NCBI RefSeq assembly: GCF_963678975.1
Contig: NC_089273.1
Coordinates: forward strand, 25,748,356-25,812,355
Direction: 5' to 3'
Origin: Dysidea avara
Taxonomy: Eukaryota; Porifera; Demospongiae; Dictyoceratida; Dysideidae
Length of the DNA: 64,000 bases
A program made the position numbers and the translations under genes. The notes under the pieces were generated by a model, which saw only the letters and a program-made list of their open reading frames with translations, had not been told where the DNA came from and searched no databases. Shown here in pieces: positions 1-64,000 of the stretch. The number at the start of each line of letters is the position of its first letter. The first letter of the stretch is position 1.

Positions 1-1212
1 ACTCTATCTACTGTTCAGAACTGGTAAGAGACATTGCAAATCTTGTTTCCTATCATGGCCAAACAAATCTTGCTATGTAGGTAGGTGGCAAATTGTATGG
101 CTCAATATTATGATCCATGCAAAGGATGCAGCCTTCTAAACCTGAGTTGTGAAATCAAAGGGAGCAACCATGAAAGTGGTGTTAATAATGATATACATAA
201 GACCATTATTAAAATTATTAGCATCATTACAGCAGTTTCATGTTAACTACTATACAGGTATGCAACTAAATGCTTACATGACTTTTACGCACAAGAAGTG
301 GGACTAACACAATTATGCTATACTTAGAACAGTAGTTAATTTTCTTGCTTGACAAAAAAAAGCTAGATTGCAGTGGAAGGGAAAGAGGTCAAATTGGAGC
401 AAATTTACCTCAGAAAAATTGCTTAGTAATTGCAAACTATTTAATGAATCATGAAATACAGGGAATTACATTTGTATGCATTCAAGTAATAATCCAAAAA
501 CCACTATATCATACACTGTAGTTTAAAAGTTAATACTCTTACTAGGAGATACTATTACATAACTTCTGAGCACTTAGTTTTTTAAGTAGCATGTTAGTAT
601 ATGTAATAGGATGGATGGCTGTGGTATTTGGGATTAATAGTGCGAGCATTGTAAACAGGAAGGAGTAAAATAGTGCGAGGCGAAACCAAACACTATTTCC
701 TTCCTGTTTACAATGCGAGAACTATTAATCCCAAATACCACAGCCATCCATCCTATTGTAAATTAATCCAACCAGCATAGCAGCTGTTGCTAGGCAACAG
801 AAAGTAAAAAATAGCCACTGTAATAGACCAATTACACTTAACAACCATTGCTTACTATGGTTTCAAATGACGTTTACCCTAGCAACGGTTACCTAACAAC
901 CATTGCTAAGCAAGCATATTGTTGCTATACCGTGGGGCATCTATTACTATGGTAACACTAGTTGTCAAGTTGGACATTTACTTCTAACAGGAACACACCA
1001 CACTATTTTAGCCAATCAAATTAGTATTACAGATTTTTGTTAAGCAAGTGTAATACTAATTCTATTGGCTAATTGCTTGACGTATTTCAATATAATACGT
1101 CAAGCTGCTATTGAGAGTATTATATTGTAACACATTCAGTTGTTGGATTAATGATTAATTTGTATCTAAGTCATCACTACTGTCAATAATGATTTGTTTG
1201 TACTTTGTACAG
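1..1212 (+). other. Last intron (3' part) of a gene entering from the left
   Basis: This stretch precedes a clear splice acceptor (pyrimidine-rich tract then AG at 1211-1212) feeding a terminal coding exon. No exon is visible inside it. Its right half is occupied by a short inverted-repeat transposon (598-1152). The first ~590 bases are AT-rich with no feature I can name. Confidence 0.6.
598..1152. mobile_element. Short nonautonomous DNA transposon, family X copy 1, with RFX-like motifs
   Basis: A long hairpin at about 605-765 (GGATGGATGGCTGTGG pairing with its complement near 755) leads into a body that starts TTAATCCAAC and ends GTTGGATTAAT. The body contains several GTTGCTAGGCAAC-type inverted repeats. 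A second copy with the same hairpin and body lies at 35674-36229, and a third, diverged copy without a clear hairpin lies at 51248-51640. No transposase reading frame is present, so it is a MITE-like element. The superfamily is unknown because no clean TSD could be fixed. Confidence 0.75.
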
Positions 1213-1349
1213 GTACAAGCCCTGTGACCTATAACAATTTATCAAGAGGACGTCATACCATCACTGTGAGGGGGAAATGTCCTGGTGATGACAGTTTATA
1301 CAAAAGAACAAAGGTCCAGTTTAGGATCCGTCGTGGTAGTCGGAACTAG
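1213..1349 (+). CDS. Terminal exon of an extracellular-type protein (beta-sandwich C-terminus)
   Basis: After the acceptor AG at 1211-1212 an open frame of 44 codons runs to a TAG at 1347-1349. The first two bases complete a split codon, so the intron is phase 1. The peptide begins TSPVTYNNLSRGRHTITVRG and ends KVQFRIRRGSRN. The pattern SP-x-TY-x-x-L-x-x-G-x-HT-x-x-VR is typical of the last strands of Ig-like or fibronectin-III-like beta sandwiches in extracellular proteins; the family assignment is inference. There is no ATG in this exon, so it is not a stand-alone gene. The single cysteine and very basic tail are notable. The rest of the gene lies left of the window. The protein may be secreted or the extracellular part of a larger molecule; its function is unknown. 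Confidence 0.65.
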
Positions 1350-2197
1350 ACATTCAACTACAACTGGAGGAACTGCACACACATTTGATAACTCAATTCA
1401 ATAGCATTACATAACATTATTAGCATTTGTTACACTTTGTTAGATTGAACTATTGCATTGGAAATTAGCCAGCATGTACAAAATGTAAACTCACATTTTG
1501 TGTATGTATGTAGTTTAGACATCAAACCTTGCAGTGTTAATGTAATTTAATATACCTGAACATCTCGTAATCTTTTGAGAGCAGTGACATAAAGGATAGA
1601 TTTGTAGCTGGATAACCAAGTGTTTGTATTGTAATTGGGGATGGGAAAAACGGTCATGGTTTTTTGGTATTCAAGTACTTTCTAGAGTTTGAGATCGAGT
1701 ACTCATGGATACTAGCTACTTTTAGTTAGTCATACCCATTAAGACATGTTTTATATATACTGACTAGTGACTAAGCAGTCTAAAGCTTTTTCAAGGAACA
1801 ACAATGAAACACACTGTATTATGGTACTGATGTTAGTGTCCCTGACAAGAAATTATGCCAATCAAACCCTATAGCCTCCATCCTGATGGCAAATGCTTCA
1901 TGTAAGCTGAGTCATGTGATTTTAATGAGTACGTATACACAAGTACCACAGCAAATTTTACTATCTGATTACTAAAATCCTAACAAGTACTAGAGTATTG
2001 CAGTATTTGCTTCAGCCCTAAAGCTATTTGCAATCATTATTTTTTAGTGAGCCAGTGTTATAAAAGGTTGTGGAACAGGAGTTACAGGACACTGTACTCA
2101 GTGTACTGTGGATGAACATTTTGAGTACAGTATATAGGTGTCTCATTATGCATAATAGACAGTAATCATGCCATACTGAAAGCCTTGGTCCATAAAA
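1350..2197. other. 3' flank of the left gene; no recognisable gene
   Basis: AT-rich sequence after the stop codon. I could not place a convincing AATAAA poly(A) signal. Weakly mirrored pieces around 1640-1720 and 1930-2030 (AAGTACTTT and GAGTACTC against CAAGTACTAGAG) suggest an old transposon remnant, but no boundary can be set. Confidence 0.35.
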
Positions 2198-2512
2198 TTG
2201 CGCACATTACTGCAGCTGTTTGTTATGGAAAATGATGTACTCTTGACTAATAGAACAGTTAGTAACTACCATGCGGTAGTTGGAAAACCGGGTGACTTGC
2301 AATTGTTTGTAAACTCTCCACAGGGTGACTTGTTTGCTTCTGAACTCACTACAGGGTGTAAGGATGTGTGCCTGCATAAACCGTCTACAGGCCAGGGTAA
2401 TATTTGTCACAGGGCTATAGCTGAACTGTACAGGATGACTTGTAATGGATCCATAGCTGAAATCTTGACTGAACTCTCAACATGGCCACTTGTTACATTG
2501 CTAAAAGAGTGA
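2198..2512 (+). repeat. Degenerate short tandem repeat with an accidental open frame
   Basis: The 104-codon open frame here is built from imperfect copies of a phrase such as CAGGGTGACTTGTTTGC and CTGAACTC, spaced by 20-60 bases. Repetition of DNA words rather than protein motifs, and the absence of splice or promoter context, make this a decayed minisatellite and not a gene. Confidence 0.45.
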
Positions 2513-2628
2513 ATGCATGCTCTAACAATGTGAATGTACTATTAGAGTATATCTAGATTGTCCACTTGTTAGTGGTAATGGTTACCAAGCTCTATCTATA
2601 TACATCAATCCATAAAACTGTATAATTA

Positions 2629-2850
2629 ATATGTGACTGTACCCGAAAAAATAGATCGAGCATGTGGGCACAAACTACACCCTGCCATACAACAGGTAAT
2701 ATCTCAATACTGGAATTAGGAATTTGCACTCTGTCACTCAAAAGTTTAATAAAGGCTGAAAATTGCATGGCAGTAGCATGATGCATAAAAAGTTATAAGT
2801 GATGAAAGTTTAGAAAGTAAGCAAAATTACTTACGTGCCCACATGCAGTA
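2629..2850. mobile_element. Fragment of an inverted-repeat element related to 7143-7389
   Basis: Starts TATGTGACTGTACCCGAAAA, followed by CATGTGGGC, and has the complementary phrase GTGCCCACATG near 2835. The same paired phrases bound the better preserved element at 7143-7389. The ends here are eroded. Confidence 0.4.
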
Positions 2851-2930
2851 ATACCAAAGGCCAAGTCCTGATTAAATTTTTGATGATCTCTTTGTTTAAG
2901 CATTTTTGAATGATCCCTGTTACTGCTGCT

Positions 2931-3325
2931 AGTAGGCCTGCATAAAATATGCTAGCATAATAACATGCATAATAGGCTGGGGTGCTATGCCAGCATACTG
3001 CTAGCATATTAGGTGGATATTTCAGATTGATACTACCCAATAGAGTAGTAAGTGTAAACTGCCAACTGCAATAAGCACTCAAATGCATTGTACATATCTC
3101 CTTAGATCGATACTCTCTAATAGAACAGCTACTTTGTAGTGAAATAGTGTACCAGTGCATTAGCTGAGAAAATTTTTTTAAAGATATAAGAAATGTTGCT
3201 AACCTAGGAGCATAATGCAAGCATAATGGGAACACTGAATGAGCATAATAATTATGGTAATTGTTGGGAAATTCCTGAAAGAATTTTGGGCTACATTTGT
3301 TGAGCATATTTGACTCAGGCCTACT
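2931..3325. mobile_element. MITE with AGTAGGCCTG termini
   Basis: The left end AGTAGGCCTG at 2931 and right end CAGGCCTACT at 3316-3325 are inverted copies, followed inward by AAATATGCT on both sides. TGCTA-like bases outside both ends suggest a 5-6 bp TSD. Internal ATTATGCT-rich text and a TCTCTAATAGAACAG word link it to sequence at 4998-5360, 29896-30332 and 40640-40930. No coding capacity. Confidence 0.55.
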
Positions 3326-3837
3326 TGCTAGTTTGTAAAATTCCTATAAACTTATTTACAGTGATAGAATAATTCATATAACTTCTACATATTATTATGT
3401 CATAATATTGATCACACTTTACAGTAGTCCAATAAGTGAGAGACAAACACACGTACTGTGTGAAAAAGATGCAGTTTAGTGGCATCAGTGTAATCCTCAC
3501 CTCACATTAATAACATAAGGCCTAATTTAATGATTTGTCTGATTTTGTCAAGTGGGAAACAGCTGCCATAAGATAAATCACTGTATTCCGGAAATTCATA
3601 CAGACTATACTACTATACTGAGTTATTAGAGAGTTTCATTATGCACAGTATATCGATGCTTAAGATAAGTATAATATACTACAAACATGCAAAGATCAGA
3701 ATCAGTGTTGTCCCAATGACATGTTTGTACAGTTGATTTTCCTGAAGTGTATACTTCTATATGTACTCTATAGTATAAAACAAAAATGAAATTGGCAGAG
3801 TCAAATCATCTGTAAACATTCAAGCATCAATCGGATG

Positions 3838-4186
3838 CAGCGGCGGCGGAAGTAGTTGATATGAGGGGGGGCTGGGCTGACCCAGACTTATTTCTATAGT
3901 TTGGTAAGGTGAGACCAAAAAAAAAAAAAAAAAGGTCGCAACCAACTGACAAGAGCTTTCCACCTCACCAGCTACCATTCCTAGCTGATAAACTACATAA
4001 AAATCCTTTCATAGCTCGCTACACACTGACTACTTTATTAGAGTGACTGCTCTATTAGAGTATCTCGATCTTTATCACGGTTTTCAGCCCCACTCCAAGA
4101 AAGATAATTTCGGTGTGATATCATTCTGAGGGGGGGCTAAGCCCCCTAGCCCCCCCCCCCCCCCCCCCCCCTTTCCGCCGCCTATG
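3838..4186 (+). mobile_element. hAT-like MITE, family A copy 1, 8-bp TSD
   Basis: Flanked by perfect 8-bp duplications ATCGGATG (3830-3837 and 4187-4194). The termini are inverted: CAGCGGCGGCGGAAG on the left, CTTTCCGCCGCCTATG on the right. Inside, in order: a G-rich run, GACC-poly(A)-GGTC (about 3912-3936), the word CTCTATTAGAGTATCTCGAT near 4051, and a long C run. An 8-bp TSD is the hallmark of hAT transposons; no transposase is present. A second copy in the opposite orientation is at 37247-37648. Confidence 0.8.
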
Positions 4187-4272
4187 ATCGGATGGCTGCA
4201 TGCGAGGTTCAGGCTGCCCAAGTCCAGTCATGGATGTTACTCTTGCTATCAACTTTACTCTCCATTACTTAA

Positions 4273-4591
4273 CAGGGGCGGATCCAGACTTTTAAAAAGG
4301 GGGGTTCCATTTTTGAATTGTAGCTTCAGCCTAGCTGTAAGTCAAAGACCAAAAAAAAAAAAAAAAAAGGTCATCACCTGCTGACAATAGCTGCCCCTCA
4401 CCATAAATGCCCTCACCAACTACAGTTCCTTATTTATAACTGTATATATTATAGCTTGCTACACTACTCCTCAAAAGACTACGGTGACTGCTCTATTAGA
4501 GTATCTCGATTTGACTGCTCTATTAGAGTATCTCGAGTAAGAGAAGCTCTTTCAAAAAAGGGACCCTTTGAACCCCCCGGATCCGTCCCTG
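4273..4591 (+). mobile_element. MITE family B copy 1, 5-bp TSD CTTAA
   Basis: Termini CAGGGGCGGATCC and GGATCCGTCCCTG are inverted repeats, flanked by CTTAA at 4268-4272 and 4592-4596. The interior repeats the family A plan: GACC-poly(A)-GGTC near 4348-4372, then two copies of the CTCTATTAGAG word at about 4487-4535. Other copies: 12916-13212 and 39520-39834. Confidence 0.8.
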
Positions 4592-4680
4592 CTTAACATC
4601 TTCAAACAGAATGCAGGGCCACCACCAAGTAGTTCTCCAGCAATTATGCTGTAAAGCCTTATAAAAGTAAAATAAATGAG

Positions 4681-5487
4681 ATTGCATGAATTTTGTATCA
4701 TGTACATAGAATCTAATAGACTTACTTTTGAGAAATTCTCAAAAACCAAGCATATTGTGCTCAATATAATGCTTTCAAAACCTTAAAATCTGACTTTTTA
4801 ATATGCACACTTTAATAGAGTAAATTGCAGCTCTAATGGATCTTATTTTGTAAAGTATGAACAATCAGCCCAGAAACAGTACTTACAGTGATAACTTAAC
4901 CTGTTTTCTGATGGTCTAGATCTGTGTTGTACACTCATAGTTCACTGTGTATGGGTGTGCACACTGACAATTTAAATGCATAAAATTATCATATTATTAG
5001 GCCTGAGTCAAATATGCTCAAAATTTTACCAAAAATGCTTTCAGGAATTCCCTACGTATTATATTCTTCACTGTTTCCATTACGCTTGCCTACATTATGC
5101 TCCTAGGTTAGCACAAAAACATTTTAATCAGTGAAGGTTCTATTAGAGAATTTCATTATAAAGTGTCTGTTCTATCAGGGAGCATCAATCCAAGGAGCTA
5201 TGTATGTATAATGCATTTGAGTGCTCTATTGCAGTTCACAGTTCCAACTGACTGCTCTATTAGGGACTATCAATCTATTTTCATGGAATTAAGCTCCATA
5301 GTTTGAAATATCCACCTCCAAGTCTATTATGCTTTCATTATGCTGATGCTTTAGCTATTGCCTATTTTTGCTTGAAACGATTGGTAATATTTATGCAAGC
5401 ATAGGATCCTGAATTATTTCATTGCTTCAGTATTTCCATGTTATTTTCAACTCACAACTAGACAGCTTCCATCTTGAAGCATAAGAA
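4681..5487. other. Repeat-derived sequence without genes
   Basis: Contains AGGCCTGAGTCAAATATGCT at about 4997 (end of the ATTATGCT family) and several degenerate copies of the CTCTATTAGAG word (about 5142, 5172, 5250). A clear right boundary was not found. No exon-like frame. Confidence 0.4.
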
Positions 5488-5488
5488 C

Positions 5489-5514
5489 ATACACACACAC
5501 ACACACACACACAA
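5489..5514. repeat. (CA)n microsatellite
   Basis: About 12 uninterrupted CA units. The 92-codon open frame that starts here is a by-product. Confidence 0.85.
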
Positions 5515-6386
5515 GTGTGAAAGTGACGCTGCTAATTTTATTATTGTATATAGTACAATGAACATGCATGCACATTATACACAAATGGAAAAACTCCTAA
5601 TGAATTCAGTCCAAGTTACAAAGGTACTGAAAAAAGAATTGTTTGCAGAGAAAACAAGATTACAAGAATGTCACATGCACAATCCGAAAAACTACAATAA
5701 TTACAAATTCATATGTATAAGATACCAGGATATAATTATAACTCGAGATTGAGAAAAAATTGCTAAGAAATTGGAAAGCAGTACTGATAGGATTTACATG
5801 CAGTTACACATGCACACACATACTGTACACTCATAACACTTTGTCCTCTTGCAATAGCTATATAGCCGTGCTTTCACACTTGTAACAGGTGCTATTTACA
5901 GCATGTATATACACACACATAGTGTTGACTCCATCAAATCTTATTCACCCTGGTCATATAACTGCTTGAATAAGAAAACAAGTTTGTTTGAAGTGGGATA
6001 AACCAAAAGTAATCATTAGTATGTATTGAAAAAAATGAAGTTACATAAAACCAAACTGCAGCATGTGAAACATTATTTTAAATAACAATTATTTACCTAT
6101 ACTTTAGTGACACTAAAACGTATACATTTTCACATCATTAGGTTGAATCCCTATCCATCAAGGAATCCATTGAACTTTACTACAAGCAGCTAATCACTCC
6201 ATTAATGCTGACTTCACTGCTCAATCTGAGGGGTCAGCAATAAGGCATAAATCTCTTAGACCACGTGATGAAATCTTATTTACACAAAATTTCCGCATAT
6301 ACCAAGTGATTGGACATTAGCAATGAAACTATTTTTTGACAATTTTGTAGTATAAACCTTTAATGTCAATCTGTCTAAAAATCTAA

Positions 6387-7026
6387 TACCGTATTGTCTC
6401 GAATTATGGCCGGTCTCGTATAAACGCCTGGTCTCGTTTAATCGACAGGGTTGATAACAACGTGACCACCATGAATGCTAGTTTGTAGTATTCATAGCTT
6501 TAATAGACATCATTTAATACCCTTTGTTGTGTCAACAGAAACCTTTTATAGCAATTAACTTAAGATTTAGTGCCAAGCAATAGTGTTGGGCGATATATCG
6601 ATATTATATCGTATCGTTTGATTTTTTGCTGATATCGAAAAGTATCGATATATTTTTAAGAATCCGATATTTCGATACGATACATCACGTGATCTGAATT
6701 TACTTTTAAAATGTATTTTAGCTTATTTAATTGTTAATTGTAGCTTTCCATTACCTTCAGCAATTTTCAAATTACTATTACTCTTGTGTATGTGGGCGGG
6801 GAATCTCCATTGTGTATAGCTATAGCTACCTACTATCAAATTATGTAAGAAAACTGGCAATTTACATGAACAAATAATGTTACAATATCGTATCGAAAAG
6901 TATCAATATCGGTCAATTTTAGTCAATATCGTATCGATATCGTATCGTTCTGAAAATCTTGATATCGCCCATCACTACCAAGCAATAGAAATAAATGCCT
7001 GGGCCATAATTTGAGACAATACGGTA
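6387..7026. mobile_element. Tc1/mariner-like MITE (TA-flanked)
   Basis: The ends TACCGTATTGTCTC and GAGACAATACGGTA are inverted copies with TA at each outer edge, and AATTATGGCC / GGCCATAATTT continue the pairing inward. A TA duplication is typical of Tc1/mariner elements. A separate hAT-like element (6581-6977) sits inside it. Related end sequences occur at 14340-14400, 19730-19790, 28205-28270 and 34035-34095 inside the palindrome. Confidence 0.7.
6581..6977. mobile_element. hAT-like MITE nested in the preceding element
   Basis: Flanked by a perfect 8-bp TSD CCAAGCAA (6573-6580 and 6978-6985). Ends TAGTGTTGGGCGATAT and GATATCGCCCATCACTA are inverted. The interior is rich in ATCGATAT-type words. 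TAGNGNTGGGCGATA termini occur in many animal hAT MITEs; with the 8-bp TSD this makes the superfamily call solid. No transposase. Confidence 0.85.
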
Positions 7027-7142
7027 ATTCTGTTAACAATCTTTAGCTTTTTGTGGATCCCTTGGTTCAGTCTTACTTAGTATTTAGGATTCTACAAAAG
7101 CAATTGAAGCCTGTATAACAGTAACTAAGCAACTACAACAAC

Positions 7143-7389
7143 ATATGTGACCGGGCCTGCAAAAATAGGGCATGCATGTGGGCGCATAAAATTTGCCTAC
7201 TTTTTAAAACTTCGATTCATTGTAACTTTGTATTCCATTATTGCTTAGCTATGAAATTTTTATCACTAATTTAGTTGCCTATAAAATAAAAGTTGCAGAA
7301 TAAAAACAATTATGGAGAAATGAGATGTTATGTGGCGAGGTATATAGTTCGTGCCCACATTCCCTATCTCTGCAGGTCCAGTCACATAT
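7143..7389. mobile_element. Short inverted-repeat element
   Basis: ATATGTGACCGGGCCTGC then CATGTGGGC on the left mirrors GCCCACAT, CTGCAGGTCCAGTCACATAT on the right. About 245 bp, noncoding. A fragment of the same family is at 2629-2850. Confidence 0.6.
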
Positions 7390-7518
7390 GTCTAGAGGGA
7401 TTTAGCACATATAAGTGATTTAGTAACAACCATATATTATGGCTCATGTACACCAAAATTGTTTACAGCATGTGCTTGGTAACACTGTCATTAGCACCTT
7501 ACCTGTATATTAGAGTAG

Positions 7519-7628
7519 CTTGACAATTTATTTAGCATTCAAAACTTTGTAAACAAGTAGCTAGATATTTGTGGTTTCTTGTTGTAGCTACTCATTTACA
7601 AAGTCTTGAATGCTAAGTAGTTGTCAGT
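7519..7628. repeat. 110-bp imperfect hairpin
   Basis: TGACAATTTATTTAGCATTC and ACTTTGTAAACAAGTAGCT pair with AGCTACTCATTTACAAAG and GAATGCTAAGTAGTTGTCA. Probably a small foldback MITE. Confidence 0.6.
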
Positions 7629-8107
7629 TACACAAAGTGAGTAATAGATAGGATGCTACAACATATTAACCAGCTATGTATACTGATGTCTATTGTTAGG
7701 CTACTCCAAATATTCATAGTTTCCTATTCCTGCCTGCACAAATATTCTCTTTTGTATGGTTTTATTCATTATGCTATCAACTGAACATTTAATTCATTAT
7801 TTACCAGTGATTACCTAGTATTTGCAGTTATTTTGCACACAGATACTATATTTAGTAATAACCTTGTTCAGAACTATTATAATAATCTCATGTATATACT
7901 TCAACATTATAGGATTCTGGGCCATGAATATATTGAAAATTAGTAGCAATAGCCATTATAAACATAATGAATAACCACCACATGGCGCATGTATTTTTGA
8001 GGTCAAAGAAATGGGAAACAATCAAATTGAGTGGCCTTTAGCTAAAACCTAAAATAATACTTCAATGAAATGGAGGACGTTATGCTTTGAAAGCAGTGAT
8101 TCTCCAT

Positions 8108-8804
8108 TTAGTTTTGAACTTCTTCAGTTGGGTGAGTATCCCTCAAGCAGTCCTGCAGAGTATCAACTTTCTTAATGATGGCAATTGCCTCATCGATTAT
8201 TTGTCTCGGCTCCTCTTTTTTATCCAAAAGGTTAGCTTGCCTAGAGATTGCCCATGTCAGAACTTGTGGGTCGGTCTTTGTGAGATCAATAACACGCTTC
8301 ATCATTAGCTATAACTCCTGAGGCTCCCTCAACATCAGTAATGACATTCCTGGAGGTGAAGTTCCAGCGGTAAAAGTATGCATCTAAACGAAGAAGTGCA
8401 TTATCTGTCCACATTATAAACATGTTGGTTCCTTCATGTTGACCCATGCTGCTGTTCCCTAAGACTGCAGCAACACCAACTTTTATAATCTTTGCAAATC
8501 CGTTGCGAGCACTATCTCCTGTACCACTAATAAAGTCGGTAATGGAGTCTAGAAGTTTAGTGTCTGCTCCACCTTTCATCGCAATGCTGACTTGTTGAGT
8601 GTATTCAACCACAGTCCCAGCGTGAATTTGCTGATCATTTCTATCGCCATTCAGAATATTTTGTTTGGCAAGTTCAAGACGAGACGTTACCATCGTTTCT
8701 AGGAGGTTTAAACGTTCTTCCTGCTTAATTCTTTCTTGGTCATATTGATCACTGAACATATTACGAATTTCTGCGCGCACCTTTGACACAGGATTTCCCA
8801 TCAT
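8108..8804 (-). CDS. Unrecognised ~230-residue protein, single exon, apparent frameshift, candidate N-myristoylation
   Basis: On the minus strand an ATG-ATG pair at 8804-8799 opens a frame to a stop at 8286. A second frame starting in the overlap (ATG at 8305) continues to a stop at 8108. Removing one A in GCTAATGATG near 8307 joins them into one 231-codon frame, so I read one gene with a 1-base insertion: either a pseudogene mutation or a sequence error. The second ATG has the better Kozak context (A at -3, G at +4) and gives MGNPVSK, which fits the N-myristoylation pattern (Gly2, Ser6). The next ~60 residues are charged and helical (QDQERIKQEERLNLLETM), suggesting a coiled coil. The middle has a glycine-rich and hydrophobic part (SGTGDSARNGFAKIIKVGVA) and the end is helical and acidic. 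No signal peptide or membrane helix. I do not recognise the family; it would be cytosolic or membrane-tethered by its lipid. Codon use looks like a real gene, unlike the surrounding repeats. Confidence 0.6.
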
Positions 8805-10570
8805 CGAGATAGCTAGCTAGCCGCAACTGCTCTTACCAAGGCACTCGTACACTGTCACGTAAAACAAAACTTGAAGTGTCTGTGTTGTAGTAGCTAACAC
8901 CGGGGGTCCGAAACCAACTGAAATCCAACAAAAATCACTTGGAATCCCTAAACGAAATCTGGAATCTCTTAAACCTCGACAAAATTAATGTTCTTACGTC
9001 CGATTTTTTTTTCGATTATTTCCGCATATTTCTTGTAAATTATACTGTGTATACATATAATATTGCATATACTGTAGCTATTATTACTGAAATATGATTT
9101 TCAGTTATAGTTTTTGCATGGTGCTGACACATAATTGTATTTCTATATTCCACTAGCTAATAATAGCTAATTCGTATTTAATATTTATGCATTCATAGCA
9201 TTGTGGTTAGAGGAGAAATGCACAGTTGAGCTAGAGTGCAGACTATTTAAGTGCTCAGTTTACAACTGATCAGTGAAGTGTGTCCGCCATGAGCTCATAG
9301 CTAATTAACTTTTCAGGAGAATTCAGGTTAAAATTATAGTGAACTATGTGTAGAGAAAAATATTTATTAATCACTTATTGATTAATGAAACCATTAATTT
9401 TGGTCTCCATGATGTTAACAGAAGTGGAGTTTAGCCAGTATTGTTTATACTCTCTCTTTGTGAACTGTATATATGTAGCTTAGTGTCTATGGAAGTTCAA
9501 CTGTTACAGTAGCTACTTGTACCCAGTTACAGTATAGTTCACAAAAAAAAATTAAGTTGTCCACTCACACATGTTTTCTCTGTATTCCACTAGATGTGAC
9601 CTTCATACCATGTCCTGCTCATTACTATTTATATAATAATTTACCACTTACAGAATGTTGTTAATCTGTGTTAGTAGTGTTCCATTTTACATTTTTATAT
9701 ACATTCAAGTCCAATAAAATTTCAGTTCTAAACTAGCTACACCATCTCGATAGCACTTGAAAACTTTTCTTCCCAGAACATGACCATGACCAAATCCTAG
9801 ACCATCTTGTAGCCAACTGGTAGGCATGCATGGTAACACTGATGTATGCACATGTACTGTAGTCAAGTGATGAAAGAAAGTGTAGAGTTCCTGATCTTGA
9901 TGGCCAGAAACAGCCAGACCTCATCAATTAGGTGTATACTTATTGGTTAGTCTAACATTGTTACATTCACAGATATGGTTTAATACCTTGGGGGGCTTCA
10001 CAAAGTACAACAACACATCTATGGCTACCTAATTTTAATGTTGTGAGCTCATATTACACTGAAACCTTCTAATCTGACACCACTGTTATACCTCTACAAG
10101 ATTTGCTGCACAAATACTACCTGAATAATCTAAAATTCACAATAATTTGACACAAGTTGATTATCCCAATGAGTGTTGGATTAGATTAATAGAGTGTGCA
10201 TGTAGCTATATACTGTAGTTATGGAGCTTTCAGTTCATTTTCCAGTTCAGTGATTTATGAATATACTTAATTATGTCACTTGTCTTGAGCTTTCATGAGA
10301 ATTCCTCTTTCCTGAAATATGAAGCCAATTACAATCTTTTGATATTCCTTGTGTATTTATATGTGGAGAACACAAGCACTGGAATCAGCTGTACCCTGTA
10401 GCTCTACATGCAACTTATTATTGATATCAAATTACATGGTTATATATAGTTAATAATTATGCTGATTGCCTGTTGAGTAGAAAAGATACAGCATGCAGTT
10501 ATGAATAATTCTTCTTCAATGCTATTATTTCATAAGCTATATTTAATTATATTAGTCAATTATGTAGTGG
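8805..10570. other. Upstream flank of the minus-strand gene; no gene seen
   Basis: AT-rich sequence with no splice-bounded frames. A phrase near 10060-10200 (CTGAAACCTTCTAATCTGACA, later GTGTTGGATTAGATT) resembles the ends of pogo/Tigger-like elements but is not a complete copy. Confidence 0.35.
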
Positions 10571-12108
10571 TTCAGGAGCGGATTTAGGATTTACAAAAAG
10601 ACAGGGGGAACTCAAGGTACTAACCTCTCATGTGAGAGTGCAAGCACATGTTGCATACTGGAACCAGGAGGGGCTGGGGGCATTCCCCCCCAGGAATGTT
10701 TGACAAATAGATACTAAATACTGCAGTTTGGAGACATTTTCCACGCACAAAATGCTTAGTTCTGTAGCATTTGCTAATGAAAAGATTCAGACAACCAACA
10801 CCCTCTCACAATTGCACAACAAAGGCTGTATGTTAGAATAATTATGTGATTGAAACTGGAAAAAAATTATTTGAGATTGAATCTGAGAGCATTTTCAGTG
10901 GCATGTGTATACTTGAATTAAATATTGCCATACGTAGGATGTCTGTACTAGTATAGATAAATCAGTTATTAATGAAGGTCTAGACCAATGCACTTAATTG
11001 TATGTATAGGCACATCTTTAGGTGCAGACAGACATGGATAAATTCCATAGCAGAACCAACTATTATGTATCTGCTGAATGTTCTATTAGAGTAGTTAGGT
11101 GACTGCTCTATTAGAGTAACTCGATCTTGTATACCTCCAATGCTGATCCCAGTAACCCGGGTCCTTTTAGTATAACCTTTAGCACAAATTCAGTGATAAT
11201 TCCTTGAATAGATGGCTATAAGCAGGGGCGGATCCGGGGGGGGGGGGCTTTGGGGGCTGAACCCCCACCCCCCTCTCTTCATATTTCGGCTTTAGTTGAT
11301 TAATAGCTATGCAGAGTATTATAATGAAGCATAATTATATGATCACTAATAATACAAATACTCATAAAACCACCTTATAAACGTCTTTCCAAGGTATTAT
11401 CAGTAGATTTATGCTAAATTTATGCAACAAGGACCCGGATCAGCATTGGAGGTTTACAAGATCGAGATACTCTAATAGAGCAGTCAGCTAACTACTCTAA
11501 TAGAACATTCACTGGAAACATGTAGTTGGTTCTGTTATGGAATTTTTCCAAATTTGCCTGCACCTATACATACAATGAAGTGCATTGGTCTGTTTAAAGG
11601 GCTTCATTCATCTACTTGTGTAGTTAATGTGTATGGCAATACTTATAATTAAGTACACAATTTCCATTGAAAATGCTTTCAGATTCAATCTTGCATTGTT
11701 CAAATTTCAAAATTTTCCACTTTCAACATTATTATTATTCTAACATGCACCTATTCAGTGTTGTGTAATTGTGATAGGGGTGCATCATGTACTTGGTTGT
11801 CTGCACCTACCCAAACTTTTCCATTAGCAAAATGCTTCAGAGAGCCATACCTATAATCTAAAGGCAGTATATAAAATATCTACAGGCAGAAAATATTATG
11901 AATTTTATGTGGAAATGTCTCCAAATTGCAGTGTTTTAGCATCTATTTTTCAAAATTTTCCTGGGGGAGCATGCATGCCTCACACCCCCCCAAGTTCCAG
12001 CATGCAAAGCATGCTGGGAAGTGTGCTTTGCACACCTCTACCCAAGAGATTAGTACCTTGAGTTAGCCCCCCCCCCCCCCTTTTATAAATCCTAGATCCG
12101 CCCCTGGG
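10571..12108. mobile_element. 1.5-kb foldback (palindromic) composite element
   Basis: The left end CAGGAGCGGATTTAGGATTTA at 10571 is the inverted counterpart of TAAATCCTAGATCCGCCCCTG ending at 12108. Pairing continues for several hundred bases: the CTCTATTAGAG words at 11080-11130 face inverted words at 11458-11505, and CCAATGCTGATCC faces GGATCAGCATTGG. GGTT flanks both ends. Near the centre (11223) is a CAGGGGCGGATCCGG end of the family B type. Best read as a long-TIR foldback transposon made from family B-related ends. No coding frame. Confidence 0.7.
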
Positions 12109-12915
12109 TTTAATAAGTATTTGCACTATTAGTGATCATTATAACTATGCTAAGACAAAAGTTCATTATAATCTTCAAAGTGTTGATCAAGTAAAGTCTG
12201 AAAGTGAAGGGGGAGTCTTCAGCCCCCAAATCTCCTCCCCAAGATTCTCCCTGTCAGGTTCATAATAGAGATTGGCTATGTTCTTTCCAAAATCCTAATA
12301 GAACACTCAGCTAAACACCACCTTAGAAATCTGTTCCAACCTCAAAAAATCCTTAGAAGTTAATTTGAGGTTCACTAGTAAAGATGAAGTAAAAAGGACT
12401 TGATAAAGTACTTTTTAATGAGCTGAAATCTACCATTTTGAGCCATTTTGTTTTTTTCCCCACAGGGCTAGAGCAAAATGTGAGTACTTTTTGGGGATAA
12501 CTTTCCTTCCTATGTCTTTCTTTATGTCCATGGGCATACTGTATTGCAATGTTAACATCCAATTTCAAGCAAATTTGCTTCTTTTAGGTTTACTTTGCCA
12601 TTGATCTTCTGACTTAGTCTCTGCACTAAATACTTGACTTATTGTGATCACCAAATTGAAGCCATACTACTGCTGCCCACAGCATGCTACATAATTATGT
12701 TGCCTATAGTTGGATATATCAAAGCTGTGTAGTACAAAGTATACATTCAATAGTAAGGAAACAATACATTGGGGTTTGATAACACTGATAGTATTAGCTA
12801 ACTACTAGTGTACATGATGACTGACTTGATACTGAGTAACCACCAGTATCATATTAGGTAAAACATGGGAATTGAGATCACTGAAAACAGTAAAGAAACA
12901 GGAGTCAAACAAGCC
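12109..12915. other. Repeat remnant, no gene
   Basis: G-rich/C-rich stretches at 12205-12245 and an AATAGAACACTCAGCT word near 12297 suggest a further family B fragment. The open frame on the minus strand at 12353-12568 has no supporting features. Confidence 0.3.
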
Positions 12916-13212
12916 CAGGGGCGGATCCAGAGTTTGGAAAGAGGGGGGGCACCTTGCTGAAAAACAGTTGAAGACCAAAAAAAGAAAAAAAAGGTCACAA
13001 TAATAATAGCTAGTTATCCTTTACCAAATATATCATGTCTGTTATGCAAAATAAAATCCTATTTATAGCTTCATAGGTAAGCTACACTGCCTCATGAACA
13101 TTGTGACTGCTTTATTAGAGTAATCGACTGCTCTATTAGAGTATCTCGATCTTGTATGCGATTTCTTGAAGGGGGGGCATGGGGCAAATGCCCCATCCTG
13201 GATCCGCCATTG
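12916..13212 (+). mobile_element. MITE family B copy 2, 5-bp TSD AAGCC
   Basis: Ends CAGGGGCGGATCC and GGATCCGCCATTG, flanked by AAGCC at 12911-12915 and 13213-13217. Internal order: GAAGACC-poly(A)-GGTC (12971-12996), two CTCTATTAGAG-type words (13112-13150), GGGGGGGC run. Nearly the same sequence as 39520-39834. It lies about 30 bp outside the left end of the giant palindrome. Confidence 0.85.
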
Positions 13213-13243
13213 AAGCCAGTATGTTAACCACACAGAGATCTTC

Positions 13244-14960
13244 TCATCCCTATATGCATGTCTGTGTAACAGTCAGAATAATACCTTCTAAGAGTGCCGG
13301 AGTAATAGGGTCTTTGCTTTGCATTTTATCGACTATTTTGAAGCTATGCATTTTGAGTAATGTGTCAGTCTGGGGTGATTATTCTTTCTTTAGATGCAAT
13401 GCCTATGTAAAAGATTGGTCATACATTGGTCTACATAGTGTTTTTGCATTATATTAGAATATTACTGAACTATCTTTCAGTTTAATTCTAATTGTAAATT
13501 CCGATAAGAATATAGTGAAGTGTTATACTACCTGACTAAACCATACATCTCCTATTATGTCAGTCACAGAGTACTACATTGTGTTGCTGTGTAAGGAATG
13601 CACTGCATCATTAATGATAAACACATCTGAAGCCCCCACATGTGTATTAGCTACATTGCACCCTTCATTTTTTAAAAAGTGCTCTCATAACATCGTCATT
13701 GCTAACAAGCTGTGTAATATAATATAGTATTGATCATGAGTGATTACTACATAATTATGTAATCCATAATTAATTGTTCTTGTTGATTATGAATGGAAGA
13801 GGCCAACTTTTTCTATTGTTACAGTTGTATATGTATGTATTCCTTGGAGATAGTGTGTATAGGTGAGATTACATAGTTATAAAACTAGGTAGGGATTCTT
13901 AACAACTAATGTACACAATCATAAGATTTAGAAATGTACAATAATACACCACTCAGGGGATTCGTAGAATTGATATATGATTGAATATAGCTAAGTTGTG
14001 CATTTATGATATCACAAACTACCACTTTACTTCACATACTGACACTTGTGACATTTTTGCACATTGTCACATGTTAATCTGCATGGGTAAAACAAATTAA
14101 CTTGTTCTACGTGTGGGTACACAAACTCAATGTTTTAGCATCACCACACCATGATGCGTAGTATACTACTGAATCTACACATCACATGGTACATAATTAT
14201 ATATTGTCACACAAAATTGATGGCGCGTGCATGGTTGTGTGTCGCACACGCATTGTCACACCAAAGGCTGATGTCTGTTAAAACTATGAATACTTGAAAC
14301 AGGAATTTATTGTGGTTATGATGTTTATCTACCCTGGTGACTAATACCGTGGTAATGAGATTGGCCATAATTTGAGGTAATACAGTAGCCATAGGATGTA
14401 GCTAGCTATAATTATACAGCTGCTATGTAGTACTCTAATATAACAATGCTATGCTGTACAATGCTACAAAATGCATAGTATTAGTGTTCTGTACCAATAT
14501 GGATTTTGATGGTGATATGGTAGTACTAATTAATTGTACTTGTAATTAAGAGGCACCATCCATTGTATTAAGACTTGCAATACAACAGTTGTGTTTGGAA
14601 AGGAAGGAAAAATGGTTCTATAGGTTCTATACTGTCTTGTTTTGTTGACACTTTAGTGTAAATAATGGAATGTAGCCTGTCTAATGTGTTAGGTAAGATT
14701 GTTGGACAGTTTGTCTCCTGGTTGCCATGCTACCAAGTTTAATGTTTGTGGTGTCAAATTCTAACAATGTACTGGGTGATATTCCCCAATGAAATTTGAT
14801 GAATATACATAATTATACAGCGGTGGATGATTTTGTCTTTTTATGTCTGCTGTGATGTGCTGTTTATCAATTCCATTGTAACACACTTGTATGTATTGCA
14901 CACTAAGCAACCACATGTACATTATGTGAAGTACAAAATGTAGACCTAAGTATGCATGAA
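13244..14960 (+). repeat. Module E, left outer copy (truncated)
   Basis: Begins abruptly at CTCATCCCTATATGCATGTC and continues through ATGCAATGCCTATG, GTTGGACAGTTTGTCTCC and TGTACATTATGTGAAG. It is the inverse of 33510-35186 and, less closely, of 19190-20880. It lacks the ~490-bp end seen in the other copies. Contains the end sequence of the TA-flanked MITE family (14340-14400). Noncoding as far as I can tell. Confidence 0.8.
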
Positions 14961-15009
14961 GTCACTATATACAGCAAAATGGCCTTTTGCCAAAGTTTTG
15001 AGCAAACAA

Positions 15010-15420
15010 TCTATTATTATATAAAGCTAAAATGCTGTCCGTCCGACCGTCACGCTGCTTACTCACCAACTAGGTGTAAATCAACATAATCTGTACTGAT
15101 ATTGAAGCACTCATCATCCAGCTACTCTAAGTTTGTTATCACCAGTTCACGCGTGCTTCCGTTCATTCTCTACAGCGCGTAGAAGGCCAAGGTGTAAAGA
15201 AAACTTGAGCAACATTCTTTTGAAAACCACAGTACATACTGTTCAAGTGGTAGAAGCCCTAACTAGCGTGTAAAAGGTCGTGGGTTCGAATCCATGACCT
15301 CTTACATGACCTGTTGGCATTTTTTCCTTTCTACTCAGCACCTTTTTGTGCACACCTTTTTAAAACATGACTTTTAGCTAGTATCTTGACATGCAAATAG
15401 TCAGGGTGTAAGCCTTTAAA
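15010..15420 (+). mobile_element. tRNA-like SINE S, copy 1
   Basis: A B-box GGTTCGAATCC (15283-15293) lies ~40 bp downstream of an A-box-like TTCAAGTGGTAG (15242-15253), the spacing of a pol III internal promoter. A full tRNA cloverleaf cannot be folded with confidence, so this is a tRNA-derived SINE and not a tRNA gene. Other copies: 17935-18230, 29760-30520 (interrupted), 33040-33400. Confidence 0.65.
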
Positions 15421-15779
15421 AAAGGCCTTTTTGTGCACTTTTGGATAAAAGCGTGAAACTTGGCAAAAAGTTTGTGTGTAAGATAAAGATTATTTTTTGA
15501 TAGGGAGCCACCTCAGATTTGACCTTTGGTGACCTTTACAGGTAATTTAATGTTCAAAAACTGTCAGTTTTTTTCTCTCTATTTCATGTTTGTACGATCC
15601 AAAATCCACAAACTTGGTGTCAAATTGAAGTATTTGCCCTAAAAAATAAGTTGGTTTTTACAGAAAGTCTATAGTTTATTCTGTTCTAAAGTTACAAAGT
15701 TTTTGTGGTAAAATATGCCATTATTGTCTCCCACCCATGCACAATTTGAAATATGTACAGAAAGGTTTACTTTTTCAAT

Positions 15780-16150
15780 ACTTTTAATTTTTTTATTAAG
15801 GCTCTACAGCACAAGTATGAAGGGCTGTAGGACACCCGGTCCTACATCCTGTTGAAATTTGTTGTGTTTGTAAAGTTGGAGACAGGAGAAAAAATCCACG
15901 ACTGGAATGACCTAGGCAGCTGCAGCCTCAAACCTGTAGCCATCCGATTAATGCTCAAATTCTTACAGGAGTCTGCCAGGCAGCCAGGATGTTAAATTTC
16001 ATATATATGTATCCATGGGAACTCTAGAGAGTGACTTATTATCTCAAAGTACCCCAGGTGGAACCAAATGGACATTAGTATATTTATAACAGCACAAGTG
16101 CTGAAGGTCTGTAGGACACCTGGTCCTACACCTTGTTTAATGTTGGTACA
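15780..16150 (-). mobile_element. Two retroposon 3' tails (left arm)
   Basis: On the minus strand two tails are seen: GTAGGACCGGGTGTCCTAC (7-bp stem) followed by a degenerate CAGCAC/GTGCTG hairpin and AATAAA-rich tail at 15790-15845, and the equivalent GTAGGACCAGGTGTCCTAC at 16095-16130. The pair of stem-loops before an A-rich end is typical of LINE/SINE 3' ends recognised by a reverse transcriptase. Mirror copies lie at 32285-32345 and 32575-32645. Confidence 0.6.
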
Positions 16151-16534
16151 TAAAGTGTACTTATTCTGTACAATGATTTGACATGTTAATAGGCATGATA
16201 ATTAGGGATAGATCAATTGACTGCCATGGGTTACATGCCTATGCAGGTCATTATTCTGAATGGCGGGTTTATGTATGAGGTACAATTTGTGTAAATTTTG
16301 CAAATTCTTGATCCACTAAATTTTAGTTGCATTTGCAGAAATTTCTGTTGTATAGACTATTTAGATTATATATGAACTCGCAAATATATACTAGTATCAC
16401 TAATGTTTAGTATCTATCACTGAATAATATTTGAAACCAACCTACAGTATATAATAGTAACTCAGTATATTAGTGCATATCATACTATATAAGCATTGTT
16501 CTTATTATATATTTTAAAGCTATTACTGTGAAAC

Positions 16535-16700
16535 CTCTTTAATTCAACACCTGTATCTAATCCAGAATATCTCTGTAATCTGACACCGTTTGCTGCACCA
16601 ATGAAATATCACTTTGTCTGTTTGATATTGCTTGATAATCCAACACCCTGAACCTGAAACCCCTCTGAATATTTCTAGATCCACCACTAACAGCTATTTT
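16535..16700 (-). mobile_element. Possible pogo/Tigger-like fragment
   Basis: GTGAAACCTCTTTAATTCAACACC at the left resembles pogo-type termini; only part of an element is visible. Its mirror copy is at 31730-31905 and contributes an accidental 89-codon frame. Confidence 0.35.
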
Positions 16701-16739
16701 TACTTTGACCAATGCTGTAACATATATCATATAAATAGC

Positions 16740-17600
16740 TACATATTCAAATTGTGACTGAATTTTACGGCAAGTGTGATACGTATGAAAACCGTGGAGT
16801 GTTAGTGCCTGACTTGATCTTACCATATAATTCTCACTTTAAAGCTTCTTCTTTTCATGATATAATTGTTGGGTTACATTGTGTGTAATAAACAACAATT
16901 GATGTCACTTTATCAGTTACATCATGATCAGTCATAACAAGTATGAAGCCATCATGAGAAACTATCATATGAATTTGTATAGTACTAGTACTTCTAATGT
17001 TAAACATAATCATAAGTGACAACGAGTCATTAAATTGGTATTCAATTTTTTATGCTTCTAGTGCTAATGACAAATCATGTTGTCCATGGATAGTATATCA
17101 ATGGCTTAATTAGTGTGTTTCTATTAAGAACAAAAACATTCATTTGTAGCTGCTTGTCACCATGCTTGTTAAAAACAAAGTAAATGGACACCTTTAGTCT
17201 TCTCTGTATGCATGCATGTCTGTGTAACAGTTAGAACATATGTACCTTATATAAGACTGAGTAGTAGCATGGTTCTTTGCTTTCTGTTTCATCAACTATT
17301 TTAAAACTTTGCATTTTATAGACTATAATGTCAGTCTTGGGTAACCGGACATTCTTTTCTTAGATGCAGTGCTACATATTTAAAAGATCGCTAATCTGGA
17401 TGTCATACATTGTTCTTCATAGTATTTTCACATTGTATTGTGATTTTAAGAAGTTATTGAAATATTGTATCAGTGTAATTCTCATTGTAAGCAAGTAAAA
17501 GCAACAGAATTTTATTCTGATAAGTAGTATAATGCCTGACTTAACTACTAAATCCTTAGTGTGTCAGTCACATTTTGATAGTAGCCACTAGCTACATTCA
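16740..17600 (+). repeat. Module E, diverged internal copy (left arm)
   Basis: Starts TACGGCAAGTGTGATACGTATGAAAACCGTGGAGTG and carries GTCTGTGTAACAGTTAGAA and a degraded copy of the 89-codon frame. It is clearly related to 26690-27400 but with many substitutions and indels. The mirror in the right arm is 30880-31690. Confidence 0.7.
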
Positions 17601-17639
17601 GTGTAAAAATGAAGCATGCCAGATACATCAAATAGGTCC

Positions 17640-17780
17640 CAAAAGTGAAAAAAAAGCCATGACCTAGGCGGGGATTGAACCCAGGTTGGTTATGTTAAGG
17701 GAGGTTCACAAATCGCCACAGTTGTTTATTTGTGGTTTTGACAGGAATGTTACTCAACTTTTCAGTGATCCTTCCCTACA
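17640..17780 (-). mobile_element. Second tRNA-like SINE head (left arm)
   Basis: On the minus strand GGTTCAATCCCCGCC follows CATAACCAACCTG, a B-box-like element before a T-rich run. Mirror at 30690-30790. Too diverged to be a functional tRNA. Confidence 0.45.
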
Positions 17781-17934
17781 CCAGTGCCTTCATCGTCCTA
17801 TAAAGAGTGAACAAAAGCACGTATTGATTTGCTACAACAACACTCGAGTTTCCAGATGATGGGTATATAATTTTGCAAAAGTCCCACGTCGATATATGCT
17901 TTGCATGCCAAGATATGATGAGCTAAAAGTCGTG

Positions 17935-18230
17935 TTTTAAAAAGGTGTGCACAAAAAGGTACTGAGTAGAAAGAAAAAAATATATGCCAACACGTGGATT
18001 CGAACCCACAACCTCTTACACGCTAGTCAGCGCTTCTACCACTTGAACAGTATGTGCTGTGGTTTTCAAAGGAATGTTGCTCAAGTTTTCTCAATTTCTC
18101 TACACCTTTGCCTTCTACGCGCTGTAGAAAATGAACGGAAGCACGCGTGAACTGGTGATAACAATCTTAGAGTAGCTGGATGATGAGTGCTTCAATATCA
18201 GCACAGATTATGTTGGTTCGCGTATAGTAT
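17935..18230 (-). mobile_element. SINE S, copy 2, carrying an apparent transposon excision footprint
   Basis: Inverse of copy 1, with GGATTCGAACCC (B-box on the minus strand, about 17997-18008). At 18086-18101 the minus strand reads AGAGAAAT-TGAGAAAA. The mirror position in the right arm holds a 437-bp element between two AGAGAAAA copies. The duplicated 8-mer with both inner bases changed from A to T is what hAT excision leaves behind. Confidence 0.65.
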
Positions 18231-18231
18231 A

Positions 18232-19140
18232 AAAGCCTAGGCTGCTCCCCATAGAAATTTTGAAAAATTAACATTCTGAGATTATATTTTGGTGGCTATC
18301 TTGGCTGAAATTTGCTGAGTTCAACACTGGAAGAAGTATGAATGCTAATAGTAGCTATATACTGAGCTACATAACAGAATTGGTTAGTATAGTATATCAA
18401 TAAAATTTTAAATAATTAACTTTTTGAGATTGAATTTGGTAGTGATTTTGAATAAATGTTTATGAAACTATAGCTAATTTTTCAATGCAGTATAAGGAAA
18501 TTTTGAAAAATTTACTTTTTGGGAATGATATTGATAGTAATTTTGACTGCCATTCATGAGAAACGTGAATACTCTTTGCAGCATCTAGCTAAACCTAAAG
18601 ATAATAATTACCTCTTTACAACCCAATTTATGATTTAGACAAATAAAGCCAAGGTGGGAAAGTTTTTTATCCATCCACATTTCCGGCTCCAACTAAGTAA
18701 ATGTGTCACTGTTAATTGGTACTTACTCTGTACATACACTACCATCATTATATGACTCTTCTTTACTGCTTTAATTTGCTACCTTTCATCATCATCAGCT
18801 GATTCATCACCAATTACTTCCTTGGTAGACACATGCGGTCTACAGTAGAGGGGGTAGATAATATAGTTCTACATATAAATCTGGCTATAGGAGATTGCAT
18901 ACTTGCAAAATCAACTATCACTTGTTTAATTCTAATTAATGCACACCTCACTAAAGGAATTTTTGAGGATAGTGGGATTAGCTTCCTCTGGGGGATCAAT
19001 TGGCTCGAGAATCATGTTACACCAAGTAAGAATATGTATTACTATGTACTAACTAATGTTTCATGGATGTTCTTTGCTGAGGAGTACTGTAGCTACCTTA
19101 CACTTAGCTAGGCTATCAAGGTATACTAATTTACAAAAAT
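18232..19140. other. Unassigned ~0.9 kb block of the arm
   Basis: Present in both arms (mirror about 28855-29765) but not in the outer half of either inner palindrome. It holds overlapping opposite-strand open frames of 61-92 codons (18814-18999 minus, 18833-19111 plus) with no recognisable motif. A repeated phrase ATCAAGGTATACT occurs at 19110-19165. Confidence 0.4.
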
Positions 19141-19189
19141 TGTTATCAAGGTATACTTCGTATACCCCCGTATACCCTCAATTCGAGCA

Positions 19190-21330
19190 CTGCATGTGGT
19201 TGCTTAGTGTGCAATACATACAAGTGTGTTGCAATGGAATTGATAAACAGCACATCACAGCAGACATAAAAAAAAAAATTAAACCATCTACCACTGTATA
19301 ATTATGTATATTCATCAAGATTCATTGGGGAATATCACCCAGTACATTGTTAGAATTTGACACCACAAACATTAAACTTGGTAGCATGGCAACCAGGAGA
19401 CAAACTGTCCAACAATCTTACCTAACACATTAGACAGGCTGCATTCCATTATGTACACTAAAGTGTCAACAAAACAAGACAGTATAGAACCTATAGAACC
19501 ATTTTTCCTTCCTTTCCAAACACAACTGTTGTATTGCAAGTCTTAATACAATGGATGGTGCCTCTTAATTACAAGTACAATTAATTAGTACCACCATATC
19601 ACCATCAAAATCCATATTGGTACAGAACACTATTACTATGCATTTTGTAGCATTGTACAGCATAGCATTGTTACATTAGAGTACTACATAGCAACTGTAT
19701 AATTATAGCTAGCTACATCCTATGGCTACTGTATTACCTCAAATTATGGCCAATCTCATCACCACCGTATTAGTCACCAGAGTAGATAACATCATAGCCA
19801 CAATAAATGCCTGTTTCAAGTATTCATAGTTTTAACAGACATCAGCCTTTGGTGTGACAATGCGTGTGCGACACACAACCATGCACACACCATCAATTTT
19901 GTGTGGCAATAATTTTTTATAATTATTTATATGATGTGTAGACTCAGTAGTATACTACGCATCATGGTGTGGTGATGCTAAAACATGGAGTTTGTGTACC
20001 CACACGTGGAACAAGTTAATTTGCTTTACCCATGCAGAATAACATGTGACAATGTGCAAAAATGTTGCGCAAGTGTCAGTATGTGAAGTAAAGTGGTAGT
20101 TTGTGATATCATAAATGCACAACTTAGCTATATTCAATCATATATCAATTCTACAAATCCCCTGAGTGATGTATTATTGTACATATCTAAATCTTATGAT
20201 TGTGTACATTAGTTGTTAAGAATCCCTACCTAGTTTTATAACTATGTAATCTCACCTATACACACTATCTCCAAGGAATACATACATATACAACTGTAAC
20301 AATAGAAATAGTTGGCCTCTTCAATTCATAATCAACAAGTCATTACTTAACAATTAATTATAGATTACATATTATGTAGTAATCACTCATGATCAATGCT
20401 TTATTTTATTACGCAGCTTGTTGGCAATGACGATGTTATGAGAGCACTTTTTAAAAATGAAGGGTGCAATGTGGCTAATACACATGTGGGGGCTTCAGAT
20501 GTGTTTATTATTAATGATGCAGTGCATTCCTTACACAGCAACACAATGTAGTACTCTGTGACTGACATAATAGGAGATGTATGGTTTAGTCAGGTAGTAT
20601 AACACTTCACTATATTCTTATCGGAATTTACAATTAGAATTAAACTGAAAGATAGTTCAGTAATATTCTAATATAATGCAAAAACACTATGTAGACCAAT
20701 GCATGACCAATCTTTTACATAGGCATTGCATCTAAAGAAAGAATAACCACCCCAGAATGACACATTACTCAAAATGCATGGCTTCAAAATAGTCGATAAA
20801 ATACAAAGCAAAGAACGTATTACTCACTCTTAGAAGGTATTATTCTGACTGTTACACAGACATGCATACAGGGATGAGTACACCAAAGATGTCTATCTTT
20901 ACTCCAATCACTTTAACCATATATGCATAGCAAGCATGGTGACAAATTACAGATCTAGAGATGAATAAACCTTTTGTTCTTGATAGAAACACAAAAGCCA
21001 TTGATCATATACCCATTCGCATTTTGTCATTTGAACAAAAGAAACTATATTATTATTTATACCAATTTAATGACTCATTGTACATACATTATTATTGTAA
21101 TATCACTGATGATTATAAAAGGACTATGGATTCTCATGATGGCTTCATATTTGTAATGACTGATGTAACTGATAAGGTGACATCACTTGTTGTTTATCAC
21201 ACACAATGTAACTCAACAATATATCATTGACATGATGAAAAGAAGCTTTAAAGTGAGAATTATATGGTAAGATCAAGTCAGGCACTAACACTCCATGGTT
21301 TTCATATGTATATACACTTGCCGTAAAATT
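19190..21330 (-). repeat. Module E, left inner copy
   Basis: Reverse complement of 26690-28800 over its whole length with very few differences. Contains an 89-codon frame at 20961-21230 (starts MNKPFVLDRNTKAIDHIPIR) identical to the frame on the minus strand at 26766-27035 and similar to 35269-35469. Ends with the phrase CACTTGCCGTAAAATTCTG. Confidence 0.85.
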
Positions 21331-21349
21331 CTGTCACAATTTAAATACG

Positions 21350-21602
21350 TACTAGACATATTAGAAATTTAAAATAAGAAATATAGGGATTGCTGAAAAA
21401 AGCCACGAAACAAGAAGGGATCGCTGGGGTGGTAATGTAAACCACAAATCCCTATTTTGACTTTTTATACTCAAATGGAGCATTCATAGAGAGTCAAAAT
21501 AGGGATTTGTAGTTTACATTACCACCCCAGCGATCCCTTCTTGTTTCGTGGCTTTTTTCAGCGATCCCTATTTCTTATTTTAAATTTTTAATATGTCTAG
21601 TT
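21350..21602. mobile_element. Hairpin MITE, left copy
   Basis: Near-perfect palindrome of ~250 bp. The core TAGGGATTGCTGAAAAAAGC (21384) pairs with GCTTTTTTCAGCGATCCCTA (ending 21570), and flanking ACTAGACATATTA pairs with TAATATGTCTAGT. The reverse copy is at 25319-25572. Confidence 0.75.
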
Positions 21603-21639
21603 TGTGTACTTTTTTCCAAATTCATATATGGATTATAAG

Positions 21640-24600
21640 TCATATAGACATTATTGAGGTATGTCCATATGTATGTACTGTACAATATATAAAATACTTA
21701 TTGACAGAATTATACGTTGCTGCTGAAGGATGTTTATTACTGACAACTGTGGTAAGAACATTCTTTATTGGTTTCATTTGTTTACAGTATCATACTACCC
21801 TATAGACTTGCAACATTGGTTACAGAAATAGGAGAAACTGATGGTTGCAGTTCCCATGGTTACCGTTCATCTTCACATTATTGATTTCTGCTGGATTAAC
21901 AAGACTTGAAACCCTGGAACAATAATTGTAATTGATGATATTTCAAAATGTACATTTCTAATTGTAACAGTATTTAAATGGATACAGATCATACCACAAT
22001 AACGGTGTGCGATACATACATTGAGGTAAAATGGTCAGTAATACACACAGAGAATGGTGTGCTCGGTGCGAGGAGGCATATCATACACACTTTGGTGTGA
22101 TATGCAGCCAACTGTTTTAACAGTGTGGTCTAGACGAAATTTAGAAACATTCAAAAATTGCGAATTTTACGCGAAGTGTTCATATTATTATTCATAATAT
22201 TATTATTATTTTGTTTCACTCGTGTACAGCCCAAGGCTTCCATTTTTTCGTGATAGCTAAAAACTACACAGCCTTATGCACCTATCAATGTTAAGCCCCA
22301 CTACCCCCCTCCCGGGCTTACTAAGGGATTAGTGGGGGATTTTCGCCGATTTGATCAGAAATTTTGCCCCACTAGTGGGGCATTTGACCGTTCGAAATTT
22401 TAGGCGTTTGCTTTAGGCCACACCAAGTCAAACCTTAGTTTCTGGTCACCCGCCCGCATGGTAAACCTGGAACCCTAGTTTATGAGGACTATTATTAATA
22501 TTACAGGTGCTTAAGTGCATGTGACCCAGCAAGACACTTATTTTTTACTGCTAAAGATCGAGATACTCTAATAGAGCAGTCAGTGATTCCAATAGAGCAG
22601 TCACACTACTCTTAACTCTAATATTAGGTATATATGTGACACTAATAAAATGTTTCTAACTATAGCTAGTTTTGTCCTTGATTATATATAGCTGTTCAGA
22701 TTATAACTGTTACTAATACTTTTGTAACCAAAGTAATTTCAGTAGCATTAACTACTAGCCCATGCAGATGGGCCATAGCTTTAACTTTATAATTCAAATG
22801 TAGTCCTCTAATGATTAGTCTAGTAACTTCAAATCCTTATCACTGAACACTGCAGGGGTATGGAAAGCCGGCAACATTCGGTGAGCTTAAACTTAAACTT
22901 TTCCATAACTAAAATTAGATTGGCAAGTAGAAACCCTTATAGTTTAAACATTCCCAGATGATCACTAAAAACACTAGTCTGGAGCACTCAATGACTCAAA
23001 ACTTTGACAGTTACTTTTCTCAAGGTTACTGAATAGAAGGCTGGAAACACATAACTAGTGGGCTAAGACTTCACATTTGAATGAAGAATTTCTGATGTGA
23101 AAATAGAAGTTAAATTTCATTTTGGATCATGATCATTTGAACAACTTAGCTATAAGTGCATAGTAATACTTTCCTGACATAGCTAATGAGACTTTTATTT
23201 CACTTGGAAAGCATAAGTAGCTACATGAGCAAAACATTTCCTATAGTATATTCTAAATAAATAAATAAATATACTTAAATGCTATACATCAGTGTATAGC
23301 TAGCCATGATCCATCAACAACTTTCCTAGTGAATTTTTTGCCGAAGCACAACTACTTATGTTGTTGGTTAAGTTTGACTAAAAACAAAATCAACATGAAT
23401 TTGCTAAATTGAGCAAATAATAATACCATACAGTATATTGTCACAGTAGAGTCTATAGTCCTGAAGTCCTGATCATCCGCCCGCCCGCATCCATTTGTAG
23501 GCTTGGGAGTGACCAGAAACTAAGGTATGACTTGGAGTGGCCTTAGCTTGCGAGCTATGAGAATTGATCTGTTTCCTAAAGTTTATTCCAGCGACACTAC
23601 ATGGAGATTTGACCACTAGTTGTTCCCCAGTGGGTGGAGAATTTGATTTTTCAAAAAGTCAAATCCCCACCATTTCCCCCACTACGCCCGGGAGGGGGGA
23701 GGTGGGGGATAACATTGATAGGTGCATTACTCACTGAGTCCTTCCGCATGTCCATAACCCATTAATTAACTCGTACTCCACAGATCGCTAACCGGCCCGT
23801 ATACGGAAGAAGCCGTAGAAGTACAAAATTAAGGAATCTTGTGTGCTCAGGGATACGTATTGTTCGACTATAGTCTTTATAACGTTAATAGATGGCAGAT
23901 TGAAGTTGTGCAGCACTCTTTTACCTTACAAGATCGCCATAATAGGGTCTCTAGTGAGCTGCCCGTCTTCGCTACGAGAAGCCGTTTAAGCGCGCATCCC
24001 TTCTTTCTAGCCATCACAGTGAGTGCTTTGTTTGTCCATTATAAGTGGAAGATAAATGGTAGCGCTGATATGGCTGCTTTTCACATGCAAAAAAAAGGTT
24101 GGGTGGGGTGTTTATTACAACCCTACCATTTAAAAATATTTTGTGGTCTAACCACATATCATCAACAACCCTCCCATATGGTATCCATGTCATAAACAAC
24201 TTACAGAGTGTGAAGCCTGACAGTCTTGTATGGGAGGATTGTGTGCTACTGTGCTTATGTCAGTGTAACTAGCTACTGTGTACATATTCTCCGATCAGCT
24301 AGTGACATTGACAGTTGCAAACATTTAGCCATGACCACATGCATGCTAACCAGACTTTGCTGACTATACCTATGGTGTTCAACTTTGTGACACACTGTTG
24401 CTAGCAGGCTACACCTAGGCTTTCCAGGGCTAGAGCCCAGTCTAAGTCCTGGCAATTGGAACTCAATATGCTAGTTTAAAGTACTCCTGCATGTATGGGT
24501 AATGACTGCCAAATCCCTGGTAATCATGTAAGACTGGCTATGCCACTGGCCACTGGTAGTGACATTGTGATTTGTATATGCAGACACCGGCATAGGAAGA

Positions 24601-25280
24601 CTTTTCGGCCAAGCCTAGCCATCTCCTATTTAGCTTGATTAATACCAACTCACAATGTTGCTGCTGTATTCAGCCCTGTTCATACGTGCATTTATACAAA
24701 GGTGTTGTAAAGCGTCATCGCTACAATAATAGCACTACAGCTACAATGTATAGCTATCTCTTCACTACCTATTCTGCTAGACAACTTTACACCTATAATG
24801 TACGTGCTTGATGTATGCATCGTTATATCACGTGAAAATTTATGAAAAAAAAATTGGACTCTACAGGAATTATAACACTAACAGTTACCATTCTTATAAC
24901 TTGTATCATAGAGTTTCATTCTTGTCCTTCTGTTAGAATAAACACCTAAGACATCTTGTTCTTCAAGTCTCCCGTGCCGTCATCAACACTGTCTCCTGTA
25001 TGATAGGTGCACAATCAATAATTCTTCTGACAGGTAGCTAGCTCATATAGCAGTGTGTTTTCAGCAATGGTACCAAGTGTGACGATGATGGCTCAAACAC
25101 TAAGTATAGACTAGGAATTAATGTATCCTGCCTTATATTTTGTGTGTGTACAAATGAATCAGGATGAAAATACAGTCTTTATCATAGATTACAAAATTAA
25201 TATTGCATTAACATATCTAATGAGTTAGCCTTTTAAACCAAGGAATCTTTGTTAGCTTACTACACTAATGTACCAATTAA
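21640..25280. other. Central spacer of the giant palindrome
   Basis: 3.64 kb present once. It holds one complete inverted-repeat element (22277-23726). The rest shows no exon with splice signals. The 118-codon frame at 23839-24195 is not convincing. Confidence 0.6.
22277..23726. mobile_element. 1.45-kb PIF/Harbinger-like nonautonomous element, TSD TTA
   Basis: Ends TGCACCTATCAATGTTA and TAACATTGATAGGTGCA are exact inverted repeats flanked by TTA at 22274-22276 and 23727-23729. The inverted repeats extend over ~150 bp with C-rich/G-rich blocks containing CCTCCCGGGC. A 3-bp TSD of the TWA type suits PIF/Harbinger, though no transposase is seen. Contains two inverted CTCTATTAGAG-type words near 22566-22605. 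Confidence 0.75.
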
Positions 25281-25318
25281 CTTATAATCCATATATGGAT
25301 TTGGAAAAAAAGTACACA

Positions 25319-25572
25319 AACTAGACATATTAAAAATTTAAAATAAGAAATAGGGATCGCTGAAAAAAGCCACGAAACAAGAAGGGATCGCTGGGGTGGT
25401 AATGTAAACTACAAATCTCTATTTTGACTCTCTATAAATGCTCCATTTGAGTATAAAAAGTCAAAATAGGGATTTGTGGTTTACATTACCACCCCAGCGA
25501 TCCCTTCTTGTTTCGTGGCTTTTTCAGCGATCCCTATATTTCTTATTTTAAATTTTTAATATGTCTAGTACG
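25319..25572. mobile_element. Hairpin MITE, right copy
   Basis: Mirror of 21350-21602, with small indels. It shows that the palindrome duplicated a locus already carrying this element. Confidence 0.75.
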
Positions 25573-25610
25573 TATTTAAATTGTGACAGAATTTTACGGC
25601 AAGTGTATAT

Positions 25611-26684
25611 TATATAGTTATACAACGGCCACGAGTGCTCTGCCTGAAATAAACGCACGAGCCTGAGGGCCGTTAGGCCCGAAGGCAAGTGCGTTTATAC
25701 AGGCAGAGCACGAGTGCACGTTGTATAACTGTTATGTACCACTCACCTAATAGGTGGGGAGAGTCTCACAAGACAGCTGTAACACTTATAAAGGCCAGGT
25801 TTCTAACATTGATTGTGGGTAGCTAACCAAGCCGTACGTTGCGATGACGTTCCTCCTGCAGTACTGCTGCCACCTGAGATATTGAAAGCTAGTACGCTAT
25901 GGGTTATATCGCTAACCTGCATTCGCTGTTCGACTCTCATCATGTAGTGCTCAGCATGCCAGCGTGATCACTCAATCGCCATATAGACTAAGCGCCAGAC
26001 TAATCACCATAGTGATTCTCTTGAGCAAAAAAAAGTAGCTAAATAGATGTTTTAAGTAAACAAAACCTAACTACTAAACGATGCTAGTCTAATTCTTACT
26101 ATTCACACTGGCTAAACTCGAATCAGGTGGCATGACAAAACTGGTTACCACAATCGAACGTAAAGGTTAGTATTATTTAGAATATATTTGCTTTATTGAG
26201 TCATTGTCGAAGTGGGCTACAGTTTAATCTGGGCTAAGATGGCACCAGACTAGTAAGGTGTATAAGTACGTTTATATATATATGTAGACTAGAATTGTGG
26301 TCACCCGTGTTGGATTTTTCGATCGCCATTGGCTGCTTGTAAACATTATACGTATTGGTGACGTTATGGCCCAAAATCGACCTTTACATGTCAGGCTATA
26401 AAAGAATTCGAGTGATCTGTAAAGTGTCTTTCCACCTATTAGGTGAGGTGTCGTAGTGGTCTTCGCCACCAGCACTTGTGCTATGCTGCACAAAACCGCA
26501 GCCAGTGTAATATCTGTATATTGCACTGCGGTCGGTGCATTATAACTTATAATGCACTCGTTGTGGTCTAAAAAACCGCAACCAGTGCGTTGTAAGTTAT
26601 AATGCACTCGCTGCGGACTGCAGCAGTGCAATATACAAATTATGGCACTGGCGGTGCCTTTGAACTGCCCACGCAGAGTGGTAC
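25611..26684. mobile_element. Right-arm-specific 1074-bp insertion
   Basis: The left arm reads GGCAAGTGTATATACATATG without interruption; the right arm is split here, with at most a 2-bp duplication (AT). A hairpin of ~115 bp at 25615-25735 (TTATACAACGGCCACGAGTG pairs with GCACGTTGTATAA) marks one end. A nested pair CACCTAATAGGTGG (25745) and CCACCTATTAGGTG (26429) bounds ~700 bp. The right end has repeated TGCATTATAACTTATAATGCA-type hairpins. No transposase frame. Confidence 0.65.
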
Positions 26685-26689
26685 ATACA

Positions 26690-28800
26690 TATGAAAACCA
26701 TGGAGTGTTAGTGCCTGACTTGATCTTACCATATAATTCTCACTTTAAAGCTTCTTTTCATCATGTCAATGATATATTGTTGAGTTACATTGTGTGTGAT
26801 AAACAACAAGTGATGTCACCTTATCAGTTACATCAGTCATTACAAATATGAAGCCATCATGAGAATCCATAGTCCTTTTATAATCATCAGTGATATTACA
26901 ATAATAATGTATGTACAATGAGTCATTAAATTGGTATAAATAATAATATAGTTTCTTTTGTTCAAATGACAAAATGCGAATGGGTATATGATCAATGGCT
27001 TTTGTGTTTCTATCAAGAACAAAAGGTTTATTCATCTCTAGATCTGTAATTTGTCACCATGCTTGCTATGCATATATGGTTAAAGTGATTGGAGTAAAGA
27101 TAGACATCTTTGGTGTACTCATCCCTGTATGCATGTCTGTGTAACAGTCAGAATAATACCTTCTAAGAGTGAGTAATACGTTCTTTGCTTTGTATTTTAT
27201 CGACTATTTTGAAGCCATGCATTTTGAGTAATGTGTCATTCTGGGGTGGTTATTCTTTCTTTAGATGCAATGCCTATGTAAAAGATTGGTCATGCATTGG
27301 TCTACATAGTGTTTTTGCATTATATTAGAATATTACTGAACTATCTTTCAGTTTAATTCTAATTGTAAATTCCGATAAGAATATAGTGAAGTGTTATACT
27401 ACCTGACTAAACCATACATCTCCTATTATGTCAGTCACAGAGTACTACATTGTGTTGCTGTGTAAGGAATGCACTGCATCATTAATAATAAACACATCTG
27501 AAGCCCCCACATGTGTATTAGCCACATTGCACCCTTCATTTTTAAAAAGTGCTCTCATAACATCGTCATTGCCAACAAGCTGCGTAATAAAATAAAGCAT
27601 TGATCATGAGTGATTACTACATAATATGTAATCTATAATTAATTGTTAAGTAATGACTTGTTGATTATGAATTGAAGAGGCCAACTATTTCTATTGTTAC
27701 AGTTGTATATGTATGTATTCCTTGGAGATAGTGTGTATAGGTGAGATTACATAGTTATAAAACTAGGTAGGGATTCTTAACAACTAATGTACACAATCAT
27801 AAGATTTAGATATGTACAATAATACATCACTCAGGGGATTTGTAGAATTGATATATGATTGAATATAGCTAAGTTGTGCATTTATGATATCACAAACTAC
27901 CACTTTACTTCACATACTGACACTTGCGCAACATTTTTGCACATTGTCACATGTTATTCTGCATGGGTAAAGCAAATTAACTTGTTCCACGTGTGGGTAC
28001 ACAAACTCCATGTTTTAGCATCACCACACCATGATGCGTAGTATACTACTGAGTCTACACATCATATAAATAATTATAAAAAATTATTGCCACACAAAAT
28101 TGATGGTGTGTGCATGGTTGTGTGTCGCACACGCATTGTCACACCAAAGGCTGATGTCTGTTAAAACTATGAATACTTGAAACAGGCATTTATTGTGGCT
28201 ATGATGTTATCTACTCTGGTGACTAATACGGTGGTGATGAGATTGGCCATAATTTGAGGTAATACAGTAGCCATAGGATGTAGCTAGCTATAATTATACA
28301 GTTGCTATGTAGTACTCTAATGTAACAATGCTATGCTGTACAATGCTACAAAATGCATAGTAATAGTGTTCTGTACCAATATGGATTTTGATGGTGATAT
28401 GGTGGTACTAATTAATTGTACTTGTAATTAAGAGGCACCATCCATTGTATTAAGACTTGCAATACAACAGTTGTGTTTGGAAAGGAAGGAAAAATGGTTC
28501 TATAGGTTCTATACTGTCTTGTTTTGTTGACACTTTAGTGTACATAATGGAATGCAGCCTGTCTAATGTGTTAGGTAAGATTGTTGGACAGTTTGTCTCC
28601 TGGTTGCCATGCTACCAAGTTTAATGTTTGTGGTGTCAAATTCTAACAATGTACTGGGTGATATTCCCCAATGAATCTTGATGAATATACATAATTATAC
28701 AGTGGTAGATGGTTTAATTTTTTTTATGTCTGCTGTGATGTGCTGTTTATCAATTCCATTGCAACACACTTGTATGTATTGCACACTAAGCAACCACATG
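26690..28800 (+). repeat. Module E, right inner copy
   Basis: Mirror of 19190-21330. Runs from CATATGAAAACCATGGAGTG to CACACTAAGCAACCACATG. The minus strand carries the 89-codon frame (27035-26766), identical in protein sequence to the left-arm copy. Confidence 0.85.
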
Positions 28801-29765
28801 CAGTGCTCGAATTGAGGGTATACGGGGGTATACGAAGTATACCTTGATAACAATTTTTGTAAATTAGTATACCTTGATAGCCTAGCTAAGTGTAAGGTAG
28901 CTTACTCCTCAGCAAAGAACATCCATGAAACATTAGTTAGTACATAGTAATACATATTCTTACTTGGTGTAACATGATTCTCGAGCCAATTGATCCCCCA
29001 GAGGAAGCTAATCCCACTATCCTCAAAAATTCCTTTAGTGAGGTGTGCATTAATTAGAATTAAACAAGTGATAGTTGATTTTGCAAGTATGAAATCTCCT
29101 ATAGCCAGATTTATATGTAGAACTATATTATCTACCCCCTCTACTGTAGACCGCATGTGTCTACCAAGGAAGTAATTGGTGATGAATCAGCTGATGATGA
29201 TGAAAGGTAGCAAATTAAAGCAGTAAAGAAGAGTCATATAATGATGGTAGTGTATGTACAGAGTAAGTACCAATTAACAGTGACACATTTACTTAGTTGG
29301 AGCCGGAAATGTGGATGGATAAAAAACTTTCCCACCTTGGCTTTATTTGTCTAAATCATAAATTGGGTTGTAAAGAGGTAATTATTATCTTTAGGTTTAG
29401 CTAGATGCTGCAAAGAGTATTCACGTTTCTCATGAATGGCAGTCAAAATTACTATCAATATCATTCCCAAAAAGTAAATTTTTCAAAATTTCCTTATACT
29501 GCATTGAAAAATTAGCTATAGTTTCATAAACATTTATTCAAAATCACTACCAAATTCAATCTCAAAAAGTTAATTATTTAAAATTTTATTGATATACTAT
29601 ACTAACCAATTCTGTTATGTAGCTCAGTATATAGCTACTGTTAGCATTCATACTTCTTCCAGTGTTGAACTCAGCAAATTTCAGCCAAGATAGCCACCAA
29701 AATATAATCTCAGAATGTTAATTTTTCAAAATTTCTATGGGGAGCAGCCTAGGCTTTTACACTAT
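28801..29765. other. Mirror of the unassigned 0.9 kb block
   Basis: Reverse complement of 18232-19190 with isolated changes (for example Cys to Phe in the frame at 29156-28902). No gene recognised. Confidence 0.4.
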
Positions 29766-30520
29766 ACGCGAACCAACATAATCTGTGCTGATATTGAAGC
29801 ACTCATCATCCAGCTACTCTAAGATTGTTATCACCAGTTCACGCGTGCTTCCGTTCATTTTCTACAGCGCGTAGAAGGCAAAGGTGTAGAGAAAATAGGC
29901 TCCGGCCTATTATGCTCAAAATTTTACCTATTATGCTTTTGAGCATTGCTAAAAAATTAAGCCTATTATGCTCAAAATTATACTTTCAAAATTAAGATTA
30001 TGCTCTAGAACTGACTGTTTTATTAGAGTATATCAGCCTTTCCTGACTGCTGTATTAGAGTAAGTGACTGCTGTATTAGAGTATCTCGGTCTTATTTCTG
30101 CAAAGTATGAATAACCAAGAGAGAAACAGTTTAATAAGTTATACTACGTGTTTTTAAATATGAAATGCACTAATAATACTATTGGCAGTGAATATTTGCT
30201 TTCTTTCAGGCGTGCGTATTGCGCATTTTAATTAAATTTTCAAATATCATCCCTACTATGCTGGCATTATGCTTGATGCTTTTGGTCATCTATTATGCTT
30301 TAAATTATGCCGGCATAATCGGCCGGTGCCTAAGAGAAAACTTGAGCAACATTCCTTTGAAAACCACAGCACATACTGTTCAAGTGGCAGAAGCGCTGAC
30401 TAGCGTGTAAGAGGTTGTGGGTTCGAATCGACGTGTTGGCATATACTTTTTTTCTTTCTACTCAGTACCTTTTTGTGCACACCTTTTTAAAACACGACTT
30501 TTAGCTCATCATATCTTGGC
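29765..30520 (+). mobile_element. SINE S, copy 3, interrupted by a 437-bp transposon
   Basis: Same tRNA-like SINE as 17935-18230 in reverse; B-box at 30419-30429 (GGTTCGAATCG, one change from consensus). The body is split at AGAGAAAA by the element at 29896-30332. Confidence 0.65.
29896..30332 (+). mobile_element. hAT-like MITE, 8-bp TSD AGAGAAAA, present only in the right arm
   Basis: Ends TAGGCTCCGGCCTATTATGC and GGCATAATCGGCCGGTGCCTA are imperfect inverted repeats, flanked by AGAGAAAA at 29888-29895 and 30333-30340. The interior has repeated TATTATGCTCAAAATT phrases and three CTGTATTAGAG-type words (30020-30090). It belongs to the ATTATGCT family also seen at 2931-3325 and 40640-40930. 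The homologous left-arm site is empty but carries a footprint. Confidence 0.85.
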
Positions 30521-30689
30521 ATGCAAAGCATATATCGACGTGGGACTTTTGCAAAATTATATGCCCATCATCTGGAAACTCGAGTGTTGTTGTAGCAAAT
30601 CAATACGTGCTTTTGTTCACTCTTTATAGGACGATGAAGGCACTGGTGTAGGGAAGGATCACTGAAAAGTTGAGTAACATTCCTGTCAA

Positions 30690-31690
30690 AACCACAAATA
30701 AACAACTGTGGCGATTTGTGAACCTCCCTTAACATAACCAACCTGGGTTCAATCCCCGCCTAGGTCATGGCTTTTTTTTCACTTTTGGGACCTATTTGAT
30801 GTATCTGGCATGCTTCATTTTTACACTGAATGTAGCTAGTGGCTACTATCAAAATGTGACTGACACACTAAGGATTTAGTAGTTAAGTCAGGCATTATAC
30901 TACTTATCAGAATAAAATTCTGTTGCTTTTACTTGCTTACAATGAGAATTACACTGATACAATATTTTAATAACTTCTTAAAATCACAATACAATGTGAA
31001 AATACTATGAAGAACAATGTATGACATCCAGATTAGCGATCTTTTAAATATGTAGCACTGCATCTAAGAAAAGAATGTCCGGTTACCCAAGACTGACATT
31101 ATAGTCTATAAAATGCAAAGTTTTAAAATAGTTGATGAAACAGAAAGCAAAGAACCATGCTACTACTCAGTCTTATATAAGGTACATATGTTCTAACTGT
31201 TACACAGACATGCATGCATACAGAGAAGACTAAAGGTGTCCATTTACTTTGTTTTTAACAAGCATGGTGACAAGCAGCTACAAATGAATGTTTTTGTTCT
31301 TAATAGAAACACACTAATTAAGCCATTGATATACTATCCATGGACAACATGATTTGTCATTATCACTAGAAGCATAAAAAATTGAATACCAATTTAATGA
31401 CTCGTTGTCACTTATGATTATGTTTAACATTAGAAGTACTAGTACTATACAAATTCATATGATAGTTTCTCATGATAGCTTCATACTTGTTATGACTGAT
31501 CATGATGTAACTGATAAAGTGACATCAATTGTTGTTTATTACACACAATGTAACCCAACAATTATATCATGAAAAGAAGAAGCTTTAAAGTGAGAATTAT
31601 ATGGTAAGATCAAGTCAGGCACTAACACTCCACGGTTTTCATACGTATCACACTTGCCGTAAAATTCAGTCACAATTTGAATATGTAGCT
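30690..31690 (-). repeat. Right-arm mirror of the second SINE head and diverged module E
   Basis: Inverse of 16740-17780. Contains GGTTCAATCCCCGCC (about 30748) and, further right, GTAAGATCAAGTCAGGCAC and CACTTGCCGTAAAATTCAG. Confidence 0.7.
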
Positions 31691-31729
31691 ATTTATATGA
31701 TATATATTACAGCATTGGTCAAAGTAAAA

Positions 31730-31905
31730 ATAGCTGTTAGTGGTGGATCTAGAAATATTCAGAGGGGTTTCAGGTTCAGGGTGTTGGATTATCAAGCAAT
31801 ATCAAACAGACAAAGTGATATTTCATTGGTGCAGCAAACGGTGTCAGATTACAGAGATATTCTGGATTAGATACAGGTGTTGAATTAGAGAGGTTTCACA
31901 GTAAT
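31730..31905 (+). mobile_element. Mirror of the possible pogo/Tigger-like fragment
   Basis: Ends GGTGTTGAATTAGAGAGGTTTCAC. Inverse of 16535-16700. Confidence 0.35.
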
Positions 31906-32279
31906 AGCTTTAAAATATATAATAAGAACAATGTTTATATAGTATGATATGCACTAATATACTGAGTTACTATTATATACTGTAGGTTGGTTTCAAATAT
32001 TATTCAGTGATAGATACTAAACATTAGTGATACTAGTATATATTTGCGAGTTCATATATAATCTAAATAGTCTATACAACAGAAATTTCTGCAAATGCAA
32101 CTAAAATTTAGTGGATCAAGAATTTGCAAAATTTACACAAATTGTACCTCATACATAAACCCGCCATTCAGAATAATGACCTGCATAGGCATGTAACCCA
32201 TGGCAGTCAATTGATCTATCCCTAATTATCATGCCTATTAACATGTCAAATCATTGTACAGAATAAGTACACTTTATGT

Positions 32280-32650
32280 ACCAACATTAAACAAGGTGTA
32301 GGACCAGGTGTCCTACAGACCTTCAGCACTTGTGCTGTTATAAATATACTAATGTCCATTTGGTTCCACCTGGGGTACTTTGAGATAATAAGTCACTCTC
32401 TAGAGTTCCTATGGATACATATATATGAAATTTAACATCCTGGCTGCCTGGCAGACTCCTGTAAGAATTTGAGCAATAATCGGATGGCTGCAGGTTTGAG
32501 GCTGCAGCTGCCTAGGTCATTCCAGTCGTGGATTTTTTCTCCTGTCTCCAACTTTACAAACACAACAAATTTCAACAGGATGTAGGACCGGGTGTCCTAC
32601 AGCCCTTCATACTTGTGCTGTAGAGCCTTAATAAAAAAATTAAAAGTATT
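32280..32650 (+). mobile_element. Two retroposon 3' tails (right arm)
   Basis: GTAGGACCAGGTGTCCTAC at 32297 and GTAGGACCGGGTGTCCTAC at 32583 each form a 7-bp stem. At 32583 this is followed by GCTGTAGAGCCTTAATAAA and an A-rich end. The body upstream of the second (32400-32575, GGATGGCTGC...GGCTGC) matches the split retroposon at 3780-4680. Confidence 0.6.
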
Positions 32651-33039
32651 GAAAAAGTAAACCTTTCTGTACATATTTCAAATTGTGCATGGGTGGGAGA
32701 CAATAATGGCATATTTTACCACAAAAACTTTGTAACTTTAGAACAGAATAAACTATAGACTTTCTGTAAAAACCAACTTATTCTTTAGGGCAAATACTTC
32801 AATTTGACACCAAGTTTGTGGATTTTGGATCGTACAAACATGAAATAGAGAAAAAAAACTGACAGTTTTTGAACATTAAATTACCTGTAAAGGTCACCAT
32901 AGGTCAAATCTGAGGTGGCTCCCTATCAAAAAATAATCTTTATCTTACACACAAACTTTTTGCCAAGTTTCACGCTTTTATTCAAAAGTGCACAAAAAGG
33001 CCTTTTTTAAAGGCTTACACCCTGACTATTTGCATGTCA

Positions 33040-33400
33040 AGATACTATGAGCTAAAAGTCATGTTTTAAAAAGGTGTGCACAAAAAGGTGCTGAGTAGAA
33101 AGGAAAAAATGCCAACAGGTCATGTAAGAGGTCGTGGATTTGAACCCACGACCTCTTACACGCTAGTCAGGGCTTCTACCACTTGAACAGTATGTACTGT
33201 GGTTTTCAAAAGAATGTTGCTCAAGCTTTCTTTACACCTTGGCCTTCTACGCGCTGTAGAGAATGAACGGAAGCACGCGTGAACTGGTGATAACAAACTT
33301 AGAGTAGCTGGATGATGAGTGCTTCAATATCAGCACAGATTATGTTGATTTACACCTAGTTGGTGAGTAAGCAGCGTGACGGTCAGACGGACAGCATTTT
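33040..33400 (-). mobile_element. SINE S, copy 4
   Basis: Inverse of 15010-15420. At 33124-33158 GTAAGAGGTCGTGG pairs perfectly with CCACGACCTCTTAC around the decayed B-box. Confidence 0.6.
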
Positions 33401-33509
33401 AGCTTTATATAATAATAGATTGTTTGCTCAAAACTTTGGCAAAAGGCCACTTTGCTGTATATAGTGACTTCATGCATACTTAGGTCTACATTTTGTACTT
33501 CACATAATG

Positions 33510-35640
33510 TACATGTGGTTGCTTAGTGTGCAATACATACAAGTGTGTTGCAATGGAATTGATAAACAGCACATCACAGCAGACATAAAAGACAAAATCA
33601 TCCACTGCTGTATAATTATGTATATTCATCAAATTTCATTGGGGAATATCACCCAGTACATTGTTAGAATTTGACACCACAAACATTAAACTTGGTAGCA
33701 TGGCAACCAGGAGACAAACTGTCCAACAATCTTATCTAACACATTAGACAGGCTGCATTCCATTATTTACACTAAAGTGTCAACAAAACAAGACAGTATA
33801 GAACCTATAGAACCATTTTTCCTTCCTTTCCAAACACAACTGTTGTATTGCAAGTCTAAATACAATGGATGGTGCCTCTTAATTACAAGTACAATTAATT
33901 AGTACCACCATATCACCATCAAAATCCATATTGGTACAGAACACTAATACTATGCATTTTGTAGCATTGTACAGCATAGCATTGTTACATTAGAGTACTA
34001 CATAGCAACTGTATAATTATAGCTAGCTACATCCTATGGCTACTGTATTACCTCAAATTATGGCCAATCTCATTACCACGGTATTAGTCACCAGGGTAGA
34101 TAAACATCATAACCACAATAAATTCCTGTTTCAAGTATTCATAGTTTTAACAGACATCAGCCTTTGGTGTGACAATGCGTGTGCGACACACAACCATGCA
34201 CACGCCATCAATTTTGTGTGACAATATATAATTATGTACCATGTGATGTGTAGATTCAGTAGTATACTACGCATCATGGTGTGGTGATGCTAAAACATGG
34301 AGTTTGTGTACCCACACGTAGAACAAGTTAATTTGTTTTACCCATGCAGAATAACATGTGACAATGTGCAAAAATGTCACAAGTGTCAGTATGTGAAGTA
34401 AAGTGGTAGTTTGTGATATCATAAATGCACAACTTAGCTATATTCAATCATATATCAATTCTACGAATCCCCTGAGTGGTGTATTATTGTACATTTCTAA
34501 ATCTTATGATTGTGTACATTAGTTGTTAAGAATCCCTACCTAGTTTTATAACTATGTAATCTCACCTATACACACTATCTCCAAGGAATACATACATATA
34601 CAACTGTAACAATAGAAATAGTTGGCCTCTTCCATTCATAATCAACAAGAACAATTAATTATGGATTACATAATTATGTAGTAATCACTCATGATCAATA
34701 CTATATTATATTACACAGCTTGTTAGCAATGACAATGTTATGAGAGCATTTTTTTAAAAAATGAAGGGTGCAATGTAGCTAATACACATGTGGGGGCTTC
34801 AGATGTGTTTATTATTAATGATGCAGTGCATTCCTTACACAGCAACACAATGTAGTACTCTGTGACTGACATAATAGGAGATGTATGGTTTAGTCAGGTA
34901 GTATAACACTTCACTATATTCTTATCGGAATTTACAATTAGAATTAAACTGAAAGATAGTTCAGTAATATTCTAATATAATGCAAAAACACTATGTAGAC
35001 CAATGTATGACCAATCTTTTACATAGGCATTGCATCTAAAGAAAGAATAATCACCCCAGACTGACACATTACTCAAAATGCATAGCTTCAAAATAGTCGA
35101 TAAAATGCAAAGCAAAGACCCTATTACTCCGGCACTCTTAGAAGGTATTATTCTGACTGTTACACAGACATGCATACAGGGATGAGTACACCAAAGATGT
35201 CTATCTTTACTCCAATCACTTTAACCATATATGCATAGCAAGCATGGTGACAAATTACAGATCTAGAGATGAATAAACCTTTTGTTCTTGAAAGAAATGC
35301 AAAAGCTATTGATCATATATCCATGAACATTTTGTCATTTGAACAAAAGAAACTATATTATTATTCATACCAATTTAATGACTCATTGTACATACATTAT
35401 TATTGTAATATCACTGATGATTATAAAAGCATTATGGATTCTCATGATGGCTTCATATTAATTTTGTAATGACTGATGTAACTAATAAGGTGACATCACT
35501 TGTTGTTTATCACACACAATGTAACTCAACAATATATCATTGACATGATGAAAAGAAGCTTTAAAGTGAGAATTATATGGTAAGATCAAGTCAGGCACTA
35601 ATACTCCATGGTTTTCATATGTATATACACTTGCTGTAAA
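33510..35640 (-). repeat. Module E, right outer copy (most complete outer copy)
   Basis: Inverse of 13244-14960, continuing ~490 bp beyond the point where the left copy stops (35186). This extra part carries a third, diverged 89-codon-type frame (35269-35469, 66 codons, early stop). Sequence resembling the next part of the module resumes at 36235 after a MITE, showing that the MITE inserted into module E. Confidence 0.8.
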
Positions 35641-35673
35641 ATTCTGTTACAATTTGAATACGTATAACTACGT

Positions 35674-36229
35674 ATTTGTATATGTAATAGGACGGATGGC
35701 TGTGGTATTTGGGATTAATAGTGCGAGCATTGTAAACAGGAAGGAGTAAAATAGTGTGAGGCAAAGCCGAGTACTGTTTCTTTCCTGTTTACAATGTGAG
35801 AACTATTAATCCTGAATACCACAGCCATCCGTCCTATTGCAAATTAATCCAACCATAGCAATTGTTACTAGGCAACAGAAATTCAAAAAAATAACCACTG
35901 CAAAAGACCAATCACACTTATCAACCGTTGCTATGGTCTCAAAATGACTTTTATCTTAGCAATGGTTACCTAGCAACCGTTGCTAAGCAACTATATTGTT
36001 GTTGTTCCTTGGGCATGTATCACTATGGTAACAATAGTTGTTGAGTCGGACATTTACTTCTAATATAAACACACCACACTATTTTAGCCAATCAAAAGAT
36101 TTTTGTCTAGGGATCTTGACAAACAAGTGTAATACTAATTCTAATGGCTAATTGCTAGACGTATTTCTATATAATACGTCAAGCTTCTATTAAGAGTATT
36201 ATACAGTAACACATTCAGTCGTTGGATTA
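35674..36229. mobile_element. Family X MITE, copy 2
   Basis: Same structure as 598-1152: hairpin GGACGGATGGCTGTGG / CCACAGCCATCCGTCC, TTAATCCAAC start of body, GTTACCTAGCAACCGTTGC words, GTTGGATTAAT end. It sits at the outer end of the palindrome, inside module E-related sequence. Confidence 0.75.
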
Positions 36230-36289
36230 ATATGATATATATATTATAGCATCCTGGCATGTCATGTCAAAGTAAAAATACCTGTGGCA

Positions 36290-36985
36290 GTAGTTGTACT
36301 AATTGTGTATTTGTACATCCACTATAACTATCAATAACTGTGTCAAAATTTTATTGTTTTCAGCTGTATGTTCTACTCTTTACAAATGAAGTACAGCTGA
36401 AAAGTGCCACTACAATCAATCCACTTACTCTCAAATATATGTAAGAGGTGCAATACGTCCATTATAAGTGTGATATCTCAAATATAAATGGTGTGATACA
36501 ACATTATGGATACTTTATCCCATTATAAGTTCTGCAGAGGTTGCTAGTTATGAAACAGCGTGCAAAGGAAAGAGGGAAATAGTTTAAATTTGTTAAATCT
36601 TGACATGCATGCAGCTTGTGTGATTGAAATAGAACATAAAACAAACCATGCAGCACAAGAAGCCATTGATGTTTGGACCTCAGCAAGATTAAACAATGAA
36701 GGAATCAATCCTACAGTGTTTGGTAGAATGAATCAGTCAGTTAGTCTGGTACACTAAACCACGATGTGCACAGTGCCCTTCCATATTAAGTTGCTTGCTG
36801 TTAATATCCTTGTATATAGGTACAGTATGTATGTATGATGCAACAGCAGTCTAATAATAATAATAATGATGCTTTGCAGAATAATAATTCTGAGGGTCTA
36901 CCAGTGACCTACACTGATAGCCTAACATACATTAAATAATAATTATACACTAACATCTACATACTTAGTTACAAGTGGTTAAAAT
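36290..36985. other. Flank with no gene recognised
   Basis: Overlapping opposite-strand frames of ~60 codons at 36504-36757 have no motif. A short (TAA)n run is at 36852-36865. Confidence 0.3.
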
Positions 36986-37246
36986 TGTTAGATGCAGGAT
37001 TCTTGGAGCAATGGGAACAGGGACAAAGGTAATGGAAACAACAAGGAGAATTGTCAAAGTTAGCTAAGAAATGATTCCAGAAAAATTCCTTCAATTTCTG
37101 TTTTATTACAGCTAGTGATTGTGTATGATCAATTATTGGTAGAGAGTTCCATAGTCTAGTTAGGCGAAAAAATAGGAGTTCATAGCTGCATTGGTATGGG
37201 CTGTCTTGTAGTGTAGTTTGATTCCAGAAGATCTAGTAGAACCAGT

Positions 37247-37648
37247 CATAGGCGGAGGAAGGGGGGGGGGGGGGGGGGAGTTAGGGGGATGAAGCCCCCC
37301 CCTCGGTCTGCCGAGGGGGCTAATGATATCACGCGAAATTATCCTTCTTGGAGTGGGACTGAAAGCCGTAACCAAGATCGAGATACTCTAATAGAGCAGT
37401 CACTCTAATAAAGCAATGACAGTATTAGAGCAGTGTGTAGTGAGCTATGTAGGGATTTTTATGTAGTTTATCAGTATAAATTCGTAGCTGGTGAGGTGGG
37501 CAGCTATTGTCAGCTGGTTGCGACCTTTTTTTTTTGGTCTCACCTTATCAAACCAGAGACAACGTAGTGCTTCAGTTCATTTTTTAACCATAAGTCTGGA
37601 TCCACCCCTGGTCAGCCCCCCTTATATCAACTACTTCCTCCACCCCTG
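37247..37648 (-). mobile_element. hAT-like MITE, family A copy 2, TSD GAACCAGT
   Basis: Perfect 8-bp TSD at 37239-37246 and 37649-37656, inside the LINE frame. Ends CATAGGCGGAGGAAGG and CTTCCTCCACCCCTG. Inverse order of copy 1: long G run, inverted CTCTATTAGAG words (37377-37430), GACC-poly(T)-GGTC (37525-37543). Confidence 0.85.
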
Positions 37649-37799
37649 GAACCAGTATTGAAGCTGACATAGTTCAGGATATTGAATTTCTCTGTAGGAG
37701 TTTTAAGTGATTTGATGAAAAAGAGGATGTCAGATATTTATATAAATGGCAACATACCAAGTTTGGTCAATCTAGTCCTGTAGTCTGAAGTGTAATCAG

Positions 37800-38227
37800 T
37801 AGAGTTGTACCGACAATTGGATCAGTAATCGGTAGAAGCCGATAATTAGCTGTTTTACCATAATCGGAAATCGGTTGTAATGGGCTGTAGCCAGCAGATT
37901 ATTAGTCTATTCAGCTTCAGCAGCTGCAGTTATACCACTAGAGGGCTGGTGTCAAAGGCTCTGGTATGTACTTGGGTAATTTGTTTATGTTTTGTGGTAA
38001 CCACAAAGATAAACAGTGATGGTTCAGGCCCTAGCCCACTTGTCTGACTAGCAACTTTGATTGAGATAAGTGTACAATTTCAGGCTTTACTAGCTCTACT
38101 TTTAATGGAGTGTGCACAAGTATAATTGTAGAGACCTACAATCGGGTATCGGTTAACTATCGGTAAAACAGGGTAAAATATATCGGATATTGGATTTCCC
38201 TAAAAAGTGGGAATCGGTACAACTCTA
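37800..38227. mobile_element. hAT-like MITE, TSD GTAATCAG, inside the LINE
   Basis: Ends TAGAGTTGTACCGA and TCGGTACAACTCTA are exact inverted repeats, flanked by GTAATCAG at 37792-37799 and 38228-38235. The interior is rich in ATCGG words. No coding frame. Confidence 0.88.
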
Positions 38228-39519
38228 GTAATCAGAGAGTATGAATTTAGTAGCACTCCTTTGTACCTTTTCAATTAATTCTATGTCTTTCAACAAATAA
38301 GGTCTCCACAATGTGGAGCAGTATAGCAATTTAGATCTCACTAATGATATGTATAGGGATTTTCTAGCCTGAGGACAATGCGAATCATTGAATACTCTAC
38401 ATAACAGTCCAAGTGACTTGTAGGCATTAGAGGAAATCATTTCATAACGCTTTTTCCATGACAATGAGTTAGTAAAAAATAATCCCTAGGTCTTTGCAAC
38501 TGGGTGATTCATTGATTATGTAGTCATTTATGATGTACTGAGAGTTAAATTTACGATGGAAGCTCATGAATACAAATTTAGAGAGGTTAAATGACAGATA
38601 ATTGTTAATAGTCCAATTAAATAAAAGAGTTAAGGTCTTCTTGAAGCTGCTGTATGTCCAGTATGGAAATGATATGCCGAAAGCACTTTGTATCATCTGC
38701 AAATTCAAGTAGTTGAGATATGATGGTAGATCATTTATAAAGATCAGGAAAGCAAAGGACCCAGAATGCTTCCCTGGGGAACACCAGAGATCACAGGTAG
38801 GCAATCTGACAGGTGGTTCCAACAGAGACACACTGGGATCTGTTACTTAGGTAGCTGTTAAACCAATTCCATAGAATTCCTGTGAATCCTACAGTATGTT
38901 CTATAATTTAACCAATAATTCATTGCATGGCACACTATCAAAGGCTTCCTGAAGTCAATGTAGATGGTGTCTATTTCTTCCCTCGAAGTGATTAGCTGAT
39001 GAAAGTACAGTAGATGAGAAGTTGTTGAGTTGAAGTGTTACTTTGAAAACCAAATTGATGCGGAGTGATGGAAGGAGCTATTGTACCTATCACTTTGTCA
39101 TAAACTAATCGTTCTAGCACTTTAGAGATGACACAAAGGAGTGAAATTGGTTGGTAGTTGGCAACAGAAGTTTTGTCTCCAGATTAGAACACAGGAATTA
39201 TTGTGTGTTTTCAATTCAGTGGGTAAGTTTCCGCTATGTAAGCTAGCTTTGAAAAGGTGATGGATGGGTAAAGCAAGGGTAAAAGCACAGTTCTTAAGAT
39301 GACAGGTGCAATGTTGTCAATTTCTCTAGCCTTGTTTGGATTGAGGTTATTGAGAGCATCTATCACTTCTTGCTCTGTGAAGTAAATCGAGTCCAGATGA
39401 TTTACAGGAACAGTTAAATGAGTTGTATCAGGTAGACAGTAGTCACTTGAGGTAAAAACGGAATAAAAGCACTAATTAAAAAGTTCAGTTTTACCAAGGT
39501 CAGCATCAGCTGTAGTAGC

Positions 39520-39834
39520 CAGGGGCGGATCCAGAGTTTGGAAAGAAGGGGGGCACCTTGCTGAAAAACAGTTGAAGACCAAAAAAAAAAAAAAAGGTCA
39601 CAACAATAATAGCTAGTGATCCTTTACCAAATATATCACGTCTGTTATGTAAAATAAAATCCTATTTATAGCTTCATAGGTAAGCTACACTGCCTCATGA
39701 ACATTGTGACTGCTTTATTAGAGTAACTGACTGCTCTATTAGAGTATCTCGATCTTGTATGCAATTTCTTGAAGGGGGGGGGGGGGGGGGGGGGGGGCAT
39801 TTGCCCCAAATGCCCCATCCTGGATCCGCCATTG
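39520..39834 (+). mobile_element. MITE family B copy 3, TSD GTAGC, inside the LINE
   Basis: Ends CAGGGGCGGATCC and GGATCCGCCATTG, flanked by GTAGC at 39515-39519 and 39835-39839. Almost the same sequence as 12916-13212 except for longer homopolymers, so the family moved recently. Confidence 0.88.
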
Positions 39835-40541
39835 GTAGCGTTATGGTGAAGTCGAGGGGGAAGGATGTGTGACTTGGTGAACTCTCTAATAAATTAAAAT
39901 TTTTTGGATCATTACTGGTAGAAAAGTTGTATATAAGATTCTGTTCATATCTAGATTTGGCTGCAATGCTGGCAGATTGGAAGGATTGTTGAGCTTTTGA
40001 TAATCATTGAAAGTTATTAGCTGTTGGATTTTAGTATATTTGTACTGAATTGTACAAAAACACTTGAGAGAGTGATGTAACTGAGGAGTAAACCAGGATG
40101 GAAATTAACGGGTACGTATCCTTGTCTTAGGGATAAATAGATCCATACCAGACATGATATAACTCCTCAGGATGTGCCATATTTCTTCAACATCAGATGA
40201 ATTGTAAAGTAGATTAAGGTCACAGTTAAGTAAGTAAATCCATGATAGTCACCTCTGTTAAAATTAAATACTTTCTTGATGGTTGAGGATGGCACAGGAA
40301 GTTTAAAACTAGCCGTGAATGTTATTAAGCCTGTGTTCCACTATGAAACTTACACTAGTTTATAAATTAAGAAAATTTTTTAACTTGTTTTTATGAAATT
40401 CACATAAAAGTATTTAATGGTCTGTATTATTATGTTTGTTATGAAGTCTCTCTGTATATGTTGCTGGTACACAAACAGAGTTGGGGTCGTTACTCTAAAA
40501 ATGTAACTAGTTACACATATGTACATTACACTATGTAGTGC

Positions 40542-40968
40542 GCATATTACTTACTGAAAAAGTTAACGTGTTACACATTACTCACTACTCTGAGGGCTGT
40601 AACTAGTAATAATATTACATATTACATTTGGGCATAATAGGTAAAATTTTTGAGCAGTGCAGCATATATAGCATAGCTAAAATTTTGAACATAATAGGCA
40701 GGTCCCTACTAGTTTGTAACTTTATTTTCATTGTCAAACTAGCTAGCTAAAGTTACATATTACTTACTGAAAAAGTTAACGAGTTACACATTACCCACTA
40801 CTCTGAGGGCTGTAACTAGCTAGTAATAATATTACATATTACATTTGGGCATAATAGGTAAAATTTTTGAGCAGTGCAGCATAGCATAGCTAAAAATTTG
40901 AACATAATAATAGGCAGGTCCCTACTAGTTTGTAACTTTATTTTCATTGTCAAACTAGCTAGCTATAC
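40542..40968. repeat. Tandem duplication, two ~213-bp units
   Basis: CATATTACTTACTGAAAAAG opens both units (40542 and about 40755), and both end with CAAACTAGCTAGCTA. The units contain AATAGGTAAAATTTTTGAGC and AATAGGCAGGTCCCTACTAG, i.e. a copy of the ATTATGCT-family MITE was duplicated with its host sequence. Confidence 0.8.
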
Positions 40969-41004
40969 TGAGCTATAGCATCATGGTCTTTCAAAGTGCT
41001 TCAG

Positions 41005-41300
41005 CTATACTCTTAAAGCATTTTACCGGCCACTACTCTTTTAAATGTTTTACGCTCTTAAAACGTTTTATACCCTTAAATCGGTTTATGCTCTCTAAAG
41101 CGCTTTATGCTCTTAAAGCATTTAATACCCTTAAATCGGTTTATGCTCTCTAAAGCGCTTTGTGCTCTTAAAACTCTTAAAGCACCTTATCCGAAATCTT
41201 AAAGCGTTTTATCATCTTATAAAGCGCTTTATTATCTTAAAGTGTTTTATCATTTATATTCTTAAAACGCTTTATCACCTTAAGCATGTTAAAGTGGTTT
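41005..41300. repeat. Minisatellite of AAAGCGCTTTA-type units
   Basis: About 12-15 imperfect units of 16-22 bases built from CTTAAAGCG(C/T)TTTATGCT. Many units contain the self-complementary AAAGCGCTTT. Some units have drifted to AAATCGGTTTATGCTCTC. Confidence 0.8.
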
Positions 41301-41840
41301 AAGGTTGACCGCACTTCAAATAAATTTTAAGAAAACTCAAAAGTGCTGCATTAACGAGTACAAAATGCAAGAACATAAAAGCGCGAAATTTTGAATTAAT
41401 GGGTAGCCTTATAGCGCTTTAAGCTTAAAGCGTTTTGAGGTACTGACGGGCACTTGATCTATTTCTCCCCCAGACTCTGATGCTGACACTCTTGCAAGCG
41501 CCTATTCTGGCATAAATGTTCCAGATAAGAGGCGCTTATTCCTGTGGGTATGACATCAGCACAGCAGTTATATTACTAAAGGAAAAGTATAACATGTCAT
41601 GAGGTAAGAAAAAAATTTATTTGTACCCACTCCAACATTTGCATTCAGCTCCATGCAATCTGTTTCTTATTTTCCACCCTAAGAATGTTGTCACCTGATG
41701 AAGCAATAGAAGCAGAAATGCATTGTGACTGCTATAAAGTTCTTAGTTACCTGACTATTGACAATACCATTGTCAGAGTCTACAGGCATTCTAACTGTCT
41801 TTACAGATCTAGAGTTCCTCTTTTGTCTTCAATTTACTCT
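41301..41840. other. No gene seen
   Basis: Continuation with isolated AAGCGCTTTAAG words to 41430, then unremarkable sequence. Confidence 0.3.
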
Positions 41841-41845
41841 CTGTA

Positions 41846-41879
41846 CCAATATAATATAATATAATATAATATAATATAA
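41846..41879. repeat. (ATAAT)n microsatellite
   Basis: Six to seven exact pentamer units. Confidence 0.85.
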
Positions 41880-43297
41880 ACAAGTTTATTTGCATATAAA
41901 CTAACTTTTGATAGTTTATTTCCATAAGTAGAAACTATGAGGACTTGTATGCCTTCAGTCTCCTGGATGAGTTCACCGATGTGATCACAGAGACACCATC
42001 TAAACTGAAATCTTGACAGTCATTCTCCAAGGATACTGAATATACCTTGGGTCTGTAACCATTTAATCAGGTAGAGTCAATGCCGCTGAACCATATTATT
42101 CAAATAAAATCAACATATGCATAGCTACTCTAAAATAACAATCATACATTTCAACAGAGCAGTCGTCATGCATACGTGTGTCAAACAGTAGCTAACCATA
42201 CATGAAAATACACACCTAAATAAGTAAAGCAACTACTCCCTGTATTTCAGAACTTGAAACCAGGTGAGCAAAATTTCTAGAACTAACCCTGGACACACAC
42301 AAAAGCAAACAAAAAGCAAAGCCTTCAGCTGTAATGCTAGTATGGTCATGCCTACCCAGTGAACAAGCACAGGAGTCAGTGCAGGCAAATCCTAGGACTA
42401 GTAACCCCGCAGGAGGCTGTACCATATCCCACAGGTGAAGGTGTAGGCACCCGAAGTCTCACCTACACACACACACATACACACTGTACAATATTATCTA
42501 GCATATTCCGATTTAATATCATTTAAAATGGTTACCCATATCACTGTGTGAACAGTCTCCTCCACCTGATACTACCGTGCACACATACCCTAGTCACAGC
42601 TATCATTGAAATCTATATTAATGTAGTTAAGGTAGGCCATTGACAAAGTTTATCAGTGAGTTATATTCAGCATTAGGTGACAGTACAACCATGCACTTGC
42701 TTAGTTGTGAGAACGTTAATTGAGCATGTACAGTGTATCTTAGGATTAATCTAAAATTTCAATACCACTATATATGAACCCATAAACAATAACTATGTCT
42801 GTATACATCTGCTGATTTGCATGACTTGCTTTTGAGGTATACTGGTCCATAGTTCCATTACATGAAAAACAATCTGGTTAATCAAGTGTTTTGAATATAG
42901 GTAATTAGCCGGACTAAATTTGGATATCAAACTGGTCTAGCCGGACTGATTTTGTTTGACTAAATGGCTGGACCATTATTAGCATCTAAATGGGTCTACC
43001 TATAGGCATATGTAAATAATTATTATAGCCAACTCCAGCTAGCTCCTGTTTGTATAATAAAAGCCGTAGAGCAGAATAGCAAGTTATATTAATGTAGCAA
43101 GTTATATTAATGTAGCAAATAGCCAACATGCAGTTTTAAAAGATTGCATACAGTTACCCTCTACTGTAACTAGACAGAAACCGGTGTATCATTAACACTC
43201 ACCTGCAGTACTTCAGTGGCTACCAAGGGCTGAATGGCTAGTTGCACCATTGCTAAGATGTACTTATATTACAAAAGTGCATGACTGCTCCAAACAT
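41880..43297. other. Repeat-derived, no gene recognised
   Basis: A CA-rich microsatellite lies at 42463-42484 and a 19-bp tandem pair (AGCAAGTTATATTAATGT) at 43079-43118. The minus-strand frame at 42216-42425 has no domain or splice context. Confidence 0.35.
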
Positions 43298-43600
43298 AAG
43301 GCCACTCTAAATAAAGACTCTGTTTCCCGTCCTCCACTGGGCATACATTTATGCAAGCGAGCAGTCCATTTCCATTATAAAATTGGTAGCTTTTCCTGAG
43401 CATAGCCAGCATAAAATTAAGTTGCAGGTAGAACAAAATGTAAATTTGTAGAGATTCAATGCACACTGACACGTGAGCTGACACATTATAAAATTGAAAC
43501 TGTTCAGTATGTAAGAAAAAACGGAAGAATTATAATATTATTAGTGACACGGATGCAGGCAGTGGACTGGAACAGAGAATTTATTTGGAGTGACCAAAGC
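43298..43600. mobile_element. MITE family D, copy 1
   Basis: AAGGCCACTCTAAATAAAG / CTGTTTCCCGTCC at the left mirrors GGAACAGAGAATTTATTTGG near 43585. A second copy with better ends is at 46834-47214. Confidence 0.65.
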
Positions 43601-44640
43601 AATGCAGTTTCATTGTAGATGCATGCATGAAGTTAGTCAACACGGACCAAATTTAAATTCGATTGACTAAGATTCAGCCAAACTTTCATTGGATGCCAAA
43701 GCTGGTTGACTGAAAATGGCCCAGCTGGGTCTGGATATGAGACTGATGGTATTCATTATCAACTCTAACAGTTACACAACATATAAAGGAGCTTGGAACA
43801 AGGCTTAGAACCGAACCAGAGTTTATTTAACCCACACTTGTCACGGGAGTTATAATTGTAATCTATGGTTTCCTGAAACCGTTGCTTATCAAATACTAAG
43901 AACTCACTCTGTGCTTCAGTTTACTCGACTCGTCATGATCCTTCAACCTCTTTCCCTCGAGAGTTTCTAACAAGCTCCCAAACCCATCTCGCATCCAATG
44001 CTTTTGTATGTGCCTATTCATAAACGCTCCATATAAGAGGCGCTTATCTTCCCATATAATCTCTGAGCTATGGCGTCATGGTATGCTCACAAGGTATGTT
44101 ATTTCATACCAATATGTTAGTGTGATATGCTAACATTTTTAGTATGTAATGCATGCAGATCTGTTTCATACCTTCTAGTGTAGCAACTCAGTATGTAATG
44201 CATACAATTTTGGTATGAAATGCACTCAGGCTTTTTAACAGTGTAGTTTCTCATCCCTGTTTGCATTGCTACCAGCTACACAATTGAAATTTTGCACCAT
44301 TGACAGCTGACTATAGCTACTAGAGCAGACTCAGAACCTTGCTAATTGCATTCTGTATCATGTGAGCTATCTAAATCATCTATCTAGTTAATAAAAATAT
44401 AAACCTGTCCACCCTTATTGCAAGTTTGGCTATTGGTGAATGAGACATTGAACTTTAGCTTATTAGCTACGTATATGTGTGTGCAAATAAAAATCATATG
44501 ACTGAGTTTAATTATATGTACTGCATAAATGTGTTGTTGAGTGCTGGATGAGTTGAAATGACTGAAAATGATGTGGAGAAACTGAGAACGCTCACAAAGG
44601 TTATAGCGAGCAGCTAACGGTGATTATTATTAAATTATGA
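43601..44640. other. Upstream region of the NIDO/VWD gene
   Basis: No exon visible. At 44095-44225 there are four imperfect copies of a phrase like GTATGTAATGCATGCAG / GTATGAAATGC, a small degenerate tandem array. Confidence 0.35.
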
Positions 44641-44643
44641 TGT

Positions 44644-44693
44644 CACGTGTAGGTACAAAGCCGGGGTTCAGGATATTGCTAACTCTATAAAAG
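44644..44693 (+). promoter_or_regulatory. Core promoter: E-box and TATA box
   Basis: CACGTG at 44644-44649 and TATAAAAG at 44686-44693. The TATA box is 38 bases before the ATG at 44731, so with usual spacing transcription would start ~10-20 bases before the ATG, giving a very short 5' UTR. The position relative to a good signal-peptide start supports both calls. Confidence 0.6.
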
Positions 44694-44730
44694 GGCTGCA
44701 GCACTATCTGGTTCTAGCGAGCTAGCAAAT

Positions 44731-44928
44731 ATGATTGCAAAAGCGACTGTAGTCCTTCTGCTGTGCTGCCTGAGGAGCAGTTTGTGTGTTCCATTGTCCG
44801 AATTCTACCCCTATGGTGAAAATATTGAAGAACCAAACCAGCGACTAGCCAACGGTGACGGCTCGTTTCAATGCGTTTTTCCAGATCAGGTGTATCGTTT
44901 CTGCAACACTCCATTCTACGAATTATGC
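44731..44928 (+). CDS. Exon 1: signal peptide and start of NIDO
   Basis: 66 codons. MIAKATVVLLLCCLRSSLC is a classic signal peptide (Lys4, Leu/Val core, cleavage expected near residue 19, before VPLSEF). FYPYGENIEE resembles the start of NIDO domains, which often read L-x-P-[FY]-G. Three Cys follow in the mature part. Donor GTAAGT follows at 44929. Exon ends in phase 0. Confidence 0.88.
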
Positions 44929-47900
44929 GTAAGTCAGCTATAAATCTTTATAGCTAATGCGGCCGTGCATACGCCAGTGATGTGAAAACATGCATTTGAT
45001 TTAGCTATAGCAGGCTAATGTAGCCAGCTATATGTGCTGTATGCAAGCTTGCACTCAATCTACCGTATAGCGGGAAATTTTCGAAAGGTTAAATTTTCGA
45101 AAAAAGAGTTCTTGATTGGAATTCGAAAAAATATTTTCGAAACAATGCCTCTTTACCGCGCCGCACCGTAGATTAATTCACGGAGGGAGTGGTTGCGTTG
45201 ATCACGTACATAACTAGAATTTGCTGCCGTGATTGTCTAGATAAACGCCCAATCTGGCTTTGATAGAATCTCATCTAGCTACCCTAGGGTCTTCCTTCGT
45301 AGGTTGAACCATGTTATTTGGCGGACTTTGCCTTAATTCAGTGGTATGCGGATCGAGCATAGCTATAAAGTACATGGCGTTTTTTCAGCCCGTCTAGATA
45401 TTTGCTGCCTTTCCTAGTAATTTCTGGCTCTTATAGTTGTAGGCTTCAAGACTCGTGGTGTCATTCGTACTCGCTCGTATGCGTGGTATAGGTATGTATA
45501 CTTGTGTGTGGCCCAGTGCCTAGCTATAATACATTAGGCCTATAACTAACTGATATTAGCAGAAACTATGCATGTGTGCACTCGCAAACTTCATTTAAAG
45601 CTAACTATACTTTCTTTGATTGTCACTTCAAAGCCGGGATGTACTAGCTATTGCTTGCTATATTTTCGAAAAAAAATTTTCGAAAACACATTGTTATTTT
45701 CTAATTTTTCGAAAATTTAACCTTTCGAAAATTTCCCGCTATACGGTATATAGCTACCTGGATACTTAGCGTTTACTAACTAGCTAGTTTACTTAGCTAT
45801 ACAGTTCGGTAATTTTGTATCATCAGTCAAGTTCATTGTTTATCCATATTGTATGTGTATTTTGCAGGTCCTAAAACGGAGACTGATAGCTCCCATGCAG
45901 CGTGTTTTGTTTGAGCTAGCTATACCTGATTTAGTCTATTGGCGTATACGAGCAACTAAAAGCAATAGCTATGCATGCTCGCTGGAAATATTAAGCTAAC
46001 CTGTTGGTAGCTGTAGCTACATTATGATGTGCAAATGAGCAGTTTGATAGTTTACCTATACATTACTCTGGTGGCAGTATAGATACATCCTGAGCGCCGT
46101 AGCTATGTTCATAGCTTCAGAGTCCTATCATTGTCCTTTAACTGCACCACAGAGTGGATAGCTACCTCTTTATCATGTGTTTGTGACTGCTGAGACTAAA
46201 GGCATTAGATATTACATAGCTACTGCAGCTAGACTGATATATAGACCTTTCGGGCTATCATTTTTTCTCTGGCTTGATTATCCACAGTTTGCATTTTGGC
46301 AACACAACTCTGAGCCGGCTTACTCACAGACCTGGGGTTCTTCTACTCTGATAGCTACAATAGCTAACACGTTTAGGTCTATATGAACTACGCCAAACTC
46401 TAGCTATAACAGGAGCGAGCATCAGGAGAAGCTTCATGCAGAATGTAGTGGCGTGGATTCCTTTTGTTATTCCTGTTACAGTTTATGCATGGACTATGGA
46501 GCATATAGCTACCTATAGTAGGCATTCCAGTATCCGATATTTTTTAATAAAAAAATTCTCCATATATTCCCCAATAGAACCCTGGCACAAAAATAACAAC
46601 TCGTGTTTAACTTGGGATTGCTCCATCGTCCGAGCTCCGATGAGGATGAAAATCGCTGTGGGGTTTTTCCACACGCTGATCATCATGAAAATCTTAGTTT
46701 TACCGTGCGCGTTACATATAAGTAAGTTTTGTGTTGTTTTGTAATCTTTTTAAGCCTTGTAATGTAGCTATGTAGAATACTTTAAAACTTAAAAAACGTA
46801 GTGTCGGGTGGAAGGTAGTCACTGGCGCTTACTTTAGGCCACTCCAAATAAATTCTCTGTTTCCCGTCCTGGACTCGAGCATATTTGCATGCGGGCGGAC
46901 GGTCCATTTCCATTATTTCATTATAAGATTGGCAGCTTTTCAAGCCATTATTTGCCTGGCACAACCATAAAAAGCTGCATAAAAGCATGCTTAACCTTTT
47001 CAAATTGCAAAAAATAGTGCAAACGTGAAGTTTGTGCCAACTCGATAGCACTGCTGACACACTGTTTCAAGATGGCTTTTACTGAGTCTCTCAGTATGCA
47101 AGAATAACCGGAAAATAATGGAAGAATACGGAATAATGGAATATTTAGAGCTGACAGTAACTAGATACGGGCGGTGGACGGGAAACAGAGAATTTATTTG
47201 GAGTGGCCTTAAAGTGCGTAGTTACTTTGCTCGGGTTAGCGATTTTCAGCTCCAGAGCAATTTTCTGATGGCTGTGTCATCAGCTCAAAAATGTAAACCA
47301 CTTGAAAGTCAGCATAACCATAGATATTATATACTATACTATCTATGGCATAACAATGCCATAATTGAAACCACAACTCCACCTTAGGTATTGTTACATC
47401 ATTGAGACACCTCCACTTTAGTTGTTTACCTTTATAAGTTGTTAACTTGATGTTTTTGCTTACTTGACATAGCCTCTTGCCTATGGGTATGCACCATTGT
47501 ATTGAGAAGTGTGTAGTAGGTGAAACATATTTGCTCACCACAAAGCATATGTATAGTACAAAGATCGCTGAGATCTGATACAATCTGAAGTTACTCTCAT
47601 TACATGTACAAAATTGCAGCTAGAAGCAACTGCAGTTTCAAGATAGTCCAGATTGCTAGATGGCTTCCTGATTTGATTGTGCCATTTTTCCCTTTAAAAT
47701 GTATGGGAAGCCCCGGAGAAAAAATGTACCTTTTTTCAGTTTTTAAGCACTGTGCATGCCAAAGTAGCTAATTCTAGCCCAACAAACTATATATTTCTGA
47801 GATCGGCAATCTATACTCTATCTATTGAGCATATAAAAAGCCCATTTTTCCAAAATTTAAAAATCGGGCTGGAATGCCCACCTATAGCTAGTCAGTATTC

Positions 47901-50900
47901 ATTCACTATTCCAGGGTGACACTTGAATTGGTCACACTCGTTTATTCAACTTGGCAATTAATGTTTTTTTTTTTACTGGAAGACAATATTAATAGAACAC
48001 ATTTTAACAACACATATCACATAATGCTTCCTGTAGGTATATGTGTTATGCTTAGAGCAAAAGGATTTGCTAATGACTTGATGGTCACCACTGAAGATGT
48101 CAAGTTACATCAGCAGGTTTTTGTCATAACTTGTCTTATAGGCAGTAGACACATAATATTCTCGAGTTCCAGTCTCAGAAATGTATCTCTCTTAGACACA
48201 CTTGCTCAAGTGGATAATGCTTGTCACATATCAAAGAGAACTACAAGTTCACAGTTTGAGCAGGCTGCTTTTATTGCCATTTCCTGCTCATACAGAATTT
48301 TTAATTCTAGAGCTTCCTCGGACTGGGATCTATTGGATCACCATATAAGCTAAACTTTATTATTGTATGTTATAATTATTTTTGTATTGTAATTTACCTT
48401 TCCAGGGCTCCTGTACTGTGGCTATTAGTGCATGGTACCCCTGTTGTGTCTAGGCCTCTGGACATAATATTGTATATTGTCCAACATTTGTCATCATAGA
48501 CTTGCTGCTCCATGTATCTTTGGTAAACCAAGACTGTTGTATTAGAATATTTTGATCTCAGGCTTATAGTCTTAGCAGCAACTACTACAACCGTTCTTTC
48601 TATGCTTTGTAAATCTATATTATCTTCGCTGGAAAACCCTGTAGCTACCACACAACCACATGTAGCTGGAAAGCATTCTTTATGTACTACACAATTTACT
48701 GAACAGACATGAAATTGACATTACCAAAGCCAAAATGTTATTCAGGCAGAGAGCATAAAATGTTTTCCACGAAAAAGCATGGAGTTTTGTAACCTTAATT
48801 GATAGCTAAACTTAGTAACCCCTATGAACTGAATGTTTGAAAATCCTGTGTACAGGTCTGAAACAAATGGGGACAGGAGTGGTGACTGAGAGTAATTGCG
48901 CATGCATGTGTATCTGAGAACAACAAAATACAATCCTATTCAAGCACTAAAGATTGAAATTGTAGCTAACTGCTTGTCACAAAGTATTGGCCGTAAGTAG
49001 CTGTATTTCTTGCTATTTTTAGAACATGTTATCTAGCAGTCTAGCATCAAAACTGAATTTCAAGATGAAGGTTTAACTTTGCCTCATTTACAATAGCTGT
49101 TTACTAAACCTCTAGATGATTGTATAACCTGTTGCAACAGATGGGCACTAACCCTGCACTAATAATTAGTACTGAAACGAATACCATTCAAATGGTTCTG
49201 AACAAAATGACCGAATATATATTTGATTATTCTTTAAGCACGCATTTCTGTTGAATAAGTACTAAAGTCTTTGTTTGGAAGCATGGTAAAGCTTGAGAGC
49301 TATTTCTATCTCTTCCAAATAGAAATTTTGCAGCATAAATATATATATATGTACCACTTTGTTCACGATCTTAAGTTTAAAGGTTGGCTTTGTATAAGTA
49401 TAATATGGTTGTGTATACAATTCTGTACACAGTTTTGTATGCTTGATGGTGTAAATGCACATGTACTGTATTATGCAAAGGCCTGTTTTGAAACAGTATC
49501 TATTATGTGTCCAATTTTAAAACCATGTACAGGTCACAACAGATGGTGGAACAAGTTTCGGGGCAGACCCAATACCATACACTACACAAGTATTCCCTTT
49601 AGGAGGAGATAATTATTTAGCTGCTGCCTACTGGGTGAATATAGATTCATCAGTCAATGGAAATGTGTGGTTTCGTCAGTCTACTGCTCCTGATTTACTG
49701 ACCAGAGCGAGCAATGATGTACAGAAAGCTTTTCCCTTGCTTCCAAGGTTCACTCCTACTCACTTATTCATTGCTACTTGGGATGGTGTTGGTGCCAATA
49801 GTGGAATAGCTACGGAGGTGAGTACAATTGTGGTGTTACAAAGAATGTAATAGTCTTTATTATATATGACATTGGATACAGTCTAGGGTAACCATAAGTT
49901 CAGTGTATTTTTCTTTGTTTTCTAATGCTCCATGTATACTGTGCTAGCTGAATAATTGTTCTGCAGTGATTACATAAAATGCAAGTTAGTATTCAACAGT
50001 AATTATGAGGCTTAACAACAGTGGTATACAGTCTGAGAGTAGTTGCTTGATAAAAGTATTTCATAAAGCTACAAATCTACTGTGGAACCCATATGTGTAT
50101 TACTGATAAAGTACTTTTACTGTAATTCCACTCAAAAACTTTGACTAAATGATTTGAATTTTTTATTCTTGGTTTGCTATATTCCCAGAATCTCAATCTT
50201 TTGTAGTACCATTAAGGTGTAAGTCAGACAACCACCTTCTCTGATGCATAATATTTTTTAGATAGCTACAGTATTACGGGTAGTAAGTTGTATTGATCCT
50301 CAGAAACTTTGGCTATAAGCTACATATAATAACTGTGTGAGCAATTCAAGTTTACACTTGCATATATGAAATTAATGAAAAAAGCAAGCTTTCTTTGAAG
50401 TACATAGAATGAAGCTCTGTATGTCTACTTTAAGTCAAATGAATGTTGCGACTGTTTTATGACATTATTTGGCTGTTCTGTTTAAGTATCTTACAAACTC
50501 CTCTGGTAGGCACCAGTACTTGAATATTGTCCAGGCCTACTACTTATGTCCCTACATGTGCCACTACTTCAAACTGTTCTTGTAAATGTATTTTAGAAAA
50601 GAAGACGTATGCACAATTTGTCTCATTGTCACTGCAGTGAACTACATATAACTACCAATAATATTTGCTATTATGTGTAGAATTATTTTTTTGGTTGAAT
50701 GACATACACCATCATACATATGTGAATGTCTCTGGGAAAACTGGTCTTATTTAAAAGTATTCTTTTCTGTGGTTTTAGTTATCTGGCATTAAACTTTATT
50801 TCCCTGCAAGTCAAGGCTACCTCTCCTCCATTACTATTTTCCCTAATCGCAGCCATTGATTTTTAAGTATTTAGTGTGTTGTAGCTCACCAATGGTTGAA

Positions 50901-53900
50901 GCTGCATATGCCAAAAATTTACACACACTTTACACTAATTTCTTACCTTCCAGATCATCCACTGTATAAATACGTTTGTTACAGGAAGACAGTAAATTTG
51001 TGTATGTATTTCGCCTCGCACTACGGCATCCTTTCCTAAATATGTATATCTTTTAGTATATATTTCGAATACCATGATATCTGTAGTATATTATGTTAAT
51101 ACAACATCTCGTCTCCCGCTTGGAAGCAGTAACAGCAATTTCTACTGTTTTTATACCATTATTAGTACTGGTAAGTAATTCCTTGTGATTAGCACGCTCA
51201 AGGAGTATGCACATGTGTTGCAGCCTGCAATCTTCTTGAAAATTGGTCCAACATTCCATAGCAGCTGTTGCTAGGCAACAAAATTTAAACCTGACGTAGT
51301 TACATGCTTTTGGTGGTTGCTTAGCAACCGTTGTTATGGTGTCAAAATCATTTTTAGAATTAATAGTGGTTGTCTATCAATGGTTGCTAGGCAACTATGT
51401 TGTTGCTAGGTAACAGGTATTGGTTACTATGGTACCACTAGTTGTCAAGTCGGACATGCCTAACTGGTAAAACAACTAAACACTATCAAAAAATTTTTAG
51501 CCAATCATGCATATATCAAATGTACAAGTGATACACAAATTCTATTGGCTAGTTTGCTGTAGTATATCAAAAATATACCACAAGCTGCTATTGGAGTTTT
51601 TGTACAGGACACGATATTGATGTTGTATTAATATATATATACTATATGCTATTAGACGAACACGTTTCAAAGTATACTGGCCACAAATGGAGATGAAAGC
51701 TATGCTGTATACTTGTTTGCCGATGGAATGATGCAGTGGGCAGATAGTAATGGCACACCTGCACGAGTTGGAATGACTTGTGCTGACATGAAACTAACTC
51801 ATCCAGCATCAGGATCACAAGACATTGTCAATGTTGATGAAGATAGTAATGCTGGAGAAGATGGAAAATATGTTTATTGTCTTACAGACCTTTCAGAGCC
51901 AATACGTGAGTACATTACTTTGCTGTCATAACTGTATGTGACGGTCTCTTCAATCGACCACATAGTTTGCACCAACTTTTTTATATTTCAGTGAAACTAT
52001 ACAAAAAGTTAACTACATACAGTATGCACACTCCTGCACTATGCTCACCAGTGTAGACTATTTGTGATGAAAGCTTTGCAGTGGAGCTTAAACATAGCTA
52101 CGTATATACAGTAATAAGTGCACTGTAAAATTATTGATAATTTTTGCAGTTTGCTTTGAAACCACGGAAAATGCAATTTTTTTCCCATTCACAGTACTCC
52201 CTTTTTAAAAATTTCATTCTAGATGATTTTAAGACCCATAGCACTTTCACAACCTCATACAATTCAGCTGAGATAAGGAGACTACATCGGTAAGCCTTAA
52301 CCACAAAACTCTTCCCAGCAAAACGTTTCCCATTTATGGTAGATGACAAGTTACTGAATTTTTGAAAAAAGTACCAGGTTTTAGTCATTTGATTGGTAAT
52401 GTGTCATGTGGAAGGTAGAGCTTTAACTCTACACCTTACATGATCTTCTTCCATTTTGTAATGTATACCCACCCCGCTACCCCCTTCCACAATAAGGTGT
52501 TGCTTTGCCTACACTTTTAAGCTTTATATAATATATCTCTGTATTCATTTAGAGTGCTCTAGTGGTGGTGTGTTGTATGACATTGGAGAACAATTTCAAC
52601 CAAACTGTAATTCAAGATGTACTTGTAATTTTGAAGGAAATTTTGATTGTGAAACAGTTCCCTGTCCAATTGATGGACCCAAATGTACAGCAAGTGGAGA
52701 TCCACATTACACTACTTGGGATGGTCGTAAATATAACTATATGGGGGATTGTGAATATTATGTAGCCACTCTATGTGATAGCGATGATTTTCTGGTATCT
52801 ACTGTAAATGACCGTACATGTGGAAGTAATCCTGGGGTAACTTGTGTTGATCAAGTGAGGGTAGTAATTCCTAGTGGTAACCCCAGTGAAGTATTGCTAG
52901 CACGCACATCTACTGATTTTCAACCATCCATAACAATTAATGGAGTATTGCAGCCGAATATAGGTGATATGGTTGTACTATTTACACCAGAGCTTGAGGT
53001 TGTACGTGCTGGTGGTAAGGCTTATGTGACTATTAAAACATATGGTGTTAGGGTGCACTATGATGGAAGGTACACTTCTACTTTTCAAGTTTCAACATCA
53101 TTGAGAGGAATGATTTGTGGACAGTGTGGTACCTACAATGGCAATCAAAATGATGACTTCACATTACCAGATGGAAGTATGACTACTTCAGCAGATGTTT
53201 TTGGTGACAGTTGGGAGGTTCCTCGTTCATGTGTTAAGAAAAGAGATGCGGATGGTTTTACTGGTTGTGATAATAGTGCTGACACTATAACAGAGGCACA
53301 ACAGAGATGTAGTGCACTGACAATGGACAGTTTTGCTGCATGTAATGCAGTTGTGGATCCTACAAATTTCATTGCTGATTGTGAATTTGACTACTGTTGC
53401 TGTGCTGTTGATATACGTGATGAATGTTATTGTAGTTCTTTGAGTAATTATGCTCTCGCTTGTACTGCAGCTGGAGTACAAGTATCAGGCTGGAGGGATG
53501 ATTTTGGTTGCCGTAAGTTGTAGAGTTTATCTGTCCGTACATTGGGTATACAGTATGTCATTAACATCTAGAAATAACTCAAACACTTGTGTATATAGGA
53601 TATCATCAAAGCTAGGGTGAAATGTTGTGAAATCTAAGATGGTAACGATGTAAATGACTCCATTTTAATGTTGACCAAAACTGATGTTAACTTCATTGCA
53701 GCAATCTCTAGGCTACCACCTTTAATTTTCACAACTTTTCACCTTGAGGTATATTGAAGGCTCTGCACTTTTATCAGCTAAGCTATTTTAAATGTGCCAC
53801 TGCTTTTTATGGATACTTGATGAAGAAACCTTTTAGTAAGACGACTGTCCTGTTAGAGGTTCTCAGTAGATCACTTAGTATTTTGTATGTTTTAATGAAC

Positions 53901-56900
53901 TGATCCTGTATGTTTACCCTTTCACTTCAAAAAGGCTTTCATGGATGTCTCAAGCTTCCAGATAACTATATTAACTATATATATCACAGAAGTGTCACAG
54001 CCACGAAGCATTTGGGGAAAATATCCCTCATCCATTTTAAAATTACAGCTCTTAAAGTGCTACTCACATAGTGTGCTATATATAATACAGTCCATATATA
54101 GAGAAGCTGTGTTCATGCTAGCTTCACTGCTTTAGTATGGCAGGTTTAGAGGGAGTGTAGATGAATTCTCTTTACAGTCCTCTCAGGTAAAGTACAGTAA
54201 GAGTTATAGAGATATTCTAACAGAGCAGTCAATAGCTCTAATAGTACAGTCAGAGCAATTTTGGGCCATTATTGCATTGCCACTTGTACATAAACTTAAT
54301 TACGAAGATATCATTCAACTACCATACTACTAACACTACGTATGGCTAGGGAACATTACCTGCTTGATATTTACCTGCTTGATGTTTACCTGCATCTTAG
54401 CCTATGCTATATTTGTGCCTCTCTCTTTGACAGCTCCTGAGATTCAGCTATGACATCTTACAATAAGTTTTATTTATTACTCTTTGTTTTTTGATTGTTG
54501 TATAACACTGATCCTATAGGATAGGTTTCATGCAGCATTTTCTGCAACAAAATGTGATGCATATAAACTTATTGCTGTTACATCTACTGTATGTGTTGCA
54601 ACTTTGTATATAATGTGCTTAACAGTTTACGTTTGTTTTATGTATTAGCTGCTGATTGTCCAGAGGGTATGGTATACCAGGAGTGTGGTCCAATATGTCC
54701 TCAAACATGTGATAACAAAGATGAATCATGTGATGGCGGTTGTGCTGCAGGTTGTTTCTGCCCTTATACACAATATCTACTTGATGGAGTATGTGTGGAT
54801 GAGGAAGTGTGTACAGGTAATGATGGATCAATTTGCTGTGTACTTTACTACTGTGATTTTGAGCAGTGACCTAAAGATTACCTACATGTTATACTCACTA
54901 TTCCCAAGATCATGTCACTACCCAGTTTACCAATAATTTTTTTAATTACTGTATTCTACACCACTATTTCCATTGGTGTTCCATTTTAAAGTAGCATTTT
55001 TATTAGATGTTTGTTTCATTCCATAACATACTTGCTCTTTGTAGCTTTATGTGTAAGTACTTAAAGTGGTCTGTTGCTCTATGGCTAGATTTTGACTACT
55101 CTATTAGAGAGATCTCAAACTGTGTGCAATAGTAGCTAAATTATTCCTTCACTTCTGAAACTTTATAAGTACCAGAAAATCCCAAAACTGCATGTGATGT
55201 ACGTAGCATAATTGCAACATCCATAAGGAACTTAGCTACTCTACTGTAATAATAGGAAAGTTTATAATTCTAGGGATGAAACGATCGTGAATATTTAGCA
55301 TTTGAGTACTCTCTAGCATTAACGATTGAGTAAATTAATATTACATGTGGTGTAGTGCTAGCTATAGTATCTTTGTATCTCATTGTTACTTTCATCTTCA
55401 ATCAATGGCCATGGGTTTGTTCTACACTGGAAGAATTGATTTGTGGTTCAAATTGCCCCATGGCTTCACTCTGTGCTTCATCAACTTCGTTCAGATAAAC
55501 ACATGTGTGCTGATTCAGCTCCATAATTTTGGGACACACCTTCTTGAGTAAGCGTCATGCCCCACAGAAGAGTAGACCGAATCAAGTTGTTCAGTGAAAT
55601 CAGGTTGAATCACACATAATTTGTTAGTTAATTTTAGAGGCACCAATTTGTACATTGCTTGCACATTCATATAAAATAGAAGCCCTTTCAAAATTTATAT
55701 AGCAATTGGCTATAAAAGATAGAAACAACAAGTGGAAGGATATTTTGCAATGTAGTAGTAACTATTACACTAAAAGTGAAGCAACTAACTAGGGACATCA
55801 TCACTTGACAAGCATATTTAATCCCTACCTTTGGCTATATATACTGCTGGTTTATATACTGAAATTTATTGCTAAGTTTTGGCTATATATACTGCTGGTT
55901 TATATACTGAAATTTACTGCTAAGTAGGAATTAAATTTGCATTTAAAGTGATGACCTTACTAGTTTCTTCACAACAAGTAAAAGGAAAATTTTAAAGAAA
56001 TAAAAAGTGTTTTTTTGTCTAAACGTGTACCCCAACAATCTATTACTGAACTAGTGAAGTGGTCATTACACTGCATTTTCAGCTATACTGTATGTATGTT
56101 CAGGCCATTACATAGTGTTACAAGCACAAAACACTACGAGAAGGACCTCTGCAATCAACCCAGTCACAATGGAAGACTTAGTCCAGTAGGGAAGGCACCG
56201 CATAGTGCTACCATGAATCGACACCTTGCACTGTCAGCAAAGATACGTGGGATGCAAAAGAGGACACAGGTAAGTCCATGAAGTATGTATTGTACGTACT
56301 GCGGTATTCCAAAAGGCACGCGTCAGGCTGAAATGTGTCAAACAGTGAAAATATGTAGCCTGTATAGCCTTAGCTGTTATTAAGCTACCACTGCTTGCAT
56401 CATTCAGGCATGCAGTTAGTCAGTCAGGCAGTCAGTGAGTAAGTAGAAGTGAATATAATTAAGTTTGTAGCAACCTATTGGAAGCGCTTCAAGTCATACT
56501 GATGGCATGTTTGGGCTTGGTTTTATACCTGTCAAAGGTACATATTGTGAAGCTGGTTTCTGGTCAATATTTTTTTGTGAGAAGGTGCAAACCTCCATGA
56601 TCCCTAATACAGGACTACCATAATGTACTAGATTACAAAGTTCCTAATTTTCCTTTCATTTTTATTATTAGTCTGACGTATCGCATCTCACTAGAAGTAC
56701 AAAGCTACAGAGAGTCAAATCTTGACATCAAATAGTGTTGAATGCAGGAAAATGCTAGACCAGTGATGGCTTGGATCATTTCTTGTAACTTGCAGTCTAG
56801 GCATGTACCATACACTGTGACAACTAAAATCCATAGAATACCAAATCACACAAAACTTACTGTATGTATGTATGTACACACTTTCTGTAACAACTTTAAA

Positions 56901-59900
56901 CAGACTGTAGGACCAGGTGTCCTACAGATCTTCAGCACTTGTGCTGTAAAGCCTTAATAAATAAAAAATAAACTTGTAGTGCAAACAGTTTCAACAGAAA
57001 AAACAGGTAGAATAATGACATCATGGTAGCCAAAAGGGAAAATCACACCTCATAAAACATTAGCATTGTTAATTAGTAATGTTATCATACATTACTGTAG
57101 TAATATTATCATACATTACTGTAGTAATATTAGCATATTGATGGCAACAGTGTTATAATTTTCATTATAGAGTGTGACCTGAATGGTACAAAGGTTCAAG
57201 AAGGTACTGAGATACAACCTAACTGCTCTAGCCGTTGTGTATGTACTAAGCGAGAATTTCAGTGTGAAACACAAACTTGTTTGGTTGATGGAACAACTTG
57301 TATAGCTGCAGGAGATCCTTACTACCAAACATTTGATTTCAATTACTATGAGTTTCAAGGAGATTGTGAATATGTAGTTTCTACCCCATGTGACAGTGAC
57401 GAGTTTAGCATTTCTGTTAGATATTCATCTAAAAATGCCTATATCTCATCTGCAGATCAAGTGACAGTTTCTGTTCCAGGAGATGGAGTAACTGCAGTAT
57501 TGGGAAGGGGTGGTGGTGGAACAATTACAGTCAATGGTGTTCTAGAGTCTGATGTTAGTGTCGGTGTCATTTATCAGTCAGATAAAGTGCAAGTACTGAG
57601 AGTTGGTGGACATCCACAAGTTGTACTTCTTGAGCAACAGATTACCATATTTTATGATGGCATAAATCGTGTTGCCATTTCTACCTCTACCATGTGGCAA
57701 GACAAACTGTGTGGACTATGTGGTAACTACAATGGTGATCCAACAGATGACTTCATGGATCAAGGTGGTAATCCACTTGCCACAGCAGATGAGTTTGCTA
57801 GTAGCTGGACTACAGGGGACACAACCACTTGCAGCAAACTCGAAGAAGCACCAATTTGTGTAGGACACATAAGGGAAGAGGCCACCAAGAGATGTAGTTT
57901 TCTGAATGGTGAATTTTTTCAACCATGCCATGCAGCAGTTGATCCCCAATCATTTGAAGATTACTGTGTGCTTGATTTCTGTAACTGTGTTGATGATGAC
58001 AAAAATGTATGTTTCTGTTCAAGCCTGTCTACGTATGCATCAGCTTGTTCTTATGCTGGAGTGCAACTTGATGACTGGAGATCTTATTATGGATGTTGTA
58101 AGTTTAAGTTTTGCTGTAACAGTAGCAGCTAATACAGTACCTGTGAAGGCATTGTAGAATAATACTTATTATGGTTTTGGCACTAAAATGTATGCAAATG
58201 TATGAAACACAAAATGGAATTAGCTTGTACTGTATCACATGCATCAATTGTGTGTCTTGATTTTTAGCTGATGGATGTCCAGCTGACATGACATTCCAGC
58301 AATGTGGTTCATTGTGTCCTCAGTCATGTGATAGTACTGATGCAACTTGTCATAGTGGATGTGCTGAGGGATGCTTTTGTCCTGATGGACAAATTGTCAA
58401 CCAAGACAGGGAATGTGGTGACTTTATGCCTTGTCCAGGTGAGTAATTTGTAATTGAAGATGAATTCAACTGTAAATCATGAAATTTTTGCACCAACAAA
58501 TCTTCACAAAGGGTTTAAAGTGTTTTGTTGGAGCAAAAGTTCACCAACTGCCCATTTTCAGCTGAAAATATTAAATGCAAAATTCAAGTGTTGAAATTGT
58601 ATTTAAAAAGCTATATGGATAAAATGAACCAAACACTGTCAGTCTCACATTTGCCTGTAAAATATCTAAAGCTGACTAATAAAAATTTTACTGTTAAGCG
58701 TTTTCTTGAGACAGAAATAATTTTGTACCTTTAAAAGATTTACATACTGTATACTAGAACATAGTATAATAAATAGAGTTGAAGCAATAAATCTCCTACA
58801 CTAATAGTAGCTATCAATGGCCATTCATCAGGTTTGTCCATATGTTCAAAAGTCTTCACAATGTGTATACTGTCAAAACATTGCTTTGAAATACTAATCA
58901 ACCCAACCTAGGTCAGTGTCCAGTACTTACTGATCCTGATAATGGAATGGTGGACTGTTCACTGGGAGATGATGGAGTACCAACTGAAGGAGACACTTGT
59001 ACTTACCAGTGTGATGATGGTTATGAGTTGTCTGGTGATATGATGAGGGAATGTCAGAGTGATGGAACATGGACTGGTAGTGATCCTACTTGTGATCTAG
59101 GTGAGAATTACAGGTAGCTGATCAAATTAATCTACATACGGTACCGTTTAAATGCAATGTCATCTTGCGAGAGTGTGAGCAATTTAAAAACCTCACTGTG
59201 GCACCTGTTTCACGCATGAGTATTCATCCCATACAAAACAGGATGAATACTTGTGAGTGAAACAGGTACCAAATTGCAAGTTTTTAAATCTCTACCTCTG
59301 GAGAGACAATGTTGAAGTTGAGCGATACTTTAACATGATACTGTATTTGACATTATACTAATGTGTATTATAGTAATTCAAATATGTATGACTATCACCT
59401 TAGTATGCTTACTGTATTTCAGTGGTACAATGTCCCACACTCACTGCTCCTGATAATGGAATGATTTCTTGTACTGGTAATGAGGTTGGAGACACTTGTA
59501 CCATCTCATGTGATGATGGTTATGAATTGGGTGGTAATGAAACTAGGACCTGTCAGGGTGATGGTACTTGGAGTGGAACTGATGCTACTTGTTCAGCAGG
59601 TATACAAATAACCCTGGATAAAATATTTATAATTCTTAAGTTCATTATATCCACATACGTCTGTCTCTATGCCATATCAAGATTAACTTTCATTGATTTT
59701 CTCCAATATAAAACATCGGTTATACACTAATCTCTCATATTTACTTGTGTATTTCCTAATTATAATCTATTTACTTTGTGATTGTTGGTACTGTATGAAT
59801 AAAGTTGTGGTTTTATCTTTCACTAGTTCAATGTCCCACACTCACTGCTCCTGATAATGGAATGATTTCTTGTACTGGTAATGAGGTTGGAGACACTTGT

Positions 59901-62754
59901 ACTGTCTCATGTGATGATGGTTATGAATTGGGTGGTAGTGAAACTAGAACCTGTCAGGGTGATGGTACTTGGAGTGGAACTGATGCTACTTGTTCAGCAG
60001 GTATACAAATAACCCTGGATAAAATATTTATAATTCTTAAGTTCATTATATCCACATACGTCTGTCTCTATGCCATATCAAGATTAACTTTCATTGATTT
60101 TCTCCAATATAAAACATCGGTTATACACTAATCTCTCATATTTACTTGTGTATTTCCTAATTATAATCTATTTACTTTGTGATTGTTGGTACTGTATGAA
60201 TAAAGTTGTGGTTTTATCTTTCACTAGTTCAATGTCCCACACTCACTGCTCCTGATAATGGAATGATTTCTTGTACTGGTAATGAGGTTGGAGACACTTG
60301 TACTGTCTCATGTGATGATGGTTATGAATTGGGTGGTAGTGAAACTAGGACCTGTCAGGGTGATGGCACTTGGAGTGGAACTGATGCTACATGCTCAACA
60401 GGTATCATACAGTACAATAGTACAGTATAGTAGGGATAATGGAGGGTTTGGGCTTTTCTGGCCAAAAATATCACCCAATAACCAGCTTCACAATACCATC
60501 TTGGCATAATGGCAGTGGTATAACCAAGCCCAAAAGTGCTTTCGGTACAACCGCAATAGATTGTTAATTTTTAAAATTTTTTTATTCAATGGAATTTTCT
60601 ACTGCCTGCCTGCCCTGCCTGCCTTAAGACTAGCGTAACTAGATAACTGCTACAGCTATGAGCTTGATTTTTTTTCACTGTTCGACATCACTTTGTCTCA
60701 AGATGTGCCTTTTGGCATATCACAGTACGTACAATGCACACATCCTCTTTTGTGTCCCATTTATTTTTGCTGACTGCCAAAGGTGTCGATTCGCAGTATC
60801 GCAATTGCTTCCCTATGGGAATCGTTTCTATTTTCCCACATAACAGGATTGGTTGCAGAGGTGCTTCTCCTACTGCTCTTCACTTGTAGCGCTGTGTGAA
60901 ATGGGCTGAACATAACTGCAAACAAAGTGTAATGGGCACTTTAATATTTGAGTCAGTAATTGATAGTTGGGGCACATGAATCATCCATATTTTTTTGTGA
61001 TGACTGGACTGACTGCAGAGTCGTTTCTCATAACTGTTCTTCATTTGTAGTGCTGTGTAACAGGCTGAACATAGCTGAAAGCAAAGCATAACAGCTACTT
61101 CATTTTCAAGTCAGTAATTGATATTTGGGGCGGGTATTCAGTTGAAAACATTACCTCTGGCACCATCCTTTCTTTTGATGTGGTATGCGTGGGTTAACCA
61201 GTCATAATAATGTTACAAAAAAGTAACAAACAGGTACGTATAAGATTGAATTAGGGATTAAATGTACACTAGTATATCTGCAGGTGTATAGGCAACCTAT
61301 TTTGTTTCACTACTTGTTTCTATGATCCTTAATCGAAGTTATAAAATTCTTAATGTTTACTTGTATTTGTAAAAATAACCCTGGATACTATATTTATAAG
61401 TTTTTACTTTATTGTATCCATCGTAGATACATGTGCTACAGTACCTCTATCAGTATGCTACAAAAGTCCATCAAGAATCCCATCTGTATGTTTAAATTCA
61501 TTGATTTTCTCCAATGTCAAATCTAATGGGTTGTATGTAACTGTACTAAATTCTCATACGTAGCTACTCAAGCTGACATTATAATTTCACATTAAAGATT
61601 TCAAATACACATTTTTTTTGTTATCCAAATGTACGAAGCAGAAAAGGTGTTGATAAATTTGTCAGATGTTTTATATTTAATTATGGATAAAATGTATACA
61701 CATTATTTATGCCTGCATGAGGTCTTTCACAGTATCCACTTCCCATATGTATACACTGAAGACAAGTAAATTGATAGAGCAGCGTGACATACCTACTCTA
61801 TAGAATTACAATTTTTAATCAGCTTTCTTTGTGATTAGTAGACATAGGCGATTCTAAGGGGGGGCCAGGGGGGGCCTTGCCCCCCCCCCCCCCTGTTAAA
61901 AAATAACTTTTAAAAAGTCTTGGGGAAAAGTTGCTGTATAGATTGGCATTGTTATTTTTAGCATTTTTCATGTTTTTAGAACAAATTTTAGGCTGTTTTC
62001 AAGCCTTTAAATTGCAAAAATCCGGCACCCCCAGACCCCCCTGAAAATTCTACTTCATACTATAGCCAAACAACAATAGTTATGCTGTTCCCTACTTGGC
62101 CCCCGCTGTAGGTCAGGTCTAGAATCACCACTGTTAGTAGATACTGTGTGAATAAAGTTGTGTTTTTATCTTTCACTAGTACAATGTCCCACACTCACTG
62201 CTCCTGATAATGGAATGATTTCTTGTACTGGTAATGAGGTTGGAGACACTTGTACCATCTCATGTGATGATGGTTATGAATTGGGTGGTAATGAAACTAG
62301 GACCTGTCAGGGTGATGGTACTTGGAGTGGAACTGATGCTACTTGTTCAGCAGGTATACAAATAACCCTGGATAAAATATTTATAATTCTTAAGTTCATT
62401 ATATCCACATACGTCTGTCTCTATGCCATATCAAGATTAACTTTCATTGATTTTCTCCAATATAAAACATCGGTTATACACTAATCTCTCATATTTACTT
62501 GTGTATTTCCTAATTATAATCTATTTACTTTGTGATTGTTGGTACTGTATGAATAAAGTTGTGGTTTTATCTTTCACTAGTTCAATGTCCCACACTCACT
62601 GCTCCTGATAATGGAATGATTTCTTGTACTGGTAATGAGGTTGGAGACACTTGTACCATCTCATGTGATGATGGCTATGAATTGGGTGGTAGTGAAACTA
62701 GAACCTGTCAGGGTGATGGTACTTGGAGTGGAACTGATGCTACTTGTTCAGCAG
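44731..62754 (+). CDS. Large secreted NIDO-(VWC-VWD-C8-TIL)x2-CCPx6+ protein, tectorin/zonadhesin-like; 3' end outside window
   Basis: Thirteen exons join without a frame break: 44731-44928, 49533-49817, 51656-51905, 52553-53512, 54649-54816, 57171-58097, 58268-58438, 58912-59100, 59423-59599, 59827-60000, 60228-60401, 62180-62353, 62581-62754, together ~1,340 codons. All introns are GT-AG. Introns 1 and 2 are phase 0; every later junction is phase 1, the pattern of shuffled extracellular modules. Order: signal peptide, NIDO, VWC-like, VWD, C8, TIL, VWC-like, VWD, C8, TIL, six CCPs. NIDO followed by VWC/VWD/C8/TIL cassettes is the plan of alpha-tectorin; FCGBP and zonadhesin share the cassettes. 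Here CCPs follow, and no ZP domain or membrane anchor is seen before the window ends. Inferred role: secreted, disulphide-linked matrix, mucus or self-recognition protein. No stop follows exon 13; a donor (GTATAA) is at 62755. Confidence 0.9.
45061..45748. mobile_element. Tc1/mariner-like MITE in intron 1
   Basis: TACCGTATAGCGGGAAATTT and TTTCGAAAGGTTAAATTTTC on the left are mirrored at the right end (AAATTTCCCGCTATACGGTA, ending 45748). Long inverted repeats (~45 bp) edged by TA. TTTTCGAA words are unusually dense. No transposase. Confidence 0.8.
45749..46833. other. Intron 1, central part
   Basis: No exon supported: the open frames at 46177-46386 and 46436-46744 lack splice signals and domain similarity that I recognise. 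Confidence 0.4.
46834..47214. mobile_element. MITE family D, copy 2 (intron 1)
   Basis: TTAGGCCACTCCAAATAAAT then TCTCTGTTTCCCGTCC on the left; GGACGGGAAACAGAGAATTT then ATTTGGAGTGGCCTTAAA on the right. About 380 bp; same family as 43298-43600. Confidence 0.75.
47215..49532. other. Intron 1, 3' part
   Basis: No convincing exon. A 145-codon open frame at 47916-48353 is the longest, but it is not bounded by splice sites and looks like random composition. The intron ends with CATGTACAG at 49532. Confidence 0.4.
49533..49817 (+). CDS. Exon 2: NIDO domain, main part
   Basis: 95 codons, phase 0 at both ends. Contains VTTDGGTSFGADP, VFPLGGDNYLAAAYWVNID, GNVWFRQST, DLLTRASNDVQKAFP and FTPTHLFIATWDGVGANSG. 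These match the NIDO order (TNG-x-ISFG, FW-x-DVD, V-x-[YF]R, LL-x-x-A, F-x-P-x-x-x-F-x-ATWD-x-VG). Found in nidogen, tectorin and mucin-4, where NIDO is an extracellular domain. Confidence 0.9.
51248..51640. mobile_element. Family X MITE, diverged copy 3 (intron 2)
   Basis: Starts AACATTCCATAGCAGCTG, with GTTGCTAGGCAAC, GGTTGCTTAGCAACCG and GGTTGCTAGGCAAC words, and ends near GATGTTGTATTAAT. Aligns with the bodies of 763-1152 and 35845-36229. Lies directly upstream of exon 3 (acceptor at 51655). Confidence 0.7.
51656..51905 (+). CDS. Exon 3: end of NIDO and linker
   Basis: 83 codons plus one base. TNTFQSILATNGDESYAVYL matches the conserved NTFQ-x-x-LATDG-x-x-S core of NIDO, followed by MMQWADSNGTPARVGM (I-x-W...A-x-x-G). 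Then an acidic linker DEDSNAGEDGKYVYCLTD. Starts phase 0, ends phase 1 (donor GTGAGT at 51906). Confidence 0.9.
51906..52552. other. Intron 3
   Basis: 647 bp with no feature that I can name. The minus-strand open frame inside is not supported. Confidence 0.5.
52553..53512 (+). CDS. Exon 4: VWC-like, VWD and C8 domains (cassette 1)
   Basis: 320 codons, phase 1-1. First a Cys-rich VWC-like linker (CSSGGVLYDIGEQF, CNSRCTCNFEGNFDCETVPC). Then VWD starting CTASGDPHYTTWDGRKYNYM (the GDPHY-x-T-x-DG signature) and ending CGQCGTYNGNQNDDF, the CGLCG-x-[FY]NG site with its CxxC kept but Leu replaced by Gln. Then C8: QRCSAL, ACNAVVDPTNF, CYCSSLSNYALAC, ending WRDDFGC. CxxC in VWD is tied to disulphide-linked multimer assembly in VWF and mucins. 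The whole cassette is in one exon, as in exon 6. Confidence 0.93.
53513..54648. other. Intron 4
   Basis: No exon seen. Holds degenerate CTAACAGAGCAGTC / CTCTAATAGTACAGTC words at 54218-54255 (inverted CTCTATTAGAG motif) and a tandem TTTACCTGCTTGAT repeat at 54357-54390. Confidence 0.45.
54649..54816 (+). CDS. Exon 5: TIL domain 1
   Basis: 56 codons, phase 1-1. CPEGMVYQECGPICPQTC, then CDGGCAAGCFCP, GVCVDEEVC: ten Cys in the trypsin-inhibitor-like pattern that follows C8 in VWF-type cassettes. Donor at 54817. Confidence 0.92.
54817..57170. other. Intron 5 with several repeats
   Basis: 2.35 kb. Contains a CTCTATTAGAGAGATCTC word (about 55099), a tandem pair of ~49 bp at 55832-55926 (GGCTATATATACTGCTGG), a retroposon tail (56740-56985) and a 29-bp tandem pair at 57072-57132 (TTATCATACATTACTGTAGT). 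The frame at 56015-56281 is not supported as an exon. Confidence 0.5.
56740..56985 (+). mobile_element. Retroposon 3' tail in intron 5
   Basis: GTAGGACCAGGTGTCCTAC (7-bp stem) and CAGCACTTGTGCTG (6-bp stem) are followed by TAAAGCCTTAATAAATAAA. Same double-hairpin tail as 32280-32650. It is in sense orientation with the gene. Confidence 0.65.
57171..58097 (+). CDS. Exon 6: VWC-like, VWD and C8 domains (cassette 2)
   Basis: 309 codons, phase 1-1. VWC-like ECDLNGTKVQEGTEI, CSSRCVCTKREFQCETQTC. VWD from CIAAGDPYYQTFDFNYYEF (His of GDPH replaced by Tyr) to CGLCGNYNGDPTDDF, the canonical CGLCG site. C8: KRCSFLNGEFFQPCHAAVDP, FCNCVDDDKNVCFCSSLSTY, ending WRSYYGC. Same exon layout as exon 4, so the cassettes arose by duplication of exon pairs (VWD-C8 plus TIL). 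Confidence 0.93.
58268..58438 (+). CDS. Exon 7: TIL domain 2
   Basis: 57 codons, phase 1-1, after a 170-bp intron. CPADMTFQQCGSLCPQSC, CHSGCAEGCFCPDGQIV, CGDFMPC. Same Cys pattern as exon 5. Confidence 0.92.
58439..58911. other. Intron 7
   Basis: 473 bp, AT-rich, no feature recognised. Confidence 0.5.
58912..59100 (+). CDS. Exon 8: CCP/sushi domain 1
   Basis: 63 codons, phase 1-1. CPVLTDPDNGMVDCSLGDDG, then GDTCTYQCDDGYELSGDMMR, ECQSDGTWTGSDPTC: four Cys (1-3, 2-4 pairing in the family), Gly-Tyr and Trp in the usual CCP places. It is the divergent founder type compared with exons 9-13. Confidence 0.93.
59205..59277. repeat. Hairpin in intron 8
   Basis: GTATTCATCC (59220) pairs with GGATGAATAC, extending to CACCTGTTTCAC and GTGAAACAGGT. 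A small foldback element; ~30-bp imperfect stem. Confidence 0.6.
59423..59599 (+). CDS. Exon 9: CCP domain 2
   Basis: 59 codons, phase 1-1. CPTLTAPDNGMISCTGNEVG, DTCTISCDDGYELGGNETRT, CQGDGTWSGTDATC. One codon longer at its 5' end than exons 10-13. Variant Ile/Asn at the two variable sites. Confidence 0.93.
59827..60000 (+). CDS. Exon 10: CCP domain 3
   Basis: 58 codons. Same domain as exon 9 with TCTVSCDD and GGSETRTC (Val/Ser variant). Preceded by a 227-bp intron that looks identical to introns 10 and 12. Confidence 0.93.
60228..60401 (+). CDS. Exon 11: CCP domain 4
   Basis: 58 codons. Val/Ser variant like exon 10; the last codons read ATCST instead of ATCSA, and the donor changes to GTATCA, so the duplicated unit ends here. 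Confidence 0.92.
60402..62179. other. Intron 11, with a decayed copy of the repeat intron
   Basis: 1778 bp. At about 61370-61530 it has AAATAACCCTGGATACTATA and CATTGATTTTCTCCAATGTC, a mutated version of the 227-bp intron; its end (TGAATAAAGTTGTG...TTTCACTAG) is near-identical to that intron. A CTGCCTGCCTGCCCTGCC run is at 60602. One hAT-like MITE (61843-62133) is inserted. Confidence 0.6.
61843..62133. mobile_element. hAT-like MITE, TSD TTAGTAGA, in intron 11
   Basis: CATAGGCGATTCTAAGGGGG and CTAGAATCACCACTG are imperfect inverted ends, flanked by TTAGTAGA at 61835-61842 and 62134-62141. C/G homopolymers follow the left end. It interrupts sequence that is continuous in introns 9, 10 and 12 (TTTGTGATT...GTATGAATAAAG). 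Confidence 0.8.
62180..62353 (+). CDS. Exon 12: CCP domain 5
   Basis: 58 codons. Matches exon 9 in its Ile/Asn variant and in the first codon (TA CAA), while its downstream intron equals introns 9 and 10. Confidence 0.93.
62581..62754 (+). CDS. Exon 13: CCP domain 6
   Basis: 58 codons. A mosaic: TCTISCDD (as exons 9 and 12) with GGSETRTC (as exons 10 and 11). Followed by GTATAA donor and a diverged version of the repeat intron (about 62755-62850). No later CCP exon is visible before the window ends. Confidence 0.92.
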
Positions 62755-63278
62755 GTATAAAATGACCCCGGTTATGTCTTAAGTTTATTATATCTGTATA
62801 ATTACACGTGTTACTTCTATTTCAATTCCACATCAAGATTACCGTGTTTATATTTCAATGTATATACCACTTTTACACTTCAAAGGGAACAGAAGGTGTC
62901 CAAGATCAGATGTCATTACAGTTCAGGGAATGCATTAATGAGAAACAGAGCCTCCTAGAATTGATGTATATATGATATACTACCTCTATTTCTCATTAAT
63001 ACAGCACACCCATGCTCAAAGCTCCCATGTCGTTATGCCCCAGTAACACCTTTCCAATGTTGTTATTTTTATTCATGATCAAAATTTACATGGCCAACCT
63101 GCAGTTTCCCATGCACTAATACTCATGTGATAAGTATGTACTACTTGAATTTGGCCATGAAAACCACTTAGACAGAAAGCGTTTGTTATCCTTGCTATTC
63201 TATGCTATTATAGAACTTTGCATGGGCAAGATCAAAGGAAAAAGTGCACTCTCAGCCAGCCAACAGTGCTTCATCGAC

Positions 63279-63319
63279 CACAAAGAGTGCTTTATTCACT
63301 GAATAAAGCACTCTTTGTG
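63279..63319. repeat. Perfect 20-bp inverted repeat, 1-base centre
   Basis: CACAAAGAGTGCTTTATTCA, then C, then the exact reverse complement. Related half-copies follow (GCACTCTTTGTGG at 63331, CAATAAAGCAC at 63342). Confidence 0.85.
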
Positions 63320-63827
63320 GTGCAATGAAGCACTCTTTGTGGGCAATAAAGCACAGTTTCCCATGTGCTCTAGTGCAGGCTAATAGCCTATAGGGCTCAC
63401 GCCAGGTATGACTAATCGCCCAAGCTGGTGAAGGCTGATAACCTTGCCGCGCTGAGTGATCAAGCACCCCAGGCAATACGAGTTCTACCACTGAATTGCT
63501 TTTATAGACATACCTAAGTGCTTCGATGATGGGTGGGAGAAGGTAACATTGCTGTTACGTTTGTTAATGTAAATGGACAAGTCCTGGAGATATCACGGAA
63601 ATGTTTCATCATGTGACTCACAAAAAATCAACTGTGGATTGCGAGCAAAACCTGCCAAAATACGCGATAAACGTCTACAATGCCAAACTATGGTGAACTA
63701 CGTATGGGTTACTTGTTAAACTAATTTGTATGCATTCAGGCTGCTAATAGTTCGTGCAATGCGTGTTAATTACAAGTCCTAGTGTATGGTGAAGCTACAT
63801 GACTAGAAAGTTCCATAAATCATTTAA

Positions 63828-63982
63828 AGCATAGCCTTGCTCGTGCTATGTGAAAAATAAAGCACTCGGCGCTTAGCTTCAATGCTAATAAAGCACTCTG
63901 CTTCGCCTCGTGCTTTATTAGCATCTCGGCCATGCGCCTCGTTCTTTATTTTTCATATAGCACTCGTGGCTATGCTTTAACA
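63828..63982. mobile_element. ~155-bp hairpin element
   Basis: TTAAAGCATAGCCTTGCTCG and TGTGAAAAATAAAGCACTCG pair with CGTTCTTTATTTTTCATA and CGTGGCTATGCTTTAA. An inner stem GCTAATAAAGCAC / GTGCTTTATTAGC forms the loop side. Probably a foldback MITE related by its AATAAAGCAC words to 63279-63350. Confidence 0.7.
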
Positions 63983-64000
63983 TATACTTAATGGACTTAA

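Follow-up and report, generated by a model that had tools for sequence, protein, structure and literature searches.

In this work, we describe two arms of a large inverted repeat in the genome of Dysidea avara, one of which holds an intact 437-bp transposable element, while the other carries at the same position a short altered sequence from which the element was very likely excised. What is shown by the genome and by the 64-kb window, that is, the whole stretch of DNA that was analysed, comprises the sequences of both sites, their target duplications, how rare the altered site is, and an order of ages that fits. The best explanation overall, in which we have high confidence, is that a MITE was inserted, that the locus came to consist of two arms, and that an excision from the left arm, probably of the hAT type, left a footprint behind.

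An element in one arm and an altered site in the other

The initial annotation of this DNA had reported a 437-bp element between two copies of AGAGAAAA in the right arm, and AGAGAAAT-TGAGAAAA with no element in the left arm (Table 1). Both readings held; the coordinates are exact, and the observation is correct to the single base. The minus strand of the left arm at 18086-18101 reads AGAGAAATTGAGAAAA, the element is absent there, and the arms are identical at the site except for the element and the two middle bases. When the arms are paired, they align in two pieces, an outer one (13243-18092 vs. 35186-30334, 99.05% identity) and an inner one (18095-21315 vs. 29894-26681, 99.66%), and the footprint/element site is the junction between them. 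Both other SINE S copies of the window had been described as bearing a single site, and this is indeed the case (AAGAAAA and AAGAAAG, without AGAGAAAA). The stretch GGTTCGAATCC in SINE S is presumably a tRNA B-box-like one; ARAGORN found no tRNA, and the nine Rfam matches obtained for 13000-36300 were each under the gathering score of their family and were taken as chance.

Table 1. Positions of the altered site, the element, the SINE S copies and the arms in the window.
Feature	Position	Strand	Basis
Very likely excision footprint AGAGAAAT-TGAGAAAA in left-arm SINE S	18086..18101	-	Sequence read; once in genome (up to 3 mismatches, 10 bp flank)
Target-site duplication AGAGAAAA, left of element	29888..29895	+	Sequence read
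437-bp non-autonomous hAT-like element (MITE), TAGGCTCC...GGTGCCTA	29896..30332	+	Sequence and genomic copies
Target-site duplication AGAGAAAA, right of element	30333..30340	+	Sequence read
SINE S copy holding the footprint; contains GGTTCGAATCC	17900..18218	-	
Right-arm SINE S copy, split by the element	29771..30527	+	
Left-arm second SINE S copy, single site AAGAAAA	15079..15397	+	
Right-arm second SINE S copy, single site AAGAAAG	33029..33350	-	
Inverted repeat, left arm	13243..21315	+	
Inverted repeat, right arm, 8,506 bp including the element	26681..35186	-	

The arms were read from the assembly alone, and assembling 8-kb inverted repeats is difficult, so one might ask whether the inverted arms or the absence of the element are assembly errors. 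This is highly improbable, as the arms differ by 43 substitutions over 8,048 compared bases (footprint excluded), and errors of this kind are not expected to generate so specific a product as the footprint.

The altered site occurs once in the genome

The shape of the footprint (inner six bases repeated, with complements of the outer bases at the two middle positions) is by itself weak evidence, because 16-mers of this shape are common by chance: there are 12 per strand in the window, or 24 in the 127,970 positions of both strands. What gives the footprint its weight is that it lies exactly opposite the intact element, in the same register, that it is built of the element's own 8-bp target, and that it is the sole lengthened site in 205. 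Genome-wide, the exact flanks AAGGTGTA and CTTGAGCAACATTC were found at 205 places, counting only the S copies whose flanks are unmutated, and 204 of these have 3-7 bases between the flanks (controls, 0); the spacer is 7 bases long in all the short-site places listed but one. The left arm is the only exact-flank place with 8-38 bases between (1 of 205; controls, 0). A search that tolerated three mismatches, using the 26-mer composed of the footprint and 10 bp of flank, gave a single occurrence in the 550.8-Mb genome. The extra 8 bp were likewise absent from all 29 other S loci examined, including five (L032-L036) that are 93.6-95.4% identical to the left-arm copy, as well as both other copies of the window. 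The initial annotation had named never-filled S copies with the footprint string as the observation that would speak against an excision, and the genome-wide check, which covered S copies with exact flanks and, for the 26-mer, up to three mismatches, revealed no such copy.

The filled site is just as solitary. In genome searches allowing up to three mismatches, the right arm was the only place where both junctions of the filled site were found. The left junction matched two places, the right arm exactly and a place on C6 with three mismatches; the right junction also matched two, the right arm exactly and a place on C3 with three mismatches. The two weaker matches were considered as further MITE insertions at the same S site and rejected, since C6:24373698 has no right-junction match and C3:19606481 has no left-junction match. 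Each being one-sided, they leave the two arms as the only altered sites found, and one insertion followed by one excision explains both the lone filled site and the lone footprint.

One could instead imagine local slippage in a left arm that was never filled, with an 8-bp tandem duplication and two point changes arising independently, and the chance 16-mers of the same shape counted above (12 per strand in 64 kb) show that such strings do exist. For slippage to be the cause, however, the duplication would need to reproduce the target of the element in the exact register, at the one place of 205 that faces the only filled copy found, and both middle bases would need to become their complements, which makes this reading scarcely credible beside an excision.

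The element belongs to a family of MITEs with 8-bp target duplications

The ends of the element, TAGGCTCCGGCCTATTATGC and TAGGCACCGGCCGATTATGC, are equal at 18 of 20 positions and thus represent short terminal inverted repeats. With at most one mismatch, the end pattern occurs 392 times in the forward and 384 times in the reverse orientation in the genome; the reversed-pattern control gave 0. Among the 100 ends listed of these 776, 31 of the 34 adjacent end pairs span 395-461 bp. The longest stop-free stretch of the element in six frames is only 47 codons, and there are at least 39 other genomic copies with 94-96% identity among the best 40 scored of 3,701 candidates. The element is therefore a high-copy MITE: short, uniform in length and devoid of coding capacity.

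Other TAGGC...GCCTA elements with 8-bp target duplications, a check proposed in the initial annotation, were found. All 30 copies examined, which include the window copy and were picked by similarity to it among the best 40 scored of the 3,701 candidates, are flanked by such duplications, exact in 27 and with one mismatch in 3. The target preference is weak, with T at position 2 in 16 of the 30 copies. Three end pairs are much longer, namely C1:58087505-58094855 (7.35 kb), C1:14171355-14173143 (1.79 kb) and C2:348845-350840 (2.0 kb); they are candidates for longer or autonomous relatives, or else nested insertions.

Probable hAT-type excision from the left arm

In the hAT model, as for Hermes, the first nick is made in the flank, one base away from the element, and the flanking end is then sealed as a hairpin. 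When the hairpin is opened beside the odd base, the left target copy ends, and the right one begins, with the complement of the original base. Applied to AGAGAAAA, this model predicts AGAGAAATTGAGAAAA, exactly the string observed at this one site. Most probably, the non-autonomous hAT-type MITE of 437 bp was inserted once into a SINE S copy, duplicating AGAGAAAA, and the locus would then have come to be present twice, as inverted arms, whether it was duplicated with the element inside or the element was copied from one arm to the other. A transposase acting in trans would have cut the element from the left arm, each flank being sealed as a hairpin whose tip lacked the outermost base of one strand. 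Opening of the hairpins would change the left flank from ...AGAAAA to ...AGAAAT and the right flank from AGAG... to TGAG..., and the opened flanks, once joined end to end, would yield AGAGAAAT-TGAGAAAA. The transposase, the hairpin chemistry and the end joining are steps that we infer from the product. In the accessible part of a study of Ac/Ds in Candida, the complement of the base adjoining the transposon ends is described as lying at the centre of the footprints, a pattern ascribed to hairpin opening and end joining (PMC5873905), and a similar explanation appears for the TcBuster footprints in the corresponding part of PMC3499496. The reading of the left-arm site as a signature of hAT hairpin repair, made in the initial annotation, is thus supported both by the agreement of the footprint with the hairpin prediction and by the 8-bp target duplications of the MITE family.

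The sequence data make a hAT type probable for this MITE, and the label of a hAT source rests on the target length and the form of the footprint. The usual, though not universal, hAT terminal motif carries A and G at positions 2 and 5, respectively; the terminus TAGGC shares the A but has C in place of the G. The hAT dimerisation domain is abundant in the genome (150 matches scored of 1,875 candidates), and several of the matches lie in open frames of more than 600 codons. The ends of the element were found within 1.5 kb of none of the 30 hAT-domain loci examined among these 150, and none of the DUF4371 matches (150 scored of 427) was linked to the family. No hAT-domain or DUF4371 match among those listed falls inside the three long end pairs.

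The targets of Mutator-like, P and Merlin elements are also about 8 bp long, though P-element excision leaves staggered ends that retain bases of the transposon. An excision by one of these superfamilies is improbable, but it draws on the facts that an 8-bp target is not exclusive to hAT, that TAGGC matches the hAT consensus incompletely, and that no transposase was linked to the MITE family among the 30 hAT-domain loci examined and the DUF4371 matches listed. For the Mutator-like Muta1, with target duplications of 8 or 9 bp, excision is described as mostly precise in the accessible part of PMC5225508, unlike the left-arm site, which, as a single case, keeps both target copies with two middle-base changes. 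Moreover, the swap to complements is the mark described for hAT excision in the available portions of PMC5873905 and PMC3499496.

A second footprint was sought at the repeat around the insertion L029, where no place among the 100 listed of 189 had the length of a duplicated target: 98 places have 26 bases, one has 27 and one 29. The empty sites corresponding to L014, L015, L023, L024 and L029 were considered as footprints as well, and at 65-88% identity they proved too diverged to call. In L029, the pre-insertion sequence CCTAGCTT exceeds the common form by 4 bp. Many of the places listed for this repeat (100 of 189) form pairs on opposite strands with a spacing of about 2.5-3 kb, a pattern suggestive of a further dispersed element that bears inverted repeats.

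Timing of the insertion and the excision

The paralogues at C4:13.47 Mb and C2:24.70 Mb have a clean single site, so the insertion should have followed their split from the arms. At 4,381 distal sites, 75 differences from C4 are common to both arms, while the arms differ from each other by 34 (19 private to the left and 15 to the right), i.e., about 0.39% per arm. The element departs from the consensus of 29 other copies at 18 of 437 positions and from its own subfamily (nine copies) by 15 differences; nine of its changes are private, being found in none of the 29 copies. At the arm rate, the 437 bp would be expected to have gained 1.7 changes from the separation of the arms onwards (Poisson tail 7e-5) and 4.6 from the split with the paralogues onwards (tail 0.044), so that the nine private changes exceed the latter value too. 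The source copy may already have carried some of them; L008, L010 and L028 have 8-10 singletons each. The comparison of nine private changes with 1.7 expected favours an insertion before the arms separated, and the excision would have come after both arms held the element.

The divergence of the arms is uneven. With the footprint base 18094 omitted, there are 39 substitutions in 4,841 compared bases of the distal part and only 4 in 3,207 of the proximal part (Fisher p 1.3e-5). The best break is at 18353, some 260 bp away from the footprint; the side facing the centre has 2 substitutions in 2,962 bp and the outer side has 41 in 5,110 bp, and none of 2,000 random placements was as extreme. In the comparison with C4, the proximal part does not lag behind (31 common differences in 1,334 vs. 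75 in 4,381 distally), and the regions just inside and just outside are also alike against L032 (13 in 1,019 vs. 12 in 840), L035 (17 in 1,018 vs. 18 in 1,180) and L036 (21 in 1,024 vs. 26 in 1,475). This combination of uneven arm divergence with similar divergence from other loci makes a recent gene conversion near the centre of the palindrome likely.

Gene conversion also bears on the order of events. The element may have been inserted in one arm when both arms already existed, copied across by conversion and then excised from the left one. We regard this route as possible, though clearly the less probable one. The uneven homogenisation of the arms, with a proximal part no slower against C4, speaks for it, and the nine private changes vs. 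1.7 expected suggest an older insertion, unless they were inherited from the source copy. Even then an excision would have occurred, only the insertion would not be older than the arms. The presence of the element in the common ancestor of the arms, as claimed in the initial annotation, is therefore the simplest history, but arm-to-arm conversion would leave the same sequence.

We may also suggest, quite tentatively, that since the excision the mismatch between 437 bp and the 16-bp footprint has been a barrier to conversion between the arms. If this is true, the palindrome has been homogenised from its centre up to the footprint and has been diverging outward of it. On an arm of 8,073 bp, the chance that a break falls as close as 260 bp to the footprint is about 6%, so the barrier remains a suggestion.

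Repeats around the arms

The arms are part of a dispersed repeat, whose end sequence occurs elsewhere as inverted pairs 7-18 kb apart (C4:13467370-13474605, C2:24694882-24702115, C8:26747494-26758406 and C12:17439796-17457751). Within the left arm, 13243-14917 is inversely paired with 20878-19193 (95%). The arm repeat may be a long-inverted-repeat mobile unit carrying SINE S twice. Its left outer end departs from the family at 13243, which looks like a point of rearrangement or truncation; the other three ends in the window run into a common flank, TACACCAAAG..., matching about 473 bp between 20879 and 35187. The copies C4:13468136-13474257 and C2:24695646-24701767 are 99.95% identical over all 6,122 bp compared, as would be left by a very recent duplication or transposition.

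Several other repeats were seen in the window. A tandem pair at 40543-40965 consists of units of about 210 bp that are 93% identical, each with a degenerate relative of the element terminus (...CATAATAGGCAGGTCCCTA in the first). The right inner flank contains about 1.07 kb (25611-26680) that is missing from the left arm and has self-complementary stretches inside. A repeat block with a period of about 400 bp, whose copies are about 91-98% identical, occupies 59417-60405 and 62142-62794.

Discussion

The case described here is a clear and well-preserved example of a known process, and it leaves the knowledge of hAT transposition unchanged. Fossil excisions are hard to read because the prior state is usually not visible. 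Here, a filled copy, a footprint and about 200 short-site copies in one genome allow the insertion, the formation of the arms and the excision to be put in order from the sequence. The excision suggests that this MITE family was still mobile, in the sense of being excised, once the element was present in both arms, so a transposase would have been active on that time scale. In addition, the footprint/element pair can serve as a marker in tracing how a large inverted repeat evolved. We found no paper in the literature that combines a footprint with paralogy or segmental duplication, although printed cases may exist.

Among known systems, the maize elements Ac/Ds, as studied in Candida, are alike in being hAT, in having footprints centred on the complements of the bases bordering the element, and in the model of hairpins and end joining; they differ in that the excisions were induced in experiments, giving 28 different footprints in 128 revertants, as given in the accessible part of the report (PMC5873905), whereas in Dysidea avara a single natural event is read from the genome, where the unexcised copy lies alongside. 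TcBuster in human cells, according to the available portion of PMC3499496, is also a hAT element with inserted bases complementary to the flanks at the joint and with hairpins and end joining, but it was studied in a plasmid experiment with the complete transposon system. The Drosophila element Mar, a hAT MITE, resembles our element in being short and non-coding, in having 8-bp targets and in the elusiveness of its autonomous source; it differs, in the available text of PMC3517528, by the target consensus nnnTAnnn and the ends CAG(G/A)GGTAGGC. Unlike Mar, the 30 element copies show no target consensus of the nnnTAnnn kind. The same portion quotes hAT terminal inverted repeats of 5-27 bp, and the words footprint and excision are absent from the Mar text (PMC3517528). 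There is also a likeness in arrangement to the maize p1 repeats, where a hAT-like element with an 8-bp target occupies one of two copies of a large repeat but not the other; in the accessible part of PMC3014980, a late insertion is described, and the word footprint is absent from the text, whereas in the sponge it is the empty copy that bears the footprint.
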